A stretch of 62,251 nt of DNA, from positions 1-62,251 of the IMG/VR virus record IMGVR_UViG_3300035661_000066; one strand, given 5' to 3'. The notes beneath the pieces were generated by a model. That model did not search any database. It saw only the letters and a program-made list of their open reading frames with translations, and had not been told where the DNA came from. The translations under genes and the position numbers were made by a program. This document shows positions 1 to 62,251 of this stretch, piece by piece; the first letter of the stretch is position 1; every line of letters starts with the position of its first letter. Source of the stretch: a virus.

Positions 1-43
1 GCAGATCGTGTTTAACCTTAACGTGACGAACTTCGTCGCCTAA
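1..43 (+). CDS. Tail sheath protein, C-terminal end (partial)
   Basis: These are the last 13 codons of the sheath gene whose full copy is at 60675-62081; the stop codon is at 41-43. The fragment is present only because the circular genome was opened inside this gene. Confidence 0.9.
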   Translation, partial: QIVFNLNVTNFVA

Positions 44-213
44 CCAGGAGCTGAGCAATGGCCAGTAACCCGCTTATCGCCCAGGGCACCCTGAACCGGC
101 TGCGTGCGAGCGTCAACATCCCGGGGTTCCCCGCTTTGAACGTCACCGCCCCATATCTGGGCAAGGCCGGCATCTCGCTGGCCCTTGAAGGTGACATCAC
201 GACGCGCATCCCG
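1..213. repeat. Left copy of terminal redundancy
   Basis: Bases 1-213 match 62039-62251 except that position 127 is T and its partner 62165 is G. The repeat covers the last codons of the sheath gene and the first 52 codons of the tail tube gene. It shows that the sequence closes on itself, with a unique length of about 62,038 bp. It could be true headful redundancy of a circularly permuted genome or assembly overlap. It is unlikely to be a fixed direct terminal repeat because it begins and ends inside genes with no special sequence at its edges. Confidence 0.95.
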
Positions 214-504
214 ACTATGACCGGCATCGTGAACTCTGGTGAGCCCTACCAGATGGTGTCGGTGACGATCAACCTGCTTCGCACGCAGAACCTGTCGGCG
301 CTGTACAAGCAACAGATTGAGACCAACTCGGTCATCGGCGACTTCAACGTCATCCCCGATGCCTCGACGCTGCCGTCTTACTACATCAACAATGGGTCGA
401 TTTTGAGTATCCGTGAGCTGCCAATGGCCGGTGAAGACGCTGGCTACGTGGTTGTGCTGACTGGTTACTACAACATCAACTCCAGCCTGTGGAACCTTGC
501 CTAA
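58..504 (+). CDS. Tail tube protein
   Basis: This 148-residue protein directly follows the sheath gene, the usual place for the tube protein of contractile tails. It is small, beta-rich and soluble, with a conserved-looking start (MASNPLIAQGTLNRL). An AGGAG site at 46-50 precedes the ATG. It would polymerise on the baseplate hub to form the inner tube. The other copy of its 5' end (62096-62251) differs at codon 24, which is Phe here (TTC) and Val there (GTC). The assignment rests mainly on synteny and size. Confidence 0.75.
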   Translation: MASNPLIAQGTLNRLRASVNIPGFPALNVTAPYLGKAGISLALEGDITTRIPTMTGIVNSGEPYQMVSVTINLLRTQNLSALYKQQIETNSVIGDFNVIPDASTLPSYYINNGSILSIRELPMAGEDAGYVVVLTGYYNINSSLWNLA

Positions 505-506
505 CC

Positions 507-1088
507 ATGAAAATCAATAAGGCTTTGAATTTGGTCGTGGCCGTGCAGACAGAAGAGCAGGGCATGCTTTATGTCCACTCCACCCCCATTAGTCGGGAGG
601 TTTTCGAGGCGAACTTCATGCTCATCTCGAAGACCTTCGCGGCTCTGTACTCTGAAGGTTTGAATGTCGTAGCTGGCCCACGTGTGGCCATGCTGATGCT
701 CCGCAAGGTTGCAGAGGATCTCGGTATCTGGGAGATTGAGGGCACGCCGGGACCTGCTCAGAGCCTTGTTGACGAGATTCGCCGGCTGTCAAACGTGATC
801 ATGCCAGGTCCGGAAGGTTGGGTCACCATGCCGCTAGCTTCGGCCGTGGCGCGTGATCTGCTCCATCCGGATGACGTTTCCGAGATTGAGGGCATGATCG
901 CTTTTTTTACATGCGCCTCAGCGATGCACAGAAAATCCCAGGTACAGCCAATCCTCGACCAGGCTTGCCAACTGTGGAGCTCGCTACTGTCATTGCTGAA
1001 TGCTACGGAGTTCGCCAACTCATTGCCGATATCGATCGAGGGCGAGAGTTCTGGCGAGACGGTGAGCACCTCGTCAGTGCCATCCTAG
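507..1088 (+). CDS. Tail assembly chaperone, short form (lambda gpG-like)
   Basis: This 193-residue product lies between the tail tube and tape measure genes, where tail chaperones are found. ATG 507 follows the tube stop by two bases and is preferred over an upstream in-frame GTG at 489 that overlaps the tube gene. A T7 run at 902-908 falls in frame as T TTT TTT, so some ribosomes should slip back one base and make the longer fused form. The zero-frame product continues about 60 codons past the slip site. The short form is expected to coat the tape measure during tail assembly. Confidence 0.75.
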   Translation: MKINKALNLVVAVQTEEQGMLYVHSTPISREVFEANFMLISKTFAALYSEGLNVVAGPRVAMLMLRKVAEDLGIWEIEGTPGPAQSLVDEIRRLSNVIMPGPEGWVTMPLASAVARDLLHPDDVSEIEGMIAFFTCASAMHRKSQVQPILDQACQLWSSLLSLLNATEFANSLPISIEGESSGETVSTSSVPS

Positions 1089-1216
1089 ATTGGATCGCTG
1101 ACGAGGGCTTTGAGGAGTTCATGGGGCGGTATGACATGCAGTACCGCTCCGCCCATGAGTTCCGTCAGCGGTACCTGATCCAGACGCTGAAGGAGATACT
1201 AAGCCGGGGGTTATAA
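507..1216 (+). CDS. Tail assembly chaperone, -1 frameshift fusion (gpGT-like)
   Basis: The predicted product joins 507-908 in the first frame to 908-1216 in the -1 frame. The T-like part (from 911: MRLSDAQKI...) is acidic and helical, and it ends in TAA at 1214-1216, overlapping the tape measure ATG by one base. This part has no good ribosome site of its own; its first in-frame ATG (911) sits right at the slip site. Lambda G/GT and many other long-tailed phages use this arrangement. The frames and heptamer are seen in the sequence; the frameshift itself is inferred. Confidence 0.75.
902..908 (+). promoter_or_regulatory. Programmed -1 ribosomal frameshift slippery heptamer
   Basis: Seven consecutive T bases are read T TTT TTT relative to ATG 507, the ideal X XXY YYZ geometry with X=Y=Z=U. 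The -1 frame opens directly into the T-like reading frame that ends at 1216. I did not identify a convincing downstream pseudoknot by eye. Confidence 0.75.
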
Positions 1217-3126
1217 TGGCCGCAAAGAGCATCATCCAAATTGAGGTGGATGACAGTCAGTTTAAGAAGTTTCAAGATATCTTTCAAAAGCACCAGGACG
1301 CTGTCAAGAAGCTCCCGGGTCAGTGGGGCATGGTGGGCGGATCCGTCCAGGCAGCCATGTCCCCCTTCGCCAAGTTCTCCAAGCAGGTAGATGCCACCTC
1401 GGCATCGTTCAAGGCCGCCAAGACCAACACCGACAAGCTCGTGGTTGGTCTTAAGGCGGCTGACCGCACCGTCAGCAGCCTGGTGCGCGGCACCGCTAGC
1501 TTGGCGAAGAACATCTTCTCAGCTACTGAGTCGCTGCTCAAGTGGGCCTCCATCACGGGGGTTATCTCGGGGCTGGTGGGAGCTGGCGGCCTCTTCGGTA
1601 TTGAGCGCCTGGCTGGGGCCGCCGCTGCAGCGCGACGCGAGTCGCAGGGCTTTGGTGTTTCCAGTGGCCAGCTCAAGGCATTGCAGCTGAACTACGGCAA
1701 GGCTGTCGACGTAGAGGGTCTACTGGGCAAGATCAATGAGGCCAGGAACGACGTCACTAAACGGGCGGGCCTGTACGCCAACGGGATCACCGAGGCTGAC
1801 ATCGCCAAGAAGAACAATGCCGAGCTGCTGCGTCAGCTCATCCCCAACCTGCGCAAGCGCTATGAGCAGAACCCGGGCCAAGCAGCCAACGTCCCCTTCC
1901 TGACTGACTACGCGTCCATCGAAGAGCTGACCCGCCTGGGCAAGATGCGCAAGGAAGAGATTGAGGACATGCGCCGCCGTTCGATTCAGGACGAGAAGAC
2001 CCTGGCCATCGGTGACAACACGCAGCGACAGTGGCAGAACCTCTCCATCCAGTTGTCGCGCGCCGGCTTTGAGATTGAGAACGTCTTGGTCAAGAAGCTG
2101 GCCCCACTGGCTGGACCGATCAGCCACCTGTCAGATGCCGTGGCTAAGGCCATTGACACCCTGCTCGAAACCAAGACGGTGCACAAGTGGGTAGATGAGC
2201 TGGCTACCGGCATTGAGAAGTTGGCCAAGTACCTCAAGTCGGGGGACTTTGCCAAAGACTCGTCAGCGTTCCTCGAAGCCCTTGACCGAGCTGGTGGTGC
2301 CCTCTGGGGCTTTGCTGAGTCGGTTGGCAAGATGTTCGGTGGCAAGGAGAAAACCCTCAAGGCCAGCTCACTGGCTAAGATTGAGAGCATCCGTCAGAAT
2401 GACCCCAAGCTGGCCGGTGCCATCCAGTCCTTCCTGGAGAGCCCTAGCCGCCAGGCTACCAACGGCCAGTTGCTGCAGCGCTGGGTCGAGCTGCATCCGA
2501 ACCTGGTGCTGCGCACCGCCCAGCAGAAGATCCAGGCGCAGCGTGATATCTTGGCACGTTATGGCCTGACCAATGAGCTAGCGGGTGGACCTGGTGCCTT
2601 GAGCCCAGGTGCCGCTCCAGTCGCAGCTACCCAACCGCCACCCGCCCCGGCCAGAGCCTCGGTGCCGCCTGCACCTGCCAACAAGCGGGCAATCCAGGCG
2701 TATTTCTCTGAGCTGGAGCGCAAGCGTGGGTTGCCACGAGGGTTCCTCGACCACCTCTGGTATGCTGAGTCCAGCCGTGGAGCCAACATGCTGTCCCCAG
2801 CTGGCGCCAAGGGCCACTTCGGGTTCATGGACGCCACCGCTGCCCAGTACGGGCTCCGGGACCCTAATGACCTGCGTGCCTCAGCAGCCGCGGCCGCTCG
2901 CTACATGTCGGACCTGATGAAGCGCTTCCATGGGGACCTGGCACAGGCAGTGGGCGCCTACAACTGGCGCGAGGACCGAGTGCGCGCTGCCGTGGCGAAG
3001 TACGGCCCGCAGGGCTGGCTGTCGCATGCGCCGGCTGAGACCCAGCGCGAGGTCCGTGTTGTGCTGTCCCACACCCCTGGCTCAGACGTCATCGCAGCCA
3101 CGAACGCTGCAGGAGTAGCGCAATGA
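1216..3126 (+). CDS. Tape measure protein with C-terminal lytic transglycosylase domain
   Basis: This 636-residue protein follows the chaperones. Its N-terminal half is helical and Ala/Lys-rich, with a hydrophobic stretch near residues 100-140 typical of tape measures. After a Pro/Ala-rich linker (about 455-488), residues 490-600 form an SLT/goose-lysozyme-like domain with YAES (catalytic Glu518) and downstream SPAGAKGHFGFM. It would set tail length and cut peptidoglycan during DNA entry. At about 1.5 angstrom per residue the tail would be near 0.1 micrometre. The start overlaps the upstream stop (TAATG), suggesting translational coupling. Confidence 0.85.
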   Translation: MAAKSIIQIEVDDSQFKKFQDIFQKHQDAVKKLPGQWGMVGGSVQAAMSPFAKFSKQVDATSASFKAAKTNTDKLVVGLKAADRTVSSLVRGTASLAKNIFSATESLLKWASITGVISGLVGAGGLFGIERLAGAAAAARRESQGFGVSSGQLKALQLNYGKAVDVEGLLGKINEARNDVTKRAGLYANGITEADIAKKNNAELLRQLIPNLRKRYEQNPGQAANVPFLTDYASIEELTRLGKMRKEEIEDMRRRSIQDEKTLAIGDNTQRQWQNLSIQLSRAGFEIENVLVKKLAPLAGPISHLSDAVAKAIDTLLETKTVHKWVDELATGIEKLAKYLKSGDFAKDSSAFLEALDRAGGALWGFAESVGKMFGGKEKTLKASSLAKIESIRQNDPKLAGAIQSFLESPSRQATNGQLLQRWVELHPNLVLRTAQQKIQAQRDILARYGLTNELAGGPGALSPGAAPVAATQPPPAPARASVPPAPANKRAIQAYFSELERKRGLPRGFLDHLWYAESSRGANMLSPAGAKGHFGFMDATAAQYGLRDPNDLRASAAAAARYMSDLMKRFHGDLAQAVGAYNWREDRVRAAVAKYGPQGWLSHAPAETQREVRVVLSHTPGSDVIAATNAAGVAQ

Positions 3127-3863
3127 GTAGCTTCTTGAGAATTGGGTATCAGCTTGGCTTTGAGCTGTCCCCCATCATCCTGACCAACGGGGTGGCTGAC
3201 TTGGTGCCGGGTCAGATGCTCCCCATTGTAGCCTTGACCGAGGCCTCCAACTTCGTGGGTGGCTTGCTTAGCGGCAACATCACGCTGTCAAACCCCGACG
3301 ATTACTTCGCCCACTTTGTACCGGCGCCGGGGGCCAGCCTGATGAGCAACCAGATTGGCCAGTACCCGTTTGCTAACCAGACCGTGGCAGCCAACGCAAT
3401 CATCGCCCAACCGCTGCCGGTCTCCATGCTGATGCACATCCCGGTTAACCGGTCAGGCGGGTACCTGTCGAAGTTTCTGACCATGTCAGCCCTGAAGAAA
3501 ACTCTGGACCTGCATGTGGCACGTGGCGGCACCTTCACGGTCGTCACCCCCACCTACATCTACACCAACTGTGTGCTGCTTGGCTTGCGCGACGCCACCA
3601 GCGGGGACTCGAAGCAGCGCCAGCAGACCTGGCAGTGGGACTTCGAGCAGCCGCTGCTTACCCAGGTGGCTGCCACCAACGCGCTCAACTCCCTAATGTC
3701 GAAGCTGGCCAGTGGGCTGCCTACCGGATCCACACCGACTTGGTCTGGTCCGTCGTCGCTGATTGGCGCGTCTCAAGGGGGTGTCTCCTCGGTAGTGGGA
3801 CCCATGGCTGGCACCACAGGCTCGCTGGCTGGCGTACCAGCCGGGTTGGGAACAGGAGGCTAA
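3123..3863 (+). CDS. Tail/baseplate protein after the tape measure (initiator or hub adaptor)
   Basis: This 246-residue protein overlaps the tape measure stop by 4 bases (ATGA). It is beta-rich with a low-complexity Gly/Ser/Thr tail after about residue 195. It lies between the tape measure and the plug and hub genes, where XkdP-like or LysM-carrying hub adaptors are often encoded, but I see no clear LysM motif. A structural baseplate role is inferred from position; the family was not recognised. Confidence 0.5.
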   Translation: MSSFLRIGYQLGFELSPIILTNGVADLVPGQMLPIVALTEASNFVGGLLSGNITLSNPDDYFAHFVPAPGASLMSNQIGQYPFANQTVAANAIIAQPLPVSMLMHIPVNRSGGYLSKFLTMSALKKTLDLHVARGGTFTVVTPTYIYTNCVLLGLRDATSGDSKQRQQTWQWDFEQPLLTQVAATNALNSLMSKLASGLPTGSTPTWSGPSSLIGASQGGVSSVVGPMAGTTGSLAGVPAGLGTGG

Positions 3864-3865
3864 CC

Positions 3866-4135
3866 ATGACAACCTACATCGACTTCGCGCCCTCGACGAC
3901 GTCAAATTTCCAGTTTAATGCTACGCTTGATGGCCAGACCTACACGGTTACCGTGACCTGGAACGTCTTTGGGGCAAGATACTACGTCAACATCACGCAG
4001 GTGGATGGCACCCTGGTGCTAGCCATTCCGTTGATTGAGAGCCCCGACAGCTACGACATCTCCATGGTGGCTGGGTACTTTGCCAGCACGCTCGTCTATC
4101 GTGAGTCCACTGGCCAGTTCGAGGTCAACCCATGA
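3866..4135 (+). CDS. Baseplate plug-like protein
   Basis: This 89-residue all-beta protein (MTTYIDFAPSTTSNFQFN...) has the size, position and sequence feel of the baseplate plug domain family described in cyanophage Pam3 (gp18). GGAGG lies 7-8 bases upstream of ATG 3866. It overlaps the next gene by 4 bases. It likely closes the hub channel before ejection. The family call is from memory of its pattern. Confidence 0.55.
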   Translation: MTTYIDFAPSTTSNFQFNATLDGQTYTVTVTWNVFGARYYVNITQVDGTLVLAIPLIESPDSYDISMVAGYFASTLVYRESTGQFEVNP

Positions 4136-5100
4136 GGTACTACGAGATTGTTATCACCAGCCCTGCTGGTACCAGTAACCAACCGGCGGTGACCAAGCGC
4201 TTCAGCAGCCTGAACCCAGACGGGACGACCAACCTGGGGGCGCTGCAGATCGAGTTTGACTTCCCGGTCTGGGCCATGGCAGAACCTGCAGGAACAGCCT
4301 TCCTGCGCGTCTGGGGCATCAGCATCGTAGATATCTCGCAAGCCAGAAACTACAACGGCAGCAAGATCCAGGTGTACGCCGGGATGGCTGCTGGGCTCCC
4401 CCTAGCCAACCCCGCCTACCGTGGGTTGATCATGGAGGGAACGGTTCAGCAGGCCTTCGGCAACTGGCAGGAGACCAATCAGTGCCTGGACTTCGTCATC
4501 CAGCCATACGTCGGTGCCCAAGACGCGCCGGCCAACATCGTGCTGGACTGGAAGGCCGGTACCCAGCTAGCTGCGGCGCTGGCCCAGACCTTGACCGCCG
4601 CCTTCCCAGGTTACCAGGCGCCAGTAATCAACATCAGCCCGAACCTGGTGCTTCCAGCTGATGAGGTGGCGTACTTCCAGACGGCTACCCAGCTGGCTCA
4701 GTACCTGAAGCAGGTCACCCAAGCCTTGATCCAGGGGAACTACCCCGGTGTAGACATGGTGATACGCAACAACCAAGTGGTCGTCTACGACGGCACCAGC
4801 CGGGGCAAGCCCCAGCAGCTAAAGTTTATCGACCTGATTGGCCAGCCCACCTGGCTGGATTTTGGCACCATCCAGTTCAAATGCGCGGTCAGGGCCGACC
4901 TGAACGTGAACGACTACGTGACGATGCCCCCATCCCCCATCGTGGTCACGGCGCAGACCTACTCGCAGTACAAGAACCAGGCTACCTTCAGGAGCACCTT
5001 CCAGGTGATCCGGGTGCGCCACGTGGGAAACTACCGCCAGCGTGATGCCTCTGCCTGGGTGACCATCTTCGACGCTGTCCAACTACCAGAGGGGTCGTGA
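4132..5100 (+). CDS. Baseplate hub protein (T4 gp27 / P2 gpD-like)
   Basis: This 322-residue protein sits between the plug and spike genes. Its N-terminal part includes a segment like phage late-control D proteins (GTAFLRVWGISIVDISQARNY region, residues 54-75), followed by a central domain and a C-terminal beta domain. It would form the trimeric hub joining the spike to the tube. The assignment combines order and length with weak motif similarity. Confidence 0.6.
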   Translation: MRYYEIVITSPAGTSNQPAVTKRFSSLNPDGTTNLGALQIEFDFPVWAMAEPAGTAFLRVWGISIVDISQARNYNGSKIQVYAGMAAGLPLANPAYRGLIMEGTVQQAFGNWQETNQCLDFVIQPYVGAQDAPANIVLDWKAGTQLAAALAQTLTAAFPGYQAPVINISPNLVLPADEVAYFQTATQLAQYLKQVTQALIQGNYPGVDMVIRNNQVVVYDGTSRGKPQQLKFIDLIGQPTWLDFGTIQFKCAVRADLNVNDYVTMPPSPIVVTAQTYSQYKNQATFRSTFQVIRVRHVGNYRQRDASAWVTIFDAVQLPEGS

Positions 5101-5104
5101 TATA

Positions 5105-5854
5105 ATGAGCAACAGTCAAAAAACCCCCTTCCAGCGGTCAATTAACGCAGTAGCTGAGAAGCGGGTAGGCGACGCTATCCAGCAACGCGGTAAGGGTTTG
5201 CCCTGCTCTGTGGTAAGCGTAGCCGGTGCTATTGTGACAGTGAAGTTTGAGGTCCAAAGCGGTTTCACCCTGCCACAAGTGACGATCCCCCTCTTCGGCC
5301 CGGAGTACATTCGCTACCCCATACAGGTCGGAGATAAGGGCGTGGTGGTCCCACTCGATGCACGCCTCGGGGGGATCAGTGGCCTGGGTGGAACCGTGGC
5401 GGATCTAACCGTGCCCTCCAATCTCGGGGCGTTAGTGTTCCTGCCGATTGGCAACGCCCTCTGGTCCAGCGTCGACCAGAACTCAGTCACCATCTACGGC
5501 CCCAATGGCGTAGTAATGCGTGACACGGGGTCGAATAGCGTGATCACGCTGACCCCGACTAGCATCAGCATGGTGAGTCCGACGCAGATCAAGGCTACTT
5601 GCGGGGGTTGCACGTTCACGCTCAATAGCTCGGGGGCGTATACCCTGTCAGGCTCAGCCTCAGGGGCTATCTCAGCACCGTCTCTGTCGTTGACTGATGG
5701 GTCGCATAACACAGGCCCCACTGTGATGGCAACGGCTTGGCAGGCGCTGGTCAACTGGGCCAACTCGCACCAGCACACCGCGCAAGGCGCCACGGCAGTG
5801 ACCACCACGCCTAATACCCCATTCACCGGCGGTAGCATCGCCCCGAGCAACTAA
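5105..5854 (+). CDS. Baseplate central spike protein (gpV / Gp138-like)
   Basis: This 249-residue protein has an N-terminal OB-like region (about 35-115) of the Gp138/gpV type, then Ser/Thr/Gly-rich beta-helical repeats (about 125-195), and a tip region with HQH near residue 223 (NSHQHTAQG). Spike tips such as P2 gpV bind iron through an HxH motif. It is the membrane-piercing tip of the contractile tail. ATG 5105 follows the hub stop by four bases; the ribosome site is poor, so translation may be coupled. Confidence 0.75.
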   Translation: MSNSQKTPFQRSINAVAEKRVGDAIQQRGKGLPCSVVSVAGAIVTVKFEVQSGFTLPQVTIPLFGPEYIRYPIQVGDKGVVVPLDARLGGISGLGGTVADLTVPSNLGALVFLPIGNALWSSVDQNSVTIYGPNGVVMRDTGSNSVITLTPTSISMVSPTQIKATCGGCTFTLNSSGAYTLSGSASGAISAPSLSLTDGSHNTGPTVMATAWQALVNWANSHQHTAQGATAVTTTPNTPFTGGSIAPSN

Positions 5855-5864
5855 GGAGAAACCC

Positions 5865-6209
5865 TTGAGGACCTATGGACGGACCTACGACAGCAACGGG
5901 AACCCCAAGTGGGTGGTGGTGCAGACTGACAGCACAGGTAGCGACGACTACGTTTGGCTGACGACGCTGTGTCAGAACCTGAAATTGAACCTGGGGGAGA
6001 GCCCGTTCTATGCCGACCGAGGTATCCCGGCGCAGCGGGCGGTCATTGAGCAGGTGTTTCCTGACTATTACGTCAACCTGAATCAGCAGTACTTCGCCAG
6101 CTACTTCGCCAGCTTGTCTATTGCCAAGCAGGCGAGCTCAACCCCGACCTACAACATCAACGCGGTGCTGAACAACGGCACTAAACTTCAGACAACGGTG
6201 GCCGTATGA
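5865..6209 (+). CDS. Baseplate wedge protein (gp25-like), TTG start
   Basis: This 114-residue protein lies between the spike and baseplate J genes, the standard place for gp25/GpW-like wedges. The motif LGESPFYADRGIPAQ (about 45-60) matches the conserved core of this lysozyme-fold family. The start is TTG 5865, chosen because AAGGAG (5853-5858) is correctly spaced and no in-frame ATG exists before the conserved region. It overlaps the J gene by 4 bases. Confidence 0.7.
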   Translation: MRTYGRTYDSNGNPKWVVVQTDSTGSDDYVWLTTLCQNLKLNLGESPFYADRGIPAQRAVIEQVFPDYYVNLNQQYFASYFASLSIAKQASSTPTYNINAVLNNGTKLQTTVAV

Positions 6210-7627
6210 CGACAAATACTCTGCCTACGGTGGTGACGAGCGCGGGTCTTCAGCCTCAGAACCCCAATGACTTGCTGGCCCAGCTGCTGAGCTACGTGGC
6301 AGCTACCAACCCAGGTTACACAGCTAACCTGCCGGGCTCCTTGATTGAGGACATCTCCAGCACGGACGTTGGGGCAATGGTGCTGATTGATTCTGCTCGA
6401 GTGGAGGCCGTGAACTCCCTCACCCCGTACGGGGCAAACAACTTCCTGCTGACCCAGCTGGGCAACATGTATGGAGTAGCTCAGGGGCAGACCACCAATA
6501 CCAGCGCTTATGTGGTTTTCACCGGCACCCCAGGCTTTCCCATCAATCCCGGCTTCATCGTGGCTGATAGCGGCCACCAGTACGTTGTGCAGACAGGCGG
6601 CATTGTAGGCGCCAGCGGTACCTCGGCGCCGATCTACGTGGTCGCCAACCAGACAGGTAGCTGGGCGGTACCGCCAAACACGATTACCACGGTCGTAACG
6701 TCGGTCCCCTCGACCATCACGCTCAAGGTGACCAACACCACCGCAGGTACGCCGTCGGCAGCTGCTCAGACCGTGGCGCAGTATCGTGCGCAGGTAATCC
6801 AGGCTGGCCAAGCTTCGGCCACCGGCATGCCGACGTTCCTGAAGACTCAGCTGCTTGGGGTGGCTGGGGTGCAGCCGAACCTGGTAGCTGTACGCCAGGT
6901 AGGCAGCAACTGGCAGGTGATCTGCGGTGGCGGTGACCCCTACCAAACAGCCTACGCGATTTACAAGGGGCTGTTTAACATCAACAACCTCCAAGGCTCG
7001 GCTCTGGCTGTTAGCGGCATCACCAACGCCAACCCCGGGGTGGTCACCACCAACCTGGCCCACGGGCTGGCGACGGGGCAGGTCATCACATTGTCAGGCG
7101 TGGTGGGAATGACCCAAATCAATGGTCAGGCACTGACGATCACGGTAACGTCCCCAACCACCTTCTCGACCGGGATTAATACCACGAGCTATGACACCTA
7201 CACCAGCGGGGGTCAGCTGTCGCCCCACCCACGTACCGTTACGGTAACCATCAACGACTTCCCCGACGCTTACCAGATCCCGTTTGTCAACCCGCCCCAG
7301 CAGCAGGTGGGGATGGTGGCAACGTGGAATACCACCCAGACGAACCTGGTGCTTAACTCTACGGTGCAGCAGCTGGCCACGCCGCCGATGATTAGCTACC
7401 TGAACAGCCTGTCGCCAGGGTACCCCATCAACATCCTGGATCTGCAAAGCATCTTCCAGGCTGCTGTGACCTCGGTGATCCCAGCCCAATACCTGTCGAA
7501 GCTGACCTTCTTGGTCACCATCAACGGGGTGGTGGTGAACCCGACGGCGGGTACTCAGCTGATCTACGGCGACCCCGAGTCCTACTTCTACGCGTCACCG
7601 ACTAGCATCTCGGTTATTAGGGGGTAA
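6206..7627 (+). CDS. Baseplate J-like protein with inserted FCCH-like beta module
   Basis: This 473-residue baseplate wedge protein shows the typical J start (LLAQLLSYVAATNPGYTAN, GSLIEDISSTDVGAM) and conserved TPYGANNFLLTQLGNMYGV. Residues of about 270-335 are an insertion (GVVTTNLAHGLATGQVITL ... TYTSGG) resembling the E1-FCCH-like module found in many phage virion proteins. Similar insertions occur in the sheath and two other virion proteins of this phage. It would link inner wedges to the tail fibre attachment ring. Confidence 0.85.
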   Translation: MTTNTLPTVVTSAGLQPQNPNDLLAQLLSYVAATNPGYTANLPGSLIEDISSTDVGAMVLIDSARVEAVNSLTPYGANNFLLTQLGNMYGVAQGQTTNTSAYVVFTGTPGFPINPGFIVADSGHQYVVQTGGIVGASGTSAPIYVVANQTGSWAVPPNTITTVVTSVPSTITLKVTNTTAGTPSAAAQTVAQYRAQVIQAGQASATGMPTFLKTQLLGVAGVQPNLVAVRQVGSNWQVICGGGDPYQTAYAIYKGLFNINNLQGSALAVSGITNANPGVVTTNLAHGLATGQVITLSGVVGMTQINGQALTITVTSPTTFSTGINTTSYDTYTSGGQLSPHPRTVTVTINDFPDAYQIPFVNPPQQQVGMVATWNTTQTNLVLNSTVQQLATPPMISYLNSLSPGYPINILDLQSIFQAAVTSVIPAQYLSKLTFLVTINGVVVNPTAGTQLIYGDPESYFYASPTSISVIRG

Positions 7628-7630
7628 GCC

Positions 7631-8383
7631 ATGACCAAGCCGATCCCAGTGCCGATCAACACCATCACGGGCCCAACCACCGTTACGACCACGATCCCAT
7701 CGTACCTGTACCAGCAGTACAGTGATGACCAGGACCTGCAGGCCTTTGTAAGCAGCTACAACACCATGACCCAGCAGTATGTTTCCTGGTTCAACAGCAC
7801 CCTGCTACCGGTCTACACGGACGCCAGCATCACGGGAGGTCTGCTTGACTGGGTGGCGCTGGGGCTGTATGGCTTCACCAGGCCCATCCTGCCCTCTGGG
7901 CTGCCAACCACACGAGGGGCCTACGATACCTGGGCCTACAACACGGTAGCTTACAACCAGTTTAGTGTGTTGCCCGCCTCGTCGTACTACGTTACCAACG
8001 ACGACATCTTCAAGCGCGTGCTGACGTGGCACCTGTACAAGGGGGACGGCAAGCAGTTCAGCATCAAGTGGTTGAAGCGGCGGATCATCCGGTTCCTGAC
8101 TGGCACCAATGGGGCGGGCGGCGTGAATGACAACACCTACCAGGTCAGCGTCTCGTTCTCTGGTAGCCAGGTGAACATCACCATCCGGAACAGCATCCAC
8201 GTCATCACCGGCGGGGCCATTTATGGGGTCTTTGCATATGGATCCGTGGGGTATAATGTAGTCAGAGCCAAGACCGTCAACGCGGCCCCACTGACCAACT
8301 CGGCGGTGCTCCAGGCAGCCATCAATTCTGGTGTCCTCGAGCTACCCTTCCAGTACACCTACACGGTGAGTATTCTCAACTAG
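7631..8383 (+). CDS. Baseplate/tail protein (gpI-like position)
   Basis: This 250-residue protein directly follows baseplate J, where P2 gpI or its functional analogues lie. It has an aromatic-rich N-terminal half (YLYQQYSDDQDLQAFVSSYN) and a basic segment KWLKRRIIRFLTG near residue 143. It is probably a wedge component or fibre-docking protein. The family was not firmly recognised. Confidence 0.55.
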   Translation: MTKPIPVPINTITGPTTVTTTIPSYLYQQYSDDQDLQAFVSSYNTMTQQYVSWFNSTLLPVYTDASITGGLLDWVALGLYGFTRPILPSGLPTTRGAYDTWAYNTVAYNQFSVLPASSYYVTNDDIFKRVLTWHLYKGDGKQFSIKWLKRRIIRFLTGTNGAGGVNDNTYQVSVSFSGSQVNITIRNSIHVITGGAIYGVFAYGSVGYNVVRAKTVNAAPLTNSAVLQAAINSGVLELPFQYTYTVSILN

Positions 8384-8392
8384 GAGTGGACA

Positions 8393-8599
8393 ATGCCTGT
8401 CAAAAGTGAGAAGCAGCGCAGATTCTTCGAGGCTGTAAAGCACAATCCTGAATTTGCTGGGAAAGCCGGTGTCCCGCAGCACGTCGCCGAGGAGTTCCTC
8501 GGCAAGAGTGATGAGGATCCGGTGAAGGCATATATGGACGCAGTAAAAAGTGGCGACAGCCAGCGTATGGCTGAACTTCAACATCAATTCCGGAACTGA
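8393..8599 (+). CDS. Small conserved phage protein of unknown function
   Basis: This 68-residue basic protein opens with SEKQRRFFEAVKHNPEFAGK and contains VPQHVAEEFL, a pattern shared by many small phage proteins near head or tail genes. AGGAG at 8384-8388 precedes its ATG. It lies between the last baseplate gene and the tail fibre. Its function is unknown. Confidence 0.65.
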   Translation: MPVKSEKQRRFFEAVKHNPEFAGKAGVPQHVAEEFLGKSDEDPVKAYMDAVKSGDSQRMAELQHQFRN

Positions 8600-8604
8600 C
8601 CACC

Positions 8605-10458
8605 ATGGCAATTTTGCTCGCAGCGAATAACGCCCAGTCGACGTTGGCAACAGCCATCTCGAACACGGTGCTTACCATCCCGCTGACCCCTGGCTCGGGG
8701 GTGCTCTTCCCCCAGCCCACCACGGGCCAGTACTTTAAAATGACCCTGACGGACGCAGCTACCCAGACGCTGCGTGAGATCGTCCATGTCACGGCCGTGA
8801 CTGGTGACTCGCTGACCGTGGTGCGTGGGCAGGAGGGTACCACGGCGCTGGCCTGGAACGCCGGTGACTTCGCCATCAACATGTTTACCGCGGGCACCTT
8901 CCAGGCGCTGGCCCAGCAGCAGCAGGCGCAAGCTGGCCAGTTCAACTACGCCATGGACACCGGCACGCCTAACGCCTACGTCATCACGCTGGCCCCAGCG
9001 CCGCTCAGCGACATCCAGGCGGGGATGCCGATCATGTTCACGGCCAACAACCCCAACCCGGCTGGCGACTCAACCCTGACGGTCAACGGCAACACGGCAC
9101 CGCTGATCAATCAAGGGGGCGGCGCGCTGTACCCCAACCAGATCACGGCGGGAGCCATCGTTGAGGTGTACTACGTCGCCGCGAGCTCGGCCTACGTGCT
9201 GGCCTGGTCCTCGACGAACTTGCCCTACGTGGCAGCCGACAGCCAGACGGGGTCCGGTATCCTGCCGGCGGGCACGACCGCCCAACGCTCGGCAAGTCCG
9301 GCTGGTGGCTTCATCCGCTACAACACCACCCTGCAGACCTACGAGGCTTACTTTCCAAGTACCACGAGCTGGGGGTCCTTGTCGAATGCCCAACCGCTGC
9401 TTGCCGCCACCCCAACGTCATTCAAGAATCTGATCGTGAACGGCGCGATGCGCGTAGCGCAGCAGTACGGGAACGCGGCGCAGAATGCCGTTGCAAATGG
9501 CACTTGGGTGATTGACCAGTGGAAATATGCGGCATCTGTCGCCGGTCTATTCAACGCGCAACAGGTAGCCGGCCCTGCCGCTTTGGGGTTTGATTCGTAC
9601 CTTCAATTCACGTCCGCGAGCGCCTATACTCCCGCAAGTGGTGATAACAATTATCTGCATCAGATCATCGAGGCGCAGAACATCACGGCACTTGCATGGG
9701 GAACGCCAAACGCCAAGCCGATTAGCCTGCAATTTGTCGTAAACGTATCCGTTGCTGGCACCTATAGCGGCAGCATTCGAAATATCGCTGGCACGAGAAG
9801 CTACCCGTTTTCGTTCTCTGTGCCGCAGGCAAACACAGACACGCTGATTACGATTCCGAACATTCCGGGAGACCAGACGGGCACATGGACGCTGACTGGT
9901 ACGGCTGGCGCGCTGGTTGTTAGCTTCTCGCTTGGCTGTGGGGCAAACTTCCTTGGTGCGGCTGGGGTATGGTCGTCTGGCAATCTTATCGGGGCGACTG
10001 ACGCGACGCAGATCAGCGCAACGAACGGCGCTACCTTCAAGATTACCGGCGTGCAGCTTGAAGCAGCACCGTTTTGCACGGCGTTCGAGCGGCCGACGCC
10101 GGAGGCGGAGCTGCTGCGTTGCCAGCGGTACCTGCCGAGCTGGGTTGCGCCGTCATCCTATGATCAGCTTGGATCAGGGTTTGTATATTCGGCTACCCGA
10201 TTTGTGTTCTCTGTCAATTTCGTGGCACCTGCTCGTGTGCCGCCGACGGGGGTGGCTGTTTCCGCGCTGAGTCACCTTAGCGTAAACTACGGCGGCACTT
10301 ACGTTTCACCTTCCGCCGTCGCGTTTAACCTCGCAGGTACGCGAGGTGGCCGGGTTTATGCGACGGTTTCTGGCGCCACAGTTGGTTATGGTGGCGACGT
10401 TTATTTGTATGGCAGCGGCAGCACCGCACGCTTTCTCTTTACGGGGGCACAGCTATGA
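8605..10458 (+). CDS. Tail fibre protein
   Basis: This 617-residue fibre has an N-terminal virion-attachment region with VRGQEGTTALAWNAGD (about 73-88), a motif common at tail fibre N-termini. A Gly/Ala/Thr-rich shaft follows. From about residue 270 (FKNLIVNGAMRVAQQYG) there is a lectin-like tip, ending with FERPTPEAELLRCQRYLPSW (about 494-513). The DNA changes texture near 9420: upstream codons are strongly G/C-ending and downstream ones less so. This suggests that the receptor-binding tip was acquired by exchange. Confidence 0.8.
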   Translation: MAILLAANNAQSTLATAISNTVLTIPLTPGSGVLFPQPTTGQYFKMTLTDAATQTLREIVHVTAVTGDSLTVVRGQEGTTALAWNAGDFAINMFTAGTFQALAQQQQAQAGQFNYAMDTGTPNAYVITLAPAPLSDIQAGMPIMFTANNPNPAGDSTLTVNGNTAPLINQGGGALYPNQITAGAIVEVYYVAASSAYVLAWSSTNLPYVAADSQTGSGILPAGTTAQRSASPAGGFIRYNTTLQTYEAYFPSTTSWGSLSNAQPLLAATPTSFKNLIVNGAMRVAQQYGNAAQNAVANGTWVIDQWKYAASVAGLFNAQQVAGPAALGFDSYLQFTSASAYTPASGDNNYLHQIIEAQNITALAWGTPNAKPISLQFVVNVSVAGTYSGSIRNIAGTRSYPFSFSVPQANTDTLITIPNIPGDQTGTWTLTGTAGALVVSFSLGCGANFLGAAGVWSSGNLIGATDATQISATNGATFKITGVQLEAAPFCTAFERPTPEAELLRCQRYLPSWVAPSSYDQLGSGFVYSATRFVFSVNFVAPARVPPTGVAVSALSHLSVNYGGTYVSPSAVAFNLAGTRGGRVYATVSGATVGYGGDVYLYGSGSTARFLFTGAQL

Positions 10459-10631
10459 TGCAAGGCACACCTACTGCGTGGCAGTACACTGACGACAAGA
10501 AGAGCGTGGTTACGCGCACCTACCCCGACGGCTCGATGGAGTCGTGCGTGGCCACCCGCGACGACGTTGTGGCCTGGGTGGCAGCCGGCAACACGATTCA
10601 ACCGGCACCGGACCTAGCAGCAAAGCAGTAA
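10455..10631 (+). CDS. Small fibre-associated protein
   Basis: This 58-residue protein (MMQGTPTAWQYTDDKKSVV...) starts with ATGA overlapping the tail fibre stop, so it is probably translationally coupled. It carries a short beta-hairpin-like region (TRTYPDGSMESCVATRDD). Position suggests a fibre chaperone or fibre-tip cap, but no family was recognised. Confidence 0.6.
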   Translation: MMQGTPTAWQYTDDKKSVVTRTYPDGSMESCVATRDDVVAWVAAGNTIQPAPDLAAKQ

Positions 10632-10676
10632 TGTAGCACCATAGCTCAGTCGTCCCAGGGCCGAGCGAGCACAGGT

Positions 10677-10701
10677 CCCAGCCGGCCACAAGCTGGCTGG
10701 G
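10677..10701 (+). terminator. Intercistronic hairpin between tail fibre and lysis cassette
   Basis: Inverted repeat CCCAGCC (10677-10683) / GGCTGGG (10695-10701) lies in the 111-bp gap between 10631 and 10743. No T-run follows, so a strong intrinsic terminator is doubtful. It may be a processing or partial termination site separating tail and lysis genes. Confidence 0.35.
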
Positions 10702-10742
10702 GTCACCAACCAAGCCGAGCCCGAGGACAAGAGGCGAGCATT

Positions 10743-11048
10743 ATGGAATCTTTCAAAATCTTCATGGATATTGCAATGCCCATCGCTACGGGGCTGCTGA
10801 CCATCGTTATCACGATGATGTACCACTGGATGAAGGTGCAGGACAACGCGGATCGCGATAACGCTAGAGACATCCGGGACGTCAAGGACGCCCTGTACAA
10901 CCACCGTGAGCACGTGGCCACGTACTACGTGACCCGTGACGCGCTGGAGCGCACCGAGGCTAAATTCGAAACGGAGCTCAAGGATCTCGGTCAGAAGGTA
11001 GACCGCGTGCTGGAGCTGCTTCACAACAAGGCAGACCGGGACCACTAA
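10743..11048 (+). CDS. Holin candidate with one membrane segment and cytoplasmic coiled coil
   Basis: This 101-residue protein has one membrane segment (about 10-27, IAMPIATGLLTIVITMM) followed by a charged helical domain with heptad character (about 33-95). It is the first gene of the lysis cassette, immediately before the endolysin. That layout suits a class III holin or a holin accessory protein. The second small membrane protein at 12186 is an alternative holin. Confidence 0.55.
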   Translation: MESFKIFMDIAMPIATGLLTIVITMMYHWMKVQDNADRDNARDIRDVKDALYNHREHVATYYVTRDALERTEAKFETELKDLGQKVDRVLELLHNKADRDH

Positions 11049-11059
11049 GGAGATATCGC

Positions 11060-11557
11060 ATGGCCACCATCACTGCAGCCCAGGCCGGTAGTCAGAACGT
11101 CGTTGCCTTTCTGGACATGATCGCCATTAGTGAGCTGGGGCCAGCCCTGCTCAAGGCCTCGGATGACGGGTACAACGTGATCGTCGGGTCTACCGCGTCT
11201 AAACCCATCCTGTTCCACAGCTACGCGTCCCATCCCAACCGGCTGATCAAGCCACCCTTGATCCCGGTGCCTAGCTCGGCTGCCGGCCGCTACCAGTTGC
11301 TGGCCCACTACTTCGACACCTACAAGGTGCAGTTGCGGCTTCCCGACTTCGGGCCGCTGAGCCAAGACCGTATCGCCATCCAGCAGATCCGGGAGCGCCG
11401 CGCGTTGCCCCTGCTGCTGGCGGGGGACTTTAAGGGGGCGGTCGAGGCGTGCAATACCATCTGGGCCAGCCTGACCGGCAGCCCGTACAAGCAGCACACC
11501 CACCCCATCGACTACCTGGCTCAGGCTTACACCAAGGCCGGTGGGATCATTGTGTAA
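11060..11557 (+). CDS. Endolysin, lambda R-type lytic transglycosylase
   Basis: This 165-residue protein follows lambda gpR along its length: FLDMIAISE with catalytic Glu25 (lambda WSE), GYNVIVG, HPNRL, GRYQLLAHYFDTYKVQL (lambda GRYQLL), SQDRIAIQQIRERRALP and IWASLTGSPY. The family cleaves peptidoglycan to 1,6-anhydro products. No signal peptide is visible, so export depends on a holin. AGGAG lies 7 bases before the ATG. Confidence 0.93.
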   Translation: MATITAAQAGSQNVVAFLDMIAISELGPALLKASDDGYNVIVGSTASKPILFHSYASHPNRLIKPPLIPVPSSAAGRYQLLAHYFDTYKVQLRLPDFGPLSQDRIAIQQIRERRALPLLLAGDFKGAVEACNTIWASLTGSPYKQHTHPIDYLAQAYTKAGGIIV

Positions 11558-11577
11558 CCAGAGGAGAGAACAAGGCA

Positions 11578-12189
11578 ATGCAACAAACCCTTCAGACATT
11601 CACGCTAGGCGATCTGGCGCAGTACACGGCGGAGGGCCAATACTCCGCCAACGCGTCCCGAGACTTCCAGCTGTTCTTCGTCGGCCGTGACGACGTCCAT
11701 GATGTGCTTAAACATGTGTTAAGACGAGTCTCGTCCAGCCTGTACCTGAGCATGTTCGGCTACGACGATGACGAGCTTAATGACCTGATCATGGGCATCG
11801 TCCACAATCCCAGCATCACCTGCCTGATCACGCTGGACAAGAGCCAGGCGGGCGGCGTGCACGAGAAGCGCCTGCTGGACTCGGATGCCGCCAAGGACCC
11901 GATCGGCTTCAACACCCACTTCGTGATCGGCCAGTCATCGACCCACCAGATCAACCACACCAAGGGCTTTGTCGCCGATGGCCTGGTGGGTGGGGAAGGT
12001 TCCACCAACTGGTCGACCAGCGGCGAGGGTACCTTTGTCGTGACTGGACAGGCTGGCGGCAAGGGCTACAAGGCGCAGAACAACACCCAAACCATCTTCA
12101 CCTGCCCGGATGCGGTGCGTCGCTTTCAGGCGCAGCTCATCGCTGAGCACATGGCAGCTCAACACCAGGCTAAAGGAGCTACGAAATGA
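11578..12189 (+). CDS. Phospholipase D-like (HKD) protein in the lysis cassette
   Basis: This 203-residue protein has one HKD motif, H127-x-K129-x4-D134, followed by GSTN (141-144), as in PLD-superfamily enzymes that act as dimers (Nuc-type nucleases, some phospholipases). GAGGAG precedes ATG 11578; an upstream in-frame reading inside the endolysin gene is not needed. It lies between the endolysin and a membrane protein and has no signal peptide. It could attack phospholipid or nucleic acid at lysis. Family membership is clear; substrate is inferred. Confidence 0.75.
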   Translation: MQQTLQTFTLGDLAQYTAEGQYSANASRDFQLFFVGRDDVHDVLKHVLRRVSSSLYLSMFGYDDDELNDLIMGIVHNPSITCLITLDKSQAGGVHEKRLLDSDAAKDPIGFNTHFVIGQSSTHQINHTKGFVADGLVGGEGSTNWSTSGEGTFVVTGQAGGKGYKAQNNTQTIFTCPDAVRRFQAQLIAEHMAAQHQAKGATK

Positions 12190-12419
12190 ATCTCCCCCAA
12201 CTTTCGGATAACACCCGTAAGACCCTGAACATCGCTGGGCTGCTCGCTATCTGGGGTGGCATGGTGATCTCGGGTCACGCCTCGACCCCAGCCGAGGTGC
12301 AGTTTCTCAACGTGATCCAGGCAATGCTCGCTGGGCTGAGTGTCCATGCGTCCTACGTGGCTGGCGTCGCTACCGTGCAGGTCCAGGTGGCCCAGCCGCA
12401 ACCCAACAAGGAGAGCTAA
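12186..12419 (+). CDS. Small membrane protein, alternative holin
   Basis: This 77-residue protein has two hydrophobic segments (about 16-31 and 39-66) separated by a short polar turn, and a polar Gln-rich tail. It overlaps the HKD gene by 4 bases. Two-segment topology fits class II holins, but similar small proteins can be antiholins. No family was recognised. Confidence 0.5.
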   Translation: MNLPQLSDNTRKTLNIAGLLAIWGGMVISGHASTPAEVQFLNVIQAMLAGLSVHASYVAGVATVQVQVAQPQPNKES

Positions 12420-12420
12420 C

Positions 12421-12873
12421 ATGATTGATAAAGACCACCGTGGCATCATTACCACGCTGACCGCCGCCGGCTTCATGTCCGCCATCTGCCTGTCAATTAG
12501 CTTGCTGACCGCCTGCGTCACCGTCCCGCAACCCCAACCGGTGCCGGTGAGCCAGCTGCTCCAGCAAGGTTGCCCTTCGGTGCAGGCCGTGAACCAGGTG
12601 CTCCTGGTACCCGGCACCCTGTCGCCGCAGGGGCTGGCTATGCTTCAGCAGATCGCTCCGGTCGTGGATCTGGTGTGCCGCACCGGCTCCCAGCTTAAGC
12701 CCGAGGACACGGCCCAGCTAGCTCGCCAGATTCCGGAGCTGGTCAGGTTGATCCAGGAGTCGACCCTGCCTGAGGAGCGCAAGACGCGCGACACGGTGGC
12801 GCTGACCCTGCTAGCGGCTGCATTGAATCAGCAGGTGCCTCCGCTGCAACCCACCGCGAGTCAAGCCAAATGA
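12421..12873 (+). CDS. Lipoprotein of the lysis cassette (spanin candidate)
   Basis: This 150-residue protein carries a signal peptide with lipobox LTAC and lipidated Cys32, followed by a Pro-rich stretch (PQPQPVPVS). ATG 12421 is chosen because GGAG precedes it. An outer-membrane lipoprotein next to the endolysin suggests an o-spanin or unimolecular spanin role. I see no embedded partner gene and no clear C-terminal transmembrane segment, so the role is tentative. Confidence 0.6.
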   Translation: MIDKDHRGIITTLTAAGFMSAICLSISLLTACVTVPQPQPVPVSQLLQQGCPSVQAVNQVLLVPGTLSPQGLAMLQQIAPVVDLVCRTGSQLKPEDTAQLARQIPELVRLIQESTLPEERKTRDTVALTLLAAALNQQVPPLQPTASQAK

Positions 12874-13670
12874 AGCCACTTCGCCTAGCCTTTAGCGGCT
12901 CCGGCTTCCGCCTGGGCGCCCACGTGGGTGCCTTGGAGGCGGCGCTCCAGGTTGGATTTACACCGGTCGAGCTGGCAGGCACGTCCGGGGGCGCCATCGT
13001 TGCGTCCCTGTATGCCTGCGGGATGGGCGCTAAGGAGCTTGAGACCCTATTCCTTGCAACTGACTGGGGCAAGTTCCTGACGCTTGATCTATGGTCGGGG
13101 GTGCGCCGCGGCGGCTACTGCGCTGGGGATGCCTTGCTGGAGCTGCTGCTGGACAAGACGCAGGGCAAGACCTTCAAAGACCTGCAGGTGGAGCTGAAGG
13201 TGGTAGCAGCGGACCTGGTCACCAACTCGGAGGTCATCCTCAGCCGTGAGACCACCCCTGACATGCCGGTGGGCCTGGCAGCTCGTGCCTCGGCGTCCAT
13301 CCCGTTCGTCTTCGTGCCGGTGACCTACAAGGACTGGCTGCTGGTAGATGGTGGCTGCTGTGATAACATCCCGGCGGATCACTTGATCGCGGACGAGGTG
13401 CCGCGGGTGGGGATCCAGCTGACGGAGCCGGCGGCGCGACTGGACGCTGGCAGCTACAGCGTGCTGGACATGGCTGGTCGTGTGCTAGATCTGGTGCTAG
13501 CCTCCAGCGAGGCGGGGCGCGCGCTGGCAGCGCAGCGTAACCAAGCTCATATCGTGGAGGTGCCAACCAGCTACGCCTCTAGTCTAGACACCAAGATGAC
13601 CTTCGCCACCCGCCAGCGCCTGTTGGCTGACGGCTACCGGCTAAGCGCCAAGCTCCTCAAGACGCTGTAA
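12870..13670 (+). CDS. Patatin-like phospholipase
   Basis: This 266-residue protein has the three patatin signatures in order: a Gly-rich oxyanion motif (GSGFRLGAHVG, about 10-20), the nucleophile elbow GTSGG with Ser39 (37-41), and catalytic Asp160 in VDGG (159-162). Together they form a Ser-Asp dyad for acyl ester hydrolysis of phospholipids. It overlaps the lipoprotein gene by 4 bases and ends the rightward operon. A phospholipase here suggests membrane damage at lysis, but release or host-membrane remodelling roles are possible. Confidence 0.85.
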   Translation: MKPLRLAFSGSGFRLGAHVGALEAALQVGFTPVELAGTSGGAIVASLYACGMGAKELETLFLATDWGKFLTLDLWSGVRRGGYCAGDALLELLLDKTQGKTFKDLQVELKVVAADLVTNSEVILSRETTPDMPVGLAARASASIPFVFVPVTYKDWLLVDGGCCDNIPADHLIADEVPRVGIQLTEPAARLDAGSYSVLDMAGRVLDLVLASSEAGRALAAQRNQAHIVEVPTSYASSLDTKMTFATRQRLLADGYRLSAKLLKTL

Positions 13671-13674
13671 CCAG

Positions 13675-13693
13675 GGCCGCCCTAGCGGCGGCC
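13675..13693. terminator. Convergent-operon hairpin
   Basis: GGCCGCC (13675-13681) pairs with GGCGGCC (13687-13693) around a 5-base loop. It starts just after the patatin stop and overlaps the end of the leftward gene at 13682. It lies where the rightward lysis operon meets the leftward early operon, so it probably acts in both directions. T-rich tails are weak. Confidence 0.55.
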
Positions 13694-13954
13694 TCTCCTG
13701 TCCCCATCTGCCTCTCGCACCCAATTGAGCCTAGCCTCCTCAGCCTGTGCCTTAGCCGCCAGCAGCGCCGCCCCCAGCTCAGGATCGCCTGGGCAGTCCT
13801 GCAGACGCTGCGCCAGCAGCTCCTGCAGCGCGAGCGCTTCCCGGTAGGCCAGCCACGCCTTGGCGCGCCGCTGCACCTTGGGCAGATGGGCGAGCAGCAG
13901 GATCAGCAAGCCTAGGCTGGTTAGCAGCCACAGCGACAGCATGATGTAGGCCAT
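13682..13954 (-). CDS. Membrane-anchored protein of unknown function
   Basis: This 90-residue protein has one N-terminal membrane segment (about 4-23) and a long Ala/Leu/Glu-rich amphipathic helix. It is the last gene of the leftward early operon. Topology resembles inner-membrane spanin subunits, and it faces the lysis cassette across the terminator, but its strand places it in the early operon. Function unknown. Confidence 0.5.
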   Translation of the reverse strand: MAYIMLSLWLLTSLGLLILLLAHLPKVQRRAKAWLAYREALALQELLAQRLQDCPGDPELGAALLAAKAQAEEARLNWVREADGDRRGRR

Positions 13955-13978
13955 GTCAGTTCTCCTCCGTAGATGCGT

Positions 13979-14158
13979 CTAGCGCCGAGGCTTCAGCGCG
14001 TGCTTCGAGGGCTTCAGGCTGGCGACGAGCTCTAGACACCGCTCCCGGTGGCTCTTGCAGGGGGGCTTCTCGTCGTCCCGGTCCCAGGTCAGCCCGCAGC
14101 GGCGACAGTGGTACTGGTTGCTGCTCATCAGCCGCGCCTGGCAGTCAGTCGTGCCCAT
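13979..14158 (-). CDS. Small Cys-rich zinc-ribbon-like protein
   Basis: This 59-residue protein includes CRRCG followed by spaced Cys and His residues (HCRRCGLTW ... CKSHRERC) that could bind one zinc. ATG 14158 overlaps the upstream phosphatase stop by 14 bases; ATG 14128, giving 49 residues, is an alternative start. Function unknown. Confidence 0.45.
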   Translation of the reverse strand: MGTTDCQARLMSSNQYHCRRCGLTWDRDDEKPPCKSHRERCLELVASLKPSKHALKPRR

Positions 14159-14750
14159 GCTGCAGTGGCTCCCGTGGTTGGTGGAAGCTGTCAGGTGGGG
14201 CTTGCAGGCAGAGCACCCCGTTGGCCAGCCACATGTCGACCACCCGCTGGCGGTCCTCAAAGGCAGCTGCTAGGCGGCAGCGCTTGGTTGGAGCCAGGGA
14301 GTCAAGCCAGCCCTCCTTGAGCCGGTAGTCCGGCGTGAAGTCACCACGCTGCCGCATGGTTATCATACGGCACAGTTGGTCACGTCCCAGCTGCGTGTGA
14401 TGCCGCAACCAGTCAAGCGTCTGGCTGTAGACCTCGTCCGAGCGCCCGGTCCAGATCTCTACCTCCGCACCGCTAAGCAGCAGGGACCTAAGCAGCTGGA
14501 TCATTGGCCAGATGGGGCTGTCATGCACGCAGGCCTGGTAAAAGGCGCGGTAGTTCTTCTTGAAGTCAGGATCTTGACCGGTCACGCCGCACACGGGGCA
14601 GGTGGCACCCAGCGCCACCCCGGCCGGGTTGTCGGCCCGCACCTCACCCAGGCAGTGCGGGCAAGGCGGCGTGGTGATCCAGGCCAGTCGGTGCCGGCAA
14701 TCGGCCAGCGTGCCGTCGAGGTCGAAGATGTAGAGCGGTTGGTTAGTCAC
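14145..14750 (-). CDS. HAD phosphatase, T4 polynucleotide kinase 3'-phosphatase-like, with zinc-ribbon insert
   Basis: This 201-residue HAD enzyme shows IFDLDGT near the start, WTGRSD, RLKEGW and FEDRQRVVDMWLANGVLC, the last closely resembling the end of the T4 Pnkp phosphatase domain. A CPHC/CPVC zinc ribbon is inserted after motif I. There is no kinase domain. The GTG start at 14750 overlaps the upstream gene by 8 bases. It probably removes 3'-phosphates from nucleic acid ends or nucleotides. Confidence 0.75.
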   Translation of the reverse strand: MTNQPLYIFDLDGTLADCRHRLAWITTPPCPHCLGEVRADNPAGVALGATCPVCGVTGQDPDFKKNYRAFYQACVHDSPIWPMIQLLRSLLLSGAEVEIWTGRSDEVYSQTLDWLRHHTQLGRDQLCRMITMRQRGDFTPDYRLKEGWLDSLAPTKRCRLAAAFEDRQRVVDMWLANGVLCLQAPPDSFHQPREPLQHGHD

Positions 14751-15033
14751 AGTGCTTCTCCGTGATGGCATTAGGTGTGATAGTTGCGGCCACCCGCACC
14801 GAGCAGACGTGTACGTTGCAAAGCGGACCATCCACGTACGCGCAGCCCACGGCGCGGTAGACCTGGCATTGTTGGCGGGCTTGGCTAACAGTCGGTTGCT
14901 GCTCCAACCGCGCGCGAAGCTCGGCCGCTGCGCGCTCAGCCAGTTGGAGGGCCTCGCCAAAGTTAGCATGCGCCACAGCTAGGCGGGTCACGGTCTGGTT
15001 GATCTGATCCAACAGCTCAGAAAGTTGCTCCAT
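14743..15033 (-). CDS. Coiled-coil protein of unknown function
   Basis: This 96-residue protein has a helical N-terminal part (about 1-50) and a Cys/Val-rich C-terminal part. ATG 15033 is chosen because GAGGAG lies 8 bases upstream; an in-frame GTG at 15039 is too close to it. It overlaps the phosphatase start by 8 bases. No family recognised. Confidence 0.5.
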   Translation of the reverse strand: MEQLSELLDQINQTVTRLAVAHANFGEALQLAERAAAELRARLEQQPTVSQARQQCQVYRAVGCAYVDGPLCNVHVCSVRVAATITPNAITEKHCD

Positions 15034-15035
15034 GG

Positions 15036-15260
15036 TCACAGCTCCTCGTCATTTAGAAAGTCGTCCTGCCGCTCCTGGCGCAGTCGCTTGGCCTCAGCCC
15101 GGTCCTCGATTTTACGCCGCGCCTCGCAGCGCCGCTTGTCAGCTGGGGTGGCCCTGGTGGACGACACCTCCAGGCGGCCCCACAGCTCCTCCTTGCGCAG
15201 CCGCCGCTTGTTGCCGTACTGCAGGCGGTAGGCGGCGCGCAGCACATGCTGGCTTGTCAT
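15036..15260 (-). CDS. Small highly charged protein
   Basis: This 74-residue protein is very rich in Arg, Lys and Glu and probably one long helix (AEAKRLRQERQDD). ATG 15260 overlaps the dCMP deaminase stop (ATGA), implying translational coupling. Possibly nucleic-acid binding; function unknown. Confidence 0.5.
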   Translation of the reverse strand: MTSQHVLRAAYRLQYGNKRRLRKEELWGRLEVSSTRATPADKRRCEARRKIEDRAEAKRLRQERQDDFLNDEEL

Positions 15261-15874
15261 GGTTGGCTCCAGTCCCGCACCCACAACTTCTCAGGCGCGT
15301 GCTGCACCCACAGCCGGCCGGCGCTCTCCCACAGCTCGCGGGCTGCCGAGTGCGGGTACTCGTCCAGGTAGACGATCCGCACGCAGCTGGTGTTGAGCAG
15401 CAGCTTGGTACAGGTCATGCAGGGGCTGGCTGTGACGTAGCAAGCACTGATAGCGTGGATATCAGGGCACTGGAGTAAGGCATTCTGCTCGGCGTGGATC
15501 GCCTGACAGGCGTCCAGGCTCTGGCCGCTCGGTGCTTCGGCCCCAGCGCAGGCATGTGGGTAGTGGTCGTCGAAGCCGACGCACTGGCGGGCACCCCCGG
15601 TATAGAGCTTAGCGGCGTACTTGATTACCGACTGACTGCCGCTCACCTGCCAGTAGTCCCCCAGGTCAGCGACTCTCGGATCGTCGTGGTAGATGGGTGA
15701 CTGCGCACGTTCATTGCAATGAGGCTGGCCAGCTGCTACGCCGTTGTAGCCGGTGGCCAGCACGTGACCCCGGGCATTGAGCAGCACGGCGCCAACGGCG
15801 CGGCGCTTGCAAGTGGTTCGCTGGGCGGTGATCAAGGCCAGCTGCATGGCCCACTCGTCTCTTGATGGTCGCAT
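15257..15874 (-). CDS. Deoxycytidylate (dCMP) deaminase
   Basis: This 205-residue zinc deaminase has the HAE motif (His127, Glu129) and PCMTC (Cys152, Cys155), plus a zinc-site-like N-terminal region with HCNER around 52-56, as in T4 Cd. It converts dCMP to dUMP. In this phage it would balance dCMP used by the TS-fold enzyme at 16990. AGGAGG lies just upstream of its ATG. Confidence 0.9.
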   Translation of the reverse strand: MRPSRDEWAMQLALITAQRTTCKRRAVGAVLLNARGHVLATGYNGVAAGQPHCNERAQSPIYHDDPRVADLGDYWQVSGSQSVIKYAAKLYTGGARQCVGFDDHYPHACAGAEAPSGQSLDACQAIHAEQNALLQCPDIHAISACYVTASPCMTCTKLLLNTSCVRIVYLDEYPHSAARELWESAGRLWVQHAPEKLWVRDWSQP

Positions 15875-15884
15875 TGTTGTCTCC

Positions 15885-16585
15885 CTAGGAGGTTAAGCGG
15901 TGGTGGTTCGCGGTCTCAACTGGCCGATGCAGGGACTCGCCGGCGCCAGCTTCCAGCCCGGCTTCCACACCAGAGCTGTAGAACCGAGACTGACGGGTAA
16001 TGGCCGGCACGATCGGCCCGTAACGGCGCTCGATAAATTGGTTTGTGCTGGCTACCAGCTCCGCTGGCTTAGCAAAAGCTACTACGGTCCTGCTGATCGC
16101 CTCAATCCAACCGATGCAGAAGCCGTTGGCCTCAGTTGTCTTGGCGGTACGCGGCCAGTGGCTGGGCAGCTGCTGCACGTGGGCGGCGCGCGCGCCTTCG
16201 TCAGCTTGCGGAGCAGCACCTGGGCCGTGTATTGTGCGATGGGCAGCTGCGAGCTGGGGCCGACCAGGCGCCAGCTGCCGAACAGCTCCTTGGCCGTGCG
16301 TCCGTGGCTGTTGCCACGCATCCACAGCAGGTGGCAGCCAAAAGCCTCAGCGACAAGACGCATTAGCTTGAGCTCCCAGGCGGGTACCTTGGTAGAGCCA
16401 GCCGTGGAGCGGACGTCGGTCTCGTTAATCTCGCTGACGGCCACGTCCATCGTGGTCAGCCCATGCTTCTCCATGAGCTTCTGCGCTTGGCGCAAGGCGG
16501 CAGCGGCCTCATTAGGCTCGCTTGAGCTGCTGAGCGCCAGGCACTTCTTGATCTTGCGCATGATGTCGTCGCTAGGTCCGGCCAT
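15885..16585 (-). pseudogene. DUF2786-like gene interrupted by a frameshift in a (GC)5 repeat
   Basis: From ATG 16585 the frame encodes a DUF2786-type N-terminus (DDIMRKIKKCLALSSS ... AAAALRQAQKLMEKHGL). After LRKLTKARA it runs into non-homologous sequence and would stop at 16082. The family-like continuation (HVQQLPSHWP ... EANGFCIGWIEAI) is in another frame ending at 15885. The switch falls at five GC units (16186-16195). Removing one unit would restore a continuous protein of about 232 residues. It may be a sequencing error, slippage or phase variation. Confidence 0.75.
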
Positions 16586-16604
16586 CACAGGTTCCTTAGT
16601 GTCA

Positions 16605-16648
16605 GTTGCTCAATGCAAGCCGGCCCAGGCCGGCTTGCATTGAGCAAC
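16605..16648. repeat. Perfect 21-bp inverted repeat with 2-base loop
   Basis: Arm 16605-16625 is exactly complementary to 16628-16648 around the loop CA. It lies between the stop at 16649 and the start of the DUF2786-like gene. Transcribed leftward it has no T-run, so it may be an RNA-stability, processing or protein-binding palindrome. Its right half recurs at 21122-21144. Confidence 0.85.
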
Positions 16649-16867
16649 TTATTCAGCGTTAAGACGGACTTCGTGCTGCACGTGGGCAATCAGCTTCTCA
16701 ACAGTCGTATCAAGAAGTTTAGCCAGCACCTTTGCATGCTTGATGGCGCTGTTATACACGCCACCCAGTGCCCCGTAGGTCAGAGCTTGACCATACTCAC
16801 TAATGAGGTACTCAGTATACAAGGTGGTGTCGAAGCGGGATTTTACCACGTCGGTGTAGGTTGTCAT
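16649..16867 (-). CDS. Promoter-proximal early protein, unknown
   Basis: This 72-residue helical protein (MTTYTDVVKSRFD...) is the first gene behind a strong early promoter (16908-16936), and AGGAG precedes its ATG. The position suggests an abundant early host-takeover or regulatory protein. No family recognised. Confidence 0.6.
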   Translation of the reverse strand: MTTYTDVVKSRFDTTLYTEYLISEYGQALTYGALGGVYNSAIKHAKVLAKLLDTTVEKLIAHVQHEVRLNAE

Positions 16868-16907
16868 GGCGTGAGCTCCTCAGCAGTTGCTCGTTGATCA
16901 TGAGTCT

Positions 16908-16936
16908 ATTATAGCCAGCTAAACCATGCTTGTAAA
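16908..16936 (-). promoter_or_regulatory. Early sigma70 promoter, copy 1
   Basis: On the minus strand, -35 TTTACA (16936-16931) and a perfect -10 TATAAT (16913-16908) are 17 bp apart, with an A/T-rich stretch upstream. The leader contains TGATCA and CTGCTGAGGA before the ATG at 16867. Nearly identical promoter-leader units lie upstream of 29898 and 39884. Confidence 0.85.
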
Positions 16937-16959
16937 CCATTATTTTCAATTTGTGCACT

Positions 16960-16981
16960 AAAAAGCCCACTTGCGTGGGCT
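16960..16981 (-). terminator. Intrinsic terminator after the TS-fold gene
   Basis: On the minus strand AGCCCAC (16981-16975) and GTGGGCT (16970-16964) form a 7-bp stem with a 4-base loop, followed by a T-run (16964-16960). It ends the operon that finishes with the gene at 16990 and insulates it from the promoter just downstream. Confidence 0.8.
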
Positions 16982-16989
16982 TGCTCAGG

Positions 16990-17793
16990 CTAGTCGTAGA
17001 TCTCCCACCAGCGCCCGAGGTCACCTGGCGCGGAGTCGCGTACCAGCTTCAGGGCGTCCATCAGGTACTGCTCGCTGTGGTACATCAGCATCGGGGTAAT
17101 GCCCTGCACAGGGTCCCCCATCGGGGGCTGCTTCAGCAGTGCCAGGGCCGGCTCGAAGTGCTGCTCGTACAGGTGGCTGCTGGCAGCCGTCAGGTACAGG
17201 ACCCCTGGTATCGCCAGTGGCTCAGCCAGCGGGGACTGGGTCACGTTCAGCCGGCTGCAGATCAGATGGGCCAGCATGCTGAAGTTGAAGACGTCATACG
17301 GCAGCCCCAGCCAGACGTCAGATGAGCGCATGAACACATGCAGGTTCAGCTGGCCGCCCCGTAGGTTGGCGAAGATGGCCACCGTGCATGGCACGTCCTT
17401 GGTGGCTGGCGGGTTCTCGCGCCAGATGGTCAGCCCCGCTTGGCGGGAGTCCGGGTCTGCCAGCAGCTTCGCCACCACGTAGTCCAGCTGGCCGCGGATC
17501 TTGGGGCCGTAGGCCCCAAAGAACGTCTCACCGTTGTCGCTGAACTGGGAGATGTGCTTGTTCCACGGGGCGATCCCTGCCACCGTGTCGTCGCCTGACA
17601 GGATCCAGTAGGCCTCAGCTGCCATGAACTTGTAGCTGAGCTTGCGCGCCGGCACCGTCAGGACCGGCGAGCGCATGCTCACGCAGACCGTGTGCTGGGG
17701 CAGCTCCATGGTTAGTTGACCGCGCGGGCTGACTTGAGTGCCGTAGGTAAACAGCTGCTGGAGGGTCTGCAGCCAAACTTCATTCATTGACAT
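16990..17793 (-). CDS. Thymidylate synthase-fold enzyme, probably dCMP (hydroxy)methylase
   Basis: This 267-residue protein has the TS active site: Cys136 in VPCT, RSSD (156-159), GLPYD (163-167) and SHLY near residue 218, plus Glu60 and FGAYG for the folate site. Where thymidylate synthases have Asn (E. coli Asn177, GLPFN), this protein has Asp167. T4 dCMP hydroxymethylase also has Asp there (Asp179), and that residue favours cytosine. So it probably acts on dCMP, forming hydroxymethyl- or methyl-dCMP. Plain thymidylate synthesis cannot be excluded. SD AAGGA supports ATG 17793. Confidence 0.8.
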   Translation of the reverse strand: MSMNEVWLQTLQQLFTYGTQVSPRGQLTMELPQHTVCVSMRSPVLTVPARKLSYKFMAAEAYWILSGDDTVAGIAPWNKHISQFSDNGETFFGAYGPKIRGQLDYVVAKLLADPDSRQAGLTIWRENPPATKDVPCTVAIFANLRGGQLNLHVFMRSSDVWLGLPYDVFNFSMLAHLICSRLNVTQSPLAEPLAIPGVLYLTAASSHLYEQHFEPALALLKQPPMGDPVQGITPMLMYHSEQYLMDALKLVRDSAPGDLGRWWEIYD

Positions 17794-18742
17794 GGGTAAG
17801 TCCTTTTAAGATGGCGGTCAGCGGGTAGGCCCGGCCGCTGTTAAACCGCTTGGCGTGCTGCGGGTGCGGCACCTTCAGCAGCTGGCGACCGGGCACCAGC
17901 GGCCGTAGTCGCTCGGTAGCCTCGTTCCCCAGCGCGATGACGAAGGTCTCGCCAGCCACGAGCTGGGTAAACAGCTCAGAGCCGATGAACGGGTCGTCGC
18001 TATTTACCCACAGCAGCTGGCGCTCGGTGACGTCGCCCAGCTGGCGGGCCAGCCACTGGCTGCAGCCGCTGTGGCTGAACGAGGCGAAGGGCCACTGGTA
18101 CCAGGGGTCCTGGTCCTTGCGCTCGGCGAAGTCCAGCCCGACGAGCATTAGGCGTGCCTGCAAGTTGCCAGCGGTGCGGTAGGCCAGCGGGTGCCGCGGC
18201 GTGCGGATGCTGTCGACCACCTCCGGGCTGAGCGCACCAAACAGGTCAAAGTCCTGGGTGTAGTCGTACATGTACCGCGGCAGCGCGGTGGTGAGGTCCG
18301 TGTAGTGACCGTAGACCGACAGCAGCTGCGCCTCCGACTCCAAGTACTCCTCCCCACGCCGACCCCGGAAGGTAGCCAGGCAAGCAGCAGCTGGCGGGTG
18401 GCAGTGCACCACCACGGCCCCGCAGCGCAGCGCCAGGCGCTCCAGCATGCGGCGGCTAGCGTCCCCCAGGCGGTCCTGGCCGCCGCGGTAGGCCAGCCCA
18501 TACGGCACCTCGCTTAGCCAGCAGCGGTCGAAGACCACATCCTGGTAGCCCAGCAGCGCGGGCAGCATCGCCTCAACGTACAGCCGCGCCAGCCCCTCGG
18601 TGACCAACGGCAGGGCTGGGAAGTGGACGTAGACGGCGCCGGTCAGCTCGGCAAATCGCCTAGCTGCGGTGGACTTGCCGCTGCCGTCGCAGCCCTCGAA
18701 GATCGTCAGCCGCTTACAGCTGGGTGGTATGCTCAGGGTCAT
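17780..18742 (-). CDS. Thymidylate kinase-like enzyme fused to a uracil-DNA-glycosylase-like domain
   Basis: This 320-residue protein begins with a TMPK P-loop (FEGCDGSGKST, 15-25), then a DR motif (FDRCWLSEVP) and an Arg-rich lid (FRGRRGEEYL). Residues from about 190 to the end are a second domain patterned like the UDG superfamily: VGLDFAE, SGCSQWLARQLG, LWVNSDDP, VIALGNEA and a closing VPHPQH. The kinase may phosphorylate (modified) dNMPs. The second domain may recognise or remove a base or be a binding module. It overlaps both neighbours. Confidence 0.7.
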   Translation of the reverse strand: MTLSIPPSCKRLTIFEGCDGSGKSTAARRFAELTGAVYVHFPALPLVTEGLARLYVEAMLPALLGYQDVVFDRCWLSEVPYGLAYRGGQDRLGDASRRMLERLALRCGAVVVHCHPPAAACLATFRGRRGEEYLESEAQLLSVYGHYTDLTTALPRYMYDYTQDFDLFGALSPEVVDSIRTPRHPLAYRTAGNLQARLMLVGLDFAERKDQDPWYQWPFASFSHSGCSQWLARQLGDVTERQLLWVNSDDPFIGSELFTQLVAGETFVIALGNEATERLRPLVPGRQLLKVPHPQHAKRFNSGRAYPLTAILKGLTHVNE

Positions 18743-19175
18743 CGATGCACCTCCGTTCGTCTACCAGGTTGTCCACCGGATCTAGCCACCTAACCTGCAC
18801 GTAGCCAGCCTCCTCGAGGAGCTTCAAGGTCTTCGGCCCCACCCACCCGGCTGGCTTGATGCAGTCGACCTTGTTGCCGCGCTTGCCCACCCCACGCTCC
18901 TTGGTCATGTTGGCACGCTGCACGTCGTCCCACAGCTCCTTCCAGGGCAGCCCCAGTTGCACCGCGGTACCCTTGGCTACGTAGACCAGGTCAACCAGCG
19001 CATCGGCGATCTCAGCCAGGTCCTGTGTCAAGATGCCGTGCTCCAGCTCAGCCAGCTCCTCACGCAGGAAGTTAAGTCGCTCGAGCAGCTTGCGCTTGGT
19101 CAGGTGCACCGGCTTATCGTGCACCAGCATCCCGAACTTTTGGTGGAACAGCTTTACGTCGTTGAACTCGCTCAT
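18714..19175 (-). CDS. MazG-like nucleotide pyrophosphohydrolase
   Basis: This 153-residue all-alpha protein has the MazG/PRA-PH metal site: EELAELE (39-45) and EIADALVDLVYV (55-66). The family hydrolyses (d)NTPs to NMP plus pyrophosphate. Between a methyltransferase and a nucleotide kinase/TS-fold pair, it may act as a dCTPase, like T4 gp56, clearing unmodified nucleotide. ATG 19175 is one base after the methyltransferase stop, and its end overlaps the kinase start by 29 bases. Confidence 0.8.
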   Translation of the reverse strand: MSEFNDVKLFHQKFGMLVHDKPVHLTKRKLLERLNFLREELAELEHGILTQDLAEIADALVDLVYVAKGTAVQLGLPWKELWDDVQRANMTKERGVGKRGNKVDCIKPAGWVGPKTLKLLEEAGYVQVRWLDPVDNLVDERRCIDDPEHTTQL

Positions 19176-19176
19176 G

Positions 19177-19947
19177 TCACTTCTCCACGACCCACAGGTT
19201 GTTGCGGGCATTGTCGGGGTACAAGCAGCCAAAGATGTTGCTGATGGCATCGTTGTCGAAGTACTGCTCCAGCCCTTGGCGGGTCAGCTTGATGGCCTCC
19301 AGCAGCTTCTTGTTGTCCATGCCGGGCACCTGAGGCTCCACCTTGCCGATGTGCTTGATGTCCATGAACGTGCCGAAGCGGCGGGCTACCTTCAGCCTGC
19401 CCTTCTCGATGTGGGCCTGCAGGGTGGGGACGTCCATCTCGTTAATGTGATTCGCTGCCATGCGCTTGCCATCGTAGACCGGCGTCGAGAGCAGCAGCTT
19501 GCCACCAGGCTTCAAGCACGCGCTGACCGCCTTGATGAAGGCGGGCATGAAGCGGCTGTGGAAGTGCTCGATTACCTCCATGCAGACGATCACGTCATAG
19601 CCCTCGGGATGCAGCTTCAGCAGCTCCTTAAAGCGCTCGATGAAGTTGAACTCCCCGATGAAGGTCAGTCGCTGGCTGCTCGAGGGCTTCAACTTGTTCA
19701 GGTCGACACCCACGTACTTGCCCACGCTAGCGGCCGCGCCACCAGTGAGGATCTTTGACAGCGGCTTGTCCTGCCCGCAGCCGATCTCGAGCACGGTGTC
19801 GGTGGCTTTGATGTAGCGACGGGCGAAGCTCCAGCGGAAGAAGTGCGCCGAGTAGTCCCGGTGCAGGGTGCGGCCGTGGCCAGCCTCGTGCAGCTGGGTG
19901 GTATCGAAGTCGCGCGCGTCGCGCTCTACTACTTTGGTCTTTGCCAT
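19177..19947 (-). CDS. Class I SAM-dependent methyltransferase
   Basis: This 256-residue protein shows motif I VLEIGCGQ (about 52-59), the acidic ribose-binding end of strand 2 in YVGVDLN, and motif IV region VIVCMEVIEHF, typical of small-molecule Methyltransf_11/23 enzymes. There is no DPPY or PCQ motif of DNA adenine or cytosine-5 methylases. It heads the compact block running through MazG, kinase and TS-fold enzyme, so a role in modifying a nucleotide or hypermodified base is plausible but unproven. Confidence 0.75.
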   Translation of the reverse strand: MAKTKVVERDARDFDTTQLHEAGHGRTLHRDYSAHFFRWSFARRYIKATDTVLEIGCGQDKPLSKILTGGAAASVGKYVGVDLNKLKPSSSQRLTFIGEFNFIERFKELLKLHPEGYDVIVCMEVIEHFHSRFMPAFIKAVSACLKPGGKLLLSTPVYDGKRMAANHINEMDVPTLQAHIEKGRLKVARRFGTFMDIKHIGKVEPQVPGMDNKKLLEAIKLTRQGLEQYFDNDAISNIFGCLYPDNARNNLWVVEK

Positions 19948-19979
19948 TTGAATCTCCAGGTTGTGGACGGTTGTGGGTG

Positions 19980-21083
19980 TTACTTGGGCTCGGGCGGGTT
20001 AAGCCCTTGCTTGGTCAGGTAGTTGCGGTACCAGCGAACGTAGCTCCGCTTCTTGTTGCTCAGGTTGAACTTGAGCTGGACGCGCTCAAAGATCTGGTCG
20101 TCGGTCAGCTGCCCCTCCATGATGAGCTTCTGGAACATGCCGGCGGCTGACGAGTCGTTGAACACGCCCGGGTTCTTCAGTGGCCGTACCTCCTTCTTCG
20201 GCTTCTTGGGGCGGTGGATGTGGTCAGACTCGCCCATCAGCTGAGTAGCCTTGGCCGACATTTTGTTGATGGAGGCCCGGTTGACCAGCTTGACCCCAGC
20301 TTCATTGGCGTCGTCGTGGGTGTCCGTATCCTCCCACGGGGTAGACGTGTCCTTGGTGGGCGAGCGTCGCTTGGCTGAGGTCTTGGCTACTGGGGAGGCC
20401 TCGTACTTCTTGCGGTTCTCCACAGCAGCGATAGCCAGCTCCCGCTCGCTGTTAAGCATCTTGCACATCTTGCCCAGCGCGTCCATGGCCTCAGCCGTGG
20501 CTCCCAGGTGCTGGGAGAACTCGACGTAGAGCCGAGCTGCCTTGTCGACCGGGTAGTCAGGCATCGGCTTGTAGCGCTCGTCAAAGACCGCCTCAGAGAT
20601 GACTGCCACCACCAGGCCATCGCTGGCAGACAGCGGGATGTGGTGCACCTGGCCCTTCTCACGGAACAGCTCGATGCAGGTACGGCGCTGGTGGTCAGCG
20701 CAGGGACGGGCTTTCGGGTAGCCCTTGGGTGAGCTCATCTTCGGAACCTCCAGTCTAGTTTTGAGGATGTCTTCCAGCAGCTTAAGCTGCTGGGAGGTTG
20801 ATTTTAAGAGTACCTTGAAGTTGTTGCGCAGCTGCGCCGCCGTCTGGTGGCGCGACTGGTCAAGCCTAGGTAGGAACTGCCGCCAGAAATCGACATGGGC
20901 CAACTCAAGCAGCTGGGCGGTGTAGAGGTTATGCGTCAACACGGTCACAGCGGTCGACGTGACGGCTACCACCAAGGCCTGCTCGCCAGCAATGATGTTA
21001 CCGCCCCCGTAGTTATAGGGGCACCGCTGGAAGCTGACGCCGAGCAGCGCCGAGTCCAGGGCCTTTGGCTTGGTTGAAGCCAT
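19980..21083 (-). CDS. Early protein with C-terminal WYRN module
   Basis: This 367-residue protein is the first gene after early promoter 21150-21179. The N-terminal 220 residues look globular; a charged low-complexity linker (about 235-305) follows. The last 55 residues end in a module (NLSNKKRSYVRWYRNYLTK) shared with the genes at 29003 and 29512. The family was not recognised. The linker-plus-module design suggests a nucleic-acid or partner-binding tail. Confidence 0.6.
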   Translation of the reverse strand: MASTKPKALDSALLGVSFQRCPYNYGGGNIIAGEQALVVAVTSTAVTVLTHNLYTAQLLELAHVDFWRQFLPRLDQSRHQTAAQLRNNFKVLLKSTSQQLKLLEDILKTRLEVPKMSSPKGYPKARPCADHQRRTCIELFREKGQVHHIPLSASDGLVVAVISEAVFDERYKPMPDYPVDKAARLYVEFSQHLGATAEAMDALGKMCKMLNSERELAIAAVENRKKYEASPVAKTSAKRRSPTKDTSTPWEDTDTHDDANEAGVKLVNRASINKMSAKATQLMGESDHIHRPKKPKKEVRPLKNPGVFNDSSAAGMFQKLIMEGQLTDDQIFERVQLKFNLSNKKRSYVRWYRNYLTKQGLNPPEPK

Positions 21084-21112
21084 GGTAAATCCTCAGCAGT
21101 TGATCCACGGAA

Positions 21113-21144
21113 ACCGGCCTGGGCCGGCTTGCATTGAGCAACTT
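21113..21144. repeat. Second, partial copy of the 16605-16648 palindrome
   Basis: Bases 21122-21144 repeat 16628-16650 exactly (23 bases). Here the left arm is truncated, so only an inner CCGGCC/GGCCGG stem remains. The copy lies between an early promoter's -10 and the gene it drives, so it is transcribed as part of the leader. Confidence 0.75.
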
Positions 21145-21149
21145 GGTCA

Positions 21150-21179
21150 ATTATAGCTTAGGTAGGCCGCTACCGTAAA
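21150..21179 (-). promoter_or_regulatory. Early sigma70 promoter, copy 2
   Basis: Minus strand: -35 TTTACG (21179-21174), 18-bp spacer, perfect -10 TATAAT (21155-21150). The leader carries the palindrome half-copy and then the CTGCTGAGGA ribosome-site motif before ATG 21083. It lies directly after the helicase stop codon at 21183. Confidence 0.75.
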
Positions 21180-21182
21180 CTA

Positions 21183-22685
21183 CTATTTACGAGCTCGGCG
21201 TCGCTTGGCTAGCTCAAGCAGCCCCTTGAACAGCGCTTGCTGGGTCCGGTCCTTGAAGCGCAACGAGTCCAAGATGGCCTCATCCACCGTGTCCTCCGCC
21301 ACCAGGTGGTGGACGAACACCCGCTTCGACTTGTTGCCCTGGCGCAGCACCCGGCGGATGAACTGGTCATACAGCTCAAAGTCAGGGTTCAGCGCGTACC
21401 AGCACACGTGATGGCCAGCCTGCTGCAGGTTCAGACCGTGGCCCATAGCCGCTGGGTGGCCAGCCAGGATCGGCAGCTCCCCATGGTTCCACGCCGCCTC
21501 CAGCTCCTTCAAGCGCCGAGTGGGGAGGCCACCACCGATGTAGGGTAGGTCCTGACCGAACTGCGCCCGCAGGCGGTCAAGGTCATGCTCGAAGTCGTAC
21601 GCCACCAGCAGGGGTGAGCCCTGGAGCTCGTCTACCAGGTCAGCCAGCGCCTCGGTCTTAGCATCATGCAGGTGCAGCCACTCCCGCCGCTCCTTAGGCA
21701 CCTTGAAGCCAGGGATGCTGGTCAGGTCTGGTGTCAGGTAGATCCCACCATTGGCCACCTGGCGGCACTTGCCGTACAACACCCCCTGCGAGACGGCGGT
21801 GAAGACCTGATCATCCAGCATAGCAAACAGCTCCTCCTCCAGCCCATCGTAGAAGGCGCGGACCTTCGCGGGCAGCTCAACCTTGATGTTGTTGACCACC
21901 AGCTGGGGCATCTCCAGGTAGTCCTCGGCCGCCATGCGCAGGGCCAGGGGCGACAAGCGCTCGTAGATCTGCTCCTCCGCCCCATCCTTGGGGGTCCAGT
22001 TAAAGCCATTCCATGACGGGTTGAAGTACCTCGACCGGTAGTGGGTGATGTACGGACCCAGTGAGCGGCCCTGGTCCAGTACGTAGGCCTGGCCAAACAG
22101 GTCCAGCAGCCCATTGGCCGCCGGGGAGCCGGTCAGGCCATAACGGCGGTCGAACGTGCCGTGGATCTGCTTCATCAGCTTGAAACGCAGGCTGGTCGAG
22201 TTCTTAAAGTTAGACAGCTCATCGATGACCAGCGTGTCGAAGCCCAAGCGCTTCCAGCGGCGCAGGTCTACCGTGACGGCTGTCTTGCCGCTGGGGCCCT
22301 TAGCCTTGGTGGCCTGGGTCAACCACTCAAGCCCAGCTGGGTTGATCACGAAGATGTCAGCGTCGCTGCTCTCCAGCACCTCGTCCTTGTCCTTGCCGTG
22401 CAGCACGGCCACCTTGAGGCCGTGGAAGTCCTTCCACTTCTCGACCTCGCGTGGCCATACGAGGTGGCAGACGCGCAATGGGGCAATCAGCAGCACCTTC
22501 TTAATCAGGCCCTTGCTCTTGAGAATCTTGAGGGCTGCTAGCGTGATGGACGTTTTACCCAGTCCGGGGTCCAGGAAGAGGGCTGCGCAGGCGCGTTCAA
22601 GCATGAACTTGACGGCCTTTTTCTGATAGCCGTGAGGCTTCCAGGCTACAGCTTTCTCGACCCTGCGAGGGGTCTCCTTAACCAT
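21183..22685 (-). CDS. SNF2-type superfamily 2 helicase
   Basis: This 500-residue ATPase has a Q-like region (HGYQKKAVKFM), Walker A DPGLGKTS (39-46), VIDELSNFKN (DE box), LTGSPAANG (motif III), and late motifs GHGLNLQQAGH and RRVLRQGNKSKRVFV. ATG 22685 with AAGGA upstream is preferred to longer readings that overlap the VRR-NUC gene. In many phages this helicase is paired with a VRR-NUC protein in replication or recombination. It overlaps that gene by 8 bases. Confidence 0.9.
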   Translation of the reverse strand: MVKETPRRVEKAVAWKPHGYQKKAVKFMLERACAALFLDPGLGKTSITLAALKILKSKGLIKKVLLIAPLRVCHLVWPREVEKWKDFHGLKVAVLHGKDKDEVLESSDADIFVINPAGLEWLTQATKAKGPSGKTAVTVDLRRWKRLGFDTLVIDELSNFKNSTSLRFKLMKQIHGTFDRRYGLTGSPAANGLLDLFGQAYVLDQGRSLGPYITHYRSRYFNPSWNGFNWTPKDGAEEQIYERLSPLALRMAAEDYLEMPQLVVNNIKVELPAKVRAFYDGLEEELFAMLDDQVFTAVSQGVLYGKCRQVANGGIYLTPDLTSIPGFKVPKERREWLHLHDAKTEALADLVDELQGSPLLVAYDFEHDLDRLRAQFGQDLPYIGGGLPTRRLKELEAAWNHGELPILAGHPAAMGHGLNLQQAGHHVCWYALNPDFELYDQFIRRVLRQGNKSKRVFVHHLVAEDTVDEAILDSLRFKDRTQQALFKGLLELAKRRRARK

Positions 22686-22971
22686 GTGATTGTTCCTTGT
22701 GTGTTTTGATCGCCGCCACGGCACCCGCGACCGTGTCATGCACCTCCACCGCGTAACCCAGCTTCCGCAGCTGCTCGTGGATGTACAGCTGTAGCTTGCG
22801 CGGTTTGGCGCCCGGCGCCTTGAACTCAATCATGAGGGGTCGGCCACCAGGCACCAGGAACAGCCGGTCGGGAAACCCGGCTGCGTCCTTCAACTTGATG
22901 TTAGGCACGCCCAGCTCCATCGACGCGCGTCGGCAGACCTCCCGCTCAATCGTGGCTTCCGGCCCGGCCAT
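22678..22971 (-). CDS. VRR-NUC domain nuclease
   Basis: This 97-residue protein matches the compact VRR-NUC fold: an N-terminal helix with Glu (IEREVCRRA), GFPDRLFLVPGG (catalytic Asp), and MIEFKAPGAKPRKLQ (E-x-K core and basic tail). The family cleaves branched DNA. It is overlapped by the helicase and exonuclease genes, a conserved phage recombination trio. Confidence 0.9.
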   Translation of the reverse strand: MAGPEATIEREVCRRASMELGVPNIKLKDAAGFPDRLFLVPGGRPLMIEFKAPGAKPRKLQLYIHEQLRKLGYAVEVHDTVAGAVAAIKTHKEQSHG

Positions 22972-23509
22972 TCAAAGCTCCGTAGATCAGCAGCGCGTGC
23001 TTGGCCTGGGTGATCGCGTCGTCCAGGGCATTGTGGTACGTGCCCTCCCGCTCGACCTTGAGACCACGTGCCGGAGGCAGCGACTTCAGCGTGCGGAAGC
23101 AGCGGTTGTTCCAGAACTTCCACGGCAGCTCCAAGCCTGCCTTGTGGTAGGCCACCGCCAGGATCGCATTGTCGAAGTCCGACCCATTGCCCCACACGCG
23201 GGCCCCGCCACCGGATTGGGCAATGAACTTGCCAAACTCGGTCAGGGCCTTGGCCAGCTCCAGGGTGCCCTTCTTCTGCAGGGCTTGGTCCACCACAGCC
23301 CTGGCCTCCGGCGCTTGCTGGGCCCACCAGGTCTGGGTGGCCTCGTCGATGGCCAGGCCAGCATCCAGGCACGACTGAGTACGCACCACCTTGTAGAACT
23401 TCTTGCCCAGCTTCCCGGTCTTGGGGTCGAACTGCACCGCCCCAATGCTGAGGATCACGCACCCGGGGCGCTGCCCCAGGGTCTCCAGGTCTACCATAAT
23501 GTCAAGCAT
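22946..23509 (-). CDS. DnaQ-fold 3'-5' exonuclease
   Basis: This 187-residue enzyme has Exo I DLETLG (7-12), Exo II around WGNGSDFDNAIL, and Exo III HNALDDA with its His and Asp. It resembles the ExoVIII/Rv2179c-like group. It overlaps the VRR-NUC start by 26 bases. Likely roles are end trimming, proofreading help or host DNA degradation. Confidence 0.85.
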   Translation of the reverse strand: MLDIMVDLETLGQRPGCVILSIGAVQFDPKTGKLGKKFYKVVRTQSCLDAGLAIDEATQTWWAQQAPEARAVVDQALQKKGTLELAKALTEFGKFIAQSGGGARVWGNGSDFDNAILAVAYHKAGLELPWKFWNNRCFRTLKSLPPARGLKVEREGTYHNALDDAITQAKHALLIYGALNGRAGSHD

Positions 23510-23519
23510 CTTGTCTTCC

Positions 23520-23768
23520 TTAGTTGGTGCCCAGCAGGCGGGCGCGCTCGTAGGCGAGCAAGGAGGTTTGGGTGCCGATCAGCTTCATGCTGATGGGCTT
23601 CCCGTTCAGCCAGGCCTGCAACCCAGCCATCGTAAGCCGCTGCTCAGCTGCCCAGGCCATGGCATCCGTAGCCTCAACCACCACCCCGTCCGAGGTGGCG
23701 ATGCGGGCGTTGGCGGTGATGTTGCGGCCGCGGTCAGTGCCGTCGTACCAGTAGAGCACGTAGATCAT
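23520..23768 (-). CDS. Small hypothetical protein
   Basis: This 82-residue alpha/beta protein begins MIYVLYWYDGTDRG. ATG 23768 is preferred because GAGG lies 6 bases upstream; a longer reading from 23789 overlaps the Cas4-like gene. No family recognised. It lies between two nuclease genes. Confidence 0.5.
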   Translation of the reverse strand: MIYVLYWYDGTDRGRNITANARIATSDGVVVEATDAMAWAAEQRLTMAGLQAWLNGKPISMKLIGTQTSLLAYERARLLGTN

Positions 23769-23778
23769 ATGCACCTCG

Positions 23779-24510
23779 CTAGAATTCACACTGGCCGCCG
23801 CCGTTGGTCTTATTGGCGGCGCGGTAGTGGCACCACCGGCACTTGTTGTTGGGGCGCGGCGCGAATACCTTGTCCTTGAACATCGGCGCTACCCGCTTCT
23901 CCCACAGCTTCTTCAGGCGAGCCACGTCCTTTTGGGTGTAGACCAGCGGCTCGTCCTCGAATGGGTAGATCATGCTGGCATCCAGGTAGACCAGGCGCGG
24001 GCGCACCTCCTTCAACCACGGCTTCAGCAGGAGGGCTGACAGGGCGTAGAGCTCCAGCTGCTCCACGTAGGCCTCATTCATCTCCTCACGGAACTTGCCC
24101 GTCTTCCAGTCGGTTACCACCAGGACGCCGTCCTGCTCCAGGTGGGCGCAGTCCAGCTTGATACGCACCCAGCAATGGGCCCAGTTGTCCCACTGGGTTT
24201 CATCCCAGGTCTTGGTGAAGGCCCAGTTGTCCTCCACGTGCATCGCATTGACCTTGGACTTGTAGAGCTGCTTGAGCTTTTTGAACTCAGTCTCAAAAGT
24301 CTTGAGCTCCTTGGGGATGCGGGCGATCTTCCCCTTGAGATAGTTCTCAGCCAGCTCGTGGATCGCCGCACCGCGGTCCAAGGCCTCGGAACCAGGTTCC
24401 TTGATGCGGTCGATGTGCTTCAGCTTGAACTTGCGCGGGCACTGCTTGTAGTCCTGGTACCGGCTGAACGACCAGCTGGTCAGGGGCTTGATGGGGATGG
24501 TACGCGCCAT
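23779..24510 (-). CDS. Cas4/AddB-like PD-(D/E)XK nuclease with probable Fe-S cluster
   Basis: This 243-residue protein shows SRYQDYKQCPRKF (first Cys), RGAAIHELAE, the catalytic core VVTDWKTGK (Asp and D-x-K), LELYALSALL (QxxxY-like motif IV), and a C-terminal CRWCHYR...C cluster. Four Cys would bind 4Fe-4S as in Cas4 and AddB. It likely processes ends during recombination or replication. Confidence 0.85.
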   Translation of the reverse strand: MARTIPIKPLTSWSFSRYQDYKQCPRKFKLKHIDRIKEPGSEALDRGAAIHELAENYLKGKIARIPKELKTFETEFKKLKQLYKSKVNAMHVEDNWAFTKTWDETQWDNWAHCWVRIKLDCAHLEQDGVLVVTDWKTGKFREEMNEAYVEQLELYALSALLLKPWLKEVRPRLVYLDASMIYPFEDEPLVYTQKDVARLKKLWEKRVAPMFKDKVFAPRPNNKCRWCHYRAANKTNGGGQCEF

Positions 24511-24532
24511 TACGTTCTCCAGGTATTAAAGA

Positions 24533-26461
24533 TCACAGGATGCGACCTTTTTTGTCGTAGTCTTTCAATTCATTCCAGTTGGTGTCGGAGACAGCGCCCT
24601 CACTCAAAATCGGCACATCAAACTCTACCGACTCCATGGCCTTGCGCAGCACCTCCATCTCAGGCTTCATGAACTTCTTGGGGACGCTGGCGGTAATTTG
24701 ATCGTGGACGTTCAGCACGATCTTGGCATCTGGTCGCTTGGTCTTGTGGTAGCGGATAATCGCTTCCTTGGTGCAGTCGGCAGCCGATCCCTGGATCAGG
24801 ATGTTCACGAGCTTGTAGTCGAACTTGCGAAGCCGCCCGTCCACCAGCTTAGGCGGCTCGCAGAAGTACTCGCGGCCACCCCAGGTGCGAATGGGCAAGC
24901 CATTGTCGGCACGGAGCTTCATGTCCTTGTACATGTCCTTAAGGCCCGGGTAAAGCTCCAGAATTGCCTTCTTCAGGTCACCGGCCTCCTGCACGGTCAT
25001 GTTGTTCTTCTCGGCCAGCTTGCCCACGCCCATGCCGTAAATGAGGCCCAGGTTCGTGTTCTTCACCGGCTTCCGATCGTAGAACTTGCCCATCAGCTCC
25101 AGCTCAGCCTTGGCGTAGTCGTGGAAGTCCACCCACGGATTTTCCAGGTACTTGGCCTGCAGTGCCCCACCATCAAAGTGGGCCAGGATGCGCGGCTCCT
25201 GCTGGGAGTAGTCGCGGTCGATGAAGACGTCACCTTTAAACGGGGTAATGTACCCGCGGCACTGTGGCAGTGGTGGCAGCCCGGCCAGCGCCGTCGGCAG
25301 TTTGGGTAGCTTCTTAGCCTCCTTGGGGTCACTGGTCTCGTGGGCGAAGATCGCCTTGAACTCCTTCGGCAGGTTCTGGAAGTTCGGTGTGGATGACAGC
25401 CGGCCCGTGCGGGTACCGCCACCCTCCTGGCTCTTGGTCTGATTCCAGGTGGTGAAGATCAACCCACCTGATAGCTCAGCGATCAGCAACCATGGGCGCA
25501 TGAAGGTGCCCAGGCAGGTCTTGAGCTGGGTGCGGTACTTGAGCACGGCTAGTAGAGACTTGTCCGTCACGCCCAGCAGCAGCGCCTCCTTGTTCGTCTG
25601 ATACTTGCCAGTTGGCGTTAGCGGCATCAGGTCGGGATCTGCCTTGCCAGCCTCGATCATGGCGTGGATCAGCTGCTCGCCCGAGTCCAGGTTCAGGTCA
25701 GCTGGGGCCTTAATGGTCTTAAGCACCCAGGCATCGAGCTTTGCCTGCCAGCTGGTATAGAGCTCCACGTCAGCCCGCAGCCTGGCCAAGTCCACCGGGA
25801 CCCCCTGGCGCTCCATCTCCAGCAGGATCGGCATCAGCTCCCGCTCACGGTCGTAGGCACGGAGCATCCCCCGGTCGCGGGTTCTAGGCCACAGCAGCTT
25901 GAAGATGCCCTCAGTGCGGTCCGTGTCGCCCTCCGCGTAGCGACCTACGAGGTCCGCTGGGGCGTAAGGCAGGTACTTCATGGCGTAATGGGGCGACTGA
26001 CGGGACTTGCTGAGCTTGACCCCGGGCACCGGCTGGTGGGCCAGCAGCCAGTCGACCACCTCGTCCTTCTCCTCCGGTGGCTCACCCAGCAGACGCTCGG
26101 CGGCCGGTTTCAGGCCCAGCTCCGTCTGATGCGGGTCGTCGAGGTAGAGCAGGAAGAGCGTGTCGTGGACCTGGCGCCAGTCGGGCACGGGCAGCCCAAA
26201 CTCGGTTTCGGCCACGTCCAGGTCGAACTTGCCATTCTGAAAGAGCACCCCATCTACGTGCGCGTACGCCTTGACCAAGGCCTCACGGGCCTCCGGCCAG
26301 GTGCAGTTGTTGCCCTCCAGGTGCCCCCAGGAGTAGTAGCGTGACTTCTTGCCAGGCCACTTGATGGAGACCCCAACTGGGACCGGTGGGTACTTTGGTC
26401 TCCCCTCAATGCCGAACGACTCGAAGTCGATTACCACCGGTTTTGGTTGCTTTTCTGCCAT
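24533..26461 (-). CDS. Family A DNA polymerase with 3'-5' exonuclease domain
   Basis: This 642-residue replicative polymerase has an N-terminal DnaQ exonuclease (Asp12, Glu14; NGKFDLD; YAEGDTD) and a polA domain: motif A DYSQQEPR with Asp417, O-helix KNTNLGLIYGMG (468-478), and motif C VHDQ with Asp587. Motif C is normally HDE; here Gln588 replaces Glu, and motif A reads SQQEP instead of SQIEL. No 5' nuclease domain is present. Proofreading looks intact. Confidence 0.95.
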   Translation of the reverse strand: MAEKQPKPVVIDFESFGIEGRPKYPPVPVGVSIKWPGKKSRYYSWGHLEGNNCTWPEAREALVKAYAHVDGVLFQNGKFDLDVAETEFGLPVPDWRQVHDTLFLLYLDDPHQTELGLKPAAERLLGEPPEEKDEVVDWLLAHQPVPGVKLSKSRQSPHYAMKYLPYAPADLVGRYAEGDTDRTEGIFKLLWPRTRDRGMLRAYDRERELMPILLEMERQGVPVDLARLRADVELYTSWQAKLDAWVLKTIKAPADLNLDSGEQLIHAMIEAGKADPDLMPLTPTGKYQTNKEALLLGVTDKSLLAVLKYRTQLKTCLGTFMRPWLLIAELSGGLIFTTWNQTKSQEGGGTRTGRLSSTPNFQNLPKEFKAIFAHETSDPKEAKKLPKLPTALAGLPPLPQCRGYITPFKGDVFIDRDYSQQEPRILAHFDGGALQAKYLENPWVDFHDYAKAELELMGKFYDRKPVKNTNLGLIYGMGVGKLAEKNNMTVQEAGDLKKAILELYPGLKDMYKDMKLRADNGLPIRTWGGREYFCEPPKLVDGRLRKFDYKLVNILIQGSAADCTKEAIIRYHKTKRPDAKIVLNVHDQITASVPKKFMKPEMEVLRKAMESVEFDVPILSEGAVSDTNWNELKDYDKKGRIL

Positions 26462-26472
26462 GTCACCACCCC

Positions 26473-26688
26473 TCAGCTAGAGGCGAGTTGAGCGCGCTCG
26501 CGATGATAGCGCAGATAGCTGATCCGGCTGTGAATCCGGGTCAGGAAGGTTTTACGGGCGCGTCCAGCCCGCTCCTCCTCCATGAGCTTAGCCAGCACGT
26601 CCTCGTCCTGACAAGCCATGATGAAGGTGTTGAGGCCAGACCAGGTCTTTAGAACCGGGTTCTTAACCGCCACTTTTACCTTACTCAT
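26473..26688 (-). CDS. Small conserved phage protein beside the polymerase
   Basis: This 71-residue basic helical protein contains MEEERAGRARKTFLTRIHSR and ISYLRYHRERAQL, a pattern seen in many phage small proteins. ATG 26688 has GGAG 6 bases upstream, while ATG 26694 would touch the ribosome site. Function unknown. Confidence 0.6.
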   Translation of the reverse strand: MSKVKVAVKNPVLKTWSGLNTFIMACQDEDVLAKLMEEERAGRARKTFLTRIHSRISYLRYHRERAQLASS

Positions 26689-26731
26689 TCTCATCTCCAG
26701 TTAGTAGGCCGGGTTGCCCCGGCCTTGGTTG

Positions 26732-27571
26732 TTAGTACTTGCGGGCGCGAGCCTTGGACGGGGCCTTGCCAGCCACCTTGCCACGCGCCGGCTTCTGCTC
26801 TTGCTCCTCAGCCGGCTGATACGGGAAATCGATCAGCTGCTTGGTTTCCTCGTGTCGGGCGATCAAGGTCTCGATCAGCTCATCCGGCACCTCCTCCAAC
26901 GCCTCGAAGACCACCTTGAACTGGCTCTTGGCATCCGGTACCACCGAGACGCGGGTGAAGACGGCGAACGGTGGACGTTTCATGGTGGCCTCGACCTGCT
27001 TCACGTAGGCAGCATAGCCCTTCACGCTGGTCACCGGCAGCTTCATATAGGCCAGCTCAGCCTCAGCGAAGTGCTCGACGCCGTCAGCCTGGATGAATTC
27101 GCCCTGCTTGTTGAAGCTACCGGCCGAGATCATGGCCACGCGGCGGGTGTTGCGGCAGGCCTTGCCCTTGCCCGTGTCAGCCGAGCCGAACTCGTTCATG
27201 GGGCAGCCATGGCACTGCTCGCACTGGTTGGTACCGGCTTCGACCACGAGCTTATGCGGCTCCATGGTCTTGTCGTCGCGGCCGAAGGCAAAACAAATCG
27301 GCGCCTGCGGGGTATCCGGGTCGTAGCGGCCCTCGTAGTAGACGTTCTCCAGCACGGAGTCGATGACGATGACCGCCATCTCGTTGTTGGGCATCGGGTT
27401 GCCATTGAAGGTCAGAACACCGCTCTTCAGACCGAAGAACTGACCACCAGCGACGGCGGCTTCCTGTGCCGAGGCATCGGTGGCGTACTGGGCGAGCTTG
27501 TCCTGCCAGCTGGTGACGGCAGTAGACTTGGCTTTGGCGACAGCGGTGCCAGCGGGTTTGCGGGTTGCCAT
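26732..27571 (-). CDS. Single-stranded DNA-binding-like protein with zinc motif
   Basis: This 279-residue protein lies directly upstream of the polymerase. It has a central Cys cluster (CEQCHGCP ... C, about residues 117-140), a beta-rich core and a basic, Ala/Lys-rich tail. Phage proteins of this layout near polA and ligase are often ssDNA-binding proteins. The role is inferred from context and layout, not a firm motif. Confidence 0.5.
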   Translation of the reverse strand: MATRKPAGTAVAKAKSTAVTSWQDKLAQYATDASAQEAAVAGGQFFGLKSGVLTFNGNPMPNNEMAVIVIDSVLENVYYEGRYDPDTPQAPICFAFGRDDKTMEPHKLVVEAGTNQCEQCHGCPMNEFGSADTGKGKACRNTRRVAMISAGSFNKQGEFIQADGVEHFAEAELAYMKLPVTSVKGYAAYVKQVEATMKRPPFAVFTRVSVVPDAKSQFKVVFEALEEVPDELIETLIARHEETKQLIDFPYQPAEEQEQKPARGKVAGKAPSKARARKY

Positions 27572-27583
27572 AGGTAATGCTCC

Positions 27584-28030
27584 TTAGTTGATGGTGGTGT
27601 TGCCCGGCACGTGCTGGGCGGAATTTACTTCGGCCGACTGCTCAGCCAGCTTGATCAGATCAGGCAGGCAGTCATTGACCAGACTACGGCCGTGCAACTT
27701 CTGAGTCAGGTAGATGGCGGCCGAGGCGAACTGATTACCAGCACCGAAATCGAAGTGCTGGATACCAGTTCTCGACTCAGACTCAATCTTGCGGGCGATG
27801 TTGATGCGCAGCCCCACGACGTCCTGGCCGGTGCCGGCCTTGAGCTCAGCTACCAGCTGCTCGAGCTCGCTGATCAGCATCTGGCGGTCGTTGTCGGTAA
27901 TGCTAGACGAGGATGTGATAACAGTGTTATCCTTGCCGTGGGTGTTGAAGCACAGGTCCCACAGCATCTTGACCATCGTCTTCTCAACCGCCACCTCGAC
28001 GTCCGGGGAGTTGAAGTCGATATTTTCCAT
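27584..28030 (-). CDS. Replication-module protein of unknown function
   Basis: This 148-residue, mostly helical protein starts MENIDFNSPDVEVAVEK. ATG 28030 is preferred to an upstream reading that overlaps the next gene. It carries an acidic helix (ISELEQLVAELKAG). No family recognised. Confidence 0.5.
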   Translation of the reverse strand: MENIDFNSPDVEVAVEKTMVKMLWDLCFNTHGKDNTVITSSSSITDNDRQMLISELEQLVAELKAGTGQDVVGLRINIARKIESESRTGIQHFDFGAGNQFASAAIYLTQKLHGRSLVNDCLPDLIKLAEQSAEVNSAQHVPGNTTIN

Positions 28031-28034
28031 AGTG

Positions 28035-28496
28035 CTATACCTTGTTGAGTGAGATAGAGACGGCTTCAAAGGCCTTGACACCGGGAACGTCCTTCTTGTT
28101 TTCCCAGCGTTCCTTAATGGCAGCCGCGCTGATGCTGCGGCTCATCAGGTCGAAGCTGCCGGTTTTCTTGACGTAGGCATAGAACTTGTCCCAGTCCTCG
28201 ACCTGCGGCACCTGCTTGGTGACGACCGTGACGCGCGCCAACTTGCCGGCGACGCCAGTGGCCTCAGACTTGGGCAGGTTGTTGATGACATACTCCTGGA
28301 TCGCCTTGCGCTCCTCATCGAGGGCGTCACTGGCCTTACGCAGGTCACTGATCTGCGCCTTGAGCTCGTACAGGCGATCGGCACAAGCACCGATGGTCTT
28401 CGGAATCTTGAACTTCGGCTTGGCAGCCGTCGCTCGTGAGGTGGGCGTCGCAGGTGCTGCGGCGGGGGTCGCAGCAGGCTTCTTGGATATTGCCAT
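28035..28496 (-). CDS. Conserved phage coiled-coil protein of the replication module
   Basis: This 153-residue protein has an Ala/Pro/Lys-rich N-tail (1-33), a coiled coil (RLYELKAQISDLRKASDALDE region) and a compact C-terminal domain (QVEDWDKFYAYVKKTGSFDLM, ERWENKKDVPGVKAFE). This C-terminal pattern is common in phage replication and recombination modules, but no function is established that I can name. Its leader carries TGAGGATC. Confidence 0.6.
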   Translation of the reverse strand: MAISKKPAATPAAAPATPTSRATAAKPKFKIPKTIGACADRLYELKAQISDLRKASDALDEERKAIQEYVINNLPKSEATGVAGKLARVTVVTKQVPQVEDWDKFYAYVKKTGSFDLMSRSISAAAIKERWENKKDVPGVKAFEAVSISLNKV

Positions 28497-28538
28497 AGTA
28501 GAGATCCTCAGCTTGGGTTGAAAGGGGTACCGCAAGTA

Positions 28539-28561
28539 GATTGTATAACGCAATCTGTAAA
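28539..28561 (-). promoter_or_regulatory. Possible promoter/operator upstream of the 28496 gene
   Basis: A TTTACA hexamer (28561-28556, minus strand) lies next to an inverted repeat GATTG / CAATC (28539-28543 / 28551-28555), followed by a TGAGGATC leader. The -35 and leader resemble the early promoter family, but no good -10 sits 16-18 bp downstream. Possibly a regulated or weak promoter. Confidence 0.3.
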
Positions 28562-28568
28562 TAATAAA

Positions 28569-28925
28569 TTACTGGAAGACAAATTTATCAAGCTTAAGTT
28601 TAGCGAGCTCCTGGCGGGCTTTGTGGACAGCGGCGTTGGCGAGCTTCAGCAGCCCTTGCAGCTGGTAGCGGCTGTTATGGTCCAGGCAGCCATGGACCTC
28701 GCCCAGCTGCACGATCGTGAGCAGCTGGCGCCAGCTGAGCCTGAGCTGCGCGGTGCCGGAGCCCTTATCGGCTAACCGCTGCCAAGCCATCAGCAGCCCG
28801 TCGGGGTAGGCTAGCTCGCGGCAGCTCTCAGCATAGTGGTGATCGGCGAGCTGCAGCAGCAGCTGGATCTCGTCAGCTGTCAGCTCAATGTCGAAAGCGG
28901 GGCTTACCGCCAGGCAAATGCGCAT
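28569..28925 (-). CDS. Helical protein of unknown function
   Basis: This 118-residue, Leu-rich helical protein (MRICLAVSPAFDIELTADE...) has GGAGG 8 bases before ATG 28925. The C-terminus is basic (KARQELAKLKLDK). No family recognised. Confidence 0.5.
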   Translation of the reverse strand: MRICLAVSPAFDIELTADEIQLLLQLADHHYAESCRELAYPDGLLMAWQRLADKGSGTAQLRLSWRQLLTIVQLGEVHGCLDHNSRYQLQGLLKLANAAVHKARQELAKLKLDKFVFQ

Positions 28926-29002
28926 TGCGTCTTCCTCCAAAGCCGAACCAGGTGTTAACGTCTCCACCGAAGCTGTCAGTGACAGCTTGAGTTGAACCGC
29001 TC

Positions 29003-29422
29003 TTACTTGGCCAGCAAGCCCTTCCGACGCAGCTGGTTGCGGTACCAGTTGGGGTAGTGCTTCTTGCTGTCGTCCAGCTGGAACTCGGCTTGGATGGCCG
29101 CCCAAACCTCGGCGTTGGTCTTGCCAGCCAGCAGGAGCTCAGTGGCAGCACTGGTGACGGTGCGCCTGGTGGGTTTGGCGGCCAGTTTAGCGGGCGCCGG
29201 CTTGGCTGCTTTGGCCGCCGACTTAGCGGTGGGCGCCGGCTTGGTAGGTACCTCCGCCAGCTGCTTGAGCTGAGCGGCATGCGCCTCAGCGGCAGTCAGG
29301 TTCAGCTCCACCCCGCCATCCACCTTGGTGATGAAGGCCTCGTAGTCGCGGGCGTGGATGCCCAGCTTGCGCAGCACGGTGGTGGCGGAATCGCGACGGG
29401 CGTAGAACTTGGTCTGAGACAT
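29003..29422 (-). CDS. Small protein with WYRN C-terminal module, paralogue 1
   Basis: This 139-residue protein has a short alpha/beta N-domain (1-65), an Ala/Lys/Pro linker (about 70-100), and a C-terminal module: LLLAGKTNAEVWAAIQ, then FQLDDSKKHYPNWYRNQLRR. The module is nearly identical to that of the next gene upstream (29512) and related to the end of 19980. Duplication with diverged N-domains is likely. Confidence 0.65.
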   Translation of the reverse strand: MSQTKFYARRDSATTVLRKLGIHARDYEAFITKVDGGVELNLTAAEAHAAQLKQLAEVPTKPAPTAKSAAKAAKPAPAKLAAKPTRRTVTSAATELLLAGKTNAEVWAAIQAEFQLDDSKKHYPNWYRNQLRRKGLLAK

Positions 29423-29461
29423 GATGGCTCCAGTGGGCAAAAGTAGGCAACATTGCCACGA

Positions 29462-29485
29462 CAGCTGCCGCGTGAGCAGCAGCTG
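29462..29485. terminator. Intercistronic hairpin
   Basis: CAGCTGC (29462-29468) pairs with GCAGCTG (29479-29485). It is preceded by GGCAACATTGCCA (29447-29459), a motif that also precedes hairpins at 35699 and 36167. No T-run. It probably modulates read-through between the two WYRN-module genes. Confidence 0.45.
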
Positions 29486-29511
29486 GCATTGCAAGTCGAC
29501 ACAGTGGCTGC

Positions 29512-29898
29512 TTACAGCAGACCTTTCTTCTTCAATTGATTGCGATACCAGCTTGGGTAGCCTTTCTTGCCATCGTCAAGCTGGAACTGGGGTTGAATTA
29601 CTGCCCATACCTCCGCATTGGTCTTCCCAGCCAGCAGCAACTTGGTGGCGACGCTGGTGATGGTTTCAGACTTTGTGGCAGCGGCAGTGGCAGCTTTAGG
29701 AGCAGCTTTAAGCTCCACAAAGATGGCGCTGGTGGTCGGAATGCCGTGGCTGCTGTGCTTCTTCACGAAGGCTTTGGCAGCTGCCTCAGTATCGAACTGC
29801 TGAGCTGCATTGATGTCCTTGGTCACGTCACAGTTCTTAAACTTTGCATCATACTGCTTGATGTAGAACTTGCTCAGCTTATTTTGAATGACGAACAT
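29512..29898 (-). CDS. Small protein with WYRN C-terminal module, paralogue 2
   Basis: This 128-residue protein is the first gene behind early promoter 29939-29967. The N-domain (1-65) looks like a compact binding fold (FVIQNKLSKFYIKQYDAKF). After a short linker comes LLLAGKTNAEVWAVIQ, then FQLDDGKKGYPSWYRNQLKK. Strong early promoter and tandem paralogue suggest a role in takeover or DNA metabolism. Confidence 0.65.
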   Translation of the reverse strand: MFVIQNKLSKFYIKQYDAKFKNCDVTKDINAAQQFDTEAAAKAFVKKHSSHGIPTTSAIFVELKAAPKAATAAATKSETITSVATKLLLAGKTNAEVWAVIQPQFQLDDGKKGYPSWYRNQLKKKGLL

Positions 29899-29938
29899 GG
29901 TGTGAGCTCCTCAGCAGTGGCTCGTTGATCATGAGTCT

Positions 29939-29967
29939 ATTATAGTGGGTACCACCACGATTGTAAA
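29939..29967 (-). promoter_or_regulatory. Early sigma70 promoter, copy 3
   Basis: Minus strand: -35 TTTACA (29967-29962), 17-bp spacer, perfect -10 TATAAT (29944-29939). The leader is nearly identical to that of the 16908 promoter, including TGATCA and CTGCTGAGGA. Confidence 0.85.
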
Positions 29968-29993
29968 CTATTATTTTCACTAAATTGAAAATT

Positions 29994-30015
29994 TTTGGCG
30001 GCCTAGGCCGCCAAA
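29994..30015. terminator. Perfect 22-bp palindromic terminator
   Basis: The 22 bases form an exact palindrome with GGCGGCC/GGCCGCC arms, flanked by A/T-runs (TTTTT before, AAA within the arm). It lies just after the gene ending at 30019 and before promoter 29939-29967. It probably stops leftward transcription and insulates the promoter. Confidence 0.75.
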
Positions 30016-30018
30016 TGA

Positions 30019-30210
30019 TCAACGCGGGGCGTTGGCCAGGAAGAAGTTAATTGGCCAGAACTTCATCGCCATGTCCGGCGCCAGCAGACTGCAGACCAGG
30101 AAAACCCCGATGTAGATGCCCACGCCCCAGATGATCAGCTCCGCCAGCGTCTGCACGGGCGTCTCATCCCAGCTGTCCCGACGCTCCTTCTTGTCCTTGC
30201 GCTTGCCCAT
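30019..30210 (-). CDS. Small membrane protein
   Basis: This 63-residue protein has a very basic N-terminus (MGKRKDKKERR) and one or two hydrophobic segments (about 23-44). It lies after the ligase gene. Function unknown. Confidence 0.55.
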   Translation of the reverse strand: MGKRKDKKERRDSWDETPVQTLAELIIWGVGIYIGVFLVCSLLAPDMAMKFWPINFFLANAPR

Positions 30211-30221
30211 GGTGGATCTCC

Positions 30222-31103
30222 TTACAGGTCAATCGGGTCCCTGAAGCCGAGGAACACTGGGAACCGCGGCTTGTCCTTGCTGCCGGTGGGGAAGTACTTG
30301 TACTTCACCAGTTGGCCCACCAGCTGGTCACGACGGGCCCACAGCTCATCACGCAGCTCTTGGTTAAACCCGGTGCCGATGTCAAACTCCACCCCGGTCT
30401 TGGCATCCCGCACGTGGAGCCCACCCAAGCAACCTCGCCCCACCTTGTTGGCCTTGTGGCTGGACCGCTCCAGCTGTCCCAGCGCGTTGCGTCTGGCCTC
30501 GTTGGCGTTGTGCAGCAGCTCGTAGCAGCCCGTGATCTCAGCCTCGCTGTCCAGGAGGCGCTTGAGCTTCAGCAGCGCTGCCTCATTCACCGTCGAGCGG
30601 CCCTGCTTGTACAGCGACAGCGGGCTGCGCAGCATGGCGCCTTCGAACCCAGCTGCCAGGTAGCCCTCCTCCGCCGCCTCCAGGGTGGCATGGTCACCCA
30701 CCTGGGCCTGCTGCACCGGTATCACCGGCAGCTTGAGGCTGCGCACCAGCTTGACGGCGGTCAGCATTGCCTGCTGCCGCTGGGTGAACACCCCTGGGGC
30801 GTCCCACTTATCGAAGACCCAGAGCTGCACGTCGGGCTTACCTTTCTCTGCCATGACACCGCTGACCGTGTCGCGGTAGACGGTGGGCGAGGTGGCGGCG
30901 CCGACGATCAGCTCCCCGTCAAAGCCGTTCAGCTCCGGGCGGCCGAACAGCGCCTGCACGTGGCGGTTGGGGATCGGCTTCAGGTTACGGCTAACCACCA
31001 CCGCGTCGATAACGAGGGCGCGCACCCCGTCGAGCTTGGGGCTGACCAGCATGGGGAACTTCAGCTTCTTGAGGTCGGCGGCGACGCCGAGCATGGGTTT
31101 CAT
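30222..31103 (-). CDS. ATP-dependent DNA ligase
   Basis: This 293-residue ligase has motif I KLDGVR with Lys23 as nucleotide acceptor, NGFDGELIV (motif III), FEGAMLRSP (motif IV) and LLKLKRL (motif V), followed by a short OB-like C-domain. Length matches small T7-type phage ligases. ATG 31103 has AAGGA upstream; longer readings overlap the J-protein gene. Confidence 0.9.
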   Translation of the reverse strand: MKPMLGVAADLKKLKFPMLVSPKLDGVRALVIDAVVVSRNLKPIPNRHVQALFGRPELNGFDGELIVGAATSPTVYRDTVSGVMAEKGKPDVQLWVFDKWDAPGVFTQRQQAMLTAVKLVRSLKLPVIPVQQAQVGDHATLEAAEEGYLAAGFEGAMLRSPLSLYKQGRSTVNEAALLKLKRLLDSEAEITGCYELLHNANEARRNALGQLERSSHKANKVGRGCLGGLHVRDAKTGVEFDIGTGFNQELRDELWARRDQLVGQLVKYKYFPTGSKDKPRFPVFLGFRDPIDL

Positions 31104-31107
31104 GATA

Positions 31108-31398
31108 TTAGTCCTTTTGAACGCCGCTACCGCGGCAGGTTTTACAAAGGCGGGTGACGGTACGAAAGCCCTGTGGCTCCTGCACCTTACCACGTCCCCG
31201 GCAATCGGGGCAGGGTGTCGGGTCACGCTCGGTGGGCGCCAGCCGGTAGGCGGTCTCGTAGGCCAGCCGCAGCTGGTGGAAGGTGGTGGCATCCCCACCG
31301 GCATCTGGGTGGTGGAGCTTGGCAAGACGCCGCCAGGCTTGCTTTACCTCATCCTTGGTGGCGTCCGTGGGCAGGCCCAGCTGGATCAGAGCATCCAT
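31108..31398 (-). CDS. J-domain protein with zinc ribbon
   Basis: This 96-residue mini DnaJ has helix II basics (KQAWRRLAKLHH), HPD at 30-32 and a single zinc centre with CPDCRGRG and CKTCRGSG repeats. It should recruit host DnaK, perhaps for replisome or virion assembly. It overlaps the next upstream gene's stop (ATGA). Confidence 0.85.
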   Translation of the reverse strand: MDALIQLGLPTDATKDEVKQAWRRLAKLHHPDAGGDATTFHQLRLAYETAYRLAPTERDPTPCPDCRGRGKVQEPQGFRTVTRLCKTCRGSGVQKD

Positions 31399-31583
31399 CA
31401 GCGAGCCCCCTTGGCCAACGCCCACATCAGCAACAGGCTAGCGCCCATAGCCAACAGGGTTAGCCCCAGGCAGGTAACCAGCAGCAGCACGAGCAGCACC
31501 GCCCCGATCAGCGACCAGCTGGCACGCGCCACTTGATGGCACCTCCTAGCCGCCGCTTGCAGACATAGCTTCAGGGGGCTCAT
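31398..31583 (-). CDS. Small membrane protein
   Basis: This 61-residue protein has a strongly hydrophobic stretch (about 23-53, LIGAVLLVLLLVTCLGLTLL) that could form one long or two short membrane helices. The stop overlaps the J-protein ATG. Function unknown. Confidence 0.5.
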   Translation of the reverse strand: MSPLKLCLQAAARRCHQVARASWSLIGAVLLVLLLVTCLGLTLLAMGASLLLMWALAKGAR

Positions 31584-31587
31584 GGGA

Positions 31588-31926
31588 TCAGGCCTCCGGG
31601 AACTGGCGATGCTGGAGCAGCGCCATGGCCAGGTAGTTGATGGCGCCCAGCAGCTCGCGCTCGTAGGCCTCATCATCCAGGTCATCGATGCGGCGGCGCC
31701 CCACCGCCTCCGTCAGCTTCTTGCTGGCTTGGCCGGTCAGGAACCCGCTGCCATGCACCTTAGCCTGGAAGACCCACTGCTGCTTGTAGAACGGCACCGC
31801 GTCACCACCATGACGCTCACCCTTGCCGCCGGTGGCCTGGGCCACGGCGTCCTTGAAGATCAGCTCAAGCGGATGCACCGCCAGCGACACAGCACCGGAA
31901 CCAGCCCTTTTCGTGTTGACGGCCAT
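31588..31926 (-). CDS. Conserved phage protein, possibly nucleotide-metabolism associated
   Basis: This 112-residue protein contains GGDAVPFYKQQWVF, HGSGFLTGQASKKL and a closing helix ERELLGAINYLAMALL. The closing helix is reminiscent of DUF1599/Nmad1-type proteins linked to nucleotide modification in phages, but the match is weak. AGGAGG lies 7 bases before ATG 31926. Confidence 0.5.
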   Translation of the reverse strand: MAVNTKRAGSGAVSLAVHPLELIFKDAVAQATGGKGERHGGDAVPFYKQQWVFQAKVHGSGFLTGQASKKLTEAVGRRRIDDLDDEAYERELLGAINYLAMALLQHRQFPEA

Positions 31927-31928
31927 GG

Positions 31929-32132
31929 TCAAGCCTCCTCGTGGCGGGTAAGTAGCTCGTTGATGGCCGCGAGCAGATCCGACTTGCCGGTGGGCAGCTC
32001 ATGCTCGGCGATTGCCACGTCCTTCTTCTTGAAGTCATACTTGGCCACCAGCTCGTCACGCTTGGCACGCGCGTCAGCTTGAGTACCTGCCAGCACCAGA
32101 TGCACACCAGCTTCAACCTTGTAAACTCTCAT
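31929..32132 (-). CDS. Small hypothetical protein
   Basis: This 67-residue alpha/beta protein (MRVYKVEAGVHLVLAG...) lies just after a terminator. Its leader carries TGAGGATC like the early promoter units, but no promoter is evident between terminator and gene, so it may be expressed by read-through. Confidence 0.5.
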   Translation of the reverse strand: MRVYKVEAGVHLVLAGTQADARAKRDELVAKYDFKKKDVAIAEHELPTGKSDLLAAINELLTRHEEA

Positions 32133-32152
32133 TTTTCGATCCTCAGTGTGTG

Positions 32153-32179
32153 AAAAAGAGCCCGGCTTGTAACCGGGCT
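32153..32179 (-). terminator. Intrinsic terminator after structured RNA
   Basis: Minus strand: AGCCCGG (32179-32173) and CCGGGCT (32165-32159) form a 7-bp stem with a 7-base loop, followed by a T-run (32157-32153). It closes the transcript carrying the 76-residue protein and the folded region 32180-32345. Confidence 0.8.
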
Positions 32180-32345
32180 AACAGCGTCCACGGGGCAAGG
32201 CCCTGGCTGGGTATGGGGAACCCAACCGGGGGTGGCACTCAGGCTAGGGGAAACGCGTCCTAGGGTCCCAGTCTAGCACGCACCTGAATGCTCCCCCCGG
32301 TTGGGGCTGCGCTGTCTGCCGGACACGCAACCCGCCCCGGAGGGT
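32180..32345 (-). ncRNA. Candidate structured RNA / 3' UTR
   Basis: A gene-free 166-base stretch dense in complementary segments. A perfect 12-bp helix (32221-32232 with 32294-32305) encloses a 9-bp helix with one G-U (GCACTCAGG / CCTGAATGC) and a 5-bp CTAGG/CCTAG stem. An alternative hairpin (32303-32307 with 32334-32338) uses the same GGGG, so the two are mutually exclusive. The terminator at 32153-32179 follows. It may be a small RNA or attenuator. Folding is by eye. Confidence 0.5.
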
Positions 32346-32346
32346 C

Positions 32347-32577
32347 TTACTCGCTAGCCTTCTCGGCCAGGGCCTTCAGCTCAGCCAGGGTTTCAACCTG
32401 AGCGGCCTTGACGGCGGCGAGCTCGGCCTTGGCGCCGGCTTCCTTGTGGGTGGTTTGGTGTTGGGTCAGGATTTCCTTGACCTTGGCCGTTACGGCCTTG
32501 TGGTGGGCCTTGATGGCCTTGGCAACTTCCTTGGAAACCAGTTCAGCAACTTTCGGGTCATCGATCAGCTTAGCCAT
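32347..32577 (-). CDS. Small Ala/Lys-rich coiled-coil protein
   Basis: This 76-residue protein is almost entirely helical with heptad-like Ala, Leu and Lys (KEVAKAIKAHHKAVTAKVKE). AGGAGC precedes its ATG. It lies between an early promoter candidate and the structured RNA, so it may be abundant early. Function unknown. Confidence 0.55.
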   Translation of the reverse strand: MAKLIDDPKVAELVSKEVAKAIKAHHKAVTAKVKEILTQHQTTHKEAGAKAELAAVKAAQVETLAELKALAEKASE

Positions 32578-32632
32578 TGTGTAGCTCCTGTGGGTTAAAT
32601 AAAGCTGGGAAGAAGTATCCTCAGCAGATTTA

Positions 32633-32661
32633 ATTCTACTACTCTTTTTACGCGCGGTACA
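32633..32661 (-). promoter_or_regulatory. Probable early promoter, weaker copy
   Basis: Minus strand: TGTACC (32661-32656), 17-bp spacer, TAGAAT (32638-32633), then a CTGCTGAGGATAC leader like the other early promoters. The -35 is one base from the TGTACA of promoter 42745. It would drive the gene at 32577. Confidence 0.45.
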
Positions 32662-32922
32662 TCAAAGTCGATACCAAACTGAAAAATTTTTGCACATTCT
32701 TTTCTCAGCCTTCTTCGCCTCGCGCAACTTGGCAAGCGAGCTGAAAACCACCGCGTAGCTGAAACCAGTGAGGCTCATCAGCTCACTGATGGACTTCGGC
32801 TGCGAGGGCGACAGGGAGGCGTAGACCTGATCAGCCTTGGTGTTGAACTTGGCCTGGTGGGCCGCCCGCTTCTTGGCCGCCGCATTGGCGCGCAGCACCT
32901 GCTGCACGAGATCTTGGAACAT
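32662..32922 (-). CDS. Putative winged-helix DNA-binding protein
   Basis: This 86-residue basic protein has a helix-turn-helix-like segment (SISELMSLTGFSYAVVFSSL, about 45-64), with a basic N-terminal helix. It ends KNFSVWYRL, close in flavour to the WYRN module. Possibly a transcription regulator. No family recognised. Confidence 0.5.
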   Translation of the reverse strand: MFQDLVQQVLRANAAAKKRAAHQAKFNTKADQVYASLSPSQPKSISELMSLTGFSYAVVFSSLAKLREAKKAEKRMCKNFSVWYRL

Positions 32923-32923
32923 G

Positions 32924-33160
32924 TCAGCCTCCCACTAGGTAAATGTCGGTTAGCCAAGCCAGCAGCGTGCCAACGACAAAGGTCAGCGCCAGCAGCCAGC
33001 AGCTGATTGACCCATGCTTACGCACGCGCTCGATGCGGGTGGCGCCAGGCATGGCCTCACGCAGAAACCCGGCGCTCGGGGCCTCAAGGATGTAGCGACG
33101 ACCGTCGGGCAGCCAGACACGGAAGCGACGGCGCTTGTTGGTGAAGATTCTGGTGTTCAA
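32924..33160 (-). CDS. Small membrane protein, TTG start likely
   Basis: This 78-residue protein has a basic N-terminal beta region (RRRFRVWLPDGRRYILEAPS) and one C-terminal membrane helix (WLLALTFVVGTLLAWL). TTG 33160 is preferred because GGGAG lies 6 bases upstream and the longer in-frame reading (to 33262) has non-coding character. The start is uncertain. Confidence 0.45.
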   Translation of the reverse strand: MNTRIFTNKRRRFRVWLPDGRRYILEAPSAGFLREAMPGATRIERVRKHGSISCWLLALTFVVGTLLAWLTDIYLVGG

Positions 33161-33285
33161 GGTACTCTCCCATTTATGGCGTGCTTGGTCGGTCACGGTG
33201 ATTAATGGTTCAGCAGCACGCCATACGCAATCGCCAGCAGCGATGCAAACACTACACAGCAAGATAAAGCAAATACCTTACCCCG

Positions 33286-33441
33286 CTAACAGTTAGTTTC
33301 CTTCGCCTTATTGGCCTGCTCGTTCAAGACAAACTCAATGAGCCGTCCCACGTGGTAAGCAAGCAACGCGTGGTTTTCAATGACGTCATCTAGCTTCAAA
33401 ATCTCGTTTCTAACAGGATCAAATTGTTGCTTGGTATTCAC
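33286..33441 (-). CDS. Small acidic protein, possible stop read-through
   Basis: This 51-residue protein starts at GTG 33441, with AGGAG 8 bases upstream. It is helical (FDPVRNEILKLDDVIENHALLA). After its TAG (33288-33286) the same frame stays open for 27 codons to 33202 and would encode a membrane helix (ALSCCVVFASLLAIAYGVLL). Read-through would give a membrane-anchored form; chance is possible. Confidence 0.5.
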   Translation of the reverse strand: MNTKQQFDPVRNEILKLDDVIENHALLAYHVGRLIEFVLNEQANKAKETNC

Positions 33442-33452
33442 TGTTTGTTCTC

Positions 33453-33557
33453 CTACTTTTTGAGCCATTCGACATAGGCTTTGCAACGAAAATACGAAGC
33501 GATGCCGAAAGCAACGAAGAGAAGCCCGAGAATCGCTCCCTGCCAAAAGTCCGTCAT
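33453..33557 (-). CDS. Very small membrane protein
   Basis: This 34-residue protein (MTDFWQGAILGLLFVAFGIAS...) is one membrane helix with a basic C-terminus. ATG 33557 overlaps the stop of the upstream Cys-rich gene (ATGA) and has AGGG upstream. Function unknown. Confidence 0.5.
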   Translation of the reverse strand: MTDFWQGAILGLLFVAFGIASYFRCKAYVEWLKK

Positions 33558-33727
33558 TTGATGCCCTTCCATTGACACCCGGCACACGCCGGGTCGTCGT
33601 TTTCCAGTTGATACCGGCACTCGGGCGGCAGCCAACCTGTGGATTGGATCGGCGGCCTGTTGTGGCAAGAGTGTCGGTATCGGTCTACGGTCACACGCTG
33701 ACCATTGATGACGAGTTCAACCGGCAT
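33554..33727 (-). CDS. Small Cys-rich protein
   Basis: This 57-residue protein (MPVELVINGQRVTVDRYRH...) has two beta strands then spaced Cys/His residues (HSCH, PECR, CAGC) that could bind zinc. It overlaps the genes on both sides by 11 and 4 bases, which supports it as a real coupled gene. Function unknown. Confidence 0.6.
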   Translation of the reverse strand: MPVELVINGQRVTVDRYRHSCHNRPPIQSTGWLPPECRYQLENDDPACAGCQWKGIK

Positions 33728-34343
33728 TGTTGGCGCCTTTCAGTCTGGCCTCGATGGCGCGGGCAAATAGCAAATCGAAATCGTCTCCGCCCATTCCATC
33801 TGTAATCTCGATTGAATCTCGAACGTCAAAAATGTCCGCATCCGTCAGCGCCTGCGCCGGTTGCTGCAATCCGTAAGCATTCAATGCGAAACAGACCCAT
33901 TTAGCCAATTGATCATCAGCCAGTGCGTTTCCCTCACCGTCCTCATATGTGCCGCACCAAATGTCATGCTTGTGGTCGGCATCGTGAACCTCGCCTAGTC
34001 CGGGTGCATGGAACTTCTGCGCCGGTTGCTCCGGCTGCGGCGCGGCGGCGAGCATGTCACGCAACGCATTGCCCGCTTCATGCATGTCAAGCAGTGACGA
34101 AAAGCTCAGAACAACGCGGTGTGACATGCCACCACCAGCGGTCACGCTTTCCATCGACACCGCGCCCTTTTTCAGACACTCCGGAACGGCCACCGGCTCG
34201 GGCGGGATGGCGGCGAGGATATGACGAACCTTAGCTTTGAAGTCGTCTTTACCCTTTTCAGGCATGTATTCCCACGGGTAGTCGAACGATTCGGCCAGCC
34301 ATTTGGCCGCCTCGGCGATCTTCATGTCTCGGTCTTGGCTCAT
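33717..34343 (-). CDS. Accessory protein of temperate-phage type, unknown
   Basis: This 208-residue protein contains repeats of a style common in accessory genes of proteobacterial phages and prophages (AAIPPEPVAVPECLKKG; a Pro/Gln-rich linker PQPEQPAQK). The region is less G/C-biased at third codon positions than the replication genes, consistent with transfer. Function unknown. Confidence 0.5.
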   Translation of the reverse strand: MSQDRDMKIAEAAKWLAESFDYPWEYMPEKGKDDFKAKVRHILAAIPPEPVAVPECLKKGAVSMESVTAGGGMSHRVVLSFSSLLDMHEAGNALRDMLAAAPQPEQPAQKFHAPGLGEVHDADHKHDIWCGTYEDGEGNALADDQLAKWVCFALNAYGLQQPAQALTDADIFDVRDSIEITDGMGGDDFDLLFARAIEARLKGANNAG

Positions 34344-34516
34344 TTCTTCACCGCTTCCATAACGTTGTCGCCAGCGGCCTTCAGTAGCGCGGCGGTCTTG
34401 TCGAAAGGCCAGCGCCGGTAGTCTTCCGCGCTGGCCGGTAGCGTCACAACATCAGCAACCACGGCGACCGGCGTCAGCACGACAGCAACAGCCGCCTTTA
34501 GCAGATTTGCAATCAT
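34340..34516 (-). CDS. Small hydrophobic protein
   Basis: This 58-residue protein (MIANLLKAAVAVVLTPVAV...) has one N-terminal hydrophobic helix. GGAGG lies 7 bases before ATG 34516. It overlaps both neighbours by 4 bases. Function unknown. Confidence 0.5.
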   Translation of the reverse strand: MIANLLKAAVAVVLTPVAVVADVVTLPASAEDYRRWPFDKTAALLKAAGDNVMEAVKK

Positions 34517-34965
34517 TTCCCTGCCTCCCTCAGTGCGGCGCGGCCTGCTTGCCATGCAGCCCATGACATCAGTTCCAGCGCCGACGAATACTGCTTAGGG
34601 TTACTTCCGGCGTCATAGTCAAGGGTGTAACCCTGTCGTGTCGCCCACGCTTCAAACTCTTCCCGCTCCCCCGCCTCGTCATGCGCTGGCAGCACGGGGG
34701 CGGCGTAGAGTGGTTCGTTGGTAAGCCCGGTTACCTCGTGGAATGGGCCGCATGCGCTGACGTAACCACATTCGTCAGCGTTGCCATATTGCGGTGCATA
34801 GGCCCGGTACATGACCGGCACCGCCTCGCACTTGGCCAGCAGGGCGGCGAGGTCGACATCCATGATGGCTTCCCGCTGGCTCATGGCGTCATTTTCGCTA
34901 TGCAGCCAACGGGCGTAGATCTCGTTTCTCACCATCTCGCCGAATTTCTTTGCGTCAGTCAGCAT
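34513..34965 (-). CDS. Accessory protein of unknown function
   Basis: This 150-residue protein ends in a pattern (EFEAWATRQGYTLDY ... ALELMSWAAWQAGRAAL) seen in many hypothetical proteins of Burkholderia-type phages and prophages. It belongs to the same accessory block as 33717. Function unknown. Confidence 0.5.
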   Translation of the reverse strand: MLTDAKKFGEMVRNEIYARWLHSENDAMSQREAIMDVDLAALLAKCEAVPVMYRAYAPQYGNADECGYVSACGPFHEVTGLTNEPLYAAPVLPAHDEAGEREEFEAWATRQGYTLDYDAGSNPKQYSSALELMSWAAWQAGRAALREAGK

Positions 34966-34968
34966 GGC

Positions 34969-35466
34969 TCAGTCCTCGTAGATGCCGTGGAGCGTCTTGA
35001 ACATGCGCAGCAGACGGTCTGCGCCAATTTCACATATCGCAGCTTTTGCTTGAGATGCCGTCTGGAAGCACGGAGATATTCCGCCGATAGCTTCAATGGC
35101 AGCCAAGTGATCAACACACACTGCTTCGCTATGCACAAACCGGATAACAAACGGGCTGTCCCCAGCAAAGCATTCTTGCGTCCCCGGCTGATGGCGCAGC
35201 AACAGCAACGTGTCGATGGCGTCGGCGTAGGCGCGCGCCACCTCTGCTGATTGGAAGAAGTTGCCGTGGTTGTATAGCTCGGGGTTGCCGTGGCGCATCA
35301 TGCCGTTGAAAACCGTAAGACGGCCATTAAGGCTATGCAGCCACCAGAACCTCTTCGCCTTAGTCAGCAGCGACGGCGCGCGCTCGGGCGCTTCGATGAT
35401 GGCGCGCAAGGCTGCGGCCTCGGCTTCCAGCGCGGTCAGGCGCTGCAGGGCTTGGTTCTTGTCCAT
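34969..35466 (-). CDS. Accessory protein with N-terminal coiled coil
   Basis: This 165-residue protein starts with a coiled coil (QRLTALEAEAAALRAIIEAPE) followed by an alpha/beta domain. It overlaps nothing and lies 3 bases upstream of the 34965 start. No family recognised. Confidence 0.5.
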   Translation of the reverse strand: MDKNQALQRLTALEAEAAALRAIIEAPERAPSLLTKAKRFWWLHSLNGRLTVFNGMMRHGNPELYNHGNFFQSAEVARAYADAIDTLLLLRHQPGTQECFAGDSPFVIRFVHSEAVCVDHLAAIEAIGGISPCFQTASQAKAAICEIGADRLLRMFKTLHGIYED

Positions 35467-35481
35467 GTTACTCGCTCCTAT

Positions 35482-35676
35482 TTAGCAGTTGCTAAGAATG
35501 GCGTAAGCCTTGCAGCAACCGAGCAGCTCCTTAGCGGTGGCATCGGCTTCCTCGAAAGTCGTGAACGGGAAAGCTCCTCGAACATTACTGTCGTAGAGAA
35601 TCACCTGCGGCGTGCGCGGGACGTTGATCACGTCGGCAACAAAACCCTCTCGGGTATTAATGAAGTAAAGCGCCAT
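35482..35676 (-). CDS. Small alpha/beta protein
   Basis: This 64-residue protein (MALYFINTREGFVADVINV...) looks like a compact beta-beta-alpha fold; FTTFEEADATAKELL resembles a YjbQ/DUF-type small-domain helix. No firm family. Confidence 0.5.
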   Translation of the reverse strand: MALYFINTREGFVADVINVPRTPQVILYDSNVRGAFPFTTFEEADATAKELLGCCKAYAILSNC

Positions 35677-35707
35677 TTCGGTTCCCCTGTTATCAGTTTG
35701 GCAACAT

Positions 35708-35747
35708 CGCCACGACAGCCGCCTTGTTAAAAGCGACTGTCGTGGCG
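35708..35747. terminator. Intercistronic 11-bp stem hairpin
   Basis: CGCCACGACAG (35708-35718) pairs exactly with CTGTCGTGGCG (35737-35747). The motif GGCAACATCGCCA (35699-35711) overlaps it and recurs at 36167-36179 and, with one change, 29447-29459. No T-run. Likely attenuator or RNA-stability element. Confidence 0.55.
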
Positions 35748-35757
35748 GGGTTGTCAG

Positions 35758-36144
35758 TTATGCATAATCTTCGGCATCGAATTGCGTCAAAAGAGTACCA
35801 AACCCGTCTGCGTCATCTTTCGCGTAATACCAATCGCAGATGATATCGATGCCGTTCCCCAGAACGAGATAAACGCAGTGGTGAGATTTCCCCTTGGCGA
35901 AGTACAAGCCGGCCTCGTCGAGATTAAAAATAAGTTCCATGGCCGCTTTCATGTCATTAACCTTGGCATATACATCTCCGTCATGTACGCCGGCCACCTT
36001 CCAATCATTCTGATCCATGTAGGCGATCAGATTTGCGACGATGCGTCGCTCAAGCTTTCCGTTGGCGCTGACCTTCCGCCCATATCGATTGAGCATAAGA
36101 GCATCAATATCGAGCGCCGGCGCTTGAATGATTTCTTTCTCCAC
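35758..36144 (-). CDS. Accessory protein, GTG start
   Basis: This 128-residue protein uses GTG 36144, with AAGGAG 6 bases upstream, rather than ATG 36174, which precedes the ribosome site. The C-terminal domain is beta-rich and acidic (CVYLVLGNGIDIICDWYYAKDD). Function unknown. Confidence 0.55.
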   Translation of the reverse strand: MEKEIIQAPALDIDALMLNRYGRKVSANGKLERRIVANLIAYMDQNDWKVAGVHDGDVYAKVNDMKAAMELIFNLDEAGLYFAKGKSHHCVYLVLGNGIDIICDWYYAKDDADGFGTLLTQFDAEDYA

Positions 36145-36182
36145 CGCTATCTCCTTTTCTGTGTTCGGCAACATCGCCAGCG

Positions 36183-36206
36183 AAAGCCACTCCGGGGAAT
36201 GGCTTT
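36183..36206. terminator. Intercistronic 7-bp stem hairpin
   Basis: AAAGCCA (36183-36189) pairs with TGGCTTT (36200-36206), preceded by the shared motif GGCAACATCGCCA. It lies between the genes at 36221 and 36144. Confidence 0.45.
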
Positions 36207-36220
36207 GACTTGCGGGGTTG

Positions 36221-36409
36221 TTAGGCGGCGGTCTTCGTCATTTCGCATTCTGCAAAGAAATCTTGCGAGTAACGGATATAGTCGCCGACCTGAACCTGGC
36301 GAGCGTACCCGCCCTTGGTCCAGCTAAACGGGGTCTTGCTGTCCATCGCTTCGTAGGCGGCCATGGTCTGCAGGTTGATCAGTGCAACGGTGTGGTTGGA
36401 TTGGTTCAT
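36221..36409 (-). CDS. Promoter-proximal small early protein
   Basis: This 62-residue protein (MNQSNHTVALINLQTMAAY...) is the first gene after promoter 36444-36471, with AGGGGA before its ATG. It looks like a small beta domain. Function unknown. Confidence 0.55.
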   Translation of the reverse strand: MNQSNHTVALINLQTMAAYEAMDSKTPFSWTKGGYARQVQVGDYIRYSQDFFAECEMTKTAA

Positions 36410-36443
36410 TTCGTTCCCCTGCATTCGTTGTGTTGATGTAGTT

Positions 36444-36471
36444 ACTATAACCCGCCGCGCCAGTTTGTAAA
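36444..36471 (-). promoter_or_regulatory. Early sigma70 promoter, copy 4
   Basis: Minus strand: -35 TTTACA (36471-36466), 16-bp spacer, -10 TATAGT (36449-36444). The upstream A/T block (AAAATAATGG) matches promoters 16908 and 39924, but the leader is different and lacks the CTGCTGAGGA box. Confidence 0.7.
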
Positions 36472-36496
36472 CCATTATTTTCAAAATTTTGGCAAC

Positions 36497-36817
36497 TTAT
36501 AGCTGATCCACTGGGCGGCTTGAGATGCGGTAGTACCGCGTCCGCCCGATGGTCATGGTCTGCAGGCCTGGGACCTGCTGCCACGCCAGGTAGCGCCCCA
36601 TCGTCACGTGCATGGAGTTGAACCGCACCCCAGTCGCCTGCGCCAGCCGCTTGGTCGAGAACCACTGGTGGCGGTGGCTGCGCAGGAAGTGCTCAATGGC
36701 GTCACGGTGCGTGGGGCGACGACCTGGCTCGCCGGCGCGCCGTCGCTTGGGCACGGCCGGCTTAGGTACCACCGGCGACGGGAGCAGCTGCACGAGCTGA
36801 GCCAGGGCCAGGTTCAT
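36497..36817 (-). CDS. Putative helix-turn-helix protein
   Basis: This 106-residue basic protein has a Pro/Arg-rich N-terminal half and a C-terminal winged-helix-like domain (HRDAIEHFLRSHRHQWFSTK, then RLAQATGVRFNSMHVTMGRY). ATG 36817 overlaps the upstream stop. Probably DNA binding; possible regulator. Confidence 0.5.
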   Translation of the reverse strand: MNLALAQLVQLLPSPVVPKPAVPKRRRAGEPGRRPTHRDAIEHFLRSHRHQWFSTKRLAQATGVRFNSMHVTMGRYLAWQQVPGLQTMTIGRTRYYRISSRPVDQL

Positions 36818-37224
36818 CGACCGGCCCCAGCCGGCAGCGGCCACCAGCGGACCGGCACGCTGCGCACGGCGTTGTCGTGCTCGTAATACTGGCTCGTAGT
36901 TTCACAAAGCACGGTGTGGTCCCAGCTCACCAAGAACAGCTGGTCAGCAGGGCTGAACTGGGCAACCACCACACCACCGTCATCCAGCTCCACCAGGAGC
37001 TTCGTGCCGTCCTTGGGTGCCAGGGCCATGGGCCGCGCCTGGTCGTCGTAAGCTGCCTGCTGGCCAGCGTGCCACGCCCGGTTCGCCAGCTTGTCAAGCG
37101 CCGTAACCAGGTTCCGCCCATCGTGGACGACCAGCTCGTTGATGGGGTTGCCATCGTAGTCGTGCATCACGCCCGTCTGGAACCCGGCCTCGCGGGCCCA
37201 TCGCAGCAAGCTCTCAGCGTTCAT
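36814..37224 (-). CDS. Hypothetical protein
   Basis: This 136-residue protein (MNAESLLRWAREAGFQTGV...) has a C-terminal beta region (GTKLLVELDDGGVVVAQF). It overlaps the genes on both sides. No family recognised. Confidence 0.5.
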   Translation of the reverse strand: MNAESLLRWAREAGFQTGVMHDYDGNPINELVVHDGRNLVTALDKLANRAWHAGQQAAYDDQARPMALAPKDGTKLLVELDDGGVVVAQFSPADQLFLVSWDHTVLCETTSQYYEHDNAVRSVPVRWWPLPAGAGR

Positions 37225-37405
37225 GTTCGTCCTCCAGCTGATCGACCCCGTCACGGATGGCGAGCCGGGCATCCACCAGATATCCACTGACGGCGTGCCG
37301 GATCGGCGTTTCCGCTACCCAGTCGTTCAGCTTTTCGAGCTCGTCAAGTCGGCGAAGAAGTTTCTTGCGCAGGTTAGCATCTGCGACCCCGTGCTTAGTT
37401 TCCAT
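37214..37405 (-). CDS. Small helical protein
   Basis: This 63-residue charged protein (METKHGVADANLRKKLLRR...) is probably a helical pair. ATG 37405 has GGAG 6 bases upstream and is preferred to 37417. It overlaps its neighbours by 11 bases each side. Confidence 0.5.
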   Translation of the reverse strand: METKHGVADANLRKKLLRRLDELEKLNDWVAETPIRHAVSGYLVDARLAIRDGVDQLEDEHER

Positions 37406-37583
37406 AGTGATCTCCAATTGATTGGTGAAGGCAGGTAGTGGTAACGGGTTGCGTTAGGCTGGCGACCAGCCACAGTGCCTCAAGGGTCAGCACCCACGTG
37501 AGCACCAGGACAGCCACCGCTGTCAGCGTCTGCTTAGACGGCAGACCTAGCTTGGGCGCCCAGTCAGTTGTGAGCGCCAGCAT
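37395..37583 (-). CDS. Small membrane protein
   Basis: This 62-residue protein (MLALTTDWAPKLGLPSKQT...) has one membrane helix (TAVAVLVLTWVLTLEALWLVA). It overlaps genes on both sides. Function unknown. Confidence 0.5.
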   Translation of the reverse strand: MLALTTDWAPKLGLPSKQTLTAVAVLVLTWVLTLEALWLVASLTQPVTTTCLHQSIGDHYGN

Positions 37584-37746
37584 CGCTGCCCTCCTTGCGC
37601 AAGGTTGCCTCGTAGTCATCCAAGGCGAGGGTCCAACTGCGTAGGTGGTCGCGCAGCTCGTCACGGCAAGCCGCTGAATCGAGCAGGTCACTGGAGAAGA
37701 TGCAGGCATCCAGCGCGTCCATAGCCTTTAGGTGGTGGTAGTCCAT
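37564..37746 (-). CDS. Small acidic helical protein
   Basis: This 60-residue protein (MDYHHLKAMDALDACIFSS...) is acidic and helical. It lies in the run of small overlapping early genes. Function unknown. Confidence 0.45.
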   Translation of the reverse strand: MDYHHLKAMDALDACIFSSDLLDSAACRDELRDHLRSWTLALDDYEATLRKEGSDAGAHN

Positions 37747-37749
37747 AGG

Positions 37750-37971
37750 TCAATCCTTTCTCGCACGTCGTTGCTTGATCTCGCGCAGCAGCTCCCGCTG
37801 CAGCTCAGCCTCCTGCAGCTGCTGGCGGCGCGTCTTGGCCAGGCAGCCGTAGATGCCGAAGGGCAGGCCCAGCACCGGGACAAACAGCACCAGCAGGCCA
37901 CAGAGCCAATGGCCCCGGGCAGCGGCCACCAGGCCCATCACGAGGCCCACCAAGGCGAACAGGAGGATCAT
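37750..37971 (-). CDS. Small two-segment membrane protein
   Basis: This 73-residue protein has two hydrophobic segments (about 1-17 and 21-44) and a charged helical tail (RRQQLQEAELQRELLREIK). No family recognised. Confidence 0.5.
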   Translation of the reverse strand: MILLFALVGLVMGLVAAARGHWLCGLLVLFVPVLGLPFGIYGCLAKTRRQQLQEAELQRELLREIKQRRARKD

Positions 37972-38165
37972 GGCTGCACCTCCGGTCGGGTTTCCAGGGT
38001 GGCGGTCCAGCGCACGCAGGGCTCACACCGCCCGCTGTTCTGGCGCCACTCGCCGTGGCTGGGGCTGGCGGTAGGCTTGCACTCGAACCACAGCCACATG
38101 CCGTTGCGGTCCATGGCCAGGTAGCGGGCCCAGGTCGGGGCGTCTTGCCAAGAGGGCTTGTTCAC
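37968..38165 (-). CDS. Small Trp/Cys-containing protein
   Basis: This 65-residue protein has many Trp residues and a CEPC motif (GRCEPCVRW), possibly a zinc or redox site. It overlaps both neighbours by 4 bases. Function unknown. Confidence 0.45.
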   Translation of the reverse strand: MNKPSWQDAPTWARYLAMDRNGMWLWFECKPTASPSHGEWRQNSGRCEPCVRWTATLETRPEVQP

Positions 38166-38446
38166 TGCTTGTCTCCTTTCATGATCTCGTTGTACTGCTC
38201 CAGGGTGATGGTCGCGCCGTGCTTAGCTGGGTCCTCGCTCAGCTGATCGGGATCCGGCCCCGCCACCGCTTGGCTAGCGGCACGCAGCACCTGCTTGACC
38301 TGGCTGGCGGCCTCAGGCGCCAGGTGGGCCTGGAGCTCGACCCGCAGCAGCGGTTGTGGCGCCACCTGCTCGAGATAGAGCTGGTAGCCCATGAGCCGCA
38401 GCACAGCGAGGCTGATCAGCAAGAGGGCTAGGATAAACTTGCTCAT
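38162..38446 (-). CDS. Membrane-anchored small protein
   Basis: This 94-residue protein has one N-terminal membrane helix (FILALLLISLAVLRLMGY) and an exported-looking acidic helical domain. It might be periplasmic. Function unknown. Confidence 0.5.
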   Translation of the reverse strand: MSKFILALLLISLAVLRLMGYQLYLEQVAPQPLLRVELQAHLAPEAASQVKQVLRAASQAVAGPDPDQLSEDPAKHGATITLEQYNEIMKGDKQ

Positions 38447-38589
38447 GGTCGATCTCCTCGGCCTTGGCGTGGCTCAGGTGGCGGGTAGGCTTGGTCAACC
38501 AGGTACGGGAAGCAGAGGCGGATCAGCCGGCCCTGCACGTACCAGGCCAGGTCGACCCACTTGCAGATCAGGTCGGCGAAGGTAGGCAT
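38443..38589 (-). CDS. Very small hypothetical protein
   Basis: This 48-residue protein (MPTFADLICKWVDLAWYVQ...) has an amphipathic N-terminal helix and a Pro/Arg tail. It overlaps the next gene by 4 bases. Function unknown. Confidence 0.4.
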   Translation of the reverse strand: MPTFADLICKWVDLAWYVQGRLIRLCFPYLVDQAYPPPEPRQGRGDRP

Positions 38590-38600
38590 GGTGAGCGCTC

Positions 38601-39083
38601 CTAAAGAAAGACCGCGTTGGTAAAGTCGGTGTGGGCATTCACCACCGCCCACTCCAGGTCAACCTCACGGAAGTCGGCGTGGCGGACCGTGGCGCTTTGC
38701 AGGTTGGCGAACTTCAGGCTCGCCCGGTAGAACGAGGCCCCCGAGGCCGTGGCTTGCCGCAGGTCCGCGTGGTCCAGCGTGGCCCCGATGAACCGCACCC
38801 CCGTGAGCTCGGCCTGCGTCAGGTCCGCGTAGCTCAGGTCGCTACCCGCCAAGTCAGCCCCGATCAGCGTCGCCTGGCTGAGGTTCGTGCCCAGCAGGTG
38901 GCAGCCCCGCAGCTTAGCTCCGATGAGCACGACGCCGGCCAGGTCGAGGCCTGACAGGTCCTGACCCGACAGGTCCACCTCCGTCGTGTGCAGCTGCGCC
39001 AGGCTCTGCTTCAAGATGCTGGCTGGGCAGGTGACGTAAATGCCCCCGTCTAAGTCCTTGATTTGTATGAAGTTTTGTGCCAT
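38601..39083 (-). CDS. Pentapeptide repeat protein
   Basis: This 160-residue protein has about 20 tandem A(D/N)LXX-type pentapeptides from residue 35 to 158 (DLSGQDLSGLDLAG, ADLAGSDLSYADL), which fold as a right-handed quadrilateral beta helix. Some such proteins (Qnr, MfpA) mimic DNA and bind gyrase, and others are toxin-immunity or inhibitor proteins. In an early operon a host-enzyme inhibitor or protector role is plausible. Confidence 0.85.
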   Translation of the reverse strand: MAQNFIQIKDLDGGIYVTCPASILKQSLAQLHTTEVDLSGQDLSGLDLAGVVLIGAKLRGCHLLGTNLSQATLIGADLAGSDLSYADLTQAELTGVRFIGATLDHADLRQATASGASFYRASLKFANLQSATVRHADFREVDLEWAVVNAHTDFTNAVFL

Positions 39084-39099
39084 GGTGCTCCCCCTAGCG

Positions 39100-39621
39100 T
39101 CAGGTTGGTAGCAAGCAGCTGTCGTCGAAGCGCTCCGCCTCGGCCAGCTTCGCCTGCAGGAACTCGGGCACCGGCCTGAGGCGGTACCGCAGCACCCACG
39201 CCGGCTTGGTCTGGTAGTAGGCCTGGTACGCAGCCACGGTGCTGCTGAGCCGCTGGCACTCAGGCGGCATTACCTGGGGCGGCGGCATGAAGGGCAGGTC
39301 TGGGCCCGGCCAGCTCAGCCAGAAGCCGGTGAACAGCGTCAGCAGCTGCTCGCACCTGTGGGTCTTCTGGTAGCGGTGCTTGTACTCGTAGCACAGCGCC
39401 TGGAAGTGGCGCAGCAGCCAGCGGTAGTGCGCGCTGCTGGCACGGACCCACAGGGCCGAGGGGTGGTTGACGTGCGTGGGCCGGTACGGCGCCGCGACCC
39501 CAAAGCAGCTCATGGTCGTCGACAGCAGCTGCGCCGACTCCAGCGTCATCTTGACCACGTGCTTGTCGCACAGCAGCTGCGCCGCCTCCATGGGGTCGGC
39601 CGACAGGTAGAAGATGTTCAT
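39100..39621 (-). CDS. Conserved phage protein with CDKHVVKM motif
   Basis: This 173-residue protein belongs to a phage family with MNIFYL...DP...AAQLLCDKHVVKM, THVNHPSALWVR and CYEYKHRY motifs. Such proteins are sometimes annotated as pyrimidine-dimer glycosylase-like, but I cannot confirm that. The conserved His, Lys, Glu and Cys suggest an enzyme. It overlaps the upstream gene start by 4 bases. Confidence 0.6.
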   Translation of the reverse strand: MNIFYLSADPMEAAQLLCDKHVVKMTLESAQLLSTTMSCFGVAAPYRPTHVNHPSALWVRASSAHYRWLLRHFQALCYEYKHRYQKTHRCEQLLTLFTGFWLSWPGPDLPFMPPPQVMPPECQRLSSTVAAYQAYYQTKPAWVLRYRLRPVPEFLQAKLAEAERFDDSCLLPT

Positions 39622-39884
39622 GACCAGTCTCCCAGGAGCCAGGCGCCGCCCAGCTCGCGCAGCGTGCGCTTGAACATGACGGGACGGCAGGCATCGGCAT
39701 GGAGCCGGCTGATGAGCACGCGTGGGCGCAGCTTGAGGCGGTAGGCCTCAGCCAGGCCCTGGGCCCGCCACCAGGCGTTGGAGGTGGGGTTCGTGCACCA
39801 GGCGCGGTTGGCGTGGTCGACCGGCCAGCGAGGCGCCTGTGATGCACGCGGCCGACTGGTCTTGAAGAGCTGGAGCAGCTTCAT
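39618..39884 (-). CDS. Promoter-proximal basic early protein
   Basis: This 88-residue, Arg/Trp-rich protein is the first gene after promoter 39924-39952. It contains NPTSNAWWRAQGLAEAYRLK and KRTLRELGGAWLLGD. Possibly DNA or RNA binding. No family recognised. Confidence 0.55.
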   Translation of the reverse strand: MKLLQLFKTSRPRASQAPRWPVDHANRAWCTNPTSNAWWRAQGLAEAYRLKLRPRVLISRLHADACRPVMFKRTLRELGGAWLLGDWS

Positions 39885-39923
39885 GGTGATGATCCTCAGC
39901 AGTAACTCGTTGATCGTAAATCT

Positions 39924-39952
39924 ATTGTAGCTACCTGACCGCTAGTTGTAAA
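39924..39952 (-). promoter_or_regulatory. Early sigma70 promoter, copy 5
   Basis: Minus strand: -35 TTTACA (39952-39947), 17-bp spacer, -10 TACAAT (39929-39924). The leader contains CGATCAACGAG and CTGCTGAGGATC, as in the other copies. It lies directly after the primase-helicase stop. Confidence 0.75.
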
Positions 39953-39961
39953 CCATTATTT

Positions 39962-42094
39962 TCAATATTTCGCCACTTTTTTGCTTGGTGCCCGTCCCTT
40001 GGCAACGTCGCCCCGCAGGTGCTGCGCCAGCTCAGCTGCTGTGGCGTTGGCCCACCGGTCGACGTGGCGGATGATGTAGTAGCGGCCCTGCGTGCCATCC
40101 GCCAAGCGCAGCGGCGCCCCCTGCAGCGCCTGCAGCACCCCAGCGCGGCGCAGCTCGCGGCCCAGGCCGTTGGCGGTCGTGCGGGTGCGGCCCTCGGGGT
40201 CGTACAGCGCCAGCAGCTCCTTGCCGGTGTAGAGGTCCGGCTTCAGCTTCACGCCGCCCACCATCAGCACGGCGTCGGGCGTGGCCAGCAGGTTCCGGAC
40301 CCAAGCCCCGAGGTCGGACTGCCCGTCCGCGATCATTCGCTCCTTGGCGTGCGTCTTCAAGGCGCGGGCGGCTGGGTTGAAGCCGGTCAGGTCGAGCTTC
40401 AGGAGGTAGTCAAACACGTGGGACGCCCCGCCTGCCTTCAGCCACTGGTCATACATCTGATAGAAGGCCTCGCTCAGGGGCGGGGCCACCACCTCATGGA
40501 TGAAGAAGCGGCGGTCGTCGTCCTCTAGGAAGAAGGCGTCTGGCTGGTTGCTGGTGAAGTAGTAGTTGATGCAGTCCGGCACCACGTAGGTGGGGACGTA
40601 CTTTGCGTTCACCCGCAGCTCCCGCTGGGTAATCAGCTTCTTCAGGAAGTCGGCCTCCTGCCGCTTGTCCGACCCGGTGACGTCGTCCCCCATCACGAAC
40701 TGCTTGCTCTCAGCCCACTCGTTGAAGGAGCCGTGCAGGTCCTGCTGCGTGATCTCGGTGAAGTTCTGCCCGTAGATGTTCGCCAGCGTGTAGCCGATCA
40801 GGGACTTGCCGGTACCGTGCCGGATGCCGTAGATGACAGCTGACGAGTAGAGCTTCGTGCCCGGGTGCTGCAAGGGGTACGCGCACCACTGCAGGAACCA
40901 CTTAAGCGCCTCGGGCTCGGCCCCTTGGAACAGGTGCTCCAGCAGCTCGATGAAGGGCTTGTGGTTGCCCGGCACGGCCTCGCAGCCCCAACCCGGCCAC
41001 AGGTTCAAGCGGCTGCCGCCCGTGGGGCTGTCCACCAGGGCCCCGGCCCCTGGCTGGTAGGTCAGGGCCTCGGCCTCCTTGCGCAGGGGCCAGCTAAGCC
41101 AGGCGGCCGCGGCGGAGACGGGCTTGTAGCTGATGGAGCCGTCTGGCTTGAGCTGGCGCTCCTGGTAGCGCTTCGCCGCCTCCGCGTGCTCCTTGAAGGC
41201 GCCAGGCGGCAGCTTCTGCTTGGTGACCGTGTTGAAGATGAGGCCCGGGCTCTGGATGTACGTGTACTTGTCGTTCAGGCTGAAGAGCACGCTGCTCAGC
41301 CCCAGGGGCTCGGCCTCATGAAGCAGCTGGTGCAGCTGGTCGACCGCGTTGGGGCCGGCATGGACGAGGAAGTCGTCCAGCCCCACCTTGTCCAGGTCCT
41401 CGAGCGTGGGCAGCAGCACGAGGTAGACGAACGCGCCCCGCTGCACGAGGGCCTCGGCCAGCTCGCGGAGGGCGTGGGCGATCATGACGTTCGTGCTGAG
41501 GTCAGAGTCGAAGCAGATGTAGACGCAGCGCCGGGCCCACAGCACGAGGTCGAGGCTGGGCAGCCACTCAAGGCCCAGCTTGTGGCTGCGCCAGTTGTAG
41601 ACGCCGCCCAGGCCGATGGTGGGGAAGCCCTCCTTGCAGGCCTTGGCGGCCTTCAGCTCGCCCTCGGTGAGGATGATGGGGATGCCGACGTCGACGGCGA
41701 TCTCGGCCCAGTTCTCGTTCCGCGGGTAGTAGGCGACGGGGGCCGTGTTGGGCTCCTGGGTGTAGCGCTGCTGCTTGCCCCGGGCCTGCTCCTCGAAGCC
41801 CTGCGGCTGCTCCAGGTAGCGCAACCGGTAGAACGGCGGGCACCCCGGCCAGTCTGACAGGGGGTTACCCAGAATGTCATGATAGGGGATGCGCATAGCC
41901 ACAACAGGCTTAAATGATTTGTGGAGTTCCTGGGCCATTCCTGTGTCAAGAACTGACATGTTTAGGGTACTTGCGTCGTCCAGGTCCAACCCGGAGGTGG
42001 CTAGCTTGGCCTCGAATAGGTCCTGGGCCCGTTGGCTGATGGCCCGCCGGGCGGTGGCTGGTTTGGTGGCAGTGGTGGATTTTTTAGCAGGCAT
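39962..42094 (-). CDS. Bifunctional primase-helicase (DUF3854 / SF3 helicase type)
   Basis: This 710-residue protein has an N-terminal TOPRIM-like primase region (ILTEGELKAAK, 141-151; CFDSD, 194-198) and a C-terminal SF3/D5-like helicase: Walker A GIRHGTGKS (423-431), FVMGDDVTGSDK (Walker B) and a sensor-like TSNQPDAF. It would prime and unwind at the phage origin. GAGG precedes its ATG. It is the main gene of the first early operon. Confidence 0.85.
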   Translation of the reverse strand: MPAKKSTTATKPATARRAISQRAQDLFEAKLATSGLDLDDASTLNMSVLDTGMAQELHKSFKPVVAMRIPYHDILGNPLSDWPGCPPFYRLRYLEQPQGFEEQARGKQQRYTQEPNTAPVAYYPRNENWAEIAVDVGIPIILTEGELKAAKACKEGFPTIGLGGVYNWRSHKLGLEWLPSLDLVLWARRCVYICFDSDLSTNVMIAHALRELAEALVQRGAFVYLVLLPTLEDLDKVGLDDFLVHAGPNAVDQLHQLLHEAEPLGLSSVLFSLNDKYTYIQSPGLIFNTVTKQKLPPGAFKEHAEAAKRYQERQLKPDGSISYKPVSAAAAWLSWPLRKEAEALTYQPGAGALVDSPTGGSRLNLWPGWGCEAVPGNHKPFIELLEHLFQGAEPEALKWFLQWCAYPLQHPGTKLYSSAVIYGIRHGTGKSLIGYTLANIYGQNFTEITQQDLHGSFNEWAESKQFVMGDDVTGSDKRQEADFLKKLITQRELRVNAKYVPTYVVPDCINYYFTSNQPDAFFLEDDDRRFFIHEVVAPPLSEAFYQMYDQWLKAGGASHVFDYLLKLDLTGFNPAARALKTHAKERMIADGQSDLGAWVRNLLATPDAVLMVGGVKLKPDLYTGKELLALYDPEGRTRTTANGLGRELRRAGVLQALQGAPLRLADGTQGRYYIIRHVDRWANATAAELAQHLRGDVAKGRAPSKKVAKY

Positions 42095-42299
42095 AACGGG
42101 ACCTCACGCGGGGCGTGATTAACAGGTGGAGGTGGAGCGATGCAGCAAGCAGGAAGGGGACCGGCGCCAACACGACTTGCTGAGGATCGTTGACACCACG
42201 GGAGACGGCCTGGCAAGAAGGCCTGAGAGGTGCCGCGAGGCGCCGGTCAAGGGCATCATAGCAAGGCTGGTTGCAGGTGTACATGGCGAAGGTCCCCAT
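42084..42299 (-). CDS. Doubtful small gene or structured leader before the primase
   Basis: An open frame of 71 codons fills the 204-bp gap between two genes. Its ATG 42299 overlaps the upstream stop by one base, but it has no ribosome site and a composition unlike its neighbours. The stretch also has a 10-bp inverted repeat (42159-42168 / 42239-42248), so it may be a structured leader instead. Confidence 0.25.
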   Translation of the reverse strand: MGTFAMYTCNQPCYDALDRRLAAPLRPSCQAVSRGVNDPQQVVLAPVPFLLAASLHLHLLITPRVRSRYAC

Positions 42300-42715
42300 C
42301 ACAGCTTGGGCAACTTGGTGGCGAACTTGGCCAGGACGCTGGGGCTGGCCTTCCAGATGGTGGCAATGTCGCCGTCCTCGAGCAAGATGGCGTAGTGGCG
42401 GCCACCCAGCACGCGCCGCCGCAAGGGGGTCAGCTCCAGCTTGACCAGCTGCAGGGCCTCCTCAGCGGTCAGCAGGCAGGCGGTATCGCTCTCGCGGTAG
42501 TGCACCAAGAACTCGTGCCGGCCCTTGACCGTGGCGTAGGCGCCGCCACCCGGGTGCCAGTTCGTGGCGCGCCGGTCAGCCAGCAGGTCCTCAGCCGCCA
42601 TGCCCAAGGCCTGCTGCATGGCTTTGATCTTTTCGCCCACCGCTTGGCGCTTGGCGCGGGGCATCTGGTAGACAATGTCGCGAAAGATCTGCTTCAGATT
42701 TTCGGAAATTTCCAC
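42299..42715 (-). CDS. First early-operon protein, unknown
   Basis: This 138-residue protein starts at GTG 42715, with AGGAG 6 bases upstream. A longer reading from TTG 42742 would begin at or before the predicted transcript start. The N-terminus is helical (ENLKQIFRDIVYQMPRAKRQ); the rest is alpha/beta. As the first gene of the leftward early transcript, it may be a regulator or take part in replication initiation. No family recognised. Confidence 0.6.
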   Translation of the reverse strand: MEISENLKQIFRDIVYQMPRAKRQAVGEKIKAMQQALGMAAEDLLADRRATNWHPGGGAYATVKGRHEFLVHYRESDTACLLTAEEALQLVKLELTPLRRRVLGGRHYAILLEDGDIATIWKASPSVLAKFATKLPKL

Positions 42716-42744
42716 AAAACTCTCCTGTAAGATAGAACACAATT

Positions 42745-42773
42745 ATTATAGTTATTTCAAGCACGCCTGTACA
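42745..42773 (-). promoter_or_regulatory. Leftward early promoter of the primase operon
   Basis: Minus strand: -35 TGTACA (42773-42768), 17-bp spacer, perfect -10 TATAAT (42750-42745). The transcript should start near 42738, 23 bases before GTG 42715. It lies at the edge of the divergent switch region. Confidence 0.75.
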
Positions 42774-42848
42774 TGGTGGAAACTTGGCTGCTTGGGGCTT
42801 GGGGCTTGGCTCTCAGTGGGGTGGCGAAAACGACCAAAAATGGGTCCC

Positions 42849-42986
42849 GCTACACATTTTGCTACAGCTTCACATTTTTCCTTTTATTCTTCTATCCCTC
42901 TCTGTAGTCTCTATATATTTAACTTACACTACCGTTAGCCGACCATCAATATAGAAAAAATGTGAAGCTGTAGCAAAATGTGTAGC
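42849..42986. repeat. 138-bp inverted-repeat element, copy A
   Basis: A 31-bp arm (42849-42879, beginning GCTACACATTTTGCTACAG) is exactly complementary to 42956-42986, around an A/T-rich 76-base core. Copy B (54166-54303) has identical arms, and the copies differ at about 10 of 138 positions. Each arm contains spaced GCTACA and CATTTT boxes like binding-site repeats. It lies between the divergent early and late operons. Role unknown: origin, switch/operator, packaging or mobile element are all possible. Confidence 0.9.
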
Positions 42987-43090
42987 GGAGCCAAAAATGA
43001 CCGAAAGCCTTATCAGGTAATGCTTGCGGGCCCATTTTGGCCTCTTTTTCAGCTGCTACACAATTTCTGGAGGCCGTCTTTTGTCCCCCC

Positions 43091-43205
43091 AAAAAGCCCG
43101 AAAATGAGCGCCAAAATGAGGTACTTTTTGGCTCACTTTCGGCTCAAAAATGGCGAAAAACAGGCAAAATTCGGCCCCAAAAGCCCAAAATTGACCTCTT
43201 TTTCG
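43091..43205. other. Phased A-tract (probably curved) DNA in a gene-free region
   Basis: About eleven runs of 3-5 A or T recur every 10-12 bases (centres near 43093, 43103, 43115, 43127, 43138, 43148, 43158, 43168, 43181, 43189, 43201), close to one helical turn. Such phasing bends DNA. No convincing gene lies in 42716-43429. Another AAATGTGTAGCGGA copy occurs at 43397-43410, inside a small TCCGC/GCGGA hairpin (43391-43409). Sits just before the small terminase gene. Confidence 0.7.
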
Positions 43206-43429
43206 CCTGCTTTAGCCCCACCTTGGCGGCTCCACCGACCCTGCTTCACCGACCAAAAAGCGGCATTTTGCAGTACAATGAACCTCAATGCTGAGGTAAT
43301 TTCGGCCTGATGCCGCCCCACCACCGGCCTCACCAACGAGCCGTGAAACAGCTCAAATCAGCGCCGAAATAAAACTCTTTGTTTACAAACTCCGCAAATG
43401 TGTAGCGGAATTTTTGGGGTCTAACTACC

Positions 43430-44053
43430 ATGACGACTGCTGCTCCGAAGCGCGACGCTGCCGCGATCAAGCGCGTAAAAGCGGACAAGGGCGATTCGCC
43501 CACCAAGCAAAAACGTGAAAAACGCGTGGTTCTACCAACTGGCGACGAATGGCGCTCGGTGCGCGCTGAGTTCGAGGCTGGCGCCACCGTGCAGAACCTT
43601 TCGCTCAAGTACAACATCTCCGCTACAGCCATTAACAGGCGCCGAAGCATTGAAGGGTGGCGCCAAGATGCTGAAGCGGCGATTAAAATGCGGACTCAAG
43701 AGCGCCTTGCGAAAATTCAAAAATCGCAAGATCCCGTCAAAAGGGATGAGGCCATCGAGAATGAAGCGCAAGCCCGCGCGAACGTCATTCACCGCCATCG
43801 ACGTGAGTGGGACACCCACGCGGTGCTGCTCGACGAGACCTTTGCCCGACGCGATTTCAACCTCGCCAAGCTCACCAAAATCACCGCCGAGATTCTAATG
43901 ATCCGTCAGTCGGGCGAGCGCAAGGCCTGGAACATCGATACCGTAACGCAAAACATCAACATCAACGCCACCGGGGTTGGTGACGCTGTGAACCTGAAAG
44001 GACTATCTGACGATGAGCTCGCCGTTATCATTCGTGGCGAAGGCCAGAGCTGA
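43430..44053 (+). CDS. Terminase small subunit
   Basis: This 207-residue protein has a basic N-terminal tail and an HTH domain (EFEAGATVQNLSLKYNISATAIN, about 48-70; then RRRSIEGW), followed by a helical oligomerisation region. It overlaps the large terminase by 41 bases. It would bind the packaging start site, possibly in its own gene or the curved region just upstream. Confidence 0.8.
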   Translation: MTTAAPKRDAAAIKRVKADKGDSPTKQKREKRVVLPTGDEWRSVRAEFEAGATVQNLSLKYNISATAINRRRSIEGWRQDAEAAIKMRTQERLAKIQKSQDPVKRDEAIENEAQARANVIHRHRREWDTHAVLLDETFARRDFNLAKLTKITAEILMIRQSGERKAWNIDTVTQNININATGVGDAVNLKGLSDDELAVIIRGEGQS

Positions 44054-45569
44054 GGCTGCCAAGGAGCTGCTGATCCGGCGCCGGGCACGCGCCGACGTGC
44101 TGGACTACTGCAACGCCATCGACATCCCTGGTAAACCAGCCACCGACGACCCCGACACCGAGTTCTTCAAGCCCATTGAATCGACCATGGCGCTTCACCA
44201 CCGGTTGATCATGCAAGCCCTTGAAAAGACAAGCAAAACTCCCTTCGGCCGGCTTATGCTGTTCATGCCACCGGGCTCCGCCAAGTCCACCTACGCCTCG
44301 GTGGTTTACCCCTCACGGTACCTCGGAGAGGAGGCCAACCGCCGCCTGATCCTCGCCAGCTACGGGGACGACCTCGCCAAGAAGATGGGTCGCCGTACCA
44401 GGTCCGTCATCAAGCAGCCCCGCTACCGCGGTATCTATAATGCCGAGCTGACGCGGGACTCCAACGCCGTGAACCAGTTCGCGCTGACCAACGGCAGCGA
44501 GTACATGGCCACCGGGCTCTTGGGTGGCATCACCGGGAACCGGGCTGGTGGCGTGATCATCGACGACCCCATCAAGGGCCGCGAGCAAGCTGACTCCCCC
44601 ACCATCCGCCAGAAGACCTACGACGCCTACGAGGATGACCTCAAGACACGTTTGATTCCTGGTGGCTGGATCTGCCTGATCCAGACGCGATGGCATGAGG
44701 ACGACCTCGCTGGCCGCATCCTGCCTGAGGACTGGGCAGGTCAGTCCGGTGATATCCTGTGCCGTGACGGCAACATCTGGCGGGTGATCTCGCTCCAAGC
44801 GCGCTGTGAGCTGCCCAACGACCCGCTTAACCGCCAGGTGGGTGAGTACCTCTGGCCTGAGTGGTTCAATGAGAAGCACTGGGCGCAGTTCGAGCGCAAC
44901 CCACGCACGTGGGCCAGCTTGTTCCAGCAGCTGCCCCGCTCGATTGAGGGCACGCTGTTCCAGGAGGAAAGCTTGCTCATCTTCGGTCACCCCCACCCCG
45001 ACCCCACGCAGGTGGACTACGTCTACGCCGTCATCGACACCGCCTTCAAGGGTGGCGACAAGAACGACGGCACGGCCGTCACCTTCTTCGCCCGCAACCG
45101 CTTTGCCGGCGTCCCGCTGCTGGTTGTGGACTGGGACATCGTGAAGATTGACGGGGCCTTGCTTGAGGACTGGGTGCCAGGCATCATCCGCCAGCTGGAC
45201 CACCTGGCCAAGGCCCTGGGGGCACGCCTGGGCTCCGGTGGGCTCTACATCGAGGACAAGGCAGCTGGGACGATCCTGCTCCAGAAGGCCGCTGTCAAGG
45301 GCTGGGCCGCGCAAGCCATCGACTCGAAGCTGGTGGAGCTGGGCAAGGACAGCCGGGGCCTGGGTGTGTCGGACTACGTGGCGCGAGGCGACGTGAAGAT
45401 TACTGAAAGCGCCTACCGCAAGAAGAAGGCATATAATGACCGCGAGCAAAACCACTTCATCTCCCAGGTAACCGGTTACCGCCTGGGGCTTCCCAACCAA
45501 GCCGATGACCTCTACGATACGTTCTGCTACGGGATCTCAATCGGCATCGGCACAGAGGACGGCTACTAA
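44013..45569 (+). CDS. Terminase large subunit
   Basis: This 518-residue ATPase-nuclease has Walker A MPPGSAKST (85-93), Walker B GGVIIDDP with the coupling acidic pair, QTRWHEDDL (motif III-like), and the RNase H-type nuclease start VYAVIDTAFKGGDKND. It packages DNA and makes headful cuts. It ends with the portal ATG overlapping its stop (TAATG). Confidence 0.95.
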   Translation: MSSPLSFVAKARAEAAKELLIRRRARADVLDYCNAIDIPGKPATDDPDTEFFKPIESTMALHHRLIMQALEKTSKTPFGRLMLFMPPGSAKSTYASVVYPSRYLGEEANRRLILASYGDDLAKKMGRRTRSVIKQPRYRGIYNAELTRDSNAVNQFALTNGSEYMATGLLGGITGNRAGGVIIDDPIKGREQADSPTIRQKTYDAYEDDLKTRLIPGGWICLIQTRWHEDDLAGRILPEDWAGQSGDILCRDGNIWRVISLQARCELPNDPLNRQVGEYLWPEWFNEKHWAQFERNPRTWASLFQQLPRSIEGTLFQEESLLIFGHPHPDPTQVDYVYAVIDTAFKGGDKNDGTAVTFFARNRFAGVPLLVVDWDIVKIDGALLEDWVPGIIRQLDHLAKALGARLGSGGLYIEDKAAGTILLQKAAVKGWAAQAIDSKLVELGKDSRGLGVSDYVARGDVKITESAYRKKKAYNDREQNHFISQVTGYRLGLPNQADDLYDTFCYGISIGIGTEDGY

Positions 45570-47017
45570 TGTTCGGAAATGACAACGCCACCACCGGCCA
45601 GGGGTACGGCACCATCAATGTTGAGGGCACGGGCCTTGGCTCACCGCTGCAGCAGGTGCTAATGGCTGACAGCATCGAGCCGGGCTCTGACCCCAGCTAC
45701 GAGCTCTGCAAGATCATCTACACCTACCACCCGCTGGGTGCCAAGATGGTCGACCGCCCCATCAAGATGGCCATGAGCCAGAAGCGCACGATCACCGTGC
45801 AAGGCAGCCCGGAGGAGATGGTCAAAGATGCCTTCAACCGTGAGTGGGAGAACCTGGGCTGCGACCAGCTGATCGCTAACACCATGCGGCTGAGCCGTAT
45901 CTACGGCATCGCCTCGCTGGTGTACGGCGTAGAGGGCGAGGAGACCGATCGGCCGGCTGAGCTCAAGGACCTGTACGCCAAGAAGATCTACTTCAACGTC
46001 CTGGACCCCCTCAACACGGCCGGCTCCCTGGTACTGAACCAGAACCCCACTGCCGTGGACTTCCAGAAGCGAGGTGACATCACGGTGGCTGGTAAGACCT
46101 TCCACCGCTCCAGGGCCTGCGTGATCATGAACGAGGAACCAATCTACATCGAGTTCACCACCTCCGCCTTTGGCTTCGTGGGTCGCTCGGTCTACCAGCG
46201 TGCCCTCTTCCCGCTCAAGACCTTCGTGCAGTCCATGCAGACGGACGACATGGTGACGCGCAAGGCGGGGCTCCTGATCGCCAAGATGAAGCAGGTGGGC
46301 TCCATCACGGACAAGCTCATGTACGCCATGGGCGGGGTCAAGCGCCGGTTGCTCCAGCAGGCCAAGACGGACAACGTGCTCAGCATCTCAACTGAGGAGT
46401 CCGTTGAGACGTTGAACCTGCAGAACGCCGATACCGCCATGGTCGTAGCGCGCAAGAACGTGCTGGAGAACATCGCGGCAGCTGCCGACATGCCGGCCCA
46501 GATCCTGAACAACGAGACGTTTGCTGAGGGTTTTGGGGAAGGCACCGAGGACGCCAAGGAGGTGGTACGCTACTGCCACGGCGTGCGGAACGACATGCAG
46601 CCGCTCTACGACTTCCTGGACAAGCTGGTGCGCTACCGCGCCTGGAACCGGGACTTCTATGCCCGCGTGCAGGCCGAGTTCCCCGAGTACAAGGAGGTCG
46701 AGTACGAGACCGCCTTCTTCCAGTGGTACAACAACTTCGAGACCACGTGGCCCAGCCTGATGGAGGAGCCGGAGTCCAAGAAGCTGGAAAGCCAGGAGAA
46801 GAAGCTCAAGGCGCTGACCGAGCTGCTGGTCGTGCTCATGCCCACCGTGGACCCGGGCAACAAGGCCAGGCTCATCGAGTGGGCGATGGACAATTACAAC
46901 GAGCTGAAGCTCCTGTTTCCGCAGCCCATGCTCCTGGACCTCGAGGAGCTGCAGGAGTACCTAGCCAACCTGCCCCAGGACGAGGCTGTCGGTGACCCGA
47001 AGGACCTGCGCCTATGA
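45569..47017 (+). CDS. Portal protein (DUF1073 family)
   Basis: This 482-residue protein shows the DUF1073 portal pattern: VDRPIKMAMSQKRTI, RLSRIYGIASLVYG, VLDPLN, RKAGLLIAKMKQ, and ADMPAQILNNETFAEGFGEGT. It forms the dodecameric DNA channel at the head vertex. It overlaps both the terminase and the minor head gene. Confidence 0.9.
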   Translation: MFGNDNATTGQGYGTINVEGTGLGSPLQQVLMADSIEPGSDPSYELCKIIYTYHPLGAKMVDRPIKMAMSQKRTITVQGSPEEMVKDAFNREWENLGCDQLIANTMRLSRIYGIASLVYGVEGEETDRPAELKDLYAKKIYFNVLDPLNTAGSLVLNQNPTAVDFQKRGDITVAGKTFHRSRACVIMNEEPIYIEFTTSAFGFVGRSVYQRALFPLKTFVQSMQTDDMVTRKAGLLIAKMKQVGSITDKLMYAMGGVKRRLLQQAKTDNVLSISTEESVETLNLQNADTAMVVARKNVLENIAAAADMPAQILNNETFAEGFGEGTEDAKEVVRYCHGVRNDMQPLYDFLDKLVRYRAWNRDFYARVQAEFPEYKEVEYETAFFQWYNNFETTWPSLMEEPESKKLESQEKKLKALTELLVVLMPTVDPGNKARLIEWAMDNYNELKLLFPQPMLLDLEELQEYLANLPQDEAVGDPKDLRL

Positions 47018-47826
47018 GCCAGCTGCGGAAGGTCATGCAAGCCGCCATCCAGGACCTGCTGGCCCATGGCTTCGACAGCGAGGCGCGCATGGAGCACTGG
47101 GTCAGCCAGCTAAGGACGGCCATCCGGGCGGACCTGGTGCCTGAGAGCCAGGTCAACGCCAAGCTCACGCGCCTGTTCGGGCAGCTCTTTGCCCAGCAGG
47201 TCGGTAAGGGGCGGGTGCTGAAGCTGCACCAGGGACTGAGCCGCTTCACGCTGGACCAGCTGGCCCCGCGGCTGCACCACGAGCTGGACCGGCGCATCCT
47301 GGCCAGCGCCAACCTGATCAAGCTCAACCGGGCTCGAATGATGGAGGAGACGGTCCAGCGCTTCGCCGGCTGGTCCACCTCCATCCCACCCGGAGGCACC
47401 CGCGCCATCAAGCTCAAGGACGTGACACCTAACTTGTTGAAACCGTTCAACAAATTGCCCTTCGAGGAGCGCCGGGTGCACATTGATCAGGGGCACAAGC
47501 TGATCAGCGACATCAACGACATCATCGCCAGCGACAAGGGGGCCATCGCGCAAGTTTGGCACTCCCATTGGCGCCGACCGGGTTATAATTACCGCGTCGA
47601 CCACAAGGAGCGTGACGGCCTGGTGTACCTGATTCGGGGGAGTTGGGCGCACCAGGAGGGCTTGGTCAAGGCAGGGCAGGCAGGTTACAGCGACCAGGTA
47701 ACCAAGCCGGCAGAGGAGGTTTTCTGCTCGTGCTACGTCAGCTACATCTACAACCTCCGCGACCTCCCGGCGGATATGTTGACAGCGAAGGGGCGCGCCA
47801 AGCTCCAGGAGGTCAAAGCGCGCTAA
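47014..47826 (+). CDS. Minor head morphogenesis protein (SPP1 gp7 / Mu gpF-like)
   Basis: This 270-residue protein has a helical N-terminal half and a C-terminal head-morphogenesis domain (RVDHKERDGLVYLIRGSW ... VFCSCYVSYIYNLRDLP). It overlaps the portal stop by 4 bases. The family assists portal incorporation and DNA ejection. Confidence 0.8.
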   Translation: MSQLRKVMQAAIQDLLAHGFDSEARMEHWVSQLRTAIRADLVPESQVNAKLTRLFGQLFAQQVGKGRVLKLHQGLSRFTLDQLAPRLHHELDRRILASANLIKLNRARMMEETVQRFAGWSTSIPPGGTRAIKLKDVTPNLLKPFNKLPFEERRVHIDQGHKLISDINDIIASDKGAIAQVWHSHWRRPGYNYRVDHKERDGLVYLIRGSWAHQEGLVKAGQAGYSDQVTKPAEEVFCSCYVSYIYNLRDLPADMLTAKGRAKLQEVKAR

Positions 47827-47872
47827 GCAGCACCTACAACTTAACCGATCAACCGCATAAAAGGTCCCAGTT

Positions 47873-48343
47873 ATGCCGATCCCAAATGACCCGTCCAACC
47901 CGGCGTCAGCCGTGCCCGTGTACCTGGCACAAGGCGGCGCCGTGGTCTCCCCGGTGAACCCCTTACCCGTGAGCGGTGGCAACAGCACGCCGCCCGTGGT
48001 GCAGACGTTTACCCTCCTTACCACCAACACCCCGGGCACCGCTGGCACGCCCGTCACGATCACTGAGATTGGCAAGTCCTTCTCGGTGGTGGGTGCGCCG
48101 ACTGGCGCCACCCCAGTGACCGCGACCATTGCCATCAAGTGGGCACCGAACGGCAACCAGTCAACTGGTGGCACCACCATTGGCACGCTGACGCTGCCCT
48201 CAACCAGCCAGATCCCGGGCTCCAACACCAACGTGGACTACTCCCAGTTCCTGCAGTACGCAGGCGGCATCACCTGGGCCGTCGCCACGGCAGTCGCCAA
48301 TGGCTCCGTGACCGTGACCTGCGCTGCTGTCACCACCTACTAG
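47873..48343 (+). CDS. Structural protein, probably fibre-locus component
   Basis: This 156-residue Thr/Gly/Pro-rich beta protein (MPIPNDPSNPASAVPVYLAQ) resembles small virion decoration or fibre-base proteins. It lies between the minor head gene and a giant fibre-like gene. AAAGGT precedes its ATG. No family recognised. Confidence 0.5.
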   Translation: MPIPNDPSNPASAVPVYLAQGGAVVSPVNPLPVSGGNSTPPVVQTFTLLTTNTPGTAGTPVTITEIGKSFSVVGAPTGATPVTATIAIKWAPNGNQSTGGTTIGTLTLPSTSQIPGSNTNVDYSQFLQYAGGITWAVATAVANGSVTVTCAAVTTY

Positions 48344-48352
48344 GAGCTGGCT

Positions 48353-51300
48353 ATGTCGAACTTTGATCCGCGTACCTACGCGAATGGCATTACCTACACG
48401 GGTCGCCAGACTGTCATTGCCTCTGGCCAGCCATTTACCACCTTTGCTGCTATGGATGCCTGGAGCCAAACCCACGCCTCCGAGCTGCTGAACAACCCAG
48501 TCTTCGTGACCTTGGCCACGGTTACCGCGGACCCGGATACCACGAAGATAGGAACCTACGAGTGGGCCGGCCCGGATCTGACCTACACAGCCGGCGGCTG
48601 GGTGTTCTTCACCGGGCTTGACGCTAGCGATATCAAGCGGCTGTATGAGTCGAACCCGAACACCAATGCCTTCACCAACCCGGACAACGCGACCGTCGGC
48701 AGCGTGCAGGCGCTGGCAGCTGGGGTAATCCCGCAGGCGAGCAGCGGCGCCCTCACCCCGTCAGGGCTGACCCGCACCCCAGGTGGCCAGATGCTCGGGG
48801 CCTCGATGGACATGATCACGTCTGACATTCCCATGCAGCTGCCTGACGGCGGTGCCTTGCAGGTGGGGAACTGGGACTTCAGCAACGGTGGCTCCATCAT
48901 CATTTCGACTGAGCTAGCATCTGGCCGAAAGTTCTACCCGGTAGGCTACGAGCTGACCAGCAGCGGGGCTTCCACCGCGTGGCGTGAGAAGTTTGGCCCA
49001 TTCACCACGGCGCCATCCCCGGTAGCGGCCACGCAGGTCTTCAGCGGCCAGACGCTGCAGTTCAGCATCACCTCCACGGACCGCGGGAACCGCAACCGCT
49101 ACACGTTCAAGGTGGCACCGAACGCCACCGCGGCCACCAGCTGCAACCTGCAGGTCCGTGTGACCTCGTTCACCCACGACCCGCCCATCTTCGACTACAT
49201 GCGATCCACCGGCGGGGTAGGCTTTGACATCCCGGCGAACCCGACTGGGAGCCCAGTTAACCTACAAGTTAACCTGCCCGTGCCAGCCTTCTTCACCGAC
49301 GGCCAGGTGCTGTTCGTTACCCTGACCGCTGGGACGGGAACGCTGTCCTTGATGGGTGACGTGCTGGCTGGGCAGAACGTGCCCTACTTCGAGATCTTCG
49401 GCCAGCAGTCGGTGCTGACGACCATCGCAGACCTGGCTGACATACCAGCAGCGCAGGTACAGGCCGATTGGACGCAGGCAAACAACGCGCTGCCAAGTTT
49501 TATCCAGCACAAGCCCACGGCCTTGTCTGCGTTTACCAACGACAGCGTGGTGGGCAGCATCCAAGCTGGGACCAACGTGACGGTGGACACCACCAACCCG
49601 CGCAGCCCGATCATTAGCGCAACTGGCGGCGGCTCCACGCTGGCCATCCGCTTCTTCACCGACGCCAGCAGCACCTTGACCGCGTCCGCTGTCAAAGCGG
49701 CCTTGCCCACGGCCAACACAGTCAATACTTGGGACGCCAGCCAGCTCAACACGTTGACCACGGACTTTACCTCGGTGTCAGGCGCCCGCTTTGTCTGGTT
49801 CGCCATCCCCTCAGCAGAGCAGATCACCACGCTAGGCATCTCGTCAGATGGTGGCACGATCTTCACCGGGTTGGGGCCGGCGTTTAAGTTTGCCATCGAC
49901 TACAGCGGCGTGAACTTCAACGTCTACTGCACAACCAGCTCATTCAACTTCCCAGTTGGCCCCTACCGCATTCGGTTCACGACGGCGCAGTTCGTCGGTA
50001 CAGGCGGCCTGACCTACGTGTCCACGCCAGCGTCCCAAGAGCTGACCATCGGCACGGGTGATAGCCGCACCATCACGAAGTCTGGCTTGACGCTTGTCGG
50101 GGGCAAGGTGCCATCTACGTTCGTTGGCGTGAACCTGCAAGCCTTCACGGGCCAGGTGGACCTTAAGACGCAAGCGAACTGGCAGCAGTACCGGTTCCAG
50201 CGCCTGCAGTTCTCGGGCAGCGACGGTGCCTTGCGCGGGATCTATACCCTGCCGGACATCAGCGCGGGGTCGTCGTGGCTCAACGTCGGTGACTGGGTCG
50301 AGGTCATCAACATCGGACCCGGCAACTACAACTGCCAGATCGCGACATACAACGTCAGCCAGGGCTTTACCGGGGCGCTTAGCTCCGGCGGCAACATCCT
50401 GCTTGGCGTCAGCACGACGCGGGTGTATCGCTTCACCTACACCGGCAACGCTACCAACTGGAACGTGACGCAACTCACGGTAAGCGGCCTTGGTGGCCCG
50501 GCCGAGAGCAACACGCCGCCGTGGGAAAACCCGCTGCCGTCGCAGAACTACTGGCTGCCGAAGCCGATCGGCCAGGGGTTGATCACCCCGTACGACGTGT
50601 GGCTGACTGGCGGCCCGTGCGTCGTGAACGTGCCGTTCGTGGATGTGGGGAATGGCGTCATCCCGTCCAGCCCCGCCAGCGCGGTTAAGTGGACGTTCAA
50701 CGACAACGTCGGGGCATGTGTGTTCTACCGCCAGCACTCGGGTGACCAGAACTTCCCGTACGTCGTGATTGATCAATATGGCCTGACGGTGGACGACACG
50801 GCGGCGCTGGCCTACCTGACTGGGGTGGTGGCGGTGCCAGGCTACCAAGGGCAGGTGCAAGCGCCAGGCGTCAGCTACAACGTGCTGGCCATCCGCTCCA
50901 TTGCACCTGGCATCACGTCCGAGGTCTGGCTGGACCAGGCCACATCCACGACGAACTTGGTTGTAGGCGGCTACCTGATCATTCAAGGCGCTGCCTTTAG
51001 CGGCAACAACGGGTTGTTCCAGATTGAGGCGCTTGGTGTGGACAGCGGGTTCCTGAAGGTGCAGTACGTCAACCCGAGCTCCGACCCAGCCATCGATGAG
51101 GGCGACGGCACGACCGCCATTTGCCAAACCGGCGTGCAGCTGTTCTGGACCACCGTGGCAGATCAGGTGACATCCAGCAGCGTGGCCATCGGGATGCAGT
51201 ACTACATCGACAGCGGCCGAACCACGCTGTACAGCGGCATCAACACCAGTGCGATCAACACGTGGCTCAGCTATACCTACACGACCGTGCAGGCGGGTGC

Positions 51301-52111
51301 GGGCAACGCGTACGTCAGCGGGCAGCTGCAGGCCGCACAAACCTACCTGGGCAGCAAGCCATGGGCGCAGTCGGCAGCCCCAGCCACGTTGGGGGACGCG
51401 CCGTACTACGACCCGGTTAACGGCGTGTGGGCCGTGGGTGCACCCAGGGTTGGTGGCCTGCCGGTACCACAAAGCACCTTGGCTTCCCCAGCCGATGACT
51501 GGAAGGTGCTGACGTACTTCAACGGGCTGCTGACGATGGGCTACCCGACGATCAAGGGCGCCCCAATCAGCGTAGACGGCATCATCGACCAGGACACGCT
51601 GGAGTACAACGCCGGCACGGGTACCTGGTACCGCAACACGGCGCGGGGTTCGGTATTTGCTCAGTACTCCAGCGCTGGCTTTAGCGTACCAGATTCTACG
51701 GATACGCTTGTTATCTATGACACTGCCGACGAGCTGTATAACTTCAACGCGGCTGCCACCGGCATTGCGTACTCGCCCTACACGTATGGCTTCTACAACA
51801 ACACCCAGCAACGAATCACCATCACCGTTTCCTACCTGATCAGCTACGAAACCAACTCAGCTGGGCATCGATTTGGCTGGATCAGCTTCAATGGCTCAGG
51901 TGCGGAACGGCTGGCATACAGCACGATCAATGCCTGCTCCGGTGACATCACGACCGTAGCCGGGAGCGCGACCATGACCCTAGGCGTGGGTCAGTACTTC
52001 CAAGTCTATACCTGGCAGACCAGCGGCACCACCTTGACCGCTAACGCGGGTGGCGCTGGTGGGCTCTCTGCCGGGTACGGTGGCAACATCCAGATCACGA
52101 GGATCAAATAA
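48353..52111 (+). CDS. Giant fibre/tail-spike-like virion protein
   Basis: This 1252-residue protein is the longest in the genome. It is rich in Thr, Ser, Gly and Asn with repeated beta domains. Near residues 845-925 it has an FCCH-like module (NLVVGGYLIIQGAAFSGNNG). The last 150 residues (from about 1100) look like a C1q/TNF-type jelly-roll tip (QRITITVSYLISYETNSAGH). It is probably a receptor-binding fibre encoded inside the head module, followed by two chaperone-like genes. Confidence 0.65.
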   Translation: MSNFDPRTYANGITYTGRQTVIASGQPFTTFAAMDAWSQTHASELLNNPVFVTLATVTADPDTTKIGTYEWAGPDLTYTAGGWVFFTGLDASDIKRLYESNPNTNAFTNPDNATVGSVQALAAGVIPQASSGALTPSGLTRTPGGQMLGASMDMITSDIPMQLPDGGALQVGNWDFSNGGSIIISTELASGRKFYPVGYELTSSGASTAWREKFGPFTTAPSPVAATQVFSGQTLQFSITSTDRGNRNRYTFKVAPNATAATSCNLQVRVTSFTHDPPIFDYMRSTGGVGFDIPANPTGSPVNLQVNLPVPAFFTDGQVLFVTLTAGTGTLSLMGDVLAGQNVPYFEIFGQQSVLTTIADLADIPAAQVQADWTQANNALPSFIQHKPTALSAFTNDSVVGSIQAGTNVTVDTTNPRSPIISATGGGSTLAIRFFTDASSTLTASAVKAALPTANTVNTWDASQLNTLTTDFTSVSGARFVWFAIPSAEQITTLGISSDGGTIFTGLGPAFKFAIDYSGVNFNVYCTTSSFNFPVGPYRIRFTTAQFVGTGGLTYVSTPASQELTIGTGDSRTITKSGLTLVGGKVPSTFVGVNLQAFTGQVDLKTQANWQQYRFQRLQFSGSDGALRGIYTLPDISAGSSWLNVGDWVEVINIGPGNYNCQIATYNVSQGFTGALSSGGNILLGVSTTRVYRFTYTGNATNWNVTQLTVSGLGGPAESNTPPWENPLPSQNYWLPKPIGQGLITPYDVWLTGGPCVVNVPFVDVGNGVIPSSPASAVKWTFNDNVGACVFYRQHSGDQNFPYVVIDQYGLTVDDTAALAYLTGVVAVPGYQGQVQAPGVSYNVLAIRSIAPGITSEVWLDQATSTTNLVVGGYLIIQGAAFSGNNGLFQIEALGVDSGFLKVQYVNPSSDPAIDEGDGTTAICQTGVQLFWTTVADQVTSSSVAIGMQYYIDSGRTTLYSGINTSAINTWLSYTYTTVQAGAGNAYVSGQLQAAQTYLGSKPWAQSAAPATLGDAPYYDPVNGVWAVGAPRVGGLPVPQSTLASPADDWKVLTYFNGLLTMGYPTIKGAPISVDGIIDQDTLEYNAGTGTWYRNTARGSVFAQYSSAGFSVPDSTDTLVIYDTADELYNFNAAATGIAYSPYTYGFYNNTQQRITITVSYLISYETNSAGHRFGWISFNGSGAERLAYSTINACSGDITTVAGSATMTLGVGQYFQVYTWQTSGTTLTANAGGAGGLSAGYGGNIQITRIK

Positions 52112-52725
52112 TGACGACCATCAAATACGCGGCGATCACCACGGACAACAACTCCGTGGGGCTTGTGTCGTACTACAACACAGCTGCCGGGCCATTCACC
52201 GACTTCCAGGCTGCCTACCACGCAACCAACCCCAACCAGCAGCTGGTCGACATCGGCCAGTCCAAGTTCCCTGAGGGCCAGGGTTGGTCGGAAACCGTTG
52301 TTGCTTCTCAAGGTTCCGGTGTCAAGCAGTATCGGCCAAAGGGGAACATCTTCCAGACCATCGACACTGTTCGAACAAAGGTGGTCCAGCTAGTCATCAA
52401 CAAGATGCCGTACTTCGAGTACTCGGGAACCGTGACGTTCAAGGGTAAAACATTTGCGCGTGACCATGAGACCCGTGACGACATTGTGCTGCTGGCGAAT
52501 ACCGTGTCCATCTCCAACTCATTTGCCACCGAGTTGCTGCCCTTGCGCGTGCTGGCGGATGACAACACCGAGGTCAGCATCGACACCATCCATGAGGCGC
52601 AAGACTTCGCGCTGTCGATGCTGTCCCCACTTAAGGGGGTCTACGCAGCTGAGGCCGACCAGGTAGCCGCTATCATGGCTATGACCACCATTACGCAACT
52701 GGTCCAGTACATCGACCCACGCTAA
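52111..52725 (+). CDS. Fibre-associated protein, DUF4376-like, paralogue 1
   Basis: This 204-residue protein overlaps the giant fibre gene by one base (TAATG). It has a DFQAAYHATNPNQQL N-region, a central GKTFARDHETRDDI segment like the DUF4376 tail-fibre domain, and ends AMTTITQLVQYIDPR. The next gene is a diverged copy. Probably a fibre chaperone or small fibre. Confidence 0.6.
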   Translation: MTTIKYAAITTDNNSVGLVSYYNTAAGPFTDFQAAYHATNPNQQLVDIGQSKFPEGQGWSETVVASQGSGVKQYRPKGNIFQTIDTVRTKVVQLVINKMPYFEYSGTVTFKGKTFARDHETRDDIVLLANTVSISNSFATELLPLRVLADDNTEVSIDTIHEAQDFALSMLSPLKGVYAAEADQVAAIMAMTTITQLVQYIDPR

Positions 52726-52736
52726 GGAGAGGCACC

Positions 52737-53333
52737 ATGACCAAGTACGCAGTTGTTTCAACCGACGGGACGAATCTCGCCATTGGCGCCGGGATCTACA
52801 CGGGCACTAGCTTCAGCGACTTCGCCAGTGGGTACGCCGACGCCCACCCGAACCAGCTTCCCATCGACATCGGGACCAGCCTCTTTCCGGCTGGTCAGGG
52901 CTGGATGCAAAGCACCGATACCAACGGGCGCGTGACCTGGGCGCCGCCCGGGAACCAACCCTACACCATGGCCCAGGTCCGGGCGGGTCTGCTGGCCAGC
53001 ATCATCGCCAAGACCCAGCAGCTCCTGAACAACGGGACGATCACTTACAATAGTCACCCGTTCCCGACGGACGCTGGCTCCCGGGCTGAGTTCGGGGTGC
53101 TGGCAGCGCTGGTGGGCACTAGCTCCACCGCAGCTTCAGCGCTGCTCCCCTATGCCATCACGTCACTAGATGGCACGGAGATGAGCTTGGCCACCACCGA
53201 CGAAGCGATGGCCTTTGCGGTGCCACTGGCGGCCCTGGCCAAGACCTACGACGCCGCGGAGGACGTGCAGGTGGCTGCAGTAACGGCCATGACCACCATC
53301 AACCAGCTGGTGAGCTACATCGACCCACGGTGA
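52737..53333 (+). CDS. Fibre-associated protein, DUF4376-like, paralogue 2
   Basis: This 198-residue protein is a tandem paralogue of the previous one, sharing the N-terminal layout (DFASGYADAHPNQLPIDIG), the central HPFPTDAGSRAEFG segment and the ending AMTTINQLVSYIDPR. Divergence between copies suggests different fibre partners. AAGGAG precedes its ATG. Confidence 0.6.
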   Translation: MTKYAVVSTDGTNLAIGAGIYTGTSFSDFASGYADAHPNQLPIDIGTSLFPAGQGWMQSTDTNGRVTWAPPGNQPYTMAQVRAGLLASIIAKTQQLLNNGTITYNSHPFPTDAGSRAEFGVLAALVGTSSTAASALLPYAITSLDGTEMSLATTDEAMAFAVPLAALAKTYDAAEDVQVAAVTAMTTINQLVSYIDPR

Positions 53334-53358
53334 TTTGGTGCCAGAGGGACGTGGTACA

Positions 53359-53391
53359 ATAAAGCCGGCCGGGTATGTTTGCCGGCTTTAT
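53359..53391 (+). terminator. Intrinsic terminator in the fibre locus
   Basis: An 11-bp stem (53359-53369 with 53381-53391, ATAAAGCCGGC) with an 11-base loop is followed by TCTTTTC. It lies 26 bases after the second DUF4376-like gene and before a small structural gene. Confidence 0.75.
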
Positions 53392-53414
53392 CTTTTCAAT
53401 CAAAGGAGTACGGC

Positions 53415-53687
53415 ATGAATATCTCCATGACGTCGAACGTGACCAACGCGGCGATCATCAAGGGGCAGGGCACCGTCATGAGCCTGGTGGTGGGGGTGCC
53501 CGGCACCGCCAGCCAGGTGGCCATCTACGACGGGTTGTCGCCGGTGGGCCAGCCGATGATCACGCTCAACACCACCAGCCAGCTGGCCATCACCAACTGG
53601 GACCTGCGCTTCACCACGGGGCTGACAATTGTGACGGCTGGCACGGCACCGGCCAACCTGTTGGTGATCGCCCACAAGGGGTTCTGA
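53415..53687 (+). CDS. Small virion decoration-like protein
   Basis: This 90-residue beta protein (MNISMTSNVTNAAIIKGQG...) follows the terminator, with AAGGAG 6 bases before its ATG. The layout (GTVMSLVVGVPGTASQVAIYD) is typical of small Ig-like or cement proteins. No family recognised. Confidence 0.5.
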   Translation: MNISMTSNVTNAAIIKGQGTVMSLVVGVPGTASQVAIYDGLSPVGQPMITLNTTSQLAITNWDLRFTTGLTIVTAGTAPANLLVIAHKGF

Positions 53688-53689
53688 TC

Positions 53690-54076
53690 ATGAGCGCGAC
53701 CACGGACTGGACACAGGCAGCAGGTATCTGCTTTGTGGCTGACGGCAAGGTGCTGCTGATGCGACGCGGCAACGGTGGCGACCACCCGCTGGAGTGGGCC
53801 TTCCCTGGTGGTCACCACGAGCCAGGTGAGACCATCGAGGAGACTGCTCGGAGGGAGGCATTTGAGGAGACTGGGTTCCGTTATGAGGGCCCGCTGCAGC
53901 TGATCAGCCGCACCCGCATCGAGAGCACGGAGTTCACGACGTACCTGGCCCACGTGCAGCCGTTCCCGGTGGTGATGTGCCCCGAAAGCATCGATTACCG
54001 GTGGGTGGCACTGGAGGAGGTGCTGGACATGGCAAGGGCACAGCTGCCGACGGACCCAGAAGCGCTAGCTGGTTAA
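53690..54076 (+). CDS. Nudix hydrolase
   Basis: This 128-residue protein has a complete Nudix box GGHHEPGETIEETARREAFEETG (about 46-68), spanning the canonical G-x5-E-x7-REUxEExGU. The family hydrolyses nucleoside diphosphates linked to another group. Its place inside the late fibre locus, not the early nucleotide block, is unusual. Substrate unknown. Confidence 0.9.
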   Translation: MSATTDWTQAAGICFVADGKVLLMRRGNGGDHPLEWAFPGGHHEPGETIEETARREAFEETGFRYEGPLQLISRTRIESTEFTTYLAHVQPFPVVMCPESIDYRWVALEEVLDMARAQLPTDPEALAG

Positions 54077-54089
54077 ACAGGAAGGCATC

Positions 54090-54151
54090 AGGAAACTTAC
54101 GGAATAAGTTAGGGCCAATGTATCTACACCCTACCTGAACTCAAGTTTCCT
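54090..54151 (+). terminator. Candidate terminator after the Nudix gene
   Basis: Nested inverted repeats AGGAAACTT (54090-54098) / AAGTTTCCT (54143-54151) and TAGGG (54110-54114) / CCCTA (54129-54133) form a long imperfect hairpin, followed by GCGCGTTTT. It lies just before element copy B. Confidence 0.5.
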
Positions 54152-54165
54152 GCGCGTTTTAGGTT

Positions 54166-54303
54166 GCTACACATTTTGCTACAGCTTCACATTTTTCCTC
54201 TATTTCTCTTATCCCTCTCTGTAGTCTCAGTATATTTTACTTACACTACCGTTAGCCGACCAACAATATAGAGAAAATGTGAAGCTGTAGCAAAATGTGT
54301 AGC
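54166..54303. repeat. 138-bp inverted-repeat element, copy B
   Basis: The same element as 42849-42986 and exactly the same length. The left arm 54166-54196 is identical to that of copy A, and 30 bases of the right arm (54274-54303) pair with it. It lies 28 bases before the protease-scaffold ATG, after a terminator-like hairpin. No TSD-like flanking duplication is visible at either copy. Together with copy A it brackets terminase through Nudix (about 11 kb). Confidence 0.9.
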
Positions 54304-54331
54304 AGTGAGATTAACTTGCAGAGGTCAATAA

Positions 54332-55870
54332 ATGGACAATTTCACCCTCCATCCGGGGCTGGTCCGCTGCGTGCTGGGGCCAAAATTTGCCCAGTCCACG
54401 TTGGGCCCCAACGTGACGGAGCTGGAGGTGGCCCAAGCCATCAGGGATGGCAAGTTGCCGTCTCCCCAACGGTTCCACAACGTCTGGCTCTTTAACCTGC
54501 GCATCACTGGCACGGGCACCGCCTATCGCCGGGCACTTGATGAGTTCGTCTATCGGCCACCGGAGAACTACCTGACTGATGAGTTCCTAGCTCGGTGCAA
54601 TGGGCTGACCGTCATCGTGGAGCATCCAGAGGAGAACTTGCTCAACAGTGAGCAATTCAAAAAACGCAACATCGGGGCTATAATGCTGCCGTACATCTCA
54701 GGTGACGAGGTGTGGGGCATCAGCCGGGTCTATGATGACGAAGCTGCTGAAATTATGGCCAAACACCAACTTTCTACGTCGCCCAGTGTCTACTTCACCA
54801 ACACCGATGACAACACTAAGCTTGACCTGGCTGACGGACGGTCGATCCTGATTGAAGGGAAGCCCGGGCTTCTTGACCACCTGGCAGTCTGCCTCCAGGG
54901 GGTTTGGGACAAGGGTGGCCCTCCAACCGGTGTCGATTCCGCCCACGCCAGCAGTGGCCAGGTGGACCAAGCGGGGGAGCTCCCCCAGTCTGAACGTACT
55001 ACATACGCATTGAAGGACAGTGCCATGCCAACTGAAAATGAGTCCAAGAAGGACAATCTGGAAGAAGTTGCCCGCAAGGACAGCGGCGATGGTGAGAGCT
55101 GGATGAAGCACCTGGAGAAGATCTCCTCGGCTTTTGAATCCCTCGCCAACCGCATTACCAAGCTGGAGGACGAACGCACCCGCGCCGATTCCGCCAAGAA
55201 GGATGAGGGCTCGATGCCGGGTGAAGCTCTACCGACCGCCGCCTCGATGGACGCCGACAAGGCCAAGAAGGACACCGAGGAGGGCAAAACCATGGCTGAC
55301 AAGGCTAAGAAGGATGCCGAGAAGGCGGCCGAGGAGGAAGCCAAGGCTAAGAAGGACGCTGAGGAAGAAGCCAAGCGCAAGGAAGAGGAGGAGGAGAAGG
55401 CTCGCAAGGACGCTGATGAGCGCATCGCTCGTCTCGAGTCCGCGGTGACCCACATCCCGAAGTCTTGCTTCGATGATGACTACAGCGAGATGGCCAAGCA
55501 CCAGGCGAAAGCTGATAGCGTGTACGCCGCCTTCGGAGACTCGGCCCCGGGTCCGCTGCGTGGTGAGACGCTGCAAGCCTACCGCACGCGACTGGCTAGC
55601 GGCCTGAAGAACCACAGCGAGGCCTGGAAGGGCGTCGACCTGTCCCGAGTGGACAGCTCGGTGCTGAGCATCGCTGAGGAGCAGATCTACGCGGATGCCG
55701 CCAAGTCGGCCATGAACCCGACGGATATTCCGGAGGACATGCTGATTGAGCGCACCCGCAAGGATGAGACCGGCCGCGTCATCAAGACCTTTATCGGCAA
55801 GCCGAGCGCCTGGACCAATCAATTCAAGGCGCCGCGCATGATTCAGCGCCAAATCAACAAGGGGGCCTAA
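54332..55870 (+). CDS. Prohead protease (DUF2213-like) fused to scaffold
   Basis: This 512-residue protein starts with a DUF2213-type prohead protease domain (about 1-190): VIVEHPEENLLN (candidate His) and QLSTSPSVYF (candidate Ser), then DHLAV. Residues 240-400 are a very Lys/Glu/Ala-rich coiled coil typical of scaffolds, followed by a basic C-terminal capsid-binding region. AGAGGT precedes the ATG. An internal ATG at 55025 probably gives free scaffold. Confidence 0.75.
   Translation: MDNFTLHPGLVRCVLGPKFAQSTLGPNVTELEVAQAIRDGKLPSPQRFHNVWLFNLRITGTGTAYRRALDEFVYRPPENYLTDEFLARCNGLTVIVEHPEENLLNSEQFKKRNIGAIMLPYISGDEVWGISRVYDDEAAEIMAKHQLSTSPSVYFTNTDDNTKLDLADGRSILIEGKPGLLDHLAVCLQGVWDKGGPPTGVDSAHASSGQVDQAGELPQSERTTYALKDSAMPTENESKKDNLEEVARKDSGDGESWMKHLEKISSAFESLANRITKLEDERTRADSAKKDEGSMPGEALPTAASMDADKAKKDTEEGKTMADKAKKDAEKAAEEEAKAKKDAEEEAKRKEEEEEKARKDADERIARLESAVTHIPKSCFDDDYSEMAKHQAKADSVYAAFGDSAPGPLRGETLQAYRTRLASGLKNHSEAWKGVDLSRVDSSVLSIAEEQIYADAAKSAMNPTDIPEDMLIERTRKDETGRVIKTFIGKPSAWTNQFKAPRMIQRQINKGA
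55025..55870 (+). CDS. Internal-start scaffold form (Nu3-like)
   Basis: ATG 55025 (codon 232 of the protease-scaffold) is in frame, preceded by AAGGAC at suitable spacing, and falls exactly at the junction between protease and coiled coil. It would give a 281-residue scaffold without the protease, as lambda Nu3 does from gene C. Inferred. Confidence 0.5.
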   Translation: MPTENESKKDNLEEVARKDSGDGESWMKHLEKISSAFESLANRITKLEDERTRADSAKKDEGSMPGEALPTAASMDADKAKKDTEEGKTMADKAKKDAEKAAEEEAKAKKDAEEEAKRKEEEEEKARKDADERIARLESAVTHIPKSCFDDDYSEMAKHQAKADSVYAAFGDSAPGPLRGETLQAYRTRLASGLKNHSEAWKGVDLSRVDSSVLSIAEEQIYADAAKSAMNPTDIPEDMLIERTRKDETGRVIKTFIGKPSAWTNQFKAPRMIQRQINKGA

Positions 55871-55873
55871 ACC

Positions 55874-56749
55874 ATGGCTAGCAACATCTCCTTCAACCCG
55901 TATCTCACCACCAACGGGGCTGGTAGCTTCTCGGTTCAGTCCGATGGCTACGTCCAAGGCTCGGCGCTGGATGATCCGACCATCCGCAACCGCCTGGCTG
56001 GTGGCTGGCTGAACAGCACCGAAACCCTGCCGATGTGGGGTGGCATCGCCATCTACGAGAACGTCCCACCGGCTGGCTACGACGGCACCTATGGGGGCCC
56101 GGTAGGTCGCGCCACCAGCCTGGCTAACCTGACCGGCTTCTCGGTGTTGAACCAGGCCCATAACTGGGTGACCTCGCCGCAGTCGCAGGCTCCGTCGGCT
56201 GGTTCCGGCATGACCGTGCCGTTCTACCGCATGGGCTCGGGTGCCCGTATCGTGGTCGGTTGCGACGCGAGCCTGATCGCGGCTGTCCAGGGTGGCCTGA
56301 TCACCCAGAACGTGTCCTGGGACTTCAACAACCAGGTGCTGCAGGCCTACAACTCGACCGCCACCGTGGCCCTGACCAGCATGACCGCTACCTACGCCAA
56401 CGGCGTGTACACCATCGCTTGCGTGGCCTCGGCTGCTACCTTGGTGGGTGCGGTCGGTGACTACATCACCATCTCCGGGGCGACCAACGCCGGTACCGGT
56501 GGTAATGCCCTGGTCAACGGCAACTTCCAGGTGACTGCGTTCACCAACAGCCAGAACTTCAGCTTCCAGGTCGTCGCGGCTTCCGGCGCCATTGGCGTCA
56601 TTGCCGGTTCCCCGGTGCTGAACGAAGGTACTGGTGCCCTGCCGGTGAAGATCCTCGGGGTCAACACCAACAGCAAGGTGATCAAGTACGACCCGATCAA
56701 CAACTACGTGAACTGGACCGTCGGCAATGCGGCCCTGATCCAGATCTAA
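55874..56749 (+). CDS. Head decoration / structural cement protein with FCCH-like module
   Basis: This 291-residue protein lies between scaffold and major capsid genes, where cement proteins are encoded. Residues of about 165-250 include GDYITISGATNAGTGG ... VNGNFQVTAFTNSQNFSF, matching the beta module in the sheath and baseplate J proteins. The rest is beta-rich. A surface-decoration role is inferred. Confidence 0.6.
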   Translation: MASNISFNPYLTTNGAGSFSVQSDGYVQGSALDDPTIRNRLAGGWLNSTETLPMWGGIAIYENVPPAGYDGTYGGPVGRATSLANLTGFSVLNQAHNWVTSPQSQAPSAGSGMTVPFYRMGSGARIVVGCDASLIAAVQGGLITQNVSWDFNNQVLQAYNSTATVALTSMTATYANGVYTIACVASAATLVGAVGDYITISGATNAGTGGNALVNGNFQVTAFTNSQNFSFQVVAASGAIGVIAGSPVLNEGTGALPVKILGVNTNSKVIKYDPINNYVNWTVGNAALIQI

Positions 56750-56764
56750 CAAGGACCGCGAACT

Positions 56765-57784
56765 ATGGCTAACGCAACCCCCTCTTTCGTAATGGTCAAC
56801 CCGTCGTATGTGATGCCGGAAATCCTGCTGCAGTACCAGCAGGCATCCGGTGCCTTCGATACCCTGGCTACCGGTGATCCGCTGGTACGCCTGGGTGAGG
56901 GTGACCTGGCTGTCTACATGAAGCGTCTCGACGTCCGTACCAAGGTAGCTGCTGGCCAGTCGGCCTACAACCAGCTGCCGTCGGCCACCGTGACCGCCAA
57001 CATGATCAGCACCCCGACCTACCTGCTTCGCACCCGCGCCGAGTATGACCACCACGATACGGCCGCCTTCGGCCGCTGGGGCGCCTCGATTGTGGATGCA
57101 CAGCGTCTGGCTATGCGCCAGGGCATCTTCCAACAGATGCGTAACGGCCTGCTGTATGGCTTCAACCCGGTGAACGGTGAGGGCCTGCTGAACACCAACG
57201 GCGCCACTGCCGTGAACCTGCCGGCTGACTCGAACGGCAATACCACCATCAGCACCTATGACAACGGCCAGCTGGCCACGTTCCTGCTGCAGCAGATCGG
57301 CGCTGCCAAGACCCGCACCATGCAGGTCGGCATCCCGGTCCGCGTCACCATCCTGACCACCCAGCGGATCCTGGCCGCCATCAGCTACCAAGGCATCGTG
57401 CAGCTGACCCAGTACCAGCGGATCGGCGGCGGTGTGAACACCACGGCTGGGACGGTAGCCAACGTGGCAGAGTGGAATGACGATGAGGTAATGTGGGTAG
57501 CCGACGACACCCTGATCGGCAAGGGCGCCGGCGGTACCGACGTGATCGTCGTCACCATCCCGGAGGTAAAGAAGCCGGCCTCGGGTCGCATCAACACCAA
57601 CGAGTTCGCCAAGCTGGCACCCGGATTCGAGGGCTGCAACGTACAGCTGTGCGACATGCCGGCACCGCGTGAGATCCCGACTCCGCTGCCTGGTGGTGCC
57701 ATCGACGTGCTGTCCGAGCTCCGTGTGACCTCGGGCTGGGCAGTCCGTCCGGAAGCTACCACCATCATTTCGGCCGGCTTCTAA
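56765..57784 (+). CDS. Major capsid protein (DUF2184 / HK97 fold)
   Basis: This 339-residue protein follows the DUF2184 major capsid pattern: MPEILLQYQQASGAFDTLATGD, LRTRAEYDHHDTAAFG, and the long ARRLAMRQGIFQQMRNGLLYG-like spine helix near 118-138. It is followed by a strong hairpin, as usual after abundant capsid genes. Confidence 0.85.
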   Translation: MANATPSFVMVNPSYVMPEILLQYQQASGAFDTLATGDPLVRLGEGDLAVYMKRLDVRTKVAAGQSAYNQLPSATVTANMISTPTYLLRTRAEYDHHDTAAFGRWGASIVDAQRLAMRQGIFQQMRNGLLYGFNPVNGEGLLNTNGATAVNLPADSNGNTTISTYDNGQLATFLLQQIGAAKTRTMQVGIPVRVTILTTQRILAAISYQGIVQLTQYQRIGGGVNTTAGTVANVAEWNDDEVMWVADDTLIGKGAGGTDVIVVTIPEVKKPASGRINTNEFAKLAPGFEGCNVQLCDMPAPREIPTPLPGGAIDVLSELRVTSGWAVRPEATTIISAGF

Positions 57785-57797
57785 GCTGGCTCAAGGT

Positions 57798-57817
57798 CCC
57801 GGGGCTTCGGCCCCGGG
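57798..57817 (+). terminator. TTCG-loop hairpin after the major capsid gene
   Basis: CCCGGGGC (57798-57805) and GCCCCGGG (57810-57817) form an 8-bp G/C stem capped by the stable TTCG loop. No T-run follows. It probably stabilises or partly terminates the capsid mRNA. Confidence 0.7.
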
Positions 57818-57840
57818 CGCTGACACCTAAGGAGACACAA

Positions 57841-58341
57841 ATGGCTAAGTTGTTCGTCGCCAACGCATCCAAGCAAGTGCAGGAGTTCCACTACTGGGCA
57901 CCCGATTCCCGCCGTCCGCTGATTCAGAACATCCAACCGGGTACCCAGCAGCAGATCTGGCAGGAAGCGCCGCGTGATCAGCTGGAAATGATCGTTCACC
58001 AACACGAGATGTATGGCATCAAACCGGCCTCTGAGCTTGATCGCAACCCGGGCTACGCTGGGCTGGTCTACGCCTTCGACAAGCCGATCACCACCAGCCG
58101 CATCGAGGCTGCCATCGAGCAGAACAACGACGCGCTGGACCGCAATGCCCAGGAGCGTCGCAAAGAGGCCGCCCTTGCCACCGACGCTGCCATGGACCAG
58201 CTGGGTGAAGAAACTGGCCTCCACCACTCCAGCCTGGAGGTAGAGATTGTGGAAGAGCGCCGCCCGGACGCCGATACCACGGTTAACGAAACTGTGGCCG
58301 TCGAGAAGCCTGGCTCCCGCAGCCGCCGCGCGCGAGGCTAA
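57841..58341 (+). CDS. Head-associated protein, unknown
   Basis: This 166-residue protein has a compact N-terminal domain (KLFVANASKQVQEFHYWAPD) and a charged helical C-terminus. It lies after the capsid gene with AAGGAG before its ATG. Possibly a head fibre or completion protein. No family recognised. Confidence 0.5.
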   Translation: MAKLFVANASKQVQEFHYWAPDSRRPLIQNIQPGTQQQIWQEAPRDQLEMIVHQHEMYGIKPASELDRNPGYAGLVYAFDKPITTSRIEAAIEQNNDALDRNAQERRKEAALATDAAMDQLGEETGLHHSSLEVEIVEERRPDADTTVNETVAVEKPGSRSRRARG

Positions 58342-58343
58342 TC

Positions 58344-58784
58344 ATGAATCCGACGTTGGCTGACTTCCAGCTGTTCATCCGGAACATCATGGGGGTGCCG
58401 ACGTCGGCCCTCCCTGATACGTCGCCGGTCATCACCGACGCCTTCAACTACGCGTTGGAGATCGTGCTGCCGGTCATTCAAACCGTCTCCCCCACCCTAT
58501 ACAACCAAGCGGTCTACAACCTGGGTGGCGACTACCTGCTTAACTGGGCACCTGACCAGACAGGTTCGTCCTACTTCGCGAACTTGCGCAAGACGATGAA
58601 CCTCAACTCCTTCACCGCCGGTGTAATTCAGGCCAGCGCGGACAGCTCCACATCGGAGTCCAAGCTGACCCCGGAGTTTATGAAGGAGCTGACGCTGGCT
58701 AATCTGCAGCAGCTGAAGACCCCGTACGGCCGCTGGTACATCCAGATTGCCCAAGCCTACGGTACCAACTGGGGGCTGACATGA
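58344..58784 (+). CDS. Head-tail connector/adaptor candidate
   Basis: This 146-residue, mainly helical protein (ADFQLFIRNIMGVPTSALPD) has the size and position of phage adaptor proteins that sit under the portal. It overlaps the next gene by 4 bases. Assigned by position. Confidence 0.5.
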   Translation: MNPTLADFQLFIRNIMGVPTSALPDTSPVITDAFNYALEIVLPVIQTVSPTLYNQAVYNLGGDYLLNWAPDQTGSSYFANLRKTMNLNSFTAGVIQASADSSTSESKLTPEFMKELTLANLQQLKTPYGRWYIQIAQAYGTNWGLT

Positions 58785-59269
58785 TCATCAACCTCGGGGT
58801 TATCGACCTGCCTTACCGCGTCTACAGCGAGCCGAGTCCCCCGAAGAAGATCACCAAGCGCAAGAAGCCACCAAAACCTGCTGAGCCCACCCTGGCTACC
58901 ACGACCACTGGGAGCGTGGCGGAGGAGCTTGAGAGCCAATATGGCATCATGGCGGTTTTTGCTGACAAATATAGTGCTAAAATAGCGGCTGAGCTGGAAA
59001 ATGCCGCCGCCGGCGCCATGGAGACCTTCCTGATGGGAGGATCACCGGATCTTGACCTACGCACGGCCTTTGACCAGCTTGAAAGCGACTTCAGGGGGTT
59101 CCTGGATCGCGAGGAGATAGCCCAGGCTGGCGTGGCAGGGGTCCCGACTAAGGCAGCTTTGGAAGGCATCAACCACCGCCTGAAGGACCCAAGGACTGGC
59201 CAGCGACGCCCCTCCTTCATCGACACGGGGCAGTACCAGGCCAGCTTTAAGATGTGGAAGAGTAAATAG
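58781..59269 (+). CDS. Neck / tail completion protein candidate
   Basis: This 162-residue protein has a Pro/Lys-rich segment (PSPPKKITKRKKPPKPAEP) and a helical core; the end FIDTGQYQASFKMW is typical of gpG/HK97 gp10-like neck proteins (TGxLxxSI). This supports a neck or tail completion role. Confidence 0.5.
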   Translation: MIINLGVIDLPYRVYSEPSPPKKITKRKKPPKPAEPTLATTTTGSVAEELESQYGIMAVFADKYSAKIAAELENAAAGAMETFLMGGSPDLDLRTAFDQLESDFRGFLDREEIAQAGVAGVPTKAALEGINHRLKDPRTGQRRPSFIDTGQYQASFKMWKSK

Positions 59270-59286
59270 GACCAGGAGCAGATGAT

Positions 59287-60276
59287 ATGCCAGGCTTGAA
59301 CGAGCAGTTTCCAACGGAGTTGAACGCGGGGCTTGAGGCCGGGCTTGAGACCCTGTCCTACAACCAGGTCCTGACGTTCACCAAGTACGAGCAGGTCGTG
59401 CTGCCGCTGGATGGCTTCGTGTTCTGGGTGGCCTCCTCACTGCTCAGCAGCTCAGCTACCTTTGGTGCCAGCGCCTTCGATACCTCGTCCTATGACCAAG
59501 AGGCTACGATCGCAGCTCCGCCCTTCACCGTTCAGGTCAAGGGTAGCTTCCACTACTCCACTGAGTTCTTGCAAACGGCTGAGGAGAACTATGGCTGGAA
59601 CCGTGCTATCTTCACGGCGCAGTCTCCAATTGATGAGTTCAACGTCATTTCTGACACGGTGCTCTACCTGACGGAGGTGGATGGCATCAAGTTTGCCTTC
59701 TCTTCGCGTGACGCGTACTATCGTCAGGCAGATCTTCACCACTACCGTGGCGAGGCCATCTACCCCACGATGCTGAGCCAGATCATCGATGACCCACGCC
59801 AGCTGGACACCAAGACCCTGGTGGTGTCCAACAGCTTACCCATCTGGCTGAGCTTTAGCGGTGCCGTGCCAATCTACCCGTCGTTCGCCATGCCCTCGAA
59901 CGTCCGACCGCCCTACATCGCGGCGCATATCGAGCCCAGCAAGACGCAGGCCATCCAAATGGCGCCCAGCTTTGACCAGTTGTCCAACCACTACCAGCTG
60001 GTAGAGGACACGGTGCGGCTGACGATGTTTGGCCTACGCAACAATCAAGCGCTGGACCTGCAAGATCGCATCTTCCAGGCATCGCTAGATGGGGACCTGT
60101 TCGGCATCATGAACATGCCGATCATCCAAGAGGAGAAGAGACCTCAGAATGAGATCAACGCACTGGCCAACTGCAAGGTCCTCGAGCTGCGTGTAAACTA
60201 CTACCAAACCCGTGTTCAAAATTTGGCGCGGCAGCTGATTGCGAAGGCTGTCCCGTCGTACTTCCCGACCGAGTAG
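59287..60276 (+). CDS. Structural protein between neck and sheath genes
   Basis: This 329-residue protein lies after neck genes and before sheath genes. It is alpha/beta with aromatic-rich motifs (TFTKYEQVVLPLDGFVFWV). Such genes are often tail terminator or neck structural proteins. No family recognised. Confidence 0.5.
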   Translation: MPGLNEQFPTELNAGLEAGLETLSYNQVLTFTKYEQVVLPLDGFVFWVASSLLSSSATFGASAFDTSSYDQEATIAAPPFTVQVKGSFHYSTEFLQTAEENYGWNRAIFTAQSPIDEFNVISDTVLYLTEVDGIKFAFSSRDAYYRQADLHHYRGEAIYPTMLSQIIDDPRQLDTKTLVVSNSLPIWLSFSGAVPIYPSFAMPSNVRPPYIAAHIEPSKTQAIQMAPSFDQLSNHYQLVEDTVRLTMFGLRNNQALDLQDRIFQASLDGDLFGIMNMPIIQEEKRPQNEINALANCKVLELRVNYYQTRVQNLARQLIAKAVPSYFPTE

Positions 60277-60304
60277 GTCGATTGTCAACCTGTGGAGACG
60301 CACC

Positions 60305-60664
60305 ATGCCTCAAGTAAACCAGTTCCTTAATTTCCGCAACGCCGTCACCCGCGCGCTGCAACCGGCCAACCTGGACCAGACCGGCGCTCAGCTGGTCGGT
60401 AAGGGTCTGACCGTTACCTTTAACGTGACCGCGGCTACCGTGATCAAAAACAGCTTCGGCCGTGTGGCCAAGATCTCGGTCATTACCGCCGGCTCTACCG
60501 CCGGCAGCGTGAACGACGCTGCTACCACGGGCGCCGCTGCTGTAGGCAACCAGCTGGCTGCAATTCCGAATGCTGTCAGCGTCATCGACCTCGATATGCC
60601 CTTTGCCAACGGCCTCGTGGTCACCCCGGGCACCGGTCAGGTGCTGGCTGTCAGCTTCCAGTAA
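60305..60664 (+). CDS. Small beta structural protein before the sheath
   Basis: This 119-residue Ala/Thr/Val-rich protein begins MPQVNQFLNFRNAVTRALQ. GGAG precedes ATG 60305. It lies directly before the sheath. Possibly a neck or tail-terminator protein. No family recognised. Confidence 0.5.
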   Translation: MPQVNQFLNFRNAVTRALQPANLDQTGAQLVGKGLTVTFNVTAATVIKNSFGRVAKISVITAGSTAGSVNDAATTGAAAVGNQLAAIPNAVSVIDLDMPFANGLVVTPGTGQVLAVSFQ

Positions 60665-60674
60665 GGGGTAAGCC

Positions 60675-62081
60675 ATGACCCAACCGAACATCGTCATTCT
60701 TAACGTCAGTCAGACCACGCCGCCGGCACCTAGCACGCTGCAGCGGACGGGGGCGCTGGTGACGCAGGGTGGGACCAACCTGGCAGCAGGCAGCACCTCG
60801 CTGCTGACCCAGAAGTCGGACCTGACCCCGCTGTTGCCTACGGCCGCCGCCATCTCTAGCGCTGCCTGGTTGACTGGCGTGGTAACCATCACAACCACCA
60901 ACCCGCATGGCCTGGCCAATGGCTCGACGGTGAGCCTGACCATCGCCGGGTTCACGCCCACCGGCTACAATGGTACCTTCACCTGCACCGTGACCGGCGC
61001 CAACACCTTCACCTACCCGCTGACCACCAACCCCGGTGCTGCGACGGTGCAAGGCACGTGGGTACCGTACGCCTCCATCATGCTGCAGCAGATGGCCAAC
61101 ACGTTCTTCGCCCAAGGGTCGAACACCAGCGTCTACGTGCTGGAGCTGGGTGCCGGCACCACGGCGCAGGGCGTAACCGCGCTGGCGGCTTACGACACGG
61201 CAAACCCGAACCAGTTTTACTCGTACCTGGTGCCGCGTGGCTGGGATGCCGAGCCGACGTACGTGCAGCTGATGGCGACCTACACCGGTTTGACAGCGAA
61301 GAAGTACTTCTTCACCACGGTGACCCTGTCGACCTACAGCAGCTTCGTAACAAACGGGACCAGCACGCCGCTGAAATGCGTGTTCATGATGATTGAGGCC
61401 CCGGCTGTCACGAGCAACGTTAGCAGCCCGTTGACGGAATTTACCTTGGCCTCGGTCTTCCAACGCACGCTGAACTACAACCCGAGCCCCTCGAATCAGG
61501 TTACCCCGCTGTGCTTCAGCTACCTGACCGGTGTTACCGTCTATCCGGCTACCGGTCCGCAGGCCGCCGCTTTCAAGACCAACAATGTCAACTACGTCGT
61601 TACGGGTGCTGAGGGCGGGATCAGCAACACCATGCTGGTCTGGGGCCACATGTGCGACGGCAACCCGTTCAACTACTGGTACTCGGTAGACTGGACCCAG
61701 ATCAATCTGGAGCTTGACATCTCCAACGAGATCATCAACGGCTCGAACAACCCGCTGGCGCCGCTGTACTACAACCAGCAGGGCATCAACCGGCTGCAGG
61801 TGCGCGCGCAGAAAACCTTCACCCGAGGCATCGCCTACGGGCTGGTCCTGGGCAATGTCACGGCCAGTCAGTTGTCCGGGGCCGACTTCGCCACGGCGCT
61901 GGGCAATGGTGCTTATGCCGGCCAGTGCGCAGTCAACGCGATCCCGTTCGCCAACTACAACTCGCTCAACCCGTCCGACTACGCCATCGGGAAGTACGCC
62001 GGCCTTGCGGCAGTCTACACGCCGCTGCGCGGGTTCGAGCAGATCGTGTTTAACCTTAACGTGACGAACTTCGTCGCCTAA
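60675..62081 (+). CDS. Tail sheath protein with N-terminal FCCH-like module
   Basis: This 468-residue protein is a contractile sheath: a C-terminal domain with RVFTRGIAYGL-like core and IPFANYNSLNPSDYAIGKYAGL, ending LRGFEQIVFNLNVTNF, a typical sheath closing strand. Near residues 60-130 it has an inserted beta module (GLANGSTVSLTIAGFTPTGY). It directly precedes the tube gene. Its last codons are repeated at 1-43. Confidence 0.85.
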   Translation: MTQPNIVILNVSQTTPPAPSTLQRTGALVTQGGTNLAAGSTSLLTQKSDLTPLLPTAAAISSAAWLTGVVTITTTNPHGLANGSTVSLTIAGFTPTGYNGTFTCTVTGANTFTYPLTTNPGAATVQGTWVPYASIMLQQMANTFFAQGSNTSVYVLELGAGTTAQGVTALAAYDTANPNQFYSYLVPRGWDAEPTYVQLMATYTGLTAKKYFFTTVTLSTYSSFVTNGTSTPLKCVFMMIEAPAVTSNVSSPLTEFTLASVFQRTLNYNPSPSNQVTPLCFSYLTGVTVYPATGPQAAAFKTNNVNYVVTGAEGGISNTMLVWGHMCDGNPFNYWYSVDWTQINLELDISNEIINGSNNPLAPLYYNQQGINRLQVRAQKTFTRGIAYGLVLGNVTASQLSGADFATALGNGAYAGQCAVNAIPFANYNSLNPSDYAIGKYAGLAAVYTPLRGFEQIVFNLNVTNFVA

Positions 62082-62251
62082 CCAGGAGCTGAGCAATGGC
62101 CAGTAACCCGCTTATCGCCCAGGGCACCCTGAACCGGCTGCGTGCGAGCGTCAACATCCCGGGGGTCCCCGCTTTGAACGTCACCGCCCCATATCTGGGC
62201 AAGGCCGGCATCTCGCTGGCCCTTGAAGGTGACATCACGACGCGCATCCCG
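62039..62251. repeat. Right copy of terminal redundancy
   Basis: Matches 1-213 apart from G at 62165 where the left copy has T at 127. This changes tube codon 24 from Phe to Val. Confidence 0.95.
62096..62251 (+). CDS. Tail tube protein, N-terminal part (partial repeat)
   Basis: The first 52 codons of the tube gene, repeated from 58-213. Codon 24 is GTC (Val), unlike TTC (Phe) in the left copy. The frame is open to the window edge. Confidence 0.9.
   Translation, partial: MASNPLIAQGTLNRLRASVNIPGVPALNVTAPYLGKAGISLALEGDITTRIP

Follow-up and report, generated by a model that had tools for sequence, protein, structure and literature searches.

A phage lysis cassette carrying a patatin-like lipase and a probable nuclease at the usual spanin position suggests enzymatic breakage of the outer membrane

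The outer-membrane step of phage lysis is attributed to Rz/Rz1 spanins, which are encoded behind the endolysin and fuse the membranes, as set out in the portion of Kongari et al. 2018 available to us (PMC6139136). The same portion counts 91 spanin-less phages among 677 genomes, leaves open how these break the outer membrane and does not use the word lipase (PMC6139136). Patatin-based lysis was proposed earlier for Wolbachia phage WO; according to the accessible part of that study, its cassette sets a patatin beside a holin-like protein with one transmembrane (TM) segment and a charged coiled coil, has an ankyrin protein, and lacks endolysin and spanins (PMC9203015). A further parallel, likewise drawn by description, is offered by the LysB esterases of mycobacteriophages, lipid-acting hydrolases of the lysis cassette directed at the outermost lipid layer. 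Their substrate is the mycolyl-arabinogalactan of mycobacteria.

The cassette described here lies in IMG/VR virus record IMGVR_UViG_3300035661_000066, a stretch of 62,251 bases that was analysed whole and is referred to as the window. Six closely packed genes, all on the + strand, fill positions 10743-13670:

10743..11048, + strand: 101-aa protein with an N-terminal TM segment and a charged coiled coil (phrog_462, E 8.2e-11)
11060..11557, + strand: lambda-R-type endolysin, 165 aa (phrog_90, E 1.7e-44)
11578..12189, + strand: single-HKD (PLD-superfamily) protein, 203 aa (HxK(x)4D and GSxN)
12186..12419, + strand: small membrane protein, 77 aa, with two hydrophobic segments in its sequence, taken as two TMs
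12421..12873, + strand: lipoprotein LP150, 150 aa (lipobox LLTAC; three Cys)
12870..13670, + strand: patatin-like phospholipase, 266 aa (PF01734, E 9.6e-28)

From the endolysin onwards, this content and order, with genes close or overlapping on one strand, had been claimed in a first-pass annotation and was borne out by the endolysin and patatin matches and by ATGA overlaps that join the HKD gene to the two-TM gene and the lipoprotein gene to the patatin gene. The residue positions named there (H127, K129 and D134 in the HKD protein, Ser39 and Asp160 in the patatin) were also correct. A single base separates the two-TM and lipoprotein genes, and a purine-rich ribosome-binding-type sequence precedes every gene of the cassette except the patatin gene, which ends its strand block and is followed by a convergent gene. 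The 101-aa protein, whose KD19 peaks at 1.94 within its first TM, is a probable holin-type or lysis-accessory protein, and the 77-aa protein (KD19 maximum 1.46) is holin-like by sequence. The endolysin has no Pfam match and no visible signal peptide; it is 54-57% identical to those of BcepC6B and phage IPK, the closest cultured endolysins, which are followed instead by Rz/Rz1.

Relative to phage WO as described in the available text (PMC9203015), the window adds the lambda-R endolysin, the lipoprotein and the two-TM protein, and its cassette gave no ankyrin match in Pfam. Closer counterparts are Burkholderia phage BgManors32 and Shewanella phage vB_Sb_QDWS (QDWS), which share with the window an endolysin, a nuclease, a small membrane protein, a lipoprotein and a terminal lipase. 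They differ in carrying an HNH endonuclease for the HKD protein, a class-3 lipase for the patatin and a GH19-type endolysin, and in QDWS the endolysin and HNH genes are separated by two others, of which one is a tail gene. Burkholderia phage Magia also has a holin, an endolysin and then a nuclease at the HKD position, but there the HNH gene is followed by Rz/Rz1 spanins, and an outer-membrane lipid esterase is encoded separately upstream on the - strand.

The patatin scores 98.1 bits against PF01734 (cut-off 27.7). Among 53 phage patatins, a set that counts the window's own copy (L032), the GxSxG serine S39 and the DG[GA] aspartate D160 are invariant, as are G10 and G12 of the glycine-rich oxyanion stretch; the dyad is therefore not a chance match. 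These relatives came from an alignment-based scan of viral contigs, a single-sequence scan having found none, and patatins labelled 'Acinetobacter phage MD-2021a' were dropped as phage examples since their neighbours are ordinary bacterial genes. Gene order, coupling and the conserved catalytic residues are direct observations. By its sequence the patatin, in which no signal peptide was seen, is a genuine lipase of the lysis operon and a predicted phospholipase. It is very improbable that it is a CapV/CBASS-type anti-phage or abortive-infection effector: although PADLOC phospholipase effectors match it (E 1.5e-8), as does the NCBIfam CBASS lipase (E 4.7e-5), the latter score is far under its cut-off (22.8 versus 200 bits), inspection of the cassette showed neither a cyclase nor a sensor, and the surroundings are lysis genes.

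The HKD protein had been presented as a second putative phospholipase. It carries one HxK(x)4D motif and a GSxN motif on a PLD fold. Of 128 relatives, 126 have the columns of H127 and K129, and both residues are present in all of these, so the motif is not fortuitous, and D134 is kept in 91 of 128. Its score for Pfam PLDc_2 is below the cut-off (12.9 versus 27 bits) and it has no PHROG match; the label 'PLD superfamily' thus stands on motif and fold. The best structural matches of its AF2 model (pLDDT 83) are NucT, Nuc and Zucchini, with NucT at the top in VIA (Z 17.2, rmsd 2.1, 147 aligned). An ordinary phospholipase D is ruled out by the single HKD motif and by NucT ranking first. We consider it unlikely that the protein is nonetheless a true phospholipase, for example a cardiolipin hydrolase, acting jointly with the patatin. 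The neighbouring folds lend this idea some substance, since a phospholipase D (Z 16.5) falls between NucT and MitoPLD/Zucchini (Z 15.9, about 1.3 below NucT), the latter a structure deposited as 'mitochondrial cardiolipin hydrolase'. Against it, the closest fold is that of a nuclease, and an HNH endonuclease takes the HKD position in homologous cassettes. The family, of which a viral scan kept 80 of 154 relatives, also extends to actinophages and to stand-alone genes in bacterial chromosomes, where an outer-membrane role does not fit, and some members have Lys-rich N-termini. The modelled fold and this distribution make a nuclease more likely than a phospholipase, so that of the two proposed phospholipases only the patatin is retained.

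The lipolytic enzyme announced for this lysis cassette was confirmed, and it stands at the same place in many related prophages, as part of a recurrent module made up of an endolysin, an optional nuclease, a small membrane protein, a lipoprotein of about 150 aa and a lipase. From 199 lipase ORF hits, 155 were left after identical C-termini were dropped and 136 loci after removal of 19 with E above 1e-40. The enzyme at the lipase position is a patatin, a Lipase_3 (class-3) enzyme or a more divergent lipase; where none of these is recognised, a DUF1353 protein can stand there. The lipoprotein is coupled to the lipase gene in 112 of the 136 loci, by a 4- or 1-base overlap in 102 of them; in the other 24 no lipoprotein is coupled to the lipase. 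The lipoprotein profile was built with the window's own protein included, whose match is therefore by construction; by phmmer this protein matches those of loci L109 (1.2e-12) and L002 (2.1e-6). An endolysin homologue lies within 5.5 kb in 94 of the 136 loci, so some of them are not proven lysis cassettes.

If the lipases may replace spanins, as had been proposed, Rz/Rz1 pairs should be rare beside them. This matches what we found: of the 136 lipases, only 2 have an embedded or overlapping pair nearby, and the opposite-strand control gave 0. On both strands of the window, and of the complete phages BgManors32 and QDWS, the detector returned no embedded or overlapping Pro-rich pair, and of 9 other cultured reference phages, none of which had been used to tune it, pairs were recovered in 7. 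It covers embedded and overlapping pairs and not separated or unimolecular spanins; it was loosened twice after missing known pairs and was tuned on loci L001, L171, L169, L008 and L141. Pfam Rz (PF03245) detected the Rz of L284 but missed four spanin-bearing controls (Magia, BcepC6B, L001 and L008), and its near absence elsewhere therefore says little. In 60 HNH cassettes we counted 37 with a lipase only, 7 with spanins only, 16 with neither and none with both (Fisher p 0.0006, relatedness ignored). These HNH genes form 13 clusters at 70% identity, two of which mix lipase and spanin members, and the HNH genes of spanin cassettes are 71-81% identical to those of lipase cassettes. The HKD set by itself did not display exclusivity (1/8/5/113, p 0.36), and no lipase adjoins the endolysin in BPP-1, a phage that has been published as spanin-less. 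The swaps of lipase type and nuclease type, like the rarity of embedded or overlapping pairs near lipases, are observed directly.

Burkholderia prophage patatin genes have been catalogued as virulence-linked morons in the part of that work available to us (PMC2920897), and a moron terminating the late operon, serving lysogeny, virulence or host competition, would agree with the window's patatin gene closing its strand block ahead of a convergent gene. Random cargo would not be expected to be translationally coupled to a lysis-operon lipoprotein, to be exchanged for Lipase_3 or to nearly exclude spanins, and we regard this explanation as quite unlikely.

A somewhat stronger rival, which we still hold to be improbable, is that the lipoprotein and a membrane partner form an unusual two-component spanin, the lipase being an accessory that speeds the breakdown of debris. 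The lipoprotein partners lipases of unrelated folds and also DUF1353. Spanins and a lipase occur together in L001 and L284, and in L001 the spanins sit where the lipoprotein would be while the lipase is retained, an arrangement that fits the lipoprotein, and not the lipase, as the spanin substitute. The 101-aa protein is i-spanin-like in its N-terminal TM and coiled coil, so that it and the lipoprotein can be read as a separated i-/o-spanin pair; in BgManors32 and QDWS, however, the TM position is the opposite, the protein before the endolysin having its hydrophobic stretch near the C-terminus, and a conserved i-spanin partner is therefore not seen. In L007 and L114 the patatin directly follows the HKD gene with no lipoprotein between them. 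A unimolecular spanin was rejected for the window's lipoprotein because a C-terminal TM is absent (KD19 maximum 1.03 after residue 50); a KD19 of 1.6 is reached by 32 of 113 members of its family.

In some relatives the lipoprotein is followed by DUF1353. This protein, which carries an HDxxY motif, is a lead as a PLA2-like lipase. PLA2 had been guessed before the protein was folded, and in VIA the model placed a bacterial PLA2 first (8k1w, Z 7.0), with the next row at Z 3.7. Foldseek with the model gave no significant match, and a profile search of PDB sequences did not find PLA2. A weak hhalign match to true PLA2s (E 0.14) places the HD and VR.FGG stretches in register. PHROGs labels the family tail assembly chaperone; in Segz_1 a gene of that name, assumed to belong to the DUF1353 family, adjoins an Rz-like spanin.

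Together, a lipase and a probable nuclease at the usual spanin position suggest enzymatic breakage of the outer membrane. We judge it evenly balanced whether the cassette is a late lysis operon with a membrane protein-lipoprotein-lipase unit in place of the Rz/Rz1 spanins; the lipoprotein by itself could also be the substitute. In the proposed sequence, the small membrane protein would open the inner membrane, and the endolysin, the HKD protein and the patatin, all three without a visible signal peptide, would leave the cytoplasm. The endolysin would, by homology, cut the wall. The patatin, which the outer-membrane lipoprotein might recruit or control, would deacylate phospholipids of inner-membrane remnants and of the inner leaflet of the outer membrane, and the resulting lysophospholipids would break the outer membrane. 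The HKD protein may cut released DNA and so thin the lysate. Spanins share the position behind the endolysin and the outer-membrane step; they act by fusion, in the available text (PMC6139136), whereas enzymatic action is what we infer for the window.

This reading bears on the outer-membrane step of spanin-less Gram-negative phages (91 of 677 genomes in the part of the survey at hand, PMC6139136), for which the lipase unit is a concrete candidate; it occupies the spanin position, and among cassettes with closely similar HNH genes it is exchanged for spanins. A patatin within a lysis operon also questions the earlier virulence-moron label of the Burkholderia prophage patatins, as given in the accessible portion of that work (PMC2920897). 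Since the cultured phages BgManors32 and QDWS carry the lipase unit, the proposal is directly testable. More broadly, and tentatively, betaproteobacterial temperate phages may use lipolytic disruption of the outer membrane in place of spanins, through a lipoprotein and an exchangeable lipase (patatin, class-3 or perhaps PLA2-like DUF1353), often behind a DNA-clearing nuclease. If this is true, wall, DNA and membrane would all be enzymatically digested at lysis.

Six genes lie within 10743-13670 on a single strand, with short gaps or overlaps between them: a 101-residue TM-coiled coil protein, an endolysin of the lambda R type (phrog_90), the HKD protein, a protein with two TM segments, a lipoprotein and a patatin. 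The first-pass annotation had read these genes as a lysis cassette with two putative phospholipases. The cassette is real and recurrent, and the patatin belongs to the lysis module, where we infer a lipolytic mechanism; the HKD protein, however, is probably a nuclease. Assignment of the 12870..13670 product to the patatins is clear, and the residues named for it (Ser39 and Asp160) were correct, both being kept in 53/53 phage patatins, window copy included. In one report, a patatin and a PLD-family endonuclease of phage WO are put forward as a proposed lytic cassette (PMC9203015), and in another the patatins of two Burkholderia prophage islands are labelled morons (PMC2920897). A third treats spanin-less phages as an open question (PMC6139136). 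In one open-licence library with few subscription papers, we found no paper on endolysin-bearing phages of Gram-negative bacteria in which a lipase takes the place of spanins.

Lysis modules with a lipase are recurrent across relatives. Scans of viral contigs yielded 74 patatin, 80 Lipase_3 and 52 HNH loci. Once identical C-termini and weak matches were dropped, 136 lipases remained, comprising 53 patatins, 78 Lipase_3 proteins with invariant catalytic residues (78/78), and five of a divergent kind, first met in contig L113, that match Lipase_3 only below the cut-off. These form 41 clusters at 70% identity, with examples in BgManors32, QDWS and contigs of Paraburkholderia phenazinium, Paludibacterium purpuratum and Pararobbsia alpina. 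In 94/136 loci an endolysin homologue is encoded no more than 5.5 kb from the lipase, and 58/136 hold a nuclease (HNH 50, HKD 8). The gene for a lipoprotein of about 150 residues precedes the lipase gene, no more than 120 bases away, in 112/136 loci; in 102 of them the two genes share either 4 bases or a single base. Shewanella phage QDWS and 'Hujiaoplasma phage zrk29-1' (OK094664.1, OP650936.1) have equal length (47,902) and identical match values; one host label is probably wrong. The stretch seen of L170 (CAKLQH020000002.1), labelled Acinetobacter phage MD-2021a, resembles bacterial chromosome.

The lipases had been suggested to replace or assist spanins. A search of both strands of the window turned up no Rz/Rz1 pair of the embedded or overlapping type, and lipobox-like ORFs of up to 200 residues number two in its 62 kb, the cassette lipoprotein and a 76-residue minus-strand ORF. 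At 13682-13954 (- strand), convergent with the patatin gene and 11 bases from its end, lies a gene for a 90-residue protein of i-spanin-like shape, with an N-terminal TM segment and a charged remainder. Our detector, which targets embedded or overlapping i-spanin/o-spanin pairs, recovered pairs in 7/9 cultured phages with lambda-R-type endolysins, none used for tuning, and 0 on their opposite strand. In IPK and BcepC6B, the closest cultured endolysin relatives, Rz/Rz1 lie immediately 3' of the endolysin. Among the 136 lipase loci, pairs were detected in two (L001, L284), and 0 on the opposite strand. Kongari et al. count 182 embedded pairs and 228 overlapped ones among 677 genomes (PMC6139136). 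Phage Magia, a spanin carrier, also has, directly upstream of the holin, a gene whose annotation reads 'outer membrane-associated lipid esterase' (L171:2411-3190, - strand).

Sixty HNH cassettes divided into lipase only (37), spanin pair only (7), neither (16) and both (0; Fisher p 0.0006, relatedness uncorrected), in a set biased by pooling all fetched loci, including those fetched for their lipase; L363 and L368, in the 'neither' class, look by eye like spanin carriers missed by the detector. The HNH proteins form 13 clusters at 70% identity, two of which mix lipase and spanin members. HNH proteins from the seven spanin cassettes share 71-81% identity with some from lipase cassettes, showing that exchange occurs at this position. 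Within the HKD set alone, the exclusion was not significant.

Since the lipoprotein travels with the lipase, the exclusion of spanins does not tell these two candidates for the substitute apart. Locus L001, where the lipase is kept and Rz/Rz1 stand in the lipoprotein's place, favours the lipoprotein. The TM-coiled coil protein and the lipoprotein could in principle form a separated spanin pair. In BgManors32 and QDWS, the protein corresponding to the former has its hydrophobic stretch at the opposite end. In some relatives, including Aquitalea and Castellaniella, DUF1353 follows this lipoprotein, in the slot otherwise filled by the lipase:

DUF1353 genes in the lipase slot (locus:coordinates)
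L348:6502-6882, DUF1353 in lipase slot
L341:7011-7400, DUF1353 in lipase slot
L109:2202-2624, DUF1353 in lipase slot
L111:8138-8524, DUF1353 in lipase slot

DUF1353 has an HDxxY motif, and its best VIA structural match is a PLA2 (Z 7.0); profile comparison with PLA2s gave no significant match.

The HKD protein has the HKD motif and a PLD fold in its predicted model, but neither Pfam nor PHROG has a family for it. We built the AlphaFold2 model from a profile of 23 relatives (mean pLDDT 83). VIA placed NucT first (Z 17.2, rmsd 2.1, 147 aligned), followed by a phospholipase D (16.5), FAM83B, Nuc and Zucchini (15.9), rows up to 1 Z apart counting as tied; Foldseek ranked BJ-TSA-9 and a phospholipase D above Nuc and NucT. 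NucT was again top in a profile search of PDB sequences, as a weak match (E 0.034). The 60 non-identical HNH cassettes usually carry the HNH-family protein (phrog_8048 in BgManors32) directly 3' of the endolysin, the HKD position in the window. The HKD protein is better read as a putative nuclease than as a phospholipase. When viral records carrying an HKD gene were searched over their whole length, a Pfam patatin was present in 4/50 and a Lipase_3 over the cut-off in 1/50, so most HKD genes have no adjoining lipase. Further HKD relatives come from contigs of actinobacteria and from bacterial chromosomes in which no phage genes adjoin them; a few of these proteins have Lys-rich N-termini. Genome contigs L115-L143 hold relatives in Paraburkholderia, Acidobacteria and Bacteroidia MAGs without nearby phage genes, several with an N-terminal extension. 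In Pseudomonas phages D3 and phi297 (L393, L394; 1739-2347, - strand), an HNH endonuclease gene adjoins a lambda-R-type endolysin, divergently.

Three contig pairs (L180 and L290, L176 and L311, L185 and L309) each share an IMG genome number in their names and combine one patatin-type with one Lipase_3-type locus. A single host therefore seems to carry both versions of the module, in different prophages.

Follow-up and report, generated by a model that had tools for sequence, protein, structure and literature searches.

A recurrent viral gene cassette predicted to hydroxymethylate cytosine nucleotides, with a possible O-methyl cap

Four adjacent genes in a 62,251-nucleotide stretch of viral DNA (hereafter the window) raise the question of whether they encode a pathway for replacing cytosine in the viral genome with a modified base. 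Phage T4 makes 5-hydroxymethylcytosine (5hmC) DNA using a dCTPase (gp56), a dCMP hydroxymethylase (gp42), a dNMP kinase (gp1) and glucosyltransferases, and counterparts of the first three of these activities appeared to be gathered in one place here.

Layout of the block and its recurrence in other viruses

The four genes all lie on the minus strand within 16990-19947. Their coordinates and family matches confirmed the original prediction of a leftward block joined by overlaps or 1-base gaps: the TS-fold and kinase genes overlap by 14 nt, the kinase and MazG genes overlap by 29 nt, and the MazG start (ATG at 19175) leaves a 1-base gap to the methyltransferase gene. The features are as follows.

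15257..15874, minus strand: dCMP deaminase, which would supply dUMP for dTMP, in its own transcription unit in the window
16908..16936, minus strand: sigma-70-like promoter candidate directly beyond the terminator (TTTACA-17-TATAAT; consensus match only)
16960..16980, minus strand: intrinsic terminator at the end of the block (fold energy, and pattern compared with shuffled sequences)
16990..17793, minus strand: TS-fold gene, predicted dCMP hydroxymethylase, 267 aa (Thymidylat_synt, PF00303, E 1e-21)
17780..18742, minus strand: predicted dNMP kinase of the thymidylate-kinase family fused to a UDG-superfamily domain (profiles, alignment and model)
18714..19175, minus strand: MazG-like (PRA-PH) pyrophosphohydrolase, predicted dCTPase (PF01503, E 5e-15)
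19177..19947, minus strand: class I SAM methyltransferase (Methyltransf_23, E 3e-16)
19980..21083, minus strand: conserved upstream gene with no assigned function, matched in 42/44 methyltransferase-seeded loci
21150..21179, minus strand: sigma-70-like promoter candidate on the upstream side of the operon (TTTACG-18-TATAAT; consensus match only)

The intrinsic terminator proposed to close the block was borne out, with the letters GCCCAC-GCAA-GTGGGC-TTTTT at 16980-16960, a folding energy of -20.9 kcal/mol over 45 nt (z -5.05), and zero matches to its pattern among shuffled sequences. A generic terminator scan did not list it, probably because part of the T run is drawn into its stem. The gene for dCMP deaminase was expected downstream and is indeed there, but two small ORFs, a promoter-like site and the terminator stand between it and the block; most relatives carry it immediately after the TS-fold gene. 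The promoter candidate at 16908-16936 would serve the downstream unit, whose last gene is the dCMP deaminase.

Dozens of viral contigs share the gene order methyltransferase, MazG (or dUTPase_2), kinase–UDG (or Nmad1-like), TS-fold, dCMP deaminase, indicating that the block is not a chance arrangement. Among methyltransferase-seeded loci with room for the neighboring genes, a TS-fold gene was found in 39/39 and MazG or dUTPase_2 in 38/39, where either family was accepted wherever the MazG match was short. Loci seeded with the TS-fold gene likewise show the linkage. Since the kinase–UDG gene is missing from about one third of the methyltransferase loci, and from those entire records, it is not indispensable; it and the DUF1599/Nmad1-like protein are exchangeable accessory parts. 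The cassette is widespread among uncultured viruses and occurs in siphovirus-, myovirus- and podovirus-type genomes, with the window itself carrying the tail-sheath and baseplate genes of a myovirus.

Active-site residues of the nucleotide enzymes

We assigned the TS-fold protein using published criteria (PMC5175136, PMC6400193, PMC8670742). Its key residues are the catalytic C136, D133 three residues ahead of it, D167 at the position of E. coli TS N177, E60, H207 and Y209. The catalytic Cys, the Asp three residues ahead of it, and the Asp at the Asn177 position, which aligns with that of the CMP hydroxymethylase MilA, were each invariant in 78/78 aligned sequences, and Thr occupied the His147 column in 77/78. 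Columns 177 and 147 are those most associated with C-modified contigs, in which TS co-occurs with PRA-PH and dCMP deaminase (PMC8670742). Asp or Glu at the Cys-3 position activates water in the hydroxymethylase (PMC6400193), whereas this position is Leu in TS, where a C-terminal tail closes off the site for methylation. No such tail was present among the C-termini listed, the window protein ending in ...GRWWEIYD.

The top PDB match was MilA (7e-15), ahead of all TS. MilA (PDB 5b6d, 5jnh) shares the Asp at both the specificity and Cys-3 positions but prefers the ribonucleotide CMP via Lys133 and Ala176, while the window protein has the deoxyribonucleotide forms: the residues that work on MilA identified as deoxyribose determinants, Arg117 and Ser157, were present in 78/78 sequences. 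The enzyme resembles that of T4 in having equivalents of Asp179 and Asp145 and in lacking the TS tail. In contrast, the Ser/Thr-x-Tyr element of the T4 signature (Ser94-x-Tyr96) is replaced by Gly93-Ala94-Tyr95, with the Gly in 78/78 sequences, so we do not claim strict T4-type membership. Taken together, these residues support placing the protein within the TS superfamily in its cytosine branch, where it would act like the T4 enzyme.

The pyrophosphohydrolase carries the MazG/PRA-PH metal motif EExxE...ExxD, read in its sequence as EELAE...EIAD, and thus differs in type from the T4 dCTPase. In some relatives its slot is occupied by a dUTPase_2 protein (PF08761 in L008, a similar protein in L119), a likeness to T4. 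Based on its family and this slot replacement, we predict that the MazG protein is a dCTPase.

The fusion protein comprises a kinase part (residues ~1-183) and a UDG-superfamily part (~184-320). The P-loop, the DR motif and the TMPK fold are all present in the kinase part, whose fold matches YorR and TMPK (E 2e-6; model pLDDT 92); it is predicted to be a dNMP kinase of the thymidylate-kinase family, a family assignment from which the nucleotide preference cannot be read. Both this type and the UDG-fold extension differ from T4. The Pfam UDG model gave no match to the window protein, so that a profile search was needed: against PDB, UDG4/UdgX was the only family matched by the C-terminal domain (E 0.003), with a match to TM0511 at E 9e-5, and PF03167 matched 5/17 members of the domain, the window member not among them. 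In UDGs, catalytic motif A takes the form GxDPx or GEAPG (GEAPG/GEQPGD in Family 4 UDG and UdgX). The cassette domain, which also differs from these enzymes in being joined to a nucleotide kinase, has VG-x-x-FAE-x-K or VGEQVNPK in its place in the aligned sequences, and a His-Pro resembling motif B is retained. Thus, the earlier description of the domain as glycosylase-like stands as regards superfamily membership, but base excision is doubtful because the usual motif A is lost. A "G:T/U glycosylase" in L005 (P0001), which resembled a split-off UDG domain, was considered as a candidate orthologue and set aside.

The methyltransferase and the proposed pathway

The best profile matches of the methyltransferase were UbiG (6e-9) and Hen1 (2e-7). 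An E124-x-x-E127-H128 motif and a downstream H167 were invariant in 54/54 methyltransferases; the motif aligned with UbiG and Hen1, and the distal His, just beyond that alignment, was assigned by position. In HEN1, the E-x-x-E-H and downstream His residues are metal ligands. As in HEN1/HENMT1 and UbiG, the motif follows strand 4 and the conserved His follows strand 5, whereas the N-terminal RDYxxHxxRW and C-terminal Y-x-D...RNxxW motifs of the cassette family lie outside these matches. The original prediction of a methyltransferase without a DNA-methylase motif can therefore be refined: the Hen1/UbiG-like metal motif points to O-methylation rather than C5, N4 or N6 methylation of DNA. The motif and the gene linkage together suggest that its substrate may be the hydroxymethyl group of 5hmC.

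We propose the following pathway. MazG would hydrolyze dCTP to dCMP, clearing the pool of normal C and at the same time supplying the substrate of the TS-fold protein. The latter would then use methylene-tetrahydrofolate and water to place CH2OH on C5 of dCMP, a step with residue-by-residue support. The kinase domain would convert 5hm-dCMP to the diphosphate and host NDP kinase would then yield 5hm-dCTP, which the phage polymerase would take instead of dCTP. We consider this core, from dCTP removal to incorporation in place of C, probable. Next, the Hen1/UbiG-like, metal-dependent methyltransferase would O-methylate the hydroxymethyl group, on the nucleotide or in DNA, to give 5-methoxymethylcytosine or a related capped base; this weaker step is tentative, with a likelihood somewhat short of even. 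More speculatively, the UDG-superfamily domain may bind or screen cytosine or uracil nucleotides or DNA without excising bases. dCMP deaminase would divert dCMP to dUMP for dTMP, and the outcome would be phage DNA that resists host nucleases with C-containing sites. The joint reading, in which 5hmC is capped by a SAM-dependent O-methyltransferase fixed in the cassette and the kinase–UDG screens the modified nucleotide, is possible rather than probable. A literature search gave no mention of a 5-methoxymethyl base among the papers listed (15 of 577).

A restriction-resistant relative and competing readings

All five genes have orthologues in Stenotrophomonas phage AXL3 (gp27-gp31; 47-66% protein identity), arranged in the same order, and the AXL3 relative Pseudoxanthomonas phage PW916 has the same five-gene region. 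AXL3 is a siphovirus, in contrast with the myovirus-type window, and both it and PW916 encode a separate ThyX; a search for ThyX in the window did not find one. AXL3 DNA resisted 35/37 restriction enzymes, with TasI and Tru1I alone cutting, at the A/T-only sites AATT and TTAA; its authors assigned gp27-gp30 to thymidylate synthesis and left G or C modification open (PMC7504290), and the PW916 authors also read these genes as thymidylate synthesis. The resistance pattern separates neither C from G modification nor 5hmC from hypermodified C. Together with the active-site residues and the slot replacement, it supports the predicted T4-like triad of a dCTP-removing pyrophosphatase, a dNMP kinase and a dCMP hydroxymethylase.

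The pathway might instead end at 5hmC, with the methyltransferase and UDG-like domain doing something else, such as methylating RNA or a host factor as anti-defense. The methyltransferase fold is also similar to mRNA cap enzymes, and none of the tested known capping families was found: carbamoyltransferase PF02543 was absent from the window, AXL3, PW916 and MW202621, and the earlier statement that no glycosyltransferase was seen held for Glycos_transf_2, the sole family tested. Carbamoylation and family-2 glycosylation were accordingly set aside as caps. The 5-carbamoyloxymethylcytosine phages found by MetaGPA similarly combine a TS carrying Asp177, PRA-PH and dCMP deaminase, but their cap enzyme is a carbamoyltransferase, whose place the methyltransferase takes here (PMC8670742). 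Against a 5hmC endpoint, the methyltransferase was never without a TS-fold gene in the methyltransferase-seeded scan (39/39), and AXL3 DNA, cut by 0/35 of the enzymes with G/C in their sites, is closer to hypermodified T4 (cut by 13/227) than to 5hmC T4gt (cut by 41/227), although the rough P values of 0.004-0.006 for T4gt versus 0.5-0.85 for T4 are weak evidence since the enzyme panels differ. We regard a 5hmC endpoint as unlikely but a serious alternative.

Alternatively, the TS-fold enzyme could make 5-methyl-dCMP, placing 5mC throughout the DNA as in Xp12, with the methyltransferase unrelated. Xp12 is a precedent for such a solution, and cited mutagenesis indicates that Asp177 by itself also permits TS to make 5-methyl-dCMP. 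However, D133 takes the place of the Leu of TS and the site-sealing tail is absent. Moreover, KpnI and AhdI fully cut the 5mC DNA of Xp12 (PMC7653180), whereas AXL3 DNA resisted KpnI and Eam1105I, an AhdI isoschizomer (PMC7504290), so AXL3 DNA is not simply 5mC; we consider this reading improbable. More improbable still is a guanine modification of the 7-deazaguanine type, which would make AXL3 resistance uninformative about the cassette: G/C bases do occur in the blocked sites, but no QueC or TGT family member was found in AXL3, PW916, MW202621 or the window (a divergent transglycosylase could escape such a search), and none of ten AXL3 proteins scanned had a 7-deazaguanine function. Least credible is an ordinary thymidylate synthesis operon of dCMP deaminase, TS, thymidylate kinase and a dUTPase-like MazG, which agrees with the published annotations and the thymidylate-kinase-like fold but is rejected because Asp177 is invariant, the TS tail is absent and AXL3 and PW916 each encode ThyX separately, and which leaves the restriction resistance without explanation.

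The cytosine-modification reading thus corrects the thymidylate-synthesis annotation and turns an unexplained fact, that AXL3 DNA was uncut at every tested G/C-containing site, into a specific pathway proposal. The roles of the exchangeable kinase–UDG and DUF1599/Nmad1-like proteins could be solved jointly. If real, the methyl cap would add a new base to those known in DNA and mask 5hmC from modification-dependent nucleases without the use of a sugar, and the methyltransferase would be a new enzyme reagent.

Layout of the gene block and its surroundings

The linear 62,251-base IMG/VR virus record carries the block on its minus strand, with the following features in order of transcription:

21179-21150, minus strand: promoter-like site upstream of the block (consensus match only)
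19980-21083, minus strand: 367-aa gene, function not assigned (first)
19177-19947, minus strand: class I SAM methyltransferase (second)
18714-19175, minus strand: MazG/PRA-PH protein (third)
17780-18742, minus strand: kinase with an extra domain (fourth)
16990-17793, minus strand: TS-fold protein (fifth)
16980-16960, minus strand: terminator closing the block (strong hairpin, then five T)
15257-15874: dCMP deaminase, in the next unit past the block terminator

The 367-aa gene lies 32 nt from the methyltransferase gene. The tight four-gene leftward arrangement of the original prediction was confirmed, with a 1-nt gap between methyltransferase and MazG, overlaps of 29 nt (MazG/kinase) and 14 nt (kinase/TS-fold), and the closing hairpin and five T. 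The dCMP deaminase predicted downstream is present but belongs to the next unit; a PNKP-type phosphatase (HAD) protein is encoded shortly after it (14145-14969). A single 267-aa ORF of the public record MW202621 is matched by a pair of window ORFs that lie in different frames (16082-16588 and 15885-16325), suggesting that a DUF2786 gene (15885-16588) carries a frameshift, whether real or from sequencing.

Elsewhere, the window is a mosaic (60675-62081, 4132-7627 and 21183-42094) that joins myovirus tail sheath and baseplate genes to a replication module like that of Stenotrophomonas phage AXL3; this module (polymerase, helicase, Cas4-like nuclease, primase and ligase) has 44-69% protein identity to AXL3-type phages. 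AXL3 gp34 has two matches side by side at 29003-29898 (ORFs 29003-29494 and 29512-29898), which points to either a tandem duplication or the splitting of one gene. The window also encodes a pyrimidine-dimer DNA glycosylase-like protein (39100-39621; Pyr_excise, E 2e-9) and a pentapeptide-repeat protein (38601-39083; E 6e-37) that is possibly a DNA mimic.

Predicted cytosine specificity and the restriction resistance of AXL3 DNA

TS-fold relatives were gathered from viral contigs and annotated phages (78 distinct sequences), and specificity determinants were taken from PMC5175136 and PMC8670742. Four residues did not vary: the catalytic Cys, the Asp that occupies the place of E. coli Asn177, and an Arg and a Ser indicative of a preference for deoxyribonucleotides. 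In the His147 column, 77 of the 78 sequences have Thr. In a metagenomic association study (PMC8670742), cytosine-modified contigs were best told apart from unmodified ones by positions 177 and 147. The top PDB match was MilA, a CMP 5-hydroxymethylase, ahead of all thymidylate synthases.

The T4 enzyme has no TS C-terminal tail, and its water-activating residue, at position -3 relative to the catalytic Cys, is an Asp where TS has Leu (PMC6400193). This Asp (D133) was present in 78/78 sequences, and the window protein likewise ends before the tail, features that support hydroxymethylation over methylation as its predicted activity. However, the T4 signature Ser two residues before Tyr is Gly in all 78, so we withhold a strict T4-type label.

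AXL3 carries all five genes, deaminase included, in the same order (47-66% identity). Of 37 enzymes tried on its DNA, just two, TasI (AATT) and Tru1I (TTAA), cut it, and the authors of that study suspected modified bases yet assigned gp27-gp29 to thymidylate synthesis (PMC7504290). AXL3 encodes a separate ThyX. All 35 enzymes whose sites contain G/C failed to cut, a pattern closer to T4 (hypermodified) than to T4gt (5hmC), although the enzyme panels differ. Neither AXL3 nor the window contains QueC or TGT families, whose presence would have pointed to 7-deazaguanine. Eam1105I is an isoschizomer of AhdI. KpnI and AhdI digest the fully 5mC-containing Xp12 DNA to completion (PMC7653180), whereas KpnI and Eam1105I failed to cut AXL3 DNA (PMC7504290), indicating that AXL3 DNA is not simply 5mC.

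Linkage of the cassette across relatives

A scan seeded with the TS-fold gene returned 86 loci, many cut by contig ends, with deaminase in 79, MazG in 72, methyltransferase in 63 and kinase in 61. To avoid circularity, the scan was repeated from the methyltransferase alone, counting the 39 loci that had 2.6 kb or more of downstream sequence. Many of their contigs also occur in the TS-seeded set, which means that the two samples are not independent. The TS-fold gene was present in 39/39, with the Asp in all 38 readable, and a MazG or dUTPase_2-type protein in 38/39. A kinase–UDG gene occurred in 25 loci and a DUF1599/Nmad1-like gene in 13, mutually exclusively, as was also true across the whole records searched; the latter (~125 aa) replaces kinase–UDG between MazG and TS-fold at relatives' loci L007, L009, L011, L012 and others. 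At locus L008 a PF08761 (dUTPase_2) protein occupies the MazG slot, and at L119 a protein similar to it. T4 gp56 is, we presume, of this type, and this substitution supports dCTP removal as the slot's predicted role. The methyltransferase is almost missing from bacterial genomes (4 MAG contigs).

Taken together, the Asp at position 177 and the Cys-3 Asp (78/78), the missing TS tail, the cassette linkage and AXL3 resistance support the cytosine-modification reading at the core of the original prediction.

The public records of MW202621 (L001/L088) and Pseudoxanthomonas phage PW916 (L002/L089) both contain the kinase–UDG gene but leave it unannotated. In some relatives the cassette contains an inserted gene that has the NPPC region of C5-cytosine DNA methyltransferases: L010 (2209-3555), L022 (2276-3598), L050 (2512-3621) and L048 (3553-5004; the only one checked for the Pfam match, E 4e-15). 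Such genes are odd if C is already replaced, and they possibly represent a further modification step.

Kinase–UDG fusion and the possible cap

The N-terminal part of kinase–UDG is folded like YorR and thymidylate kinase. The glycosylase-like domain originally proposed on the kinase is borne out by its C-terminal profile, for which family 4 UDG/UdgX was the only match among solved structures; 5 of 17 members reached Pfam UDG at E <1 (best 4e-5). However, the domain keeps a His-Pro resembling motif B but has other residues in place of motif A, and we would expect it to bind or screen rather than to excise bases in the normal way.

For the methyltransferase (METHYLTRANSFERASE), AlphaFold predicted a class I fold with high confidence (pLDDT 93), and the top PDB matches of its profile were UbiG O-methyltransferase (6e-9) and bacterial Hen1 (2e-7). 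E124-x-x-E127-H128 and H167 were invariant in 54 sequences, down to ~27% identity. The counterparts of these residues in HEN1 (Glu, Glu, His and His) are ligands of a Mg2+ ion to which the hydroxyl acceptor is bound as well (PMC10781085); E-x-x-E-H alone aligned between the two, the fourth ligand being assigned by position. Consistent with the original prediction, which saw no glycosyltransferase, the window, AXL3, PW916 and MW202621 contained no family-2 glycosyltransferase, and no carbamoyltransferase was found in these four. From the metal motif and the strict linkage to the putative hydroxymethylase, the simplest inference, which we hold tentatively, is that the methyltransferase may O-methylate the hydroxymethyl group. 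Overall, the cassette probably represents a new variation on cytosine replacement of the known 5hmC type, with a cap that may itself be new.

Follow-up and report, generated by a model that had tools for sequence, protein, structure and literature searches.

Two copies of a 138-bp element in a phage genome, referred to here as A and B, are quite probably twin replication origins of the iteron type. The window analyzed is the complete 62,251-base IMG/VR phage record, in which the two copies start 11,317 bp apart. Evidence at the level of the sequence comes from the architecture of the element, its iterons and their clustering at A, the recurrence of this architecture beside DUF5906 primases, and the occupation of the same two slots in another phage, G026. 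Copy A, which lies beside the replication operon and is surrounded by extra outlying iterons, is likely the main origin, while B is likely a second origin, a cis helper or a fork barrier. An earlier note on this DNA had left four options open. The origin pair is now favored over the other three (a late-control site, a packaging signal and a MITE-like element), which have become less likely, because the architecture goes with primase type rather than with capsid genes and recurs in plasmids that have no late operon and no packaging.

The phage itself is a mosaic. Its replication module is nearest to those of Stenotrophomonas and Pseudoxanthomonas phages, its head genes are nearest to a Klebsiella/Yersinia/Pantoea group, and its large terminase is nearest to those of Microcystis and Pseudanabaena phages. 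An exact 213-bp direct repeat at the record ends (window 1-213 and 62039-62251) represents either a circular assembly or short terminal repeats.

Inverted iteron arms around an AT-rich core

Both copies are found at the positions given in the earlier note, with the length reported there, and the approximately ten differences it mentioned amount to exactly 10 (93% identity). In a scan of the whole window, A and B are the top two spaced inverted repeats by strength, and folding of the element lies 12-14 SD below that of shuffled sequences. The arms had been described as invariant over 31 bp. Perfect inverted arms are indeed present, extending over 33 bp in A (42847-42879 and 42956-42988, two flanking bases included) and 31 bp in B (54165-54195 and 54274-54304, one flanking base included), but the four ends have only 30 bp in common. 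When up to three mismatches are allowed, GCTACACATTTTGCTACA is found at the four ends of A and B only, where 0.03 occurrences are expected.

Since all 10 differences between the copies fall outside the shared 30-bp arms (P = 0.0025 against an even spread), the arms look either constrained or co-corrected, with moderate statistical support; if arms of 31 bp are considered, one difference falls inside and P rises to 0.02. The selection on the arms that had been proposed earlier is consistent with this distribution, as is co-correction. The cores measure 76-78 bp and their GC content (Table 1) compares with 61% genome-wide, a composition that is matched by 0.4-0.8% of 76-bp windows. As judged by eye, the differences between the cores do not consistently preserve pairing, and we therefore make no claim for an RNA structure. 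GC skew along the window carries no origin signal apart from gene direction. Elsewhere in the window, a palindrome with 22-bp perfect arms (16604-16649) has a diverged copy 4.5 kb off (21098-21143), both in gene-poor leftward spots. No T run follows either palindrome, and they are possibly terminators or protein sites.

The repeats within the arms had previously been read as GCTACA and CATTTT boxes in a spaced array. Repeats are present, but the true unit is a 12-bp iteron, AAAATGTGWAGC, which occurs twice per arm. Read outward, each arm has the order AAAATGTGAAGC-TGTAGC-AAAATGTGTAGC or its mirror, corresponding to two AAAATGTGWAGC units plus one additional TGTAGC. If one mismatch is tolerated, 11 sites are found genome-wide against 0.2 expected. 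Eight of these are located in A and B, and the remaining three (42691, 43055 and 43395) are all found no more than 420 bp from A. A pair of transposon ends would not be expected to show such clustering around one of the copies, whereas an iteron origin would. The intergenic stretch beside A (42990-43300) is also dense in other short repeats, including CCAAAAATG, GCCAAAATGA and CAAAATTGACC, which could be further control or origin sequence.

Table 1. Features of the window that bear on copies A and B
Feature	Position	Strand	Details
Toprim (DUF3854)-DUF5906 primase-helicase, 710 aa, proposed initiator	39962..42094	-	phrog_1156 DNA primase; above cut-off for PF12965 and PF19263
C-terminal 136 residues of the primase, winged-helix-like, proposed iteron reader	39965..40372	-	low-confidence model with winged-helix topology
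Outlying iteron	42691..42702	-	AAAATCTGAAGC, 1 mismatch; inside ORF 42299-42742
Predicted sigma-70 promoter of the leftward early operon	42745..42773	-	TGTACA-17-TATAAT, consensus match alone
Copy A	42849..42986		inverted iteron arms 42849-42879 and 42956-42986; AT-rich core 42880-42955, 36% GC
Outlying iteron	43055..43066	-	AAATTGTGTAGC, 1 mismatch
Outlying iteron	43395..43406	+	CAAATGTGTAGC, 1 mismatch
Small terminase subunit, first late-operon gene after A	43430..44053	+	phrog_1206
Head-morphogenesis (SPP1 gp7-like) gene, upstream of the slot of B	47014..47826	+	phrog_324
NUDIX ORF	53375..54076	+	89 bp separate its end from B; in nearly all relatives it is fused to the protease or abuts it
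Copy B	54166..54303		inverted iteron arms 54166-54195 and 54274-54303; AT-rich core, 38% GC
Head protease/scaffold-like gene	54332..55870	+	starts 28 bp past B; phrog_6216 and phrog_530

Genomic setting and the candidate initiator

Copy A is intergenic. It separates a leftward early operon containing the replication genes from a rightward late operon headed by the small terminase gene, its immediate neighbors being ORF 42299-42742 on one side and the terminase gene on the other. Additional minus-strand TTTACA-17-TATAAT sequences with conserved flanks form a repeat family in the window (16865-16948, 29896-29979, 36465-36504 and 39881-39964); read by eye, these are probably the early sigma-70 promoters of leftward operons. 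Copy B occupies a 256-bp gap between the NUDIX and protease ORFs (53375-55870), which are separate in the window but form one ORF or abut in nearly all of 80 capsid relatives. Among the extra genes before B, two related neighbors (52111-52725 and 52737-53333, proteins 39% identical) represent a tandem duplication. As had been stated earlier, both copies stand ahead of late operons, and the same is true in G026 for an element of unrelated sequence. On the other hand, the terminator-like hairpin that had been reported ahead of B amounts to a weak inverted repeat, AGGAAACTT...AAGTTTCCT, and a terminator scan detected no terminator at B.

The gene encoding the primase-helicase starts approximately 750 bp from A, which is situated on its 5' side, and lies approximately 12 kb from B. 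Its product has a DnaG-like Toprim fold (Z 11), and the helicase region matches the structure of the NrS-1 phage primase-helicase (E 2e-17). An AlphaFold model of the whole protein is poor (pLDDT 53). Structural matches to a model of the C-terminal region are mostly winged-helix proteins with Z scores of 4-6, led by the C-terminal region of NrS-1 (Z 5.8) and including the PriRep1-dsDNA complex at Z 4.4; a Foldseek search with the same model returned no significant match. This primase-helicase is predicted to bind the iterons of A and B, and is more likely to be the initiator than the small proteins named in the earlier note (at 42299, 32662 and 36497).

We infer origin activity for both copies, as well as a role for B, along the following lines. 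The primase-helicase would most likely bind the iterons through its C-terminal winged-helix-like domain, melt the AT-rich core, load itself as the helicase and prime synthesis. Copy B would have arisen by duplication of A into the head-gene cluster, at a distance of 11.3 kb. There it may act as a second origin or as a cis-acting helper, like crr of P4, or it may form a fork barrier that helps the switch to concatemers, as proposed for oriR of SPP1.

Recurrence of the architecture beside DUF5906 primases

Exact 20- and 30-bp arm patterns, a search that diverged ends would escape, are absent from the genome collection. An exact arm search of IMG/VR returned one near-identical phage contig only, the arm sequence does not occur in the other capsid relatives, and the window shows no DNA similarity to phage records. 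Since the arm is confined to a near-identical phage, sequence search alone could not identify this orphan element. The earlier note had made absence from all related phages part of its refutation test, which would have misled: a search of relatives finds the sequence missing save in the near-identical phage, but the same architecture present in relatives that encode a DUF5906 primase.

A profile search detects DUF5906 in four of 46 relative records (G019, G026, G013 and G035). Inverted iterons around a pyrimidine- or AT-rich spacer are found in G019, G013 and G026, with repeats that differ from those of the window. The first of these (L046/G019) was singled out by a scan of the relatives for spaced inverted repeats and has 24-bp perfect arms of repeated GTGGATCG around a 77-bp pyrimidine-rich spacer, directly 3' of the primase gene. 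A cluster of ACAACTGTAATG-type iterons is located at the 3' end of the primase gene in G013, and a AGGTTCCA-type dyad was recognized by eye 3' of the primase in G035. Another candidate origin is present in a record with no DUF5906 match, where, ahead of the terminase genes, inverted CCTACAACCCCCTAC repeats surround an AT-rich core (L068:799-976). A core motif noted post hoc, TTACACTACC, occurs in A, B and L068 (10/10) and in G013 (9/10), but was set aside because the other candidate origins lack it.

The primases nearest to that of the window are encoded by phages PW916 and AXL3 (AXL_3; 54-55% identity), an environmental phage (52%) and the viral contigs L103 (53%) and L104 (47%). PW916 and AXL3 each carry an imperfect inverted repeat of 132-133 bp with a 64-65-bp spacer of 33-34% GC in the divergent region. 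The genome papers of these two phages make no mention of an origin; origins are rarely annotated in phage genomes. In L104, six TGTAATAGCAG iterons surround an AT-rich spacer in the divergent region and occur nowhere else in the 61-kb record, while L105, with a 37% identical primase, has no dyad near the primase gene.

A further check covered ten more DUF5906 loci. Inverted iterons around a spacer are found near the primase gene in all five small DUF5906 plasmids and likewise in phage pAN; in pMP1, the iterons lie approximately 1.5 kb from the primase gene, across the circle. The region of Salmonella phage STP-3 was picked up by the scan for inverted-repeat clusters. Among the added loci, Bordetella MW2 and BUCT791 yielded no candidate and AAM22 was ambiguous. 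A position directly 3' of the primase gene is seen in G019, G013 and most of the plasmids. Ten of the top 12 inverted-repeat clusters in 98 loci belong to DUF5906 replicons (Fisher P = 2e-6, with a threshold set after the list had been seen and loci that are not a random sample). In these comparisons of sequences, the architecture follows primase type, not capsid genes. Where inverted iterons surround an AT-rich core in the vicinity of a DUF5906 primase, they may serve as a signature to propose origins in phages, satellites and small plasmids; this combination has now been encountered in whole phages and in small plasmids.

G026 is the only two-copy case found besides the window, and a search with its primase for more such phages returned only G026 itself. 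Its two elements (17873-18094 and 24466-24642), built from the iteron TGTGTGCAGGT, align over their whole length. The first is located in the early/late divergent region, ahead of the terminase genes, and the second lies between a head-morphogenesis gene and the gene for a NUDIX-protease (head protease); these slots are those of A and B, with a different iteron. Because the second copy of G026 is followed first by one small ORF and then by a NUDIX-protease gene in fused form, duplication into the head-gene slot may have been independent in the two phages.

Alternative readings and known systems

The alternatives retain little weight, which falls roughly in the order transcription control, mobile element, control-only site and packaging site. 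It is improbable that A and B are shared transcription-control sites, where a phage regulator on the arms would control the operons that follow, for example those of the late packaging and head genes. Late genes do follow both copies, here as well as in G026, and a weak promoter-like match, TTGCTA-17-TATATT, occurs at the same place in A and B, though on the minus strand and facing away from these genes. However, no plus-strand promoter is predicted in either copy. The architecture also follows primase type instead of late genes: it is found immediately 3' of primase genes, and in small plasmids that have no late operon. Rather less probable still is a MITE-like mobile element that inserted twice by chance and has no replication role. 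Such an element would account for the inverted ends, for homology that stops exactly at them (the 20-bp flanks are 5% and 35% identical) and for the position of B, which parts a pair of genes that in nearly all relatives form a fusion or abut. It would not be expected to lack a target-site duplication, absent at both A and B, nor to be accompanied by extra iterons around A only, and a different element is present in the same two slots of G026. The exact arm searches, within which diverged ends would be overlooked, likewise disclosed no dispersed copies beyond the near-identical phage.

There is a slim chance that replication starts at another site and that the initiator binds A and B for control only, in copy-number regulation, handcuffing or autoregulation of the primase operon. 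Plasmid iterons commonly have control functions of these kinds, and A faces the early promoter. Nonetheless, no candidate origin stronger than A and B was found in the window, and PICI origins have the same layout, in which two iteron sets lie on either side of an AT-rich core (PMC6092414). It is very improbable that A and B serve in packaging (pac/cos) or site-specific recombination. The stretch before the small terminase gene is a common pac location, A lies approximately 440 bp before that gene, and two near-identical sites could recombine; against this, the terminase is far from B, the same architecture exists in plasmids that do not package, and capsid relatives have the head genes in common without the element. 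Counting against twin origins are the location of A on the 5' side of the primase gene, the DUF5906 replicons without the signature, the single further two-copy case, the low confidence of the winged-helix model, and the strict copy boundaries, which also fit transposition.

As twin origins, A and B can be compared with three known systems. In PICI origins, two iteron sets flank an AT-rich region, and a pri-ori plasmid needs both parts (PMC6092414). The window has the same architecture as these PICI/SaPI pri-rep-ori modules, but in a whole phage, in two copies and with a Toprim-type primase. Moreover, the PICI/SaPI origin is directly 3' of the primase/initiator gene, unlike A and B. The predicted origins of PW916 and AXL3 share the divergent region with A, but their iterons are different and they are imperfect and single-copy.

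In the P4 record, ori, in the divergent region, and crr, 3' of the alpha gene and ending 45 bp from it, are annotated with the same iterons. The winged helix of alpha binds the origin repeats, which is followed by unwinding and priming (PMC4234260). Like A and B, ori and crr have the same iterons at two separate sites, one of them in the early/late divergent region. However, ori and crr are unlike each other, whereas A and B form a near-identical pair of 138-bp dyads. In addition, crr adjoins the 3' end of the initiator gene, whereas B is in the head-gene cluster. The P4 initiator combines primase, helicase and winged helix; in the window primase, Toprim and helicase are supported and the winged helix is a low-confidence model.

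SPP1 has two origins of similar organization, approximately 13 kb apart, with repeats and an AT-rich region. Of these, oriR belongs to a segment of the late region that also carries three moron genes (ORFs 8-10) and is situated between gp7 and the scaffold gene gp11; arrest of forks by gp38 at this origin is proposed to start concatemer synthesis (PMC6316719). According to this published description, oriR is in the head-gene cluster, and B occupies the equivalent slot. The window differs from SPP1, which uses gp38, gp39, gp40 (a DnaB-type helicase) and direct repeats, and whose oriL is inside the gp38-type initiator gene, while A is intergenic. A bolder and as yet doubtful proposal is that unrelated tailed phages converge on a second origin copy in the slot between the gp7-like gene and the scaffold/protease, where the bound copy would be a programmed fork barrier switching circles to packageable concatemers. 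With the paired layout present in the window phage, in G026 with different iterons and in SPP1-like form, it becomes directly testable why some phages retain two origins. We describe the window as sharing the architecture of PICI, the two-site logic of P4 and the placement of SPP1. It would work like these systems, but as it lacks at least one defining feature of each, it is not filed as a member of any of them.
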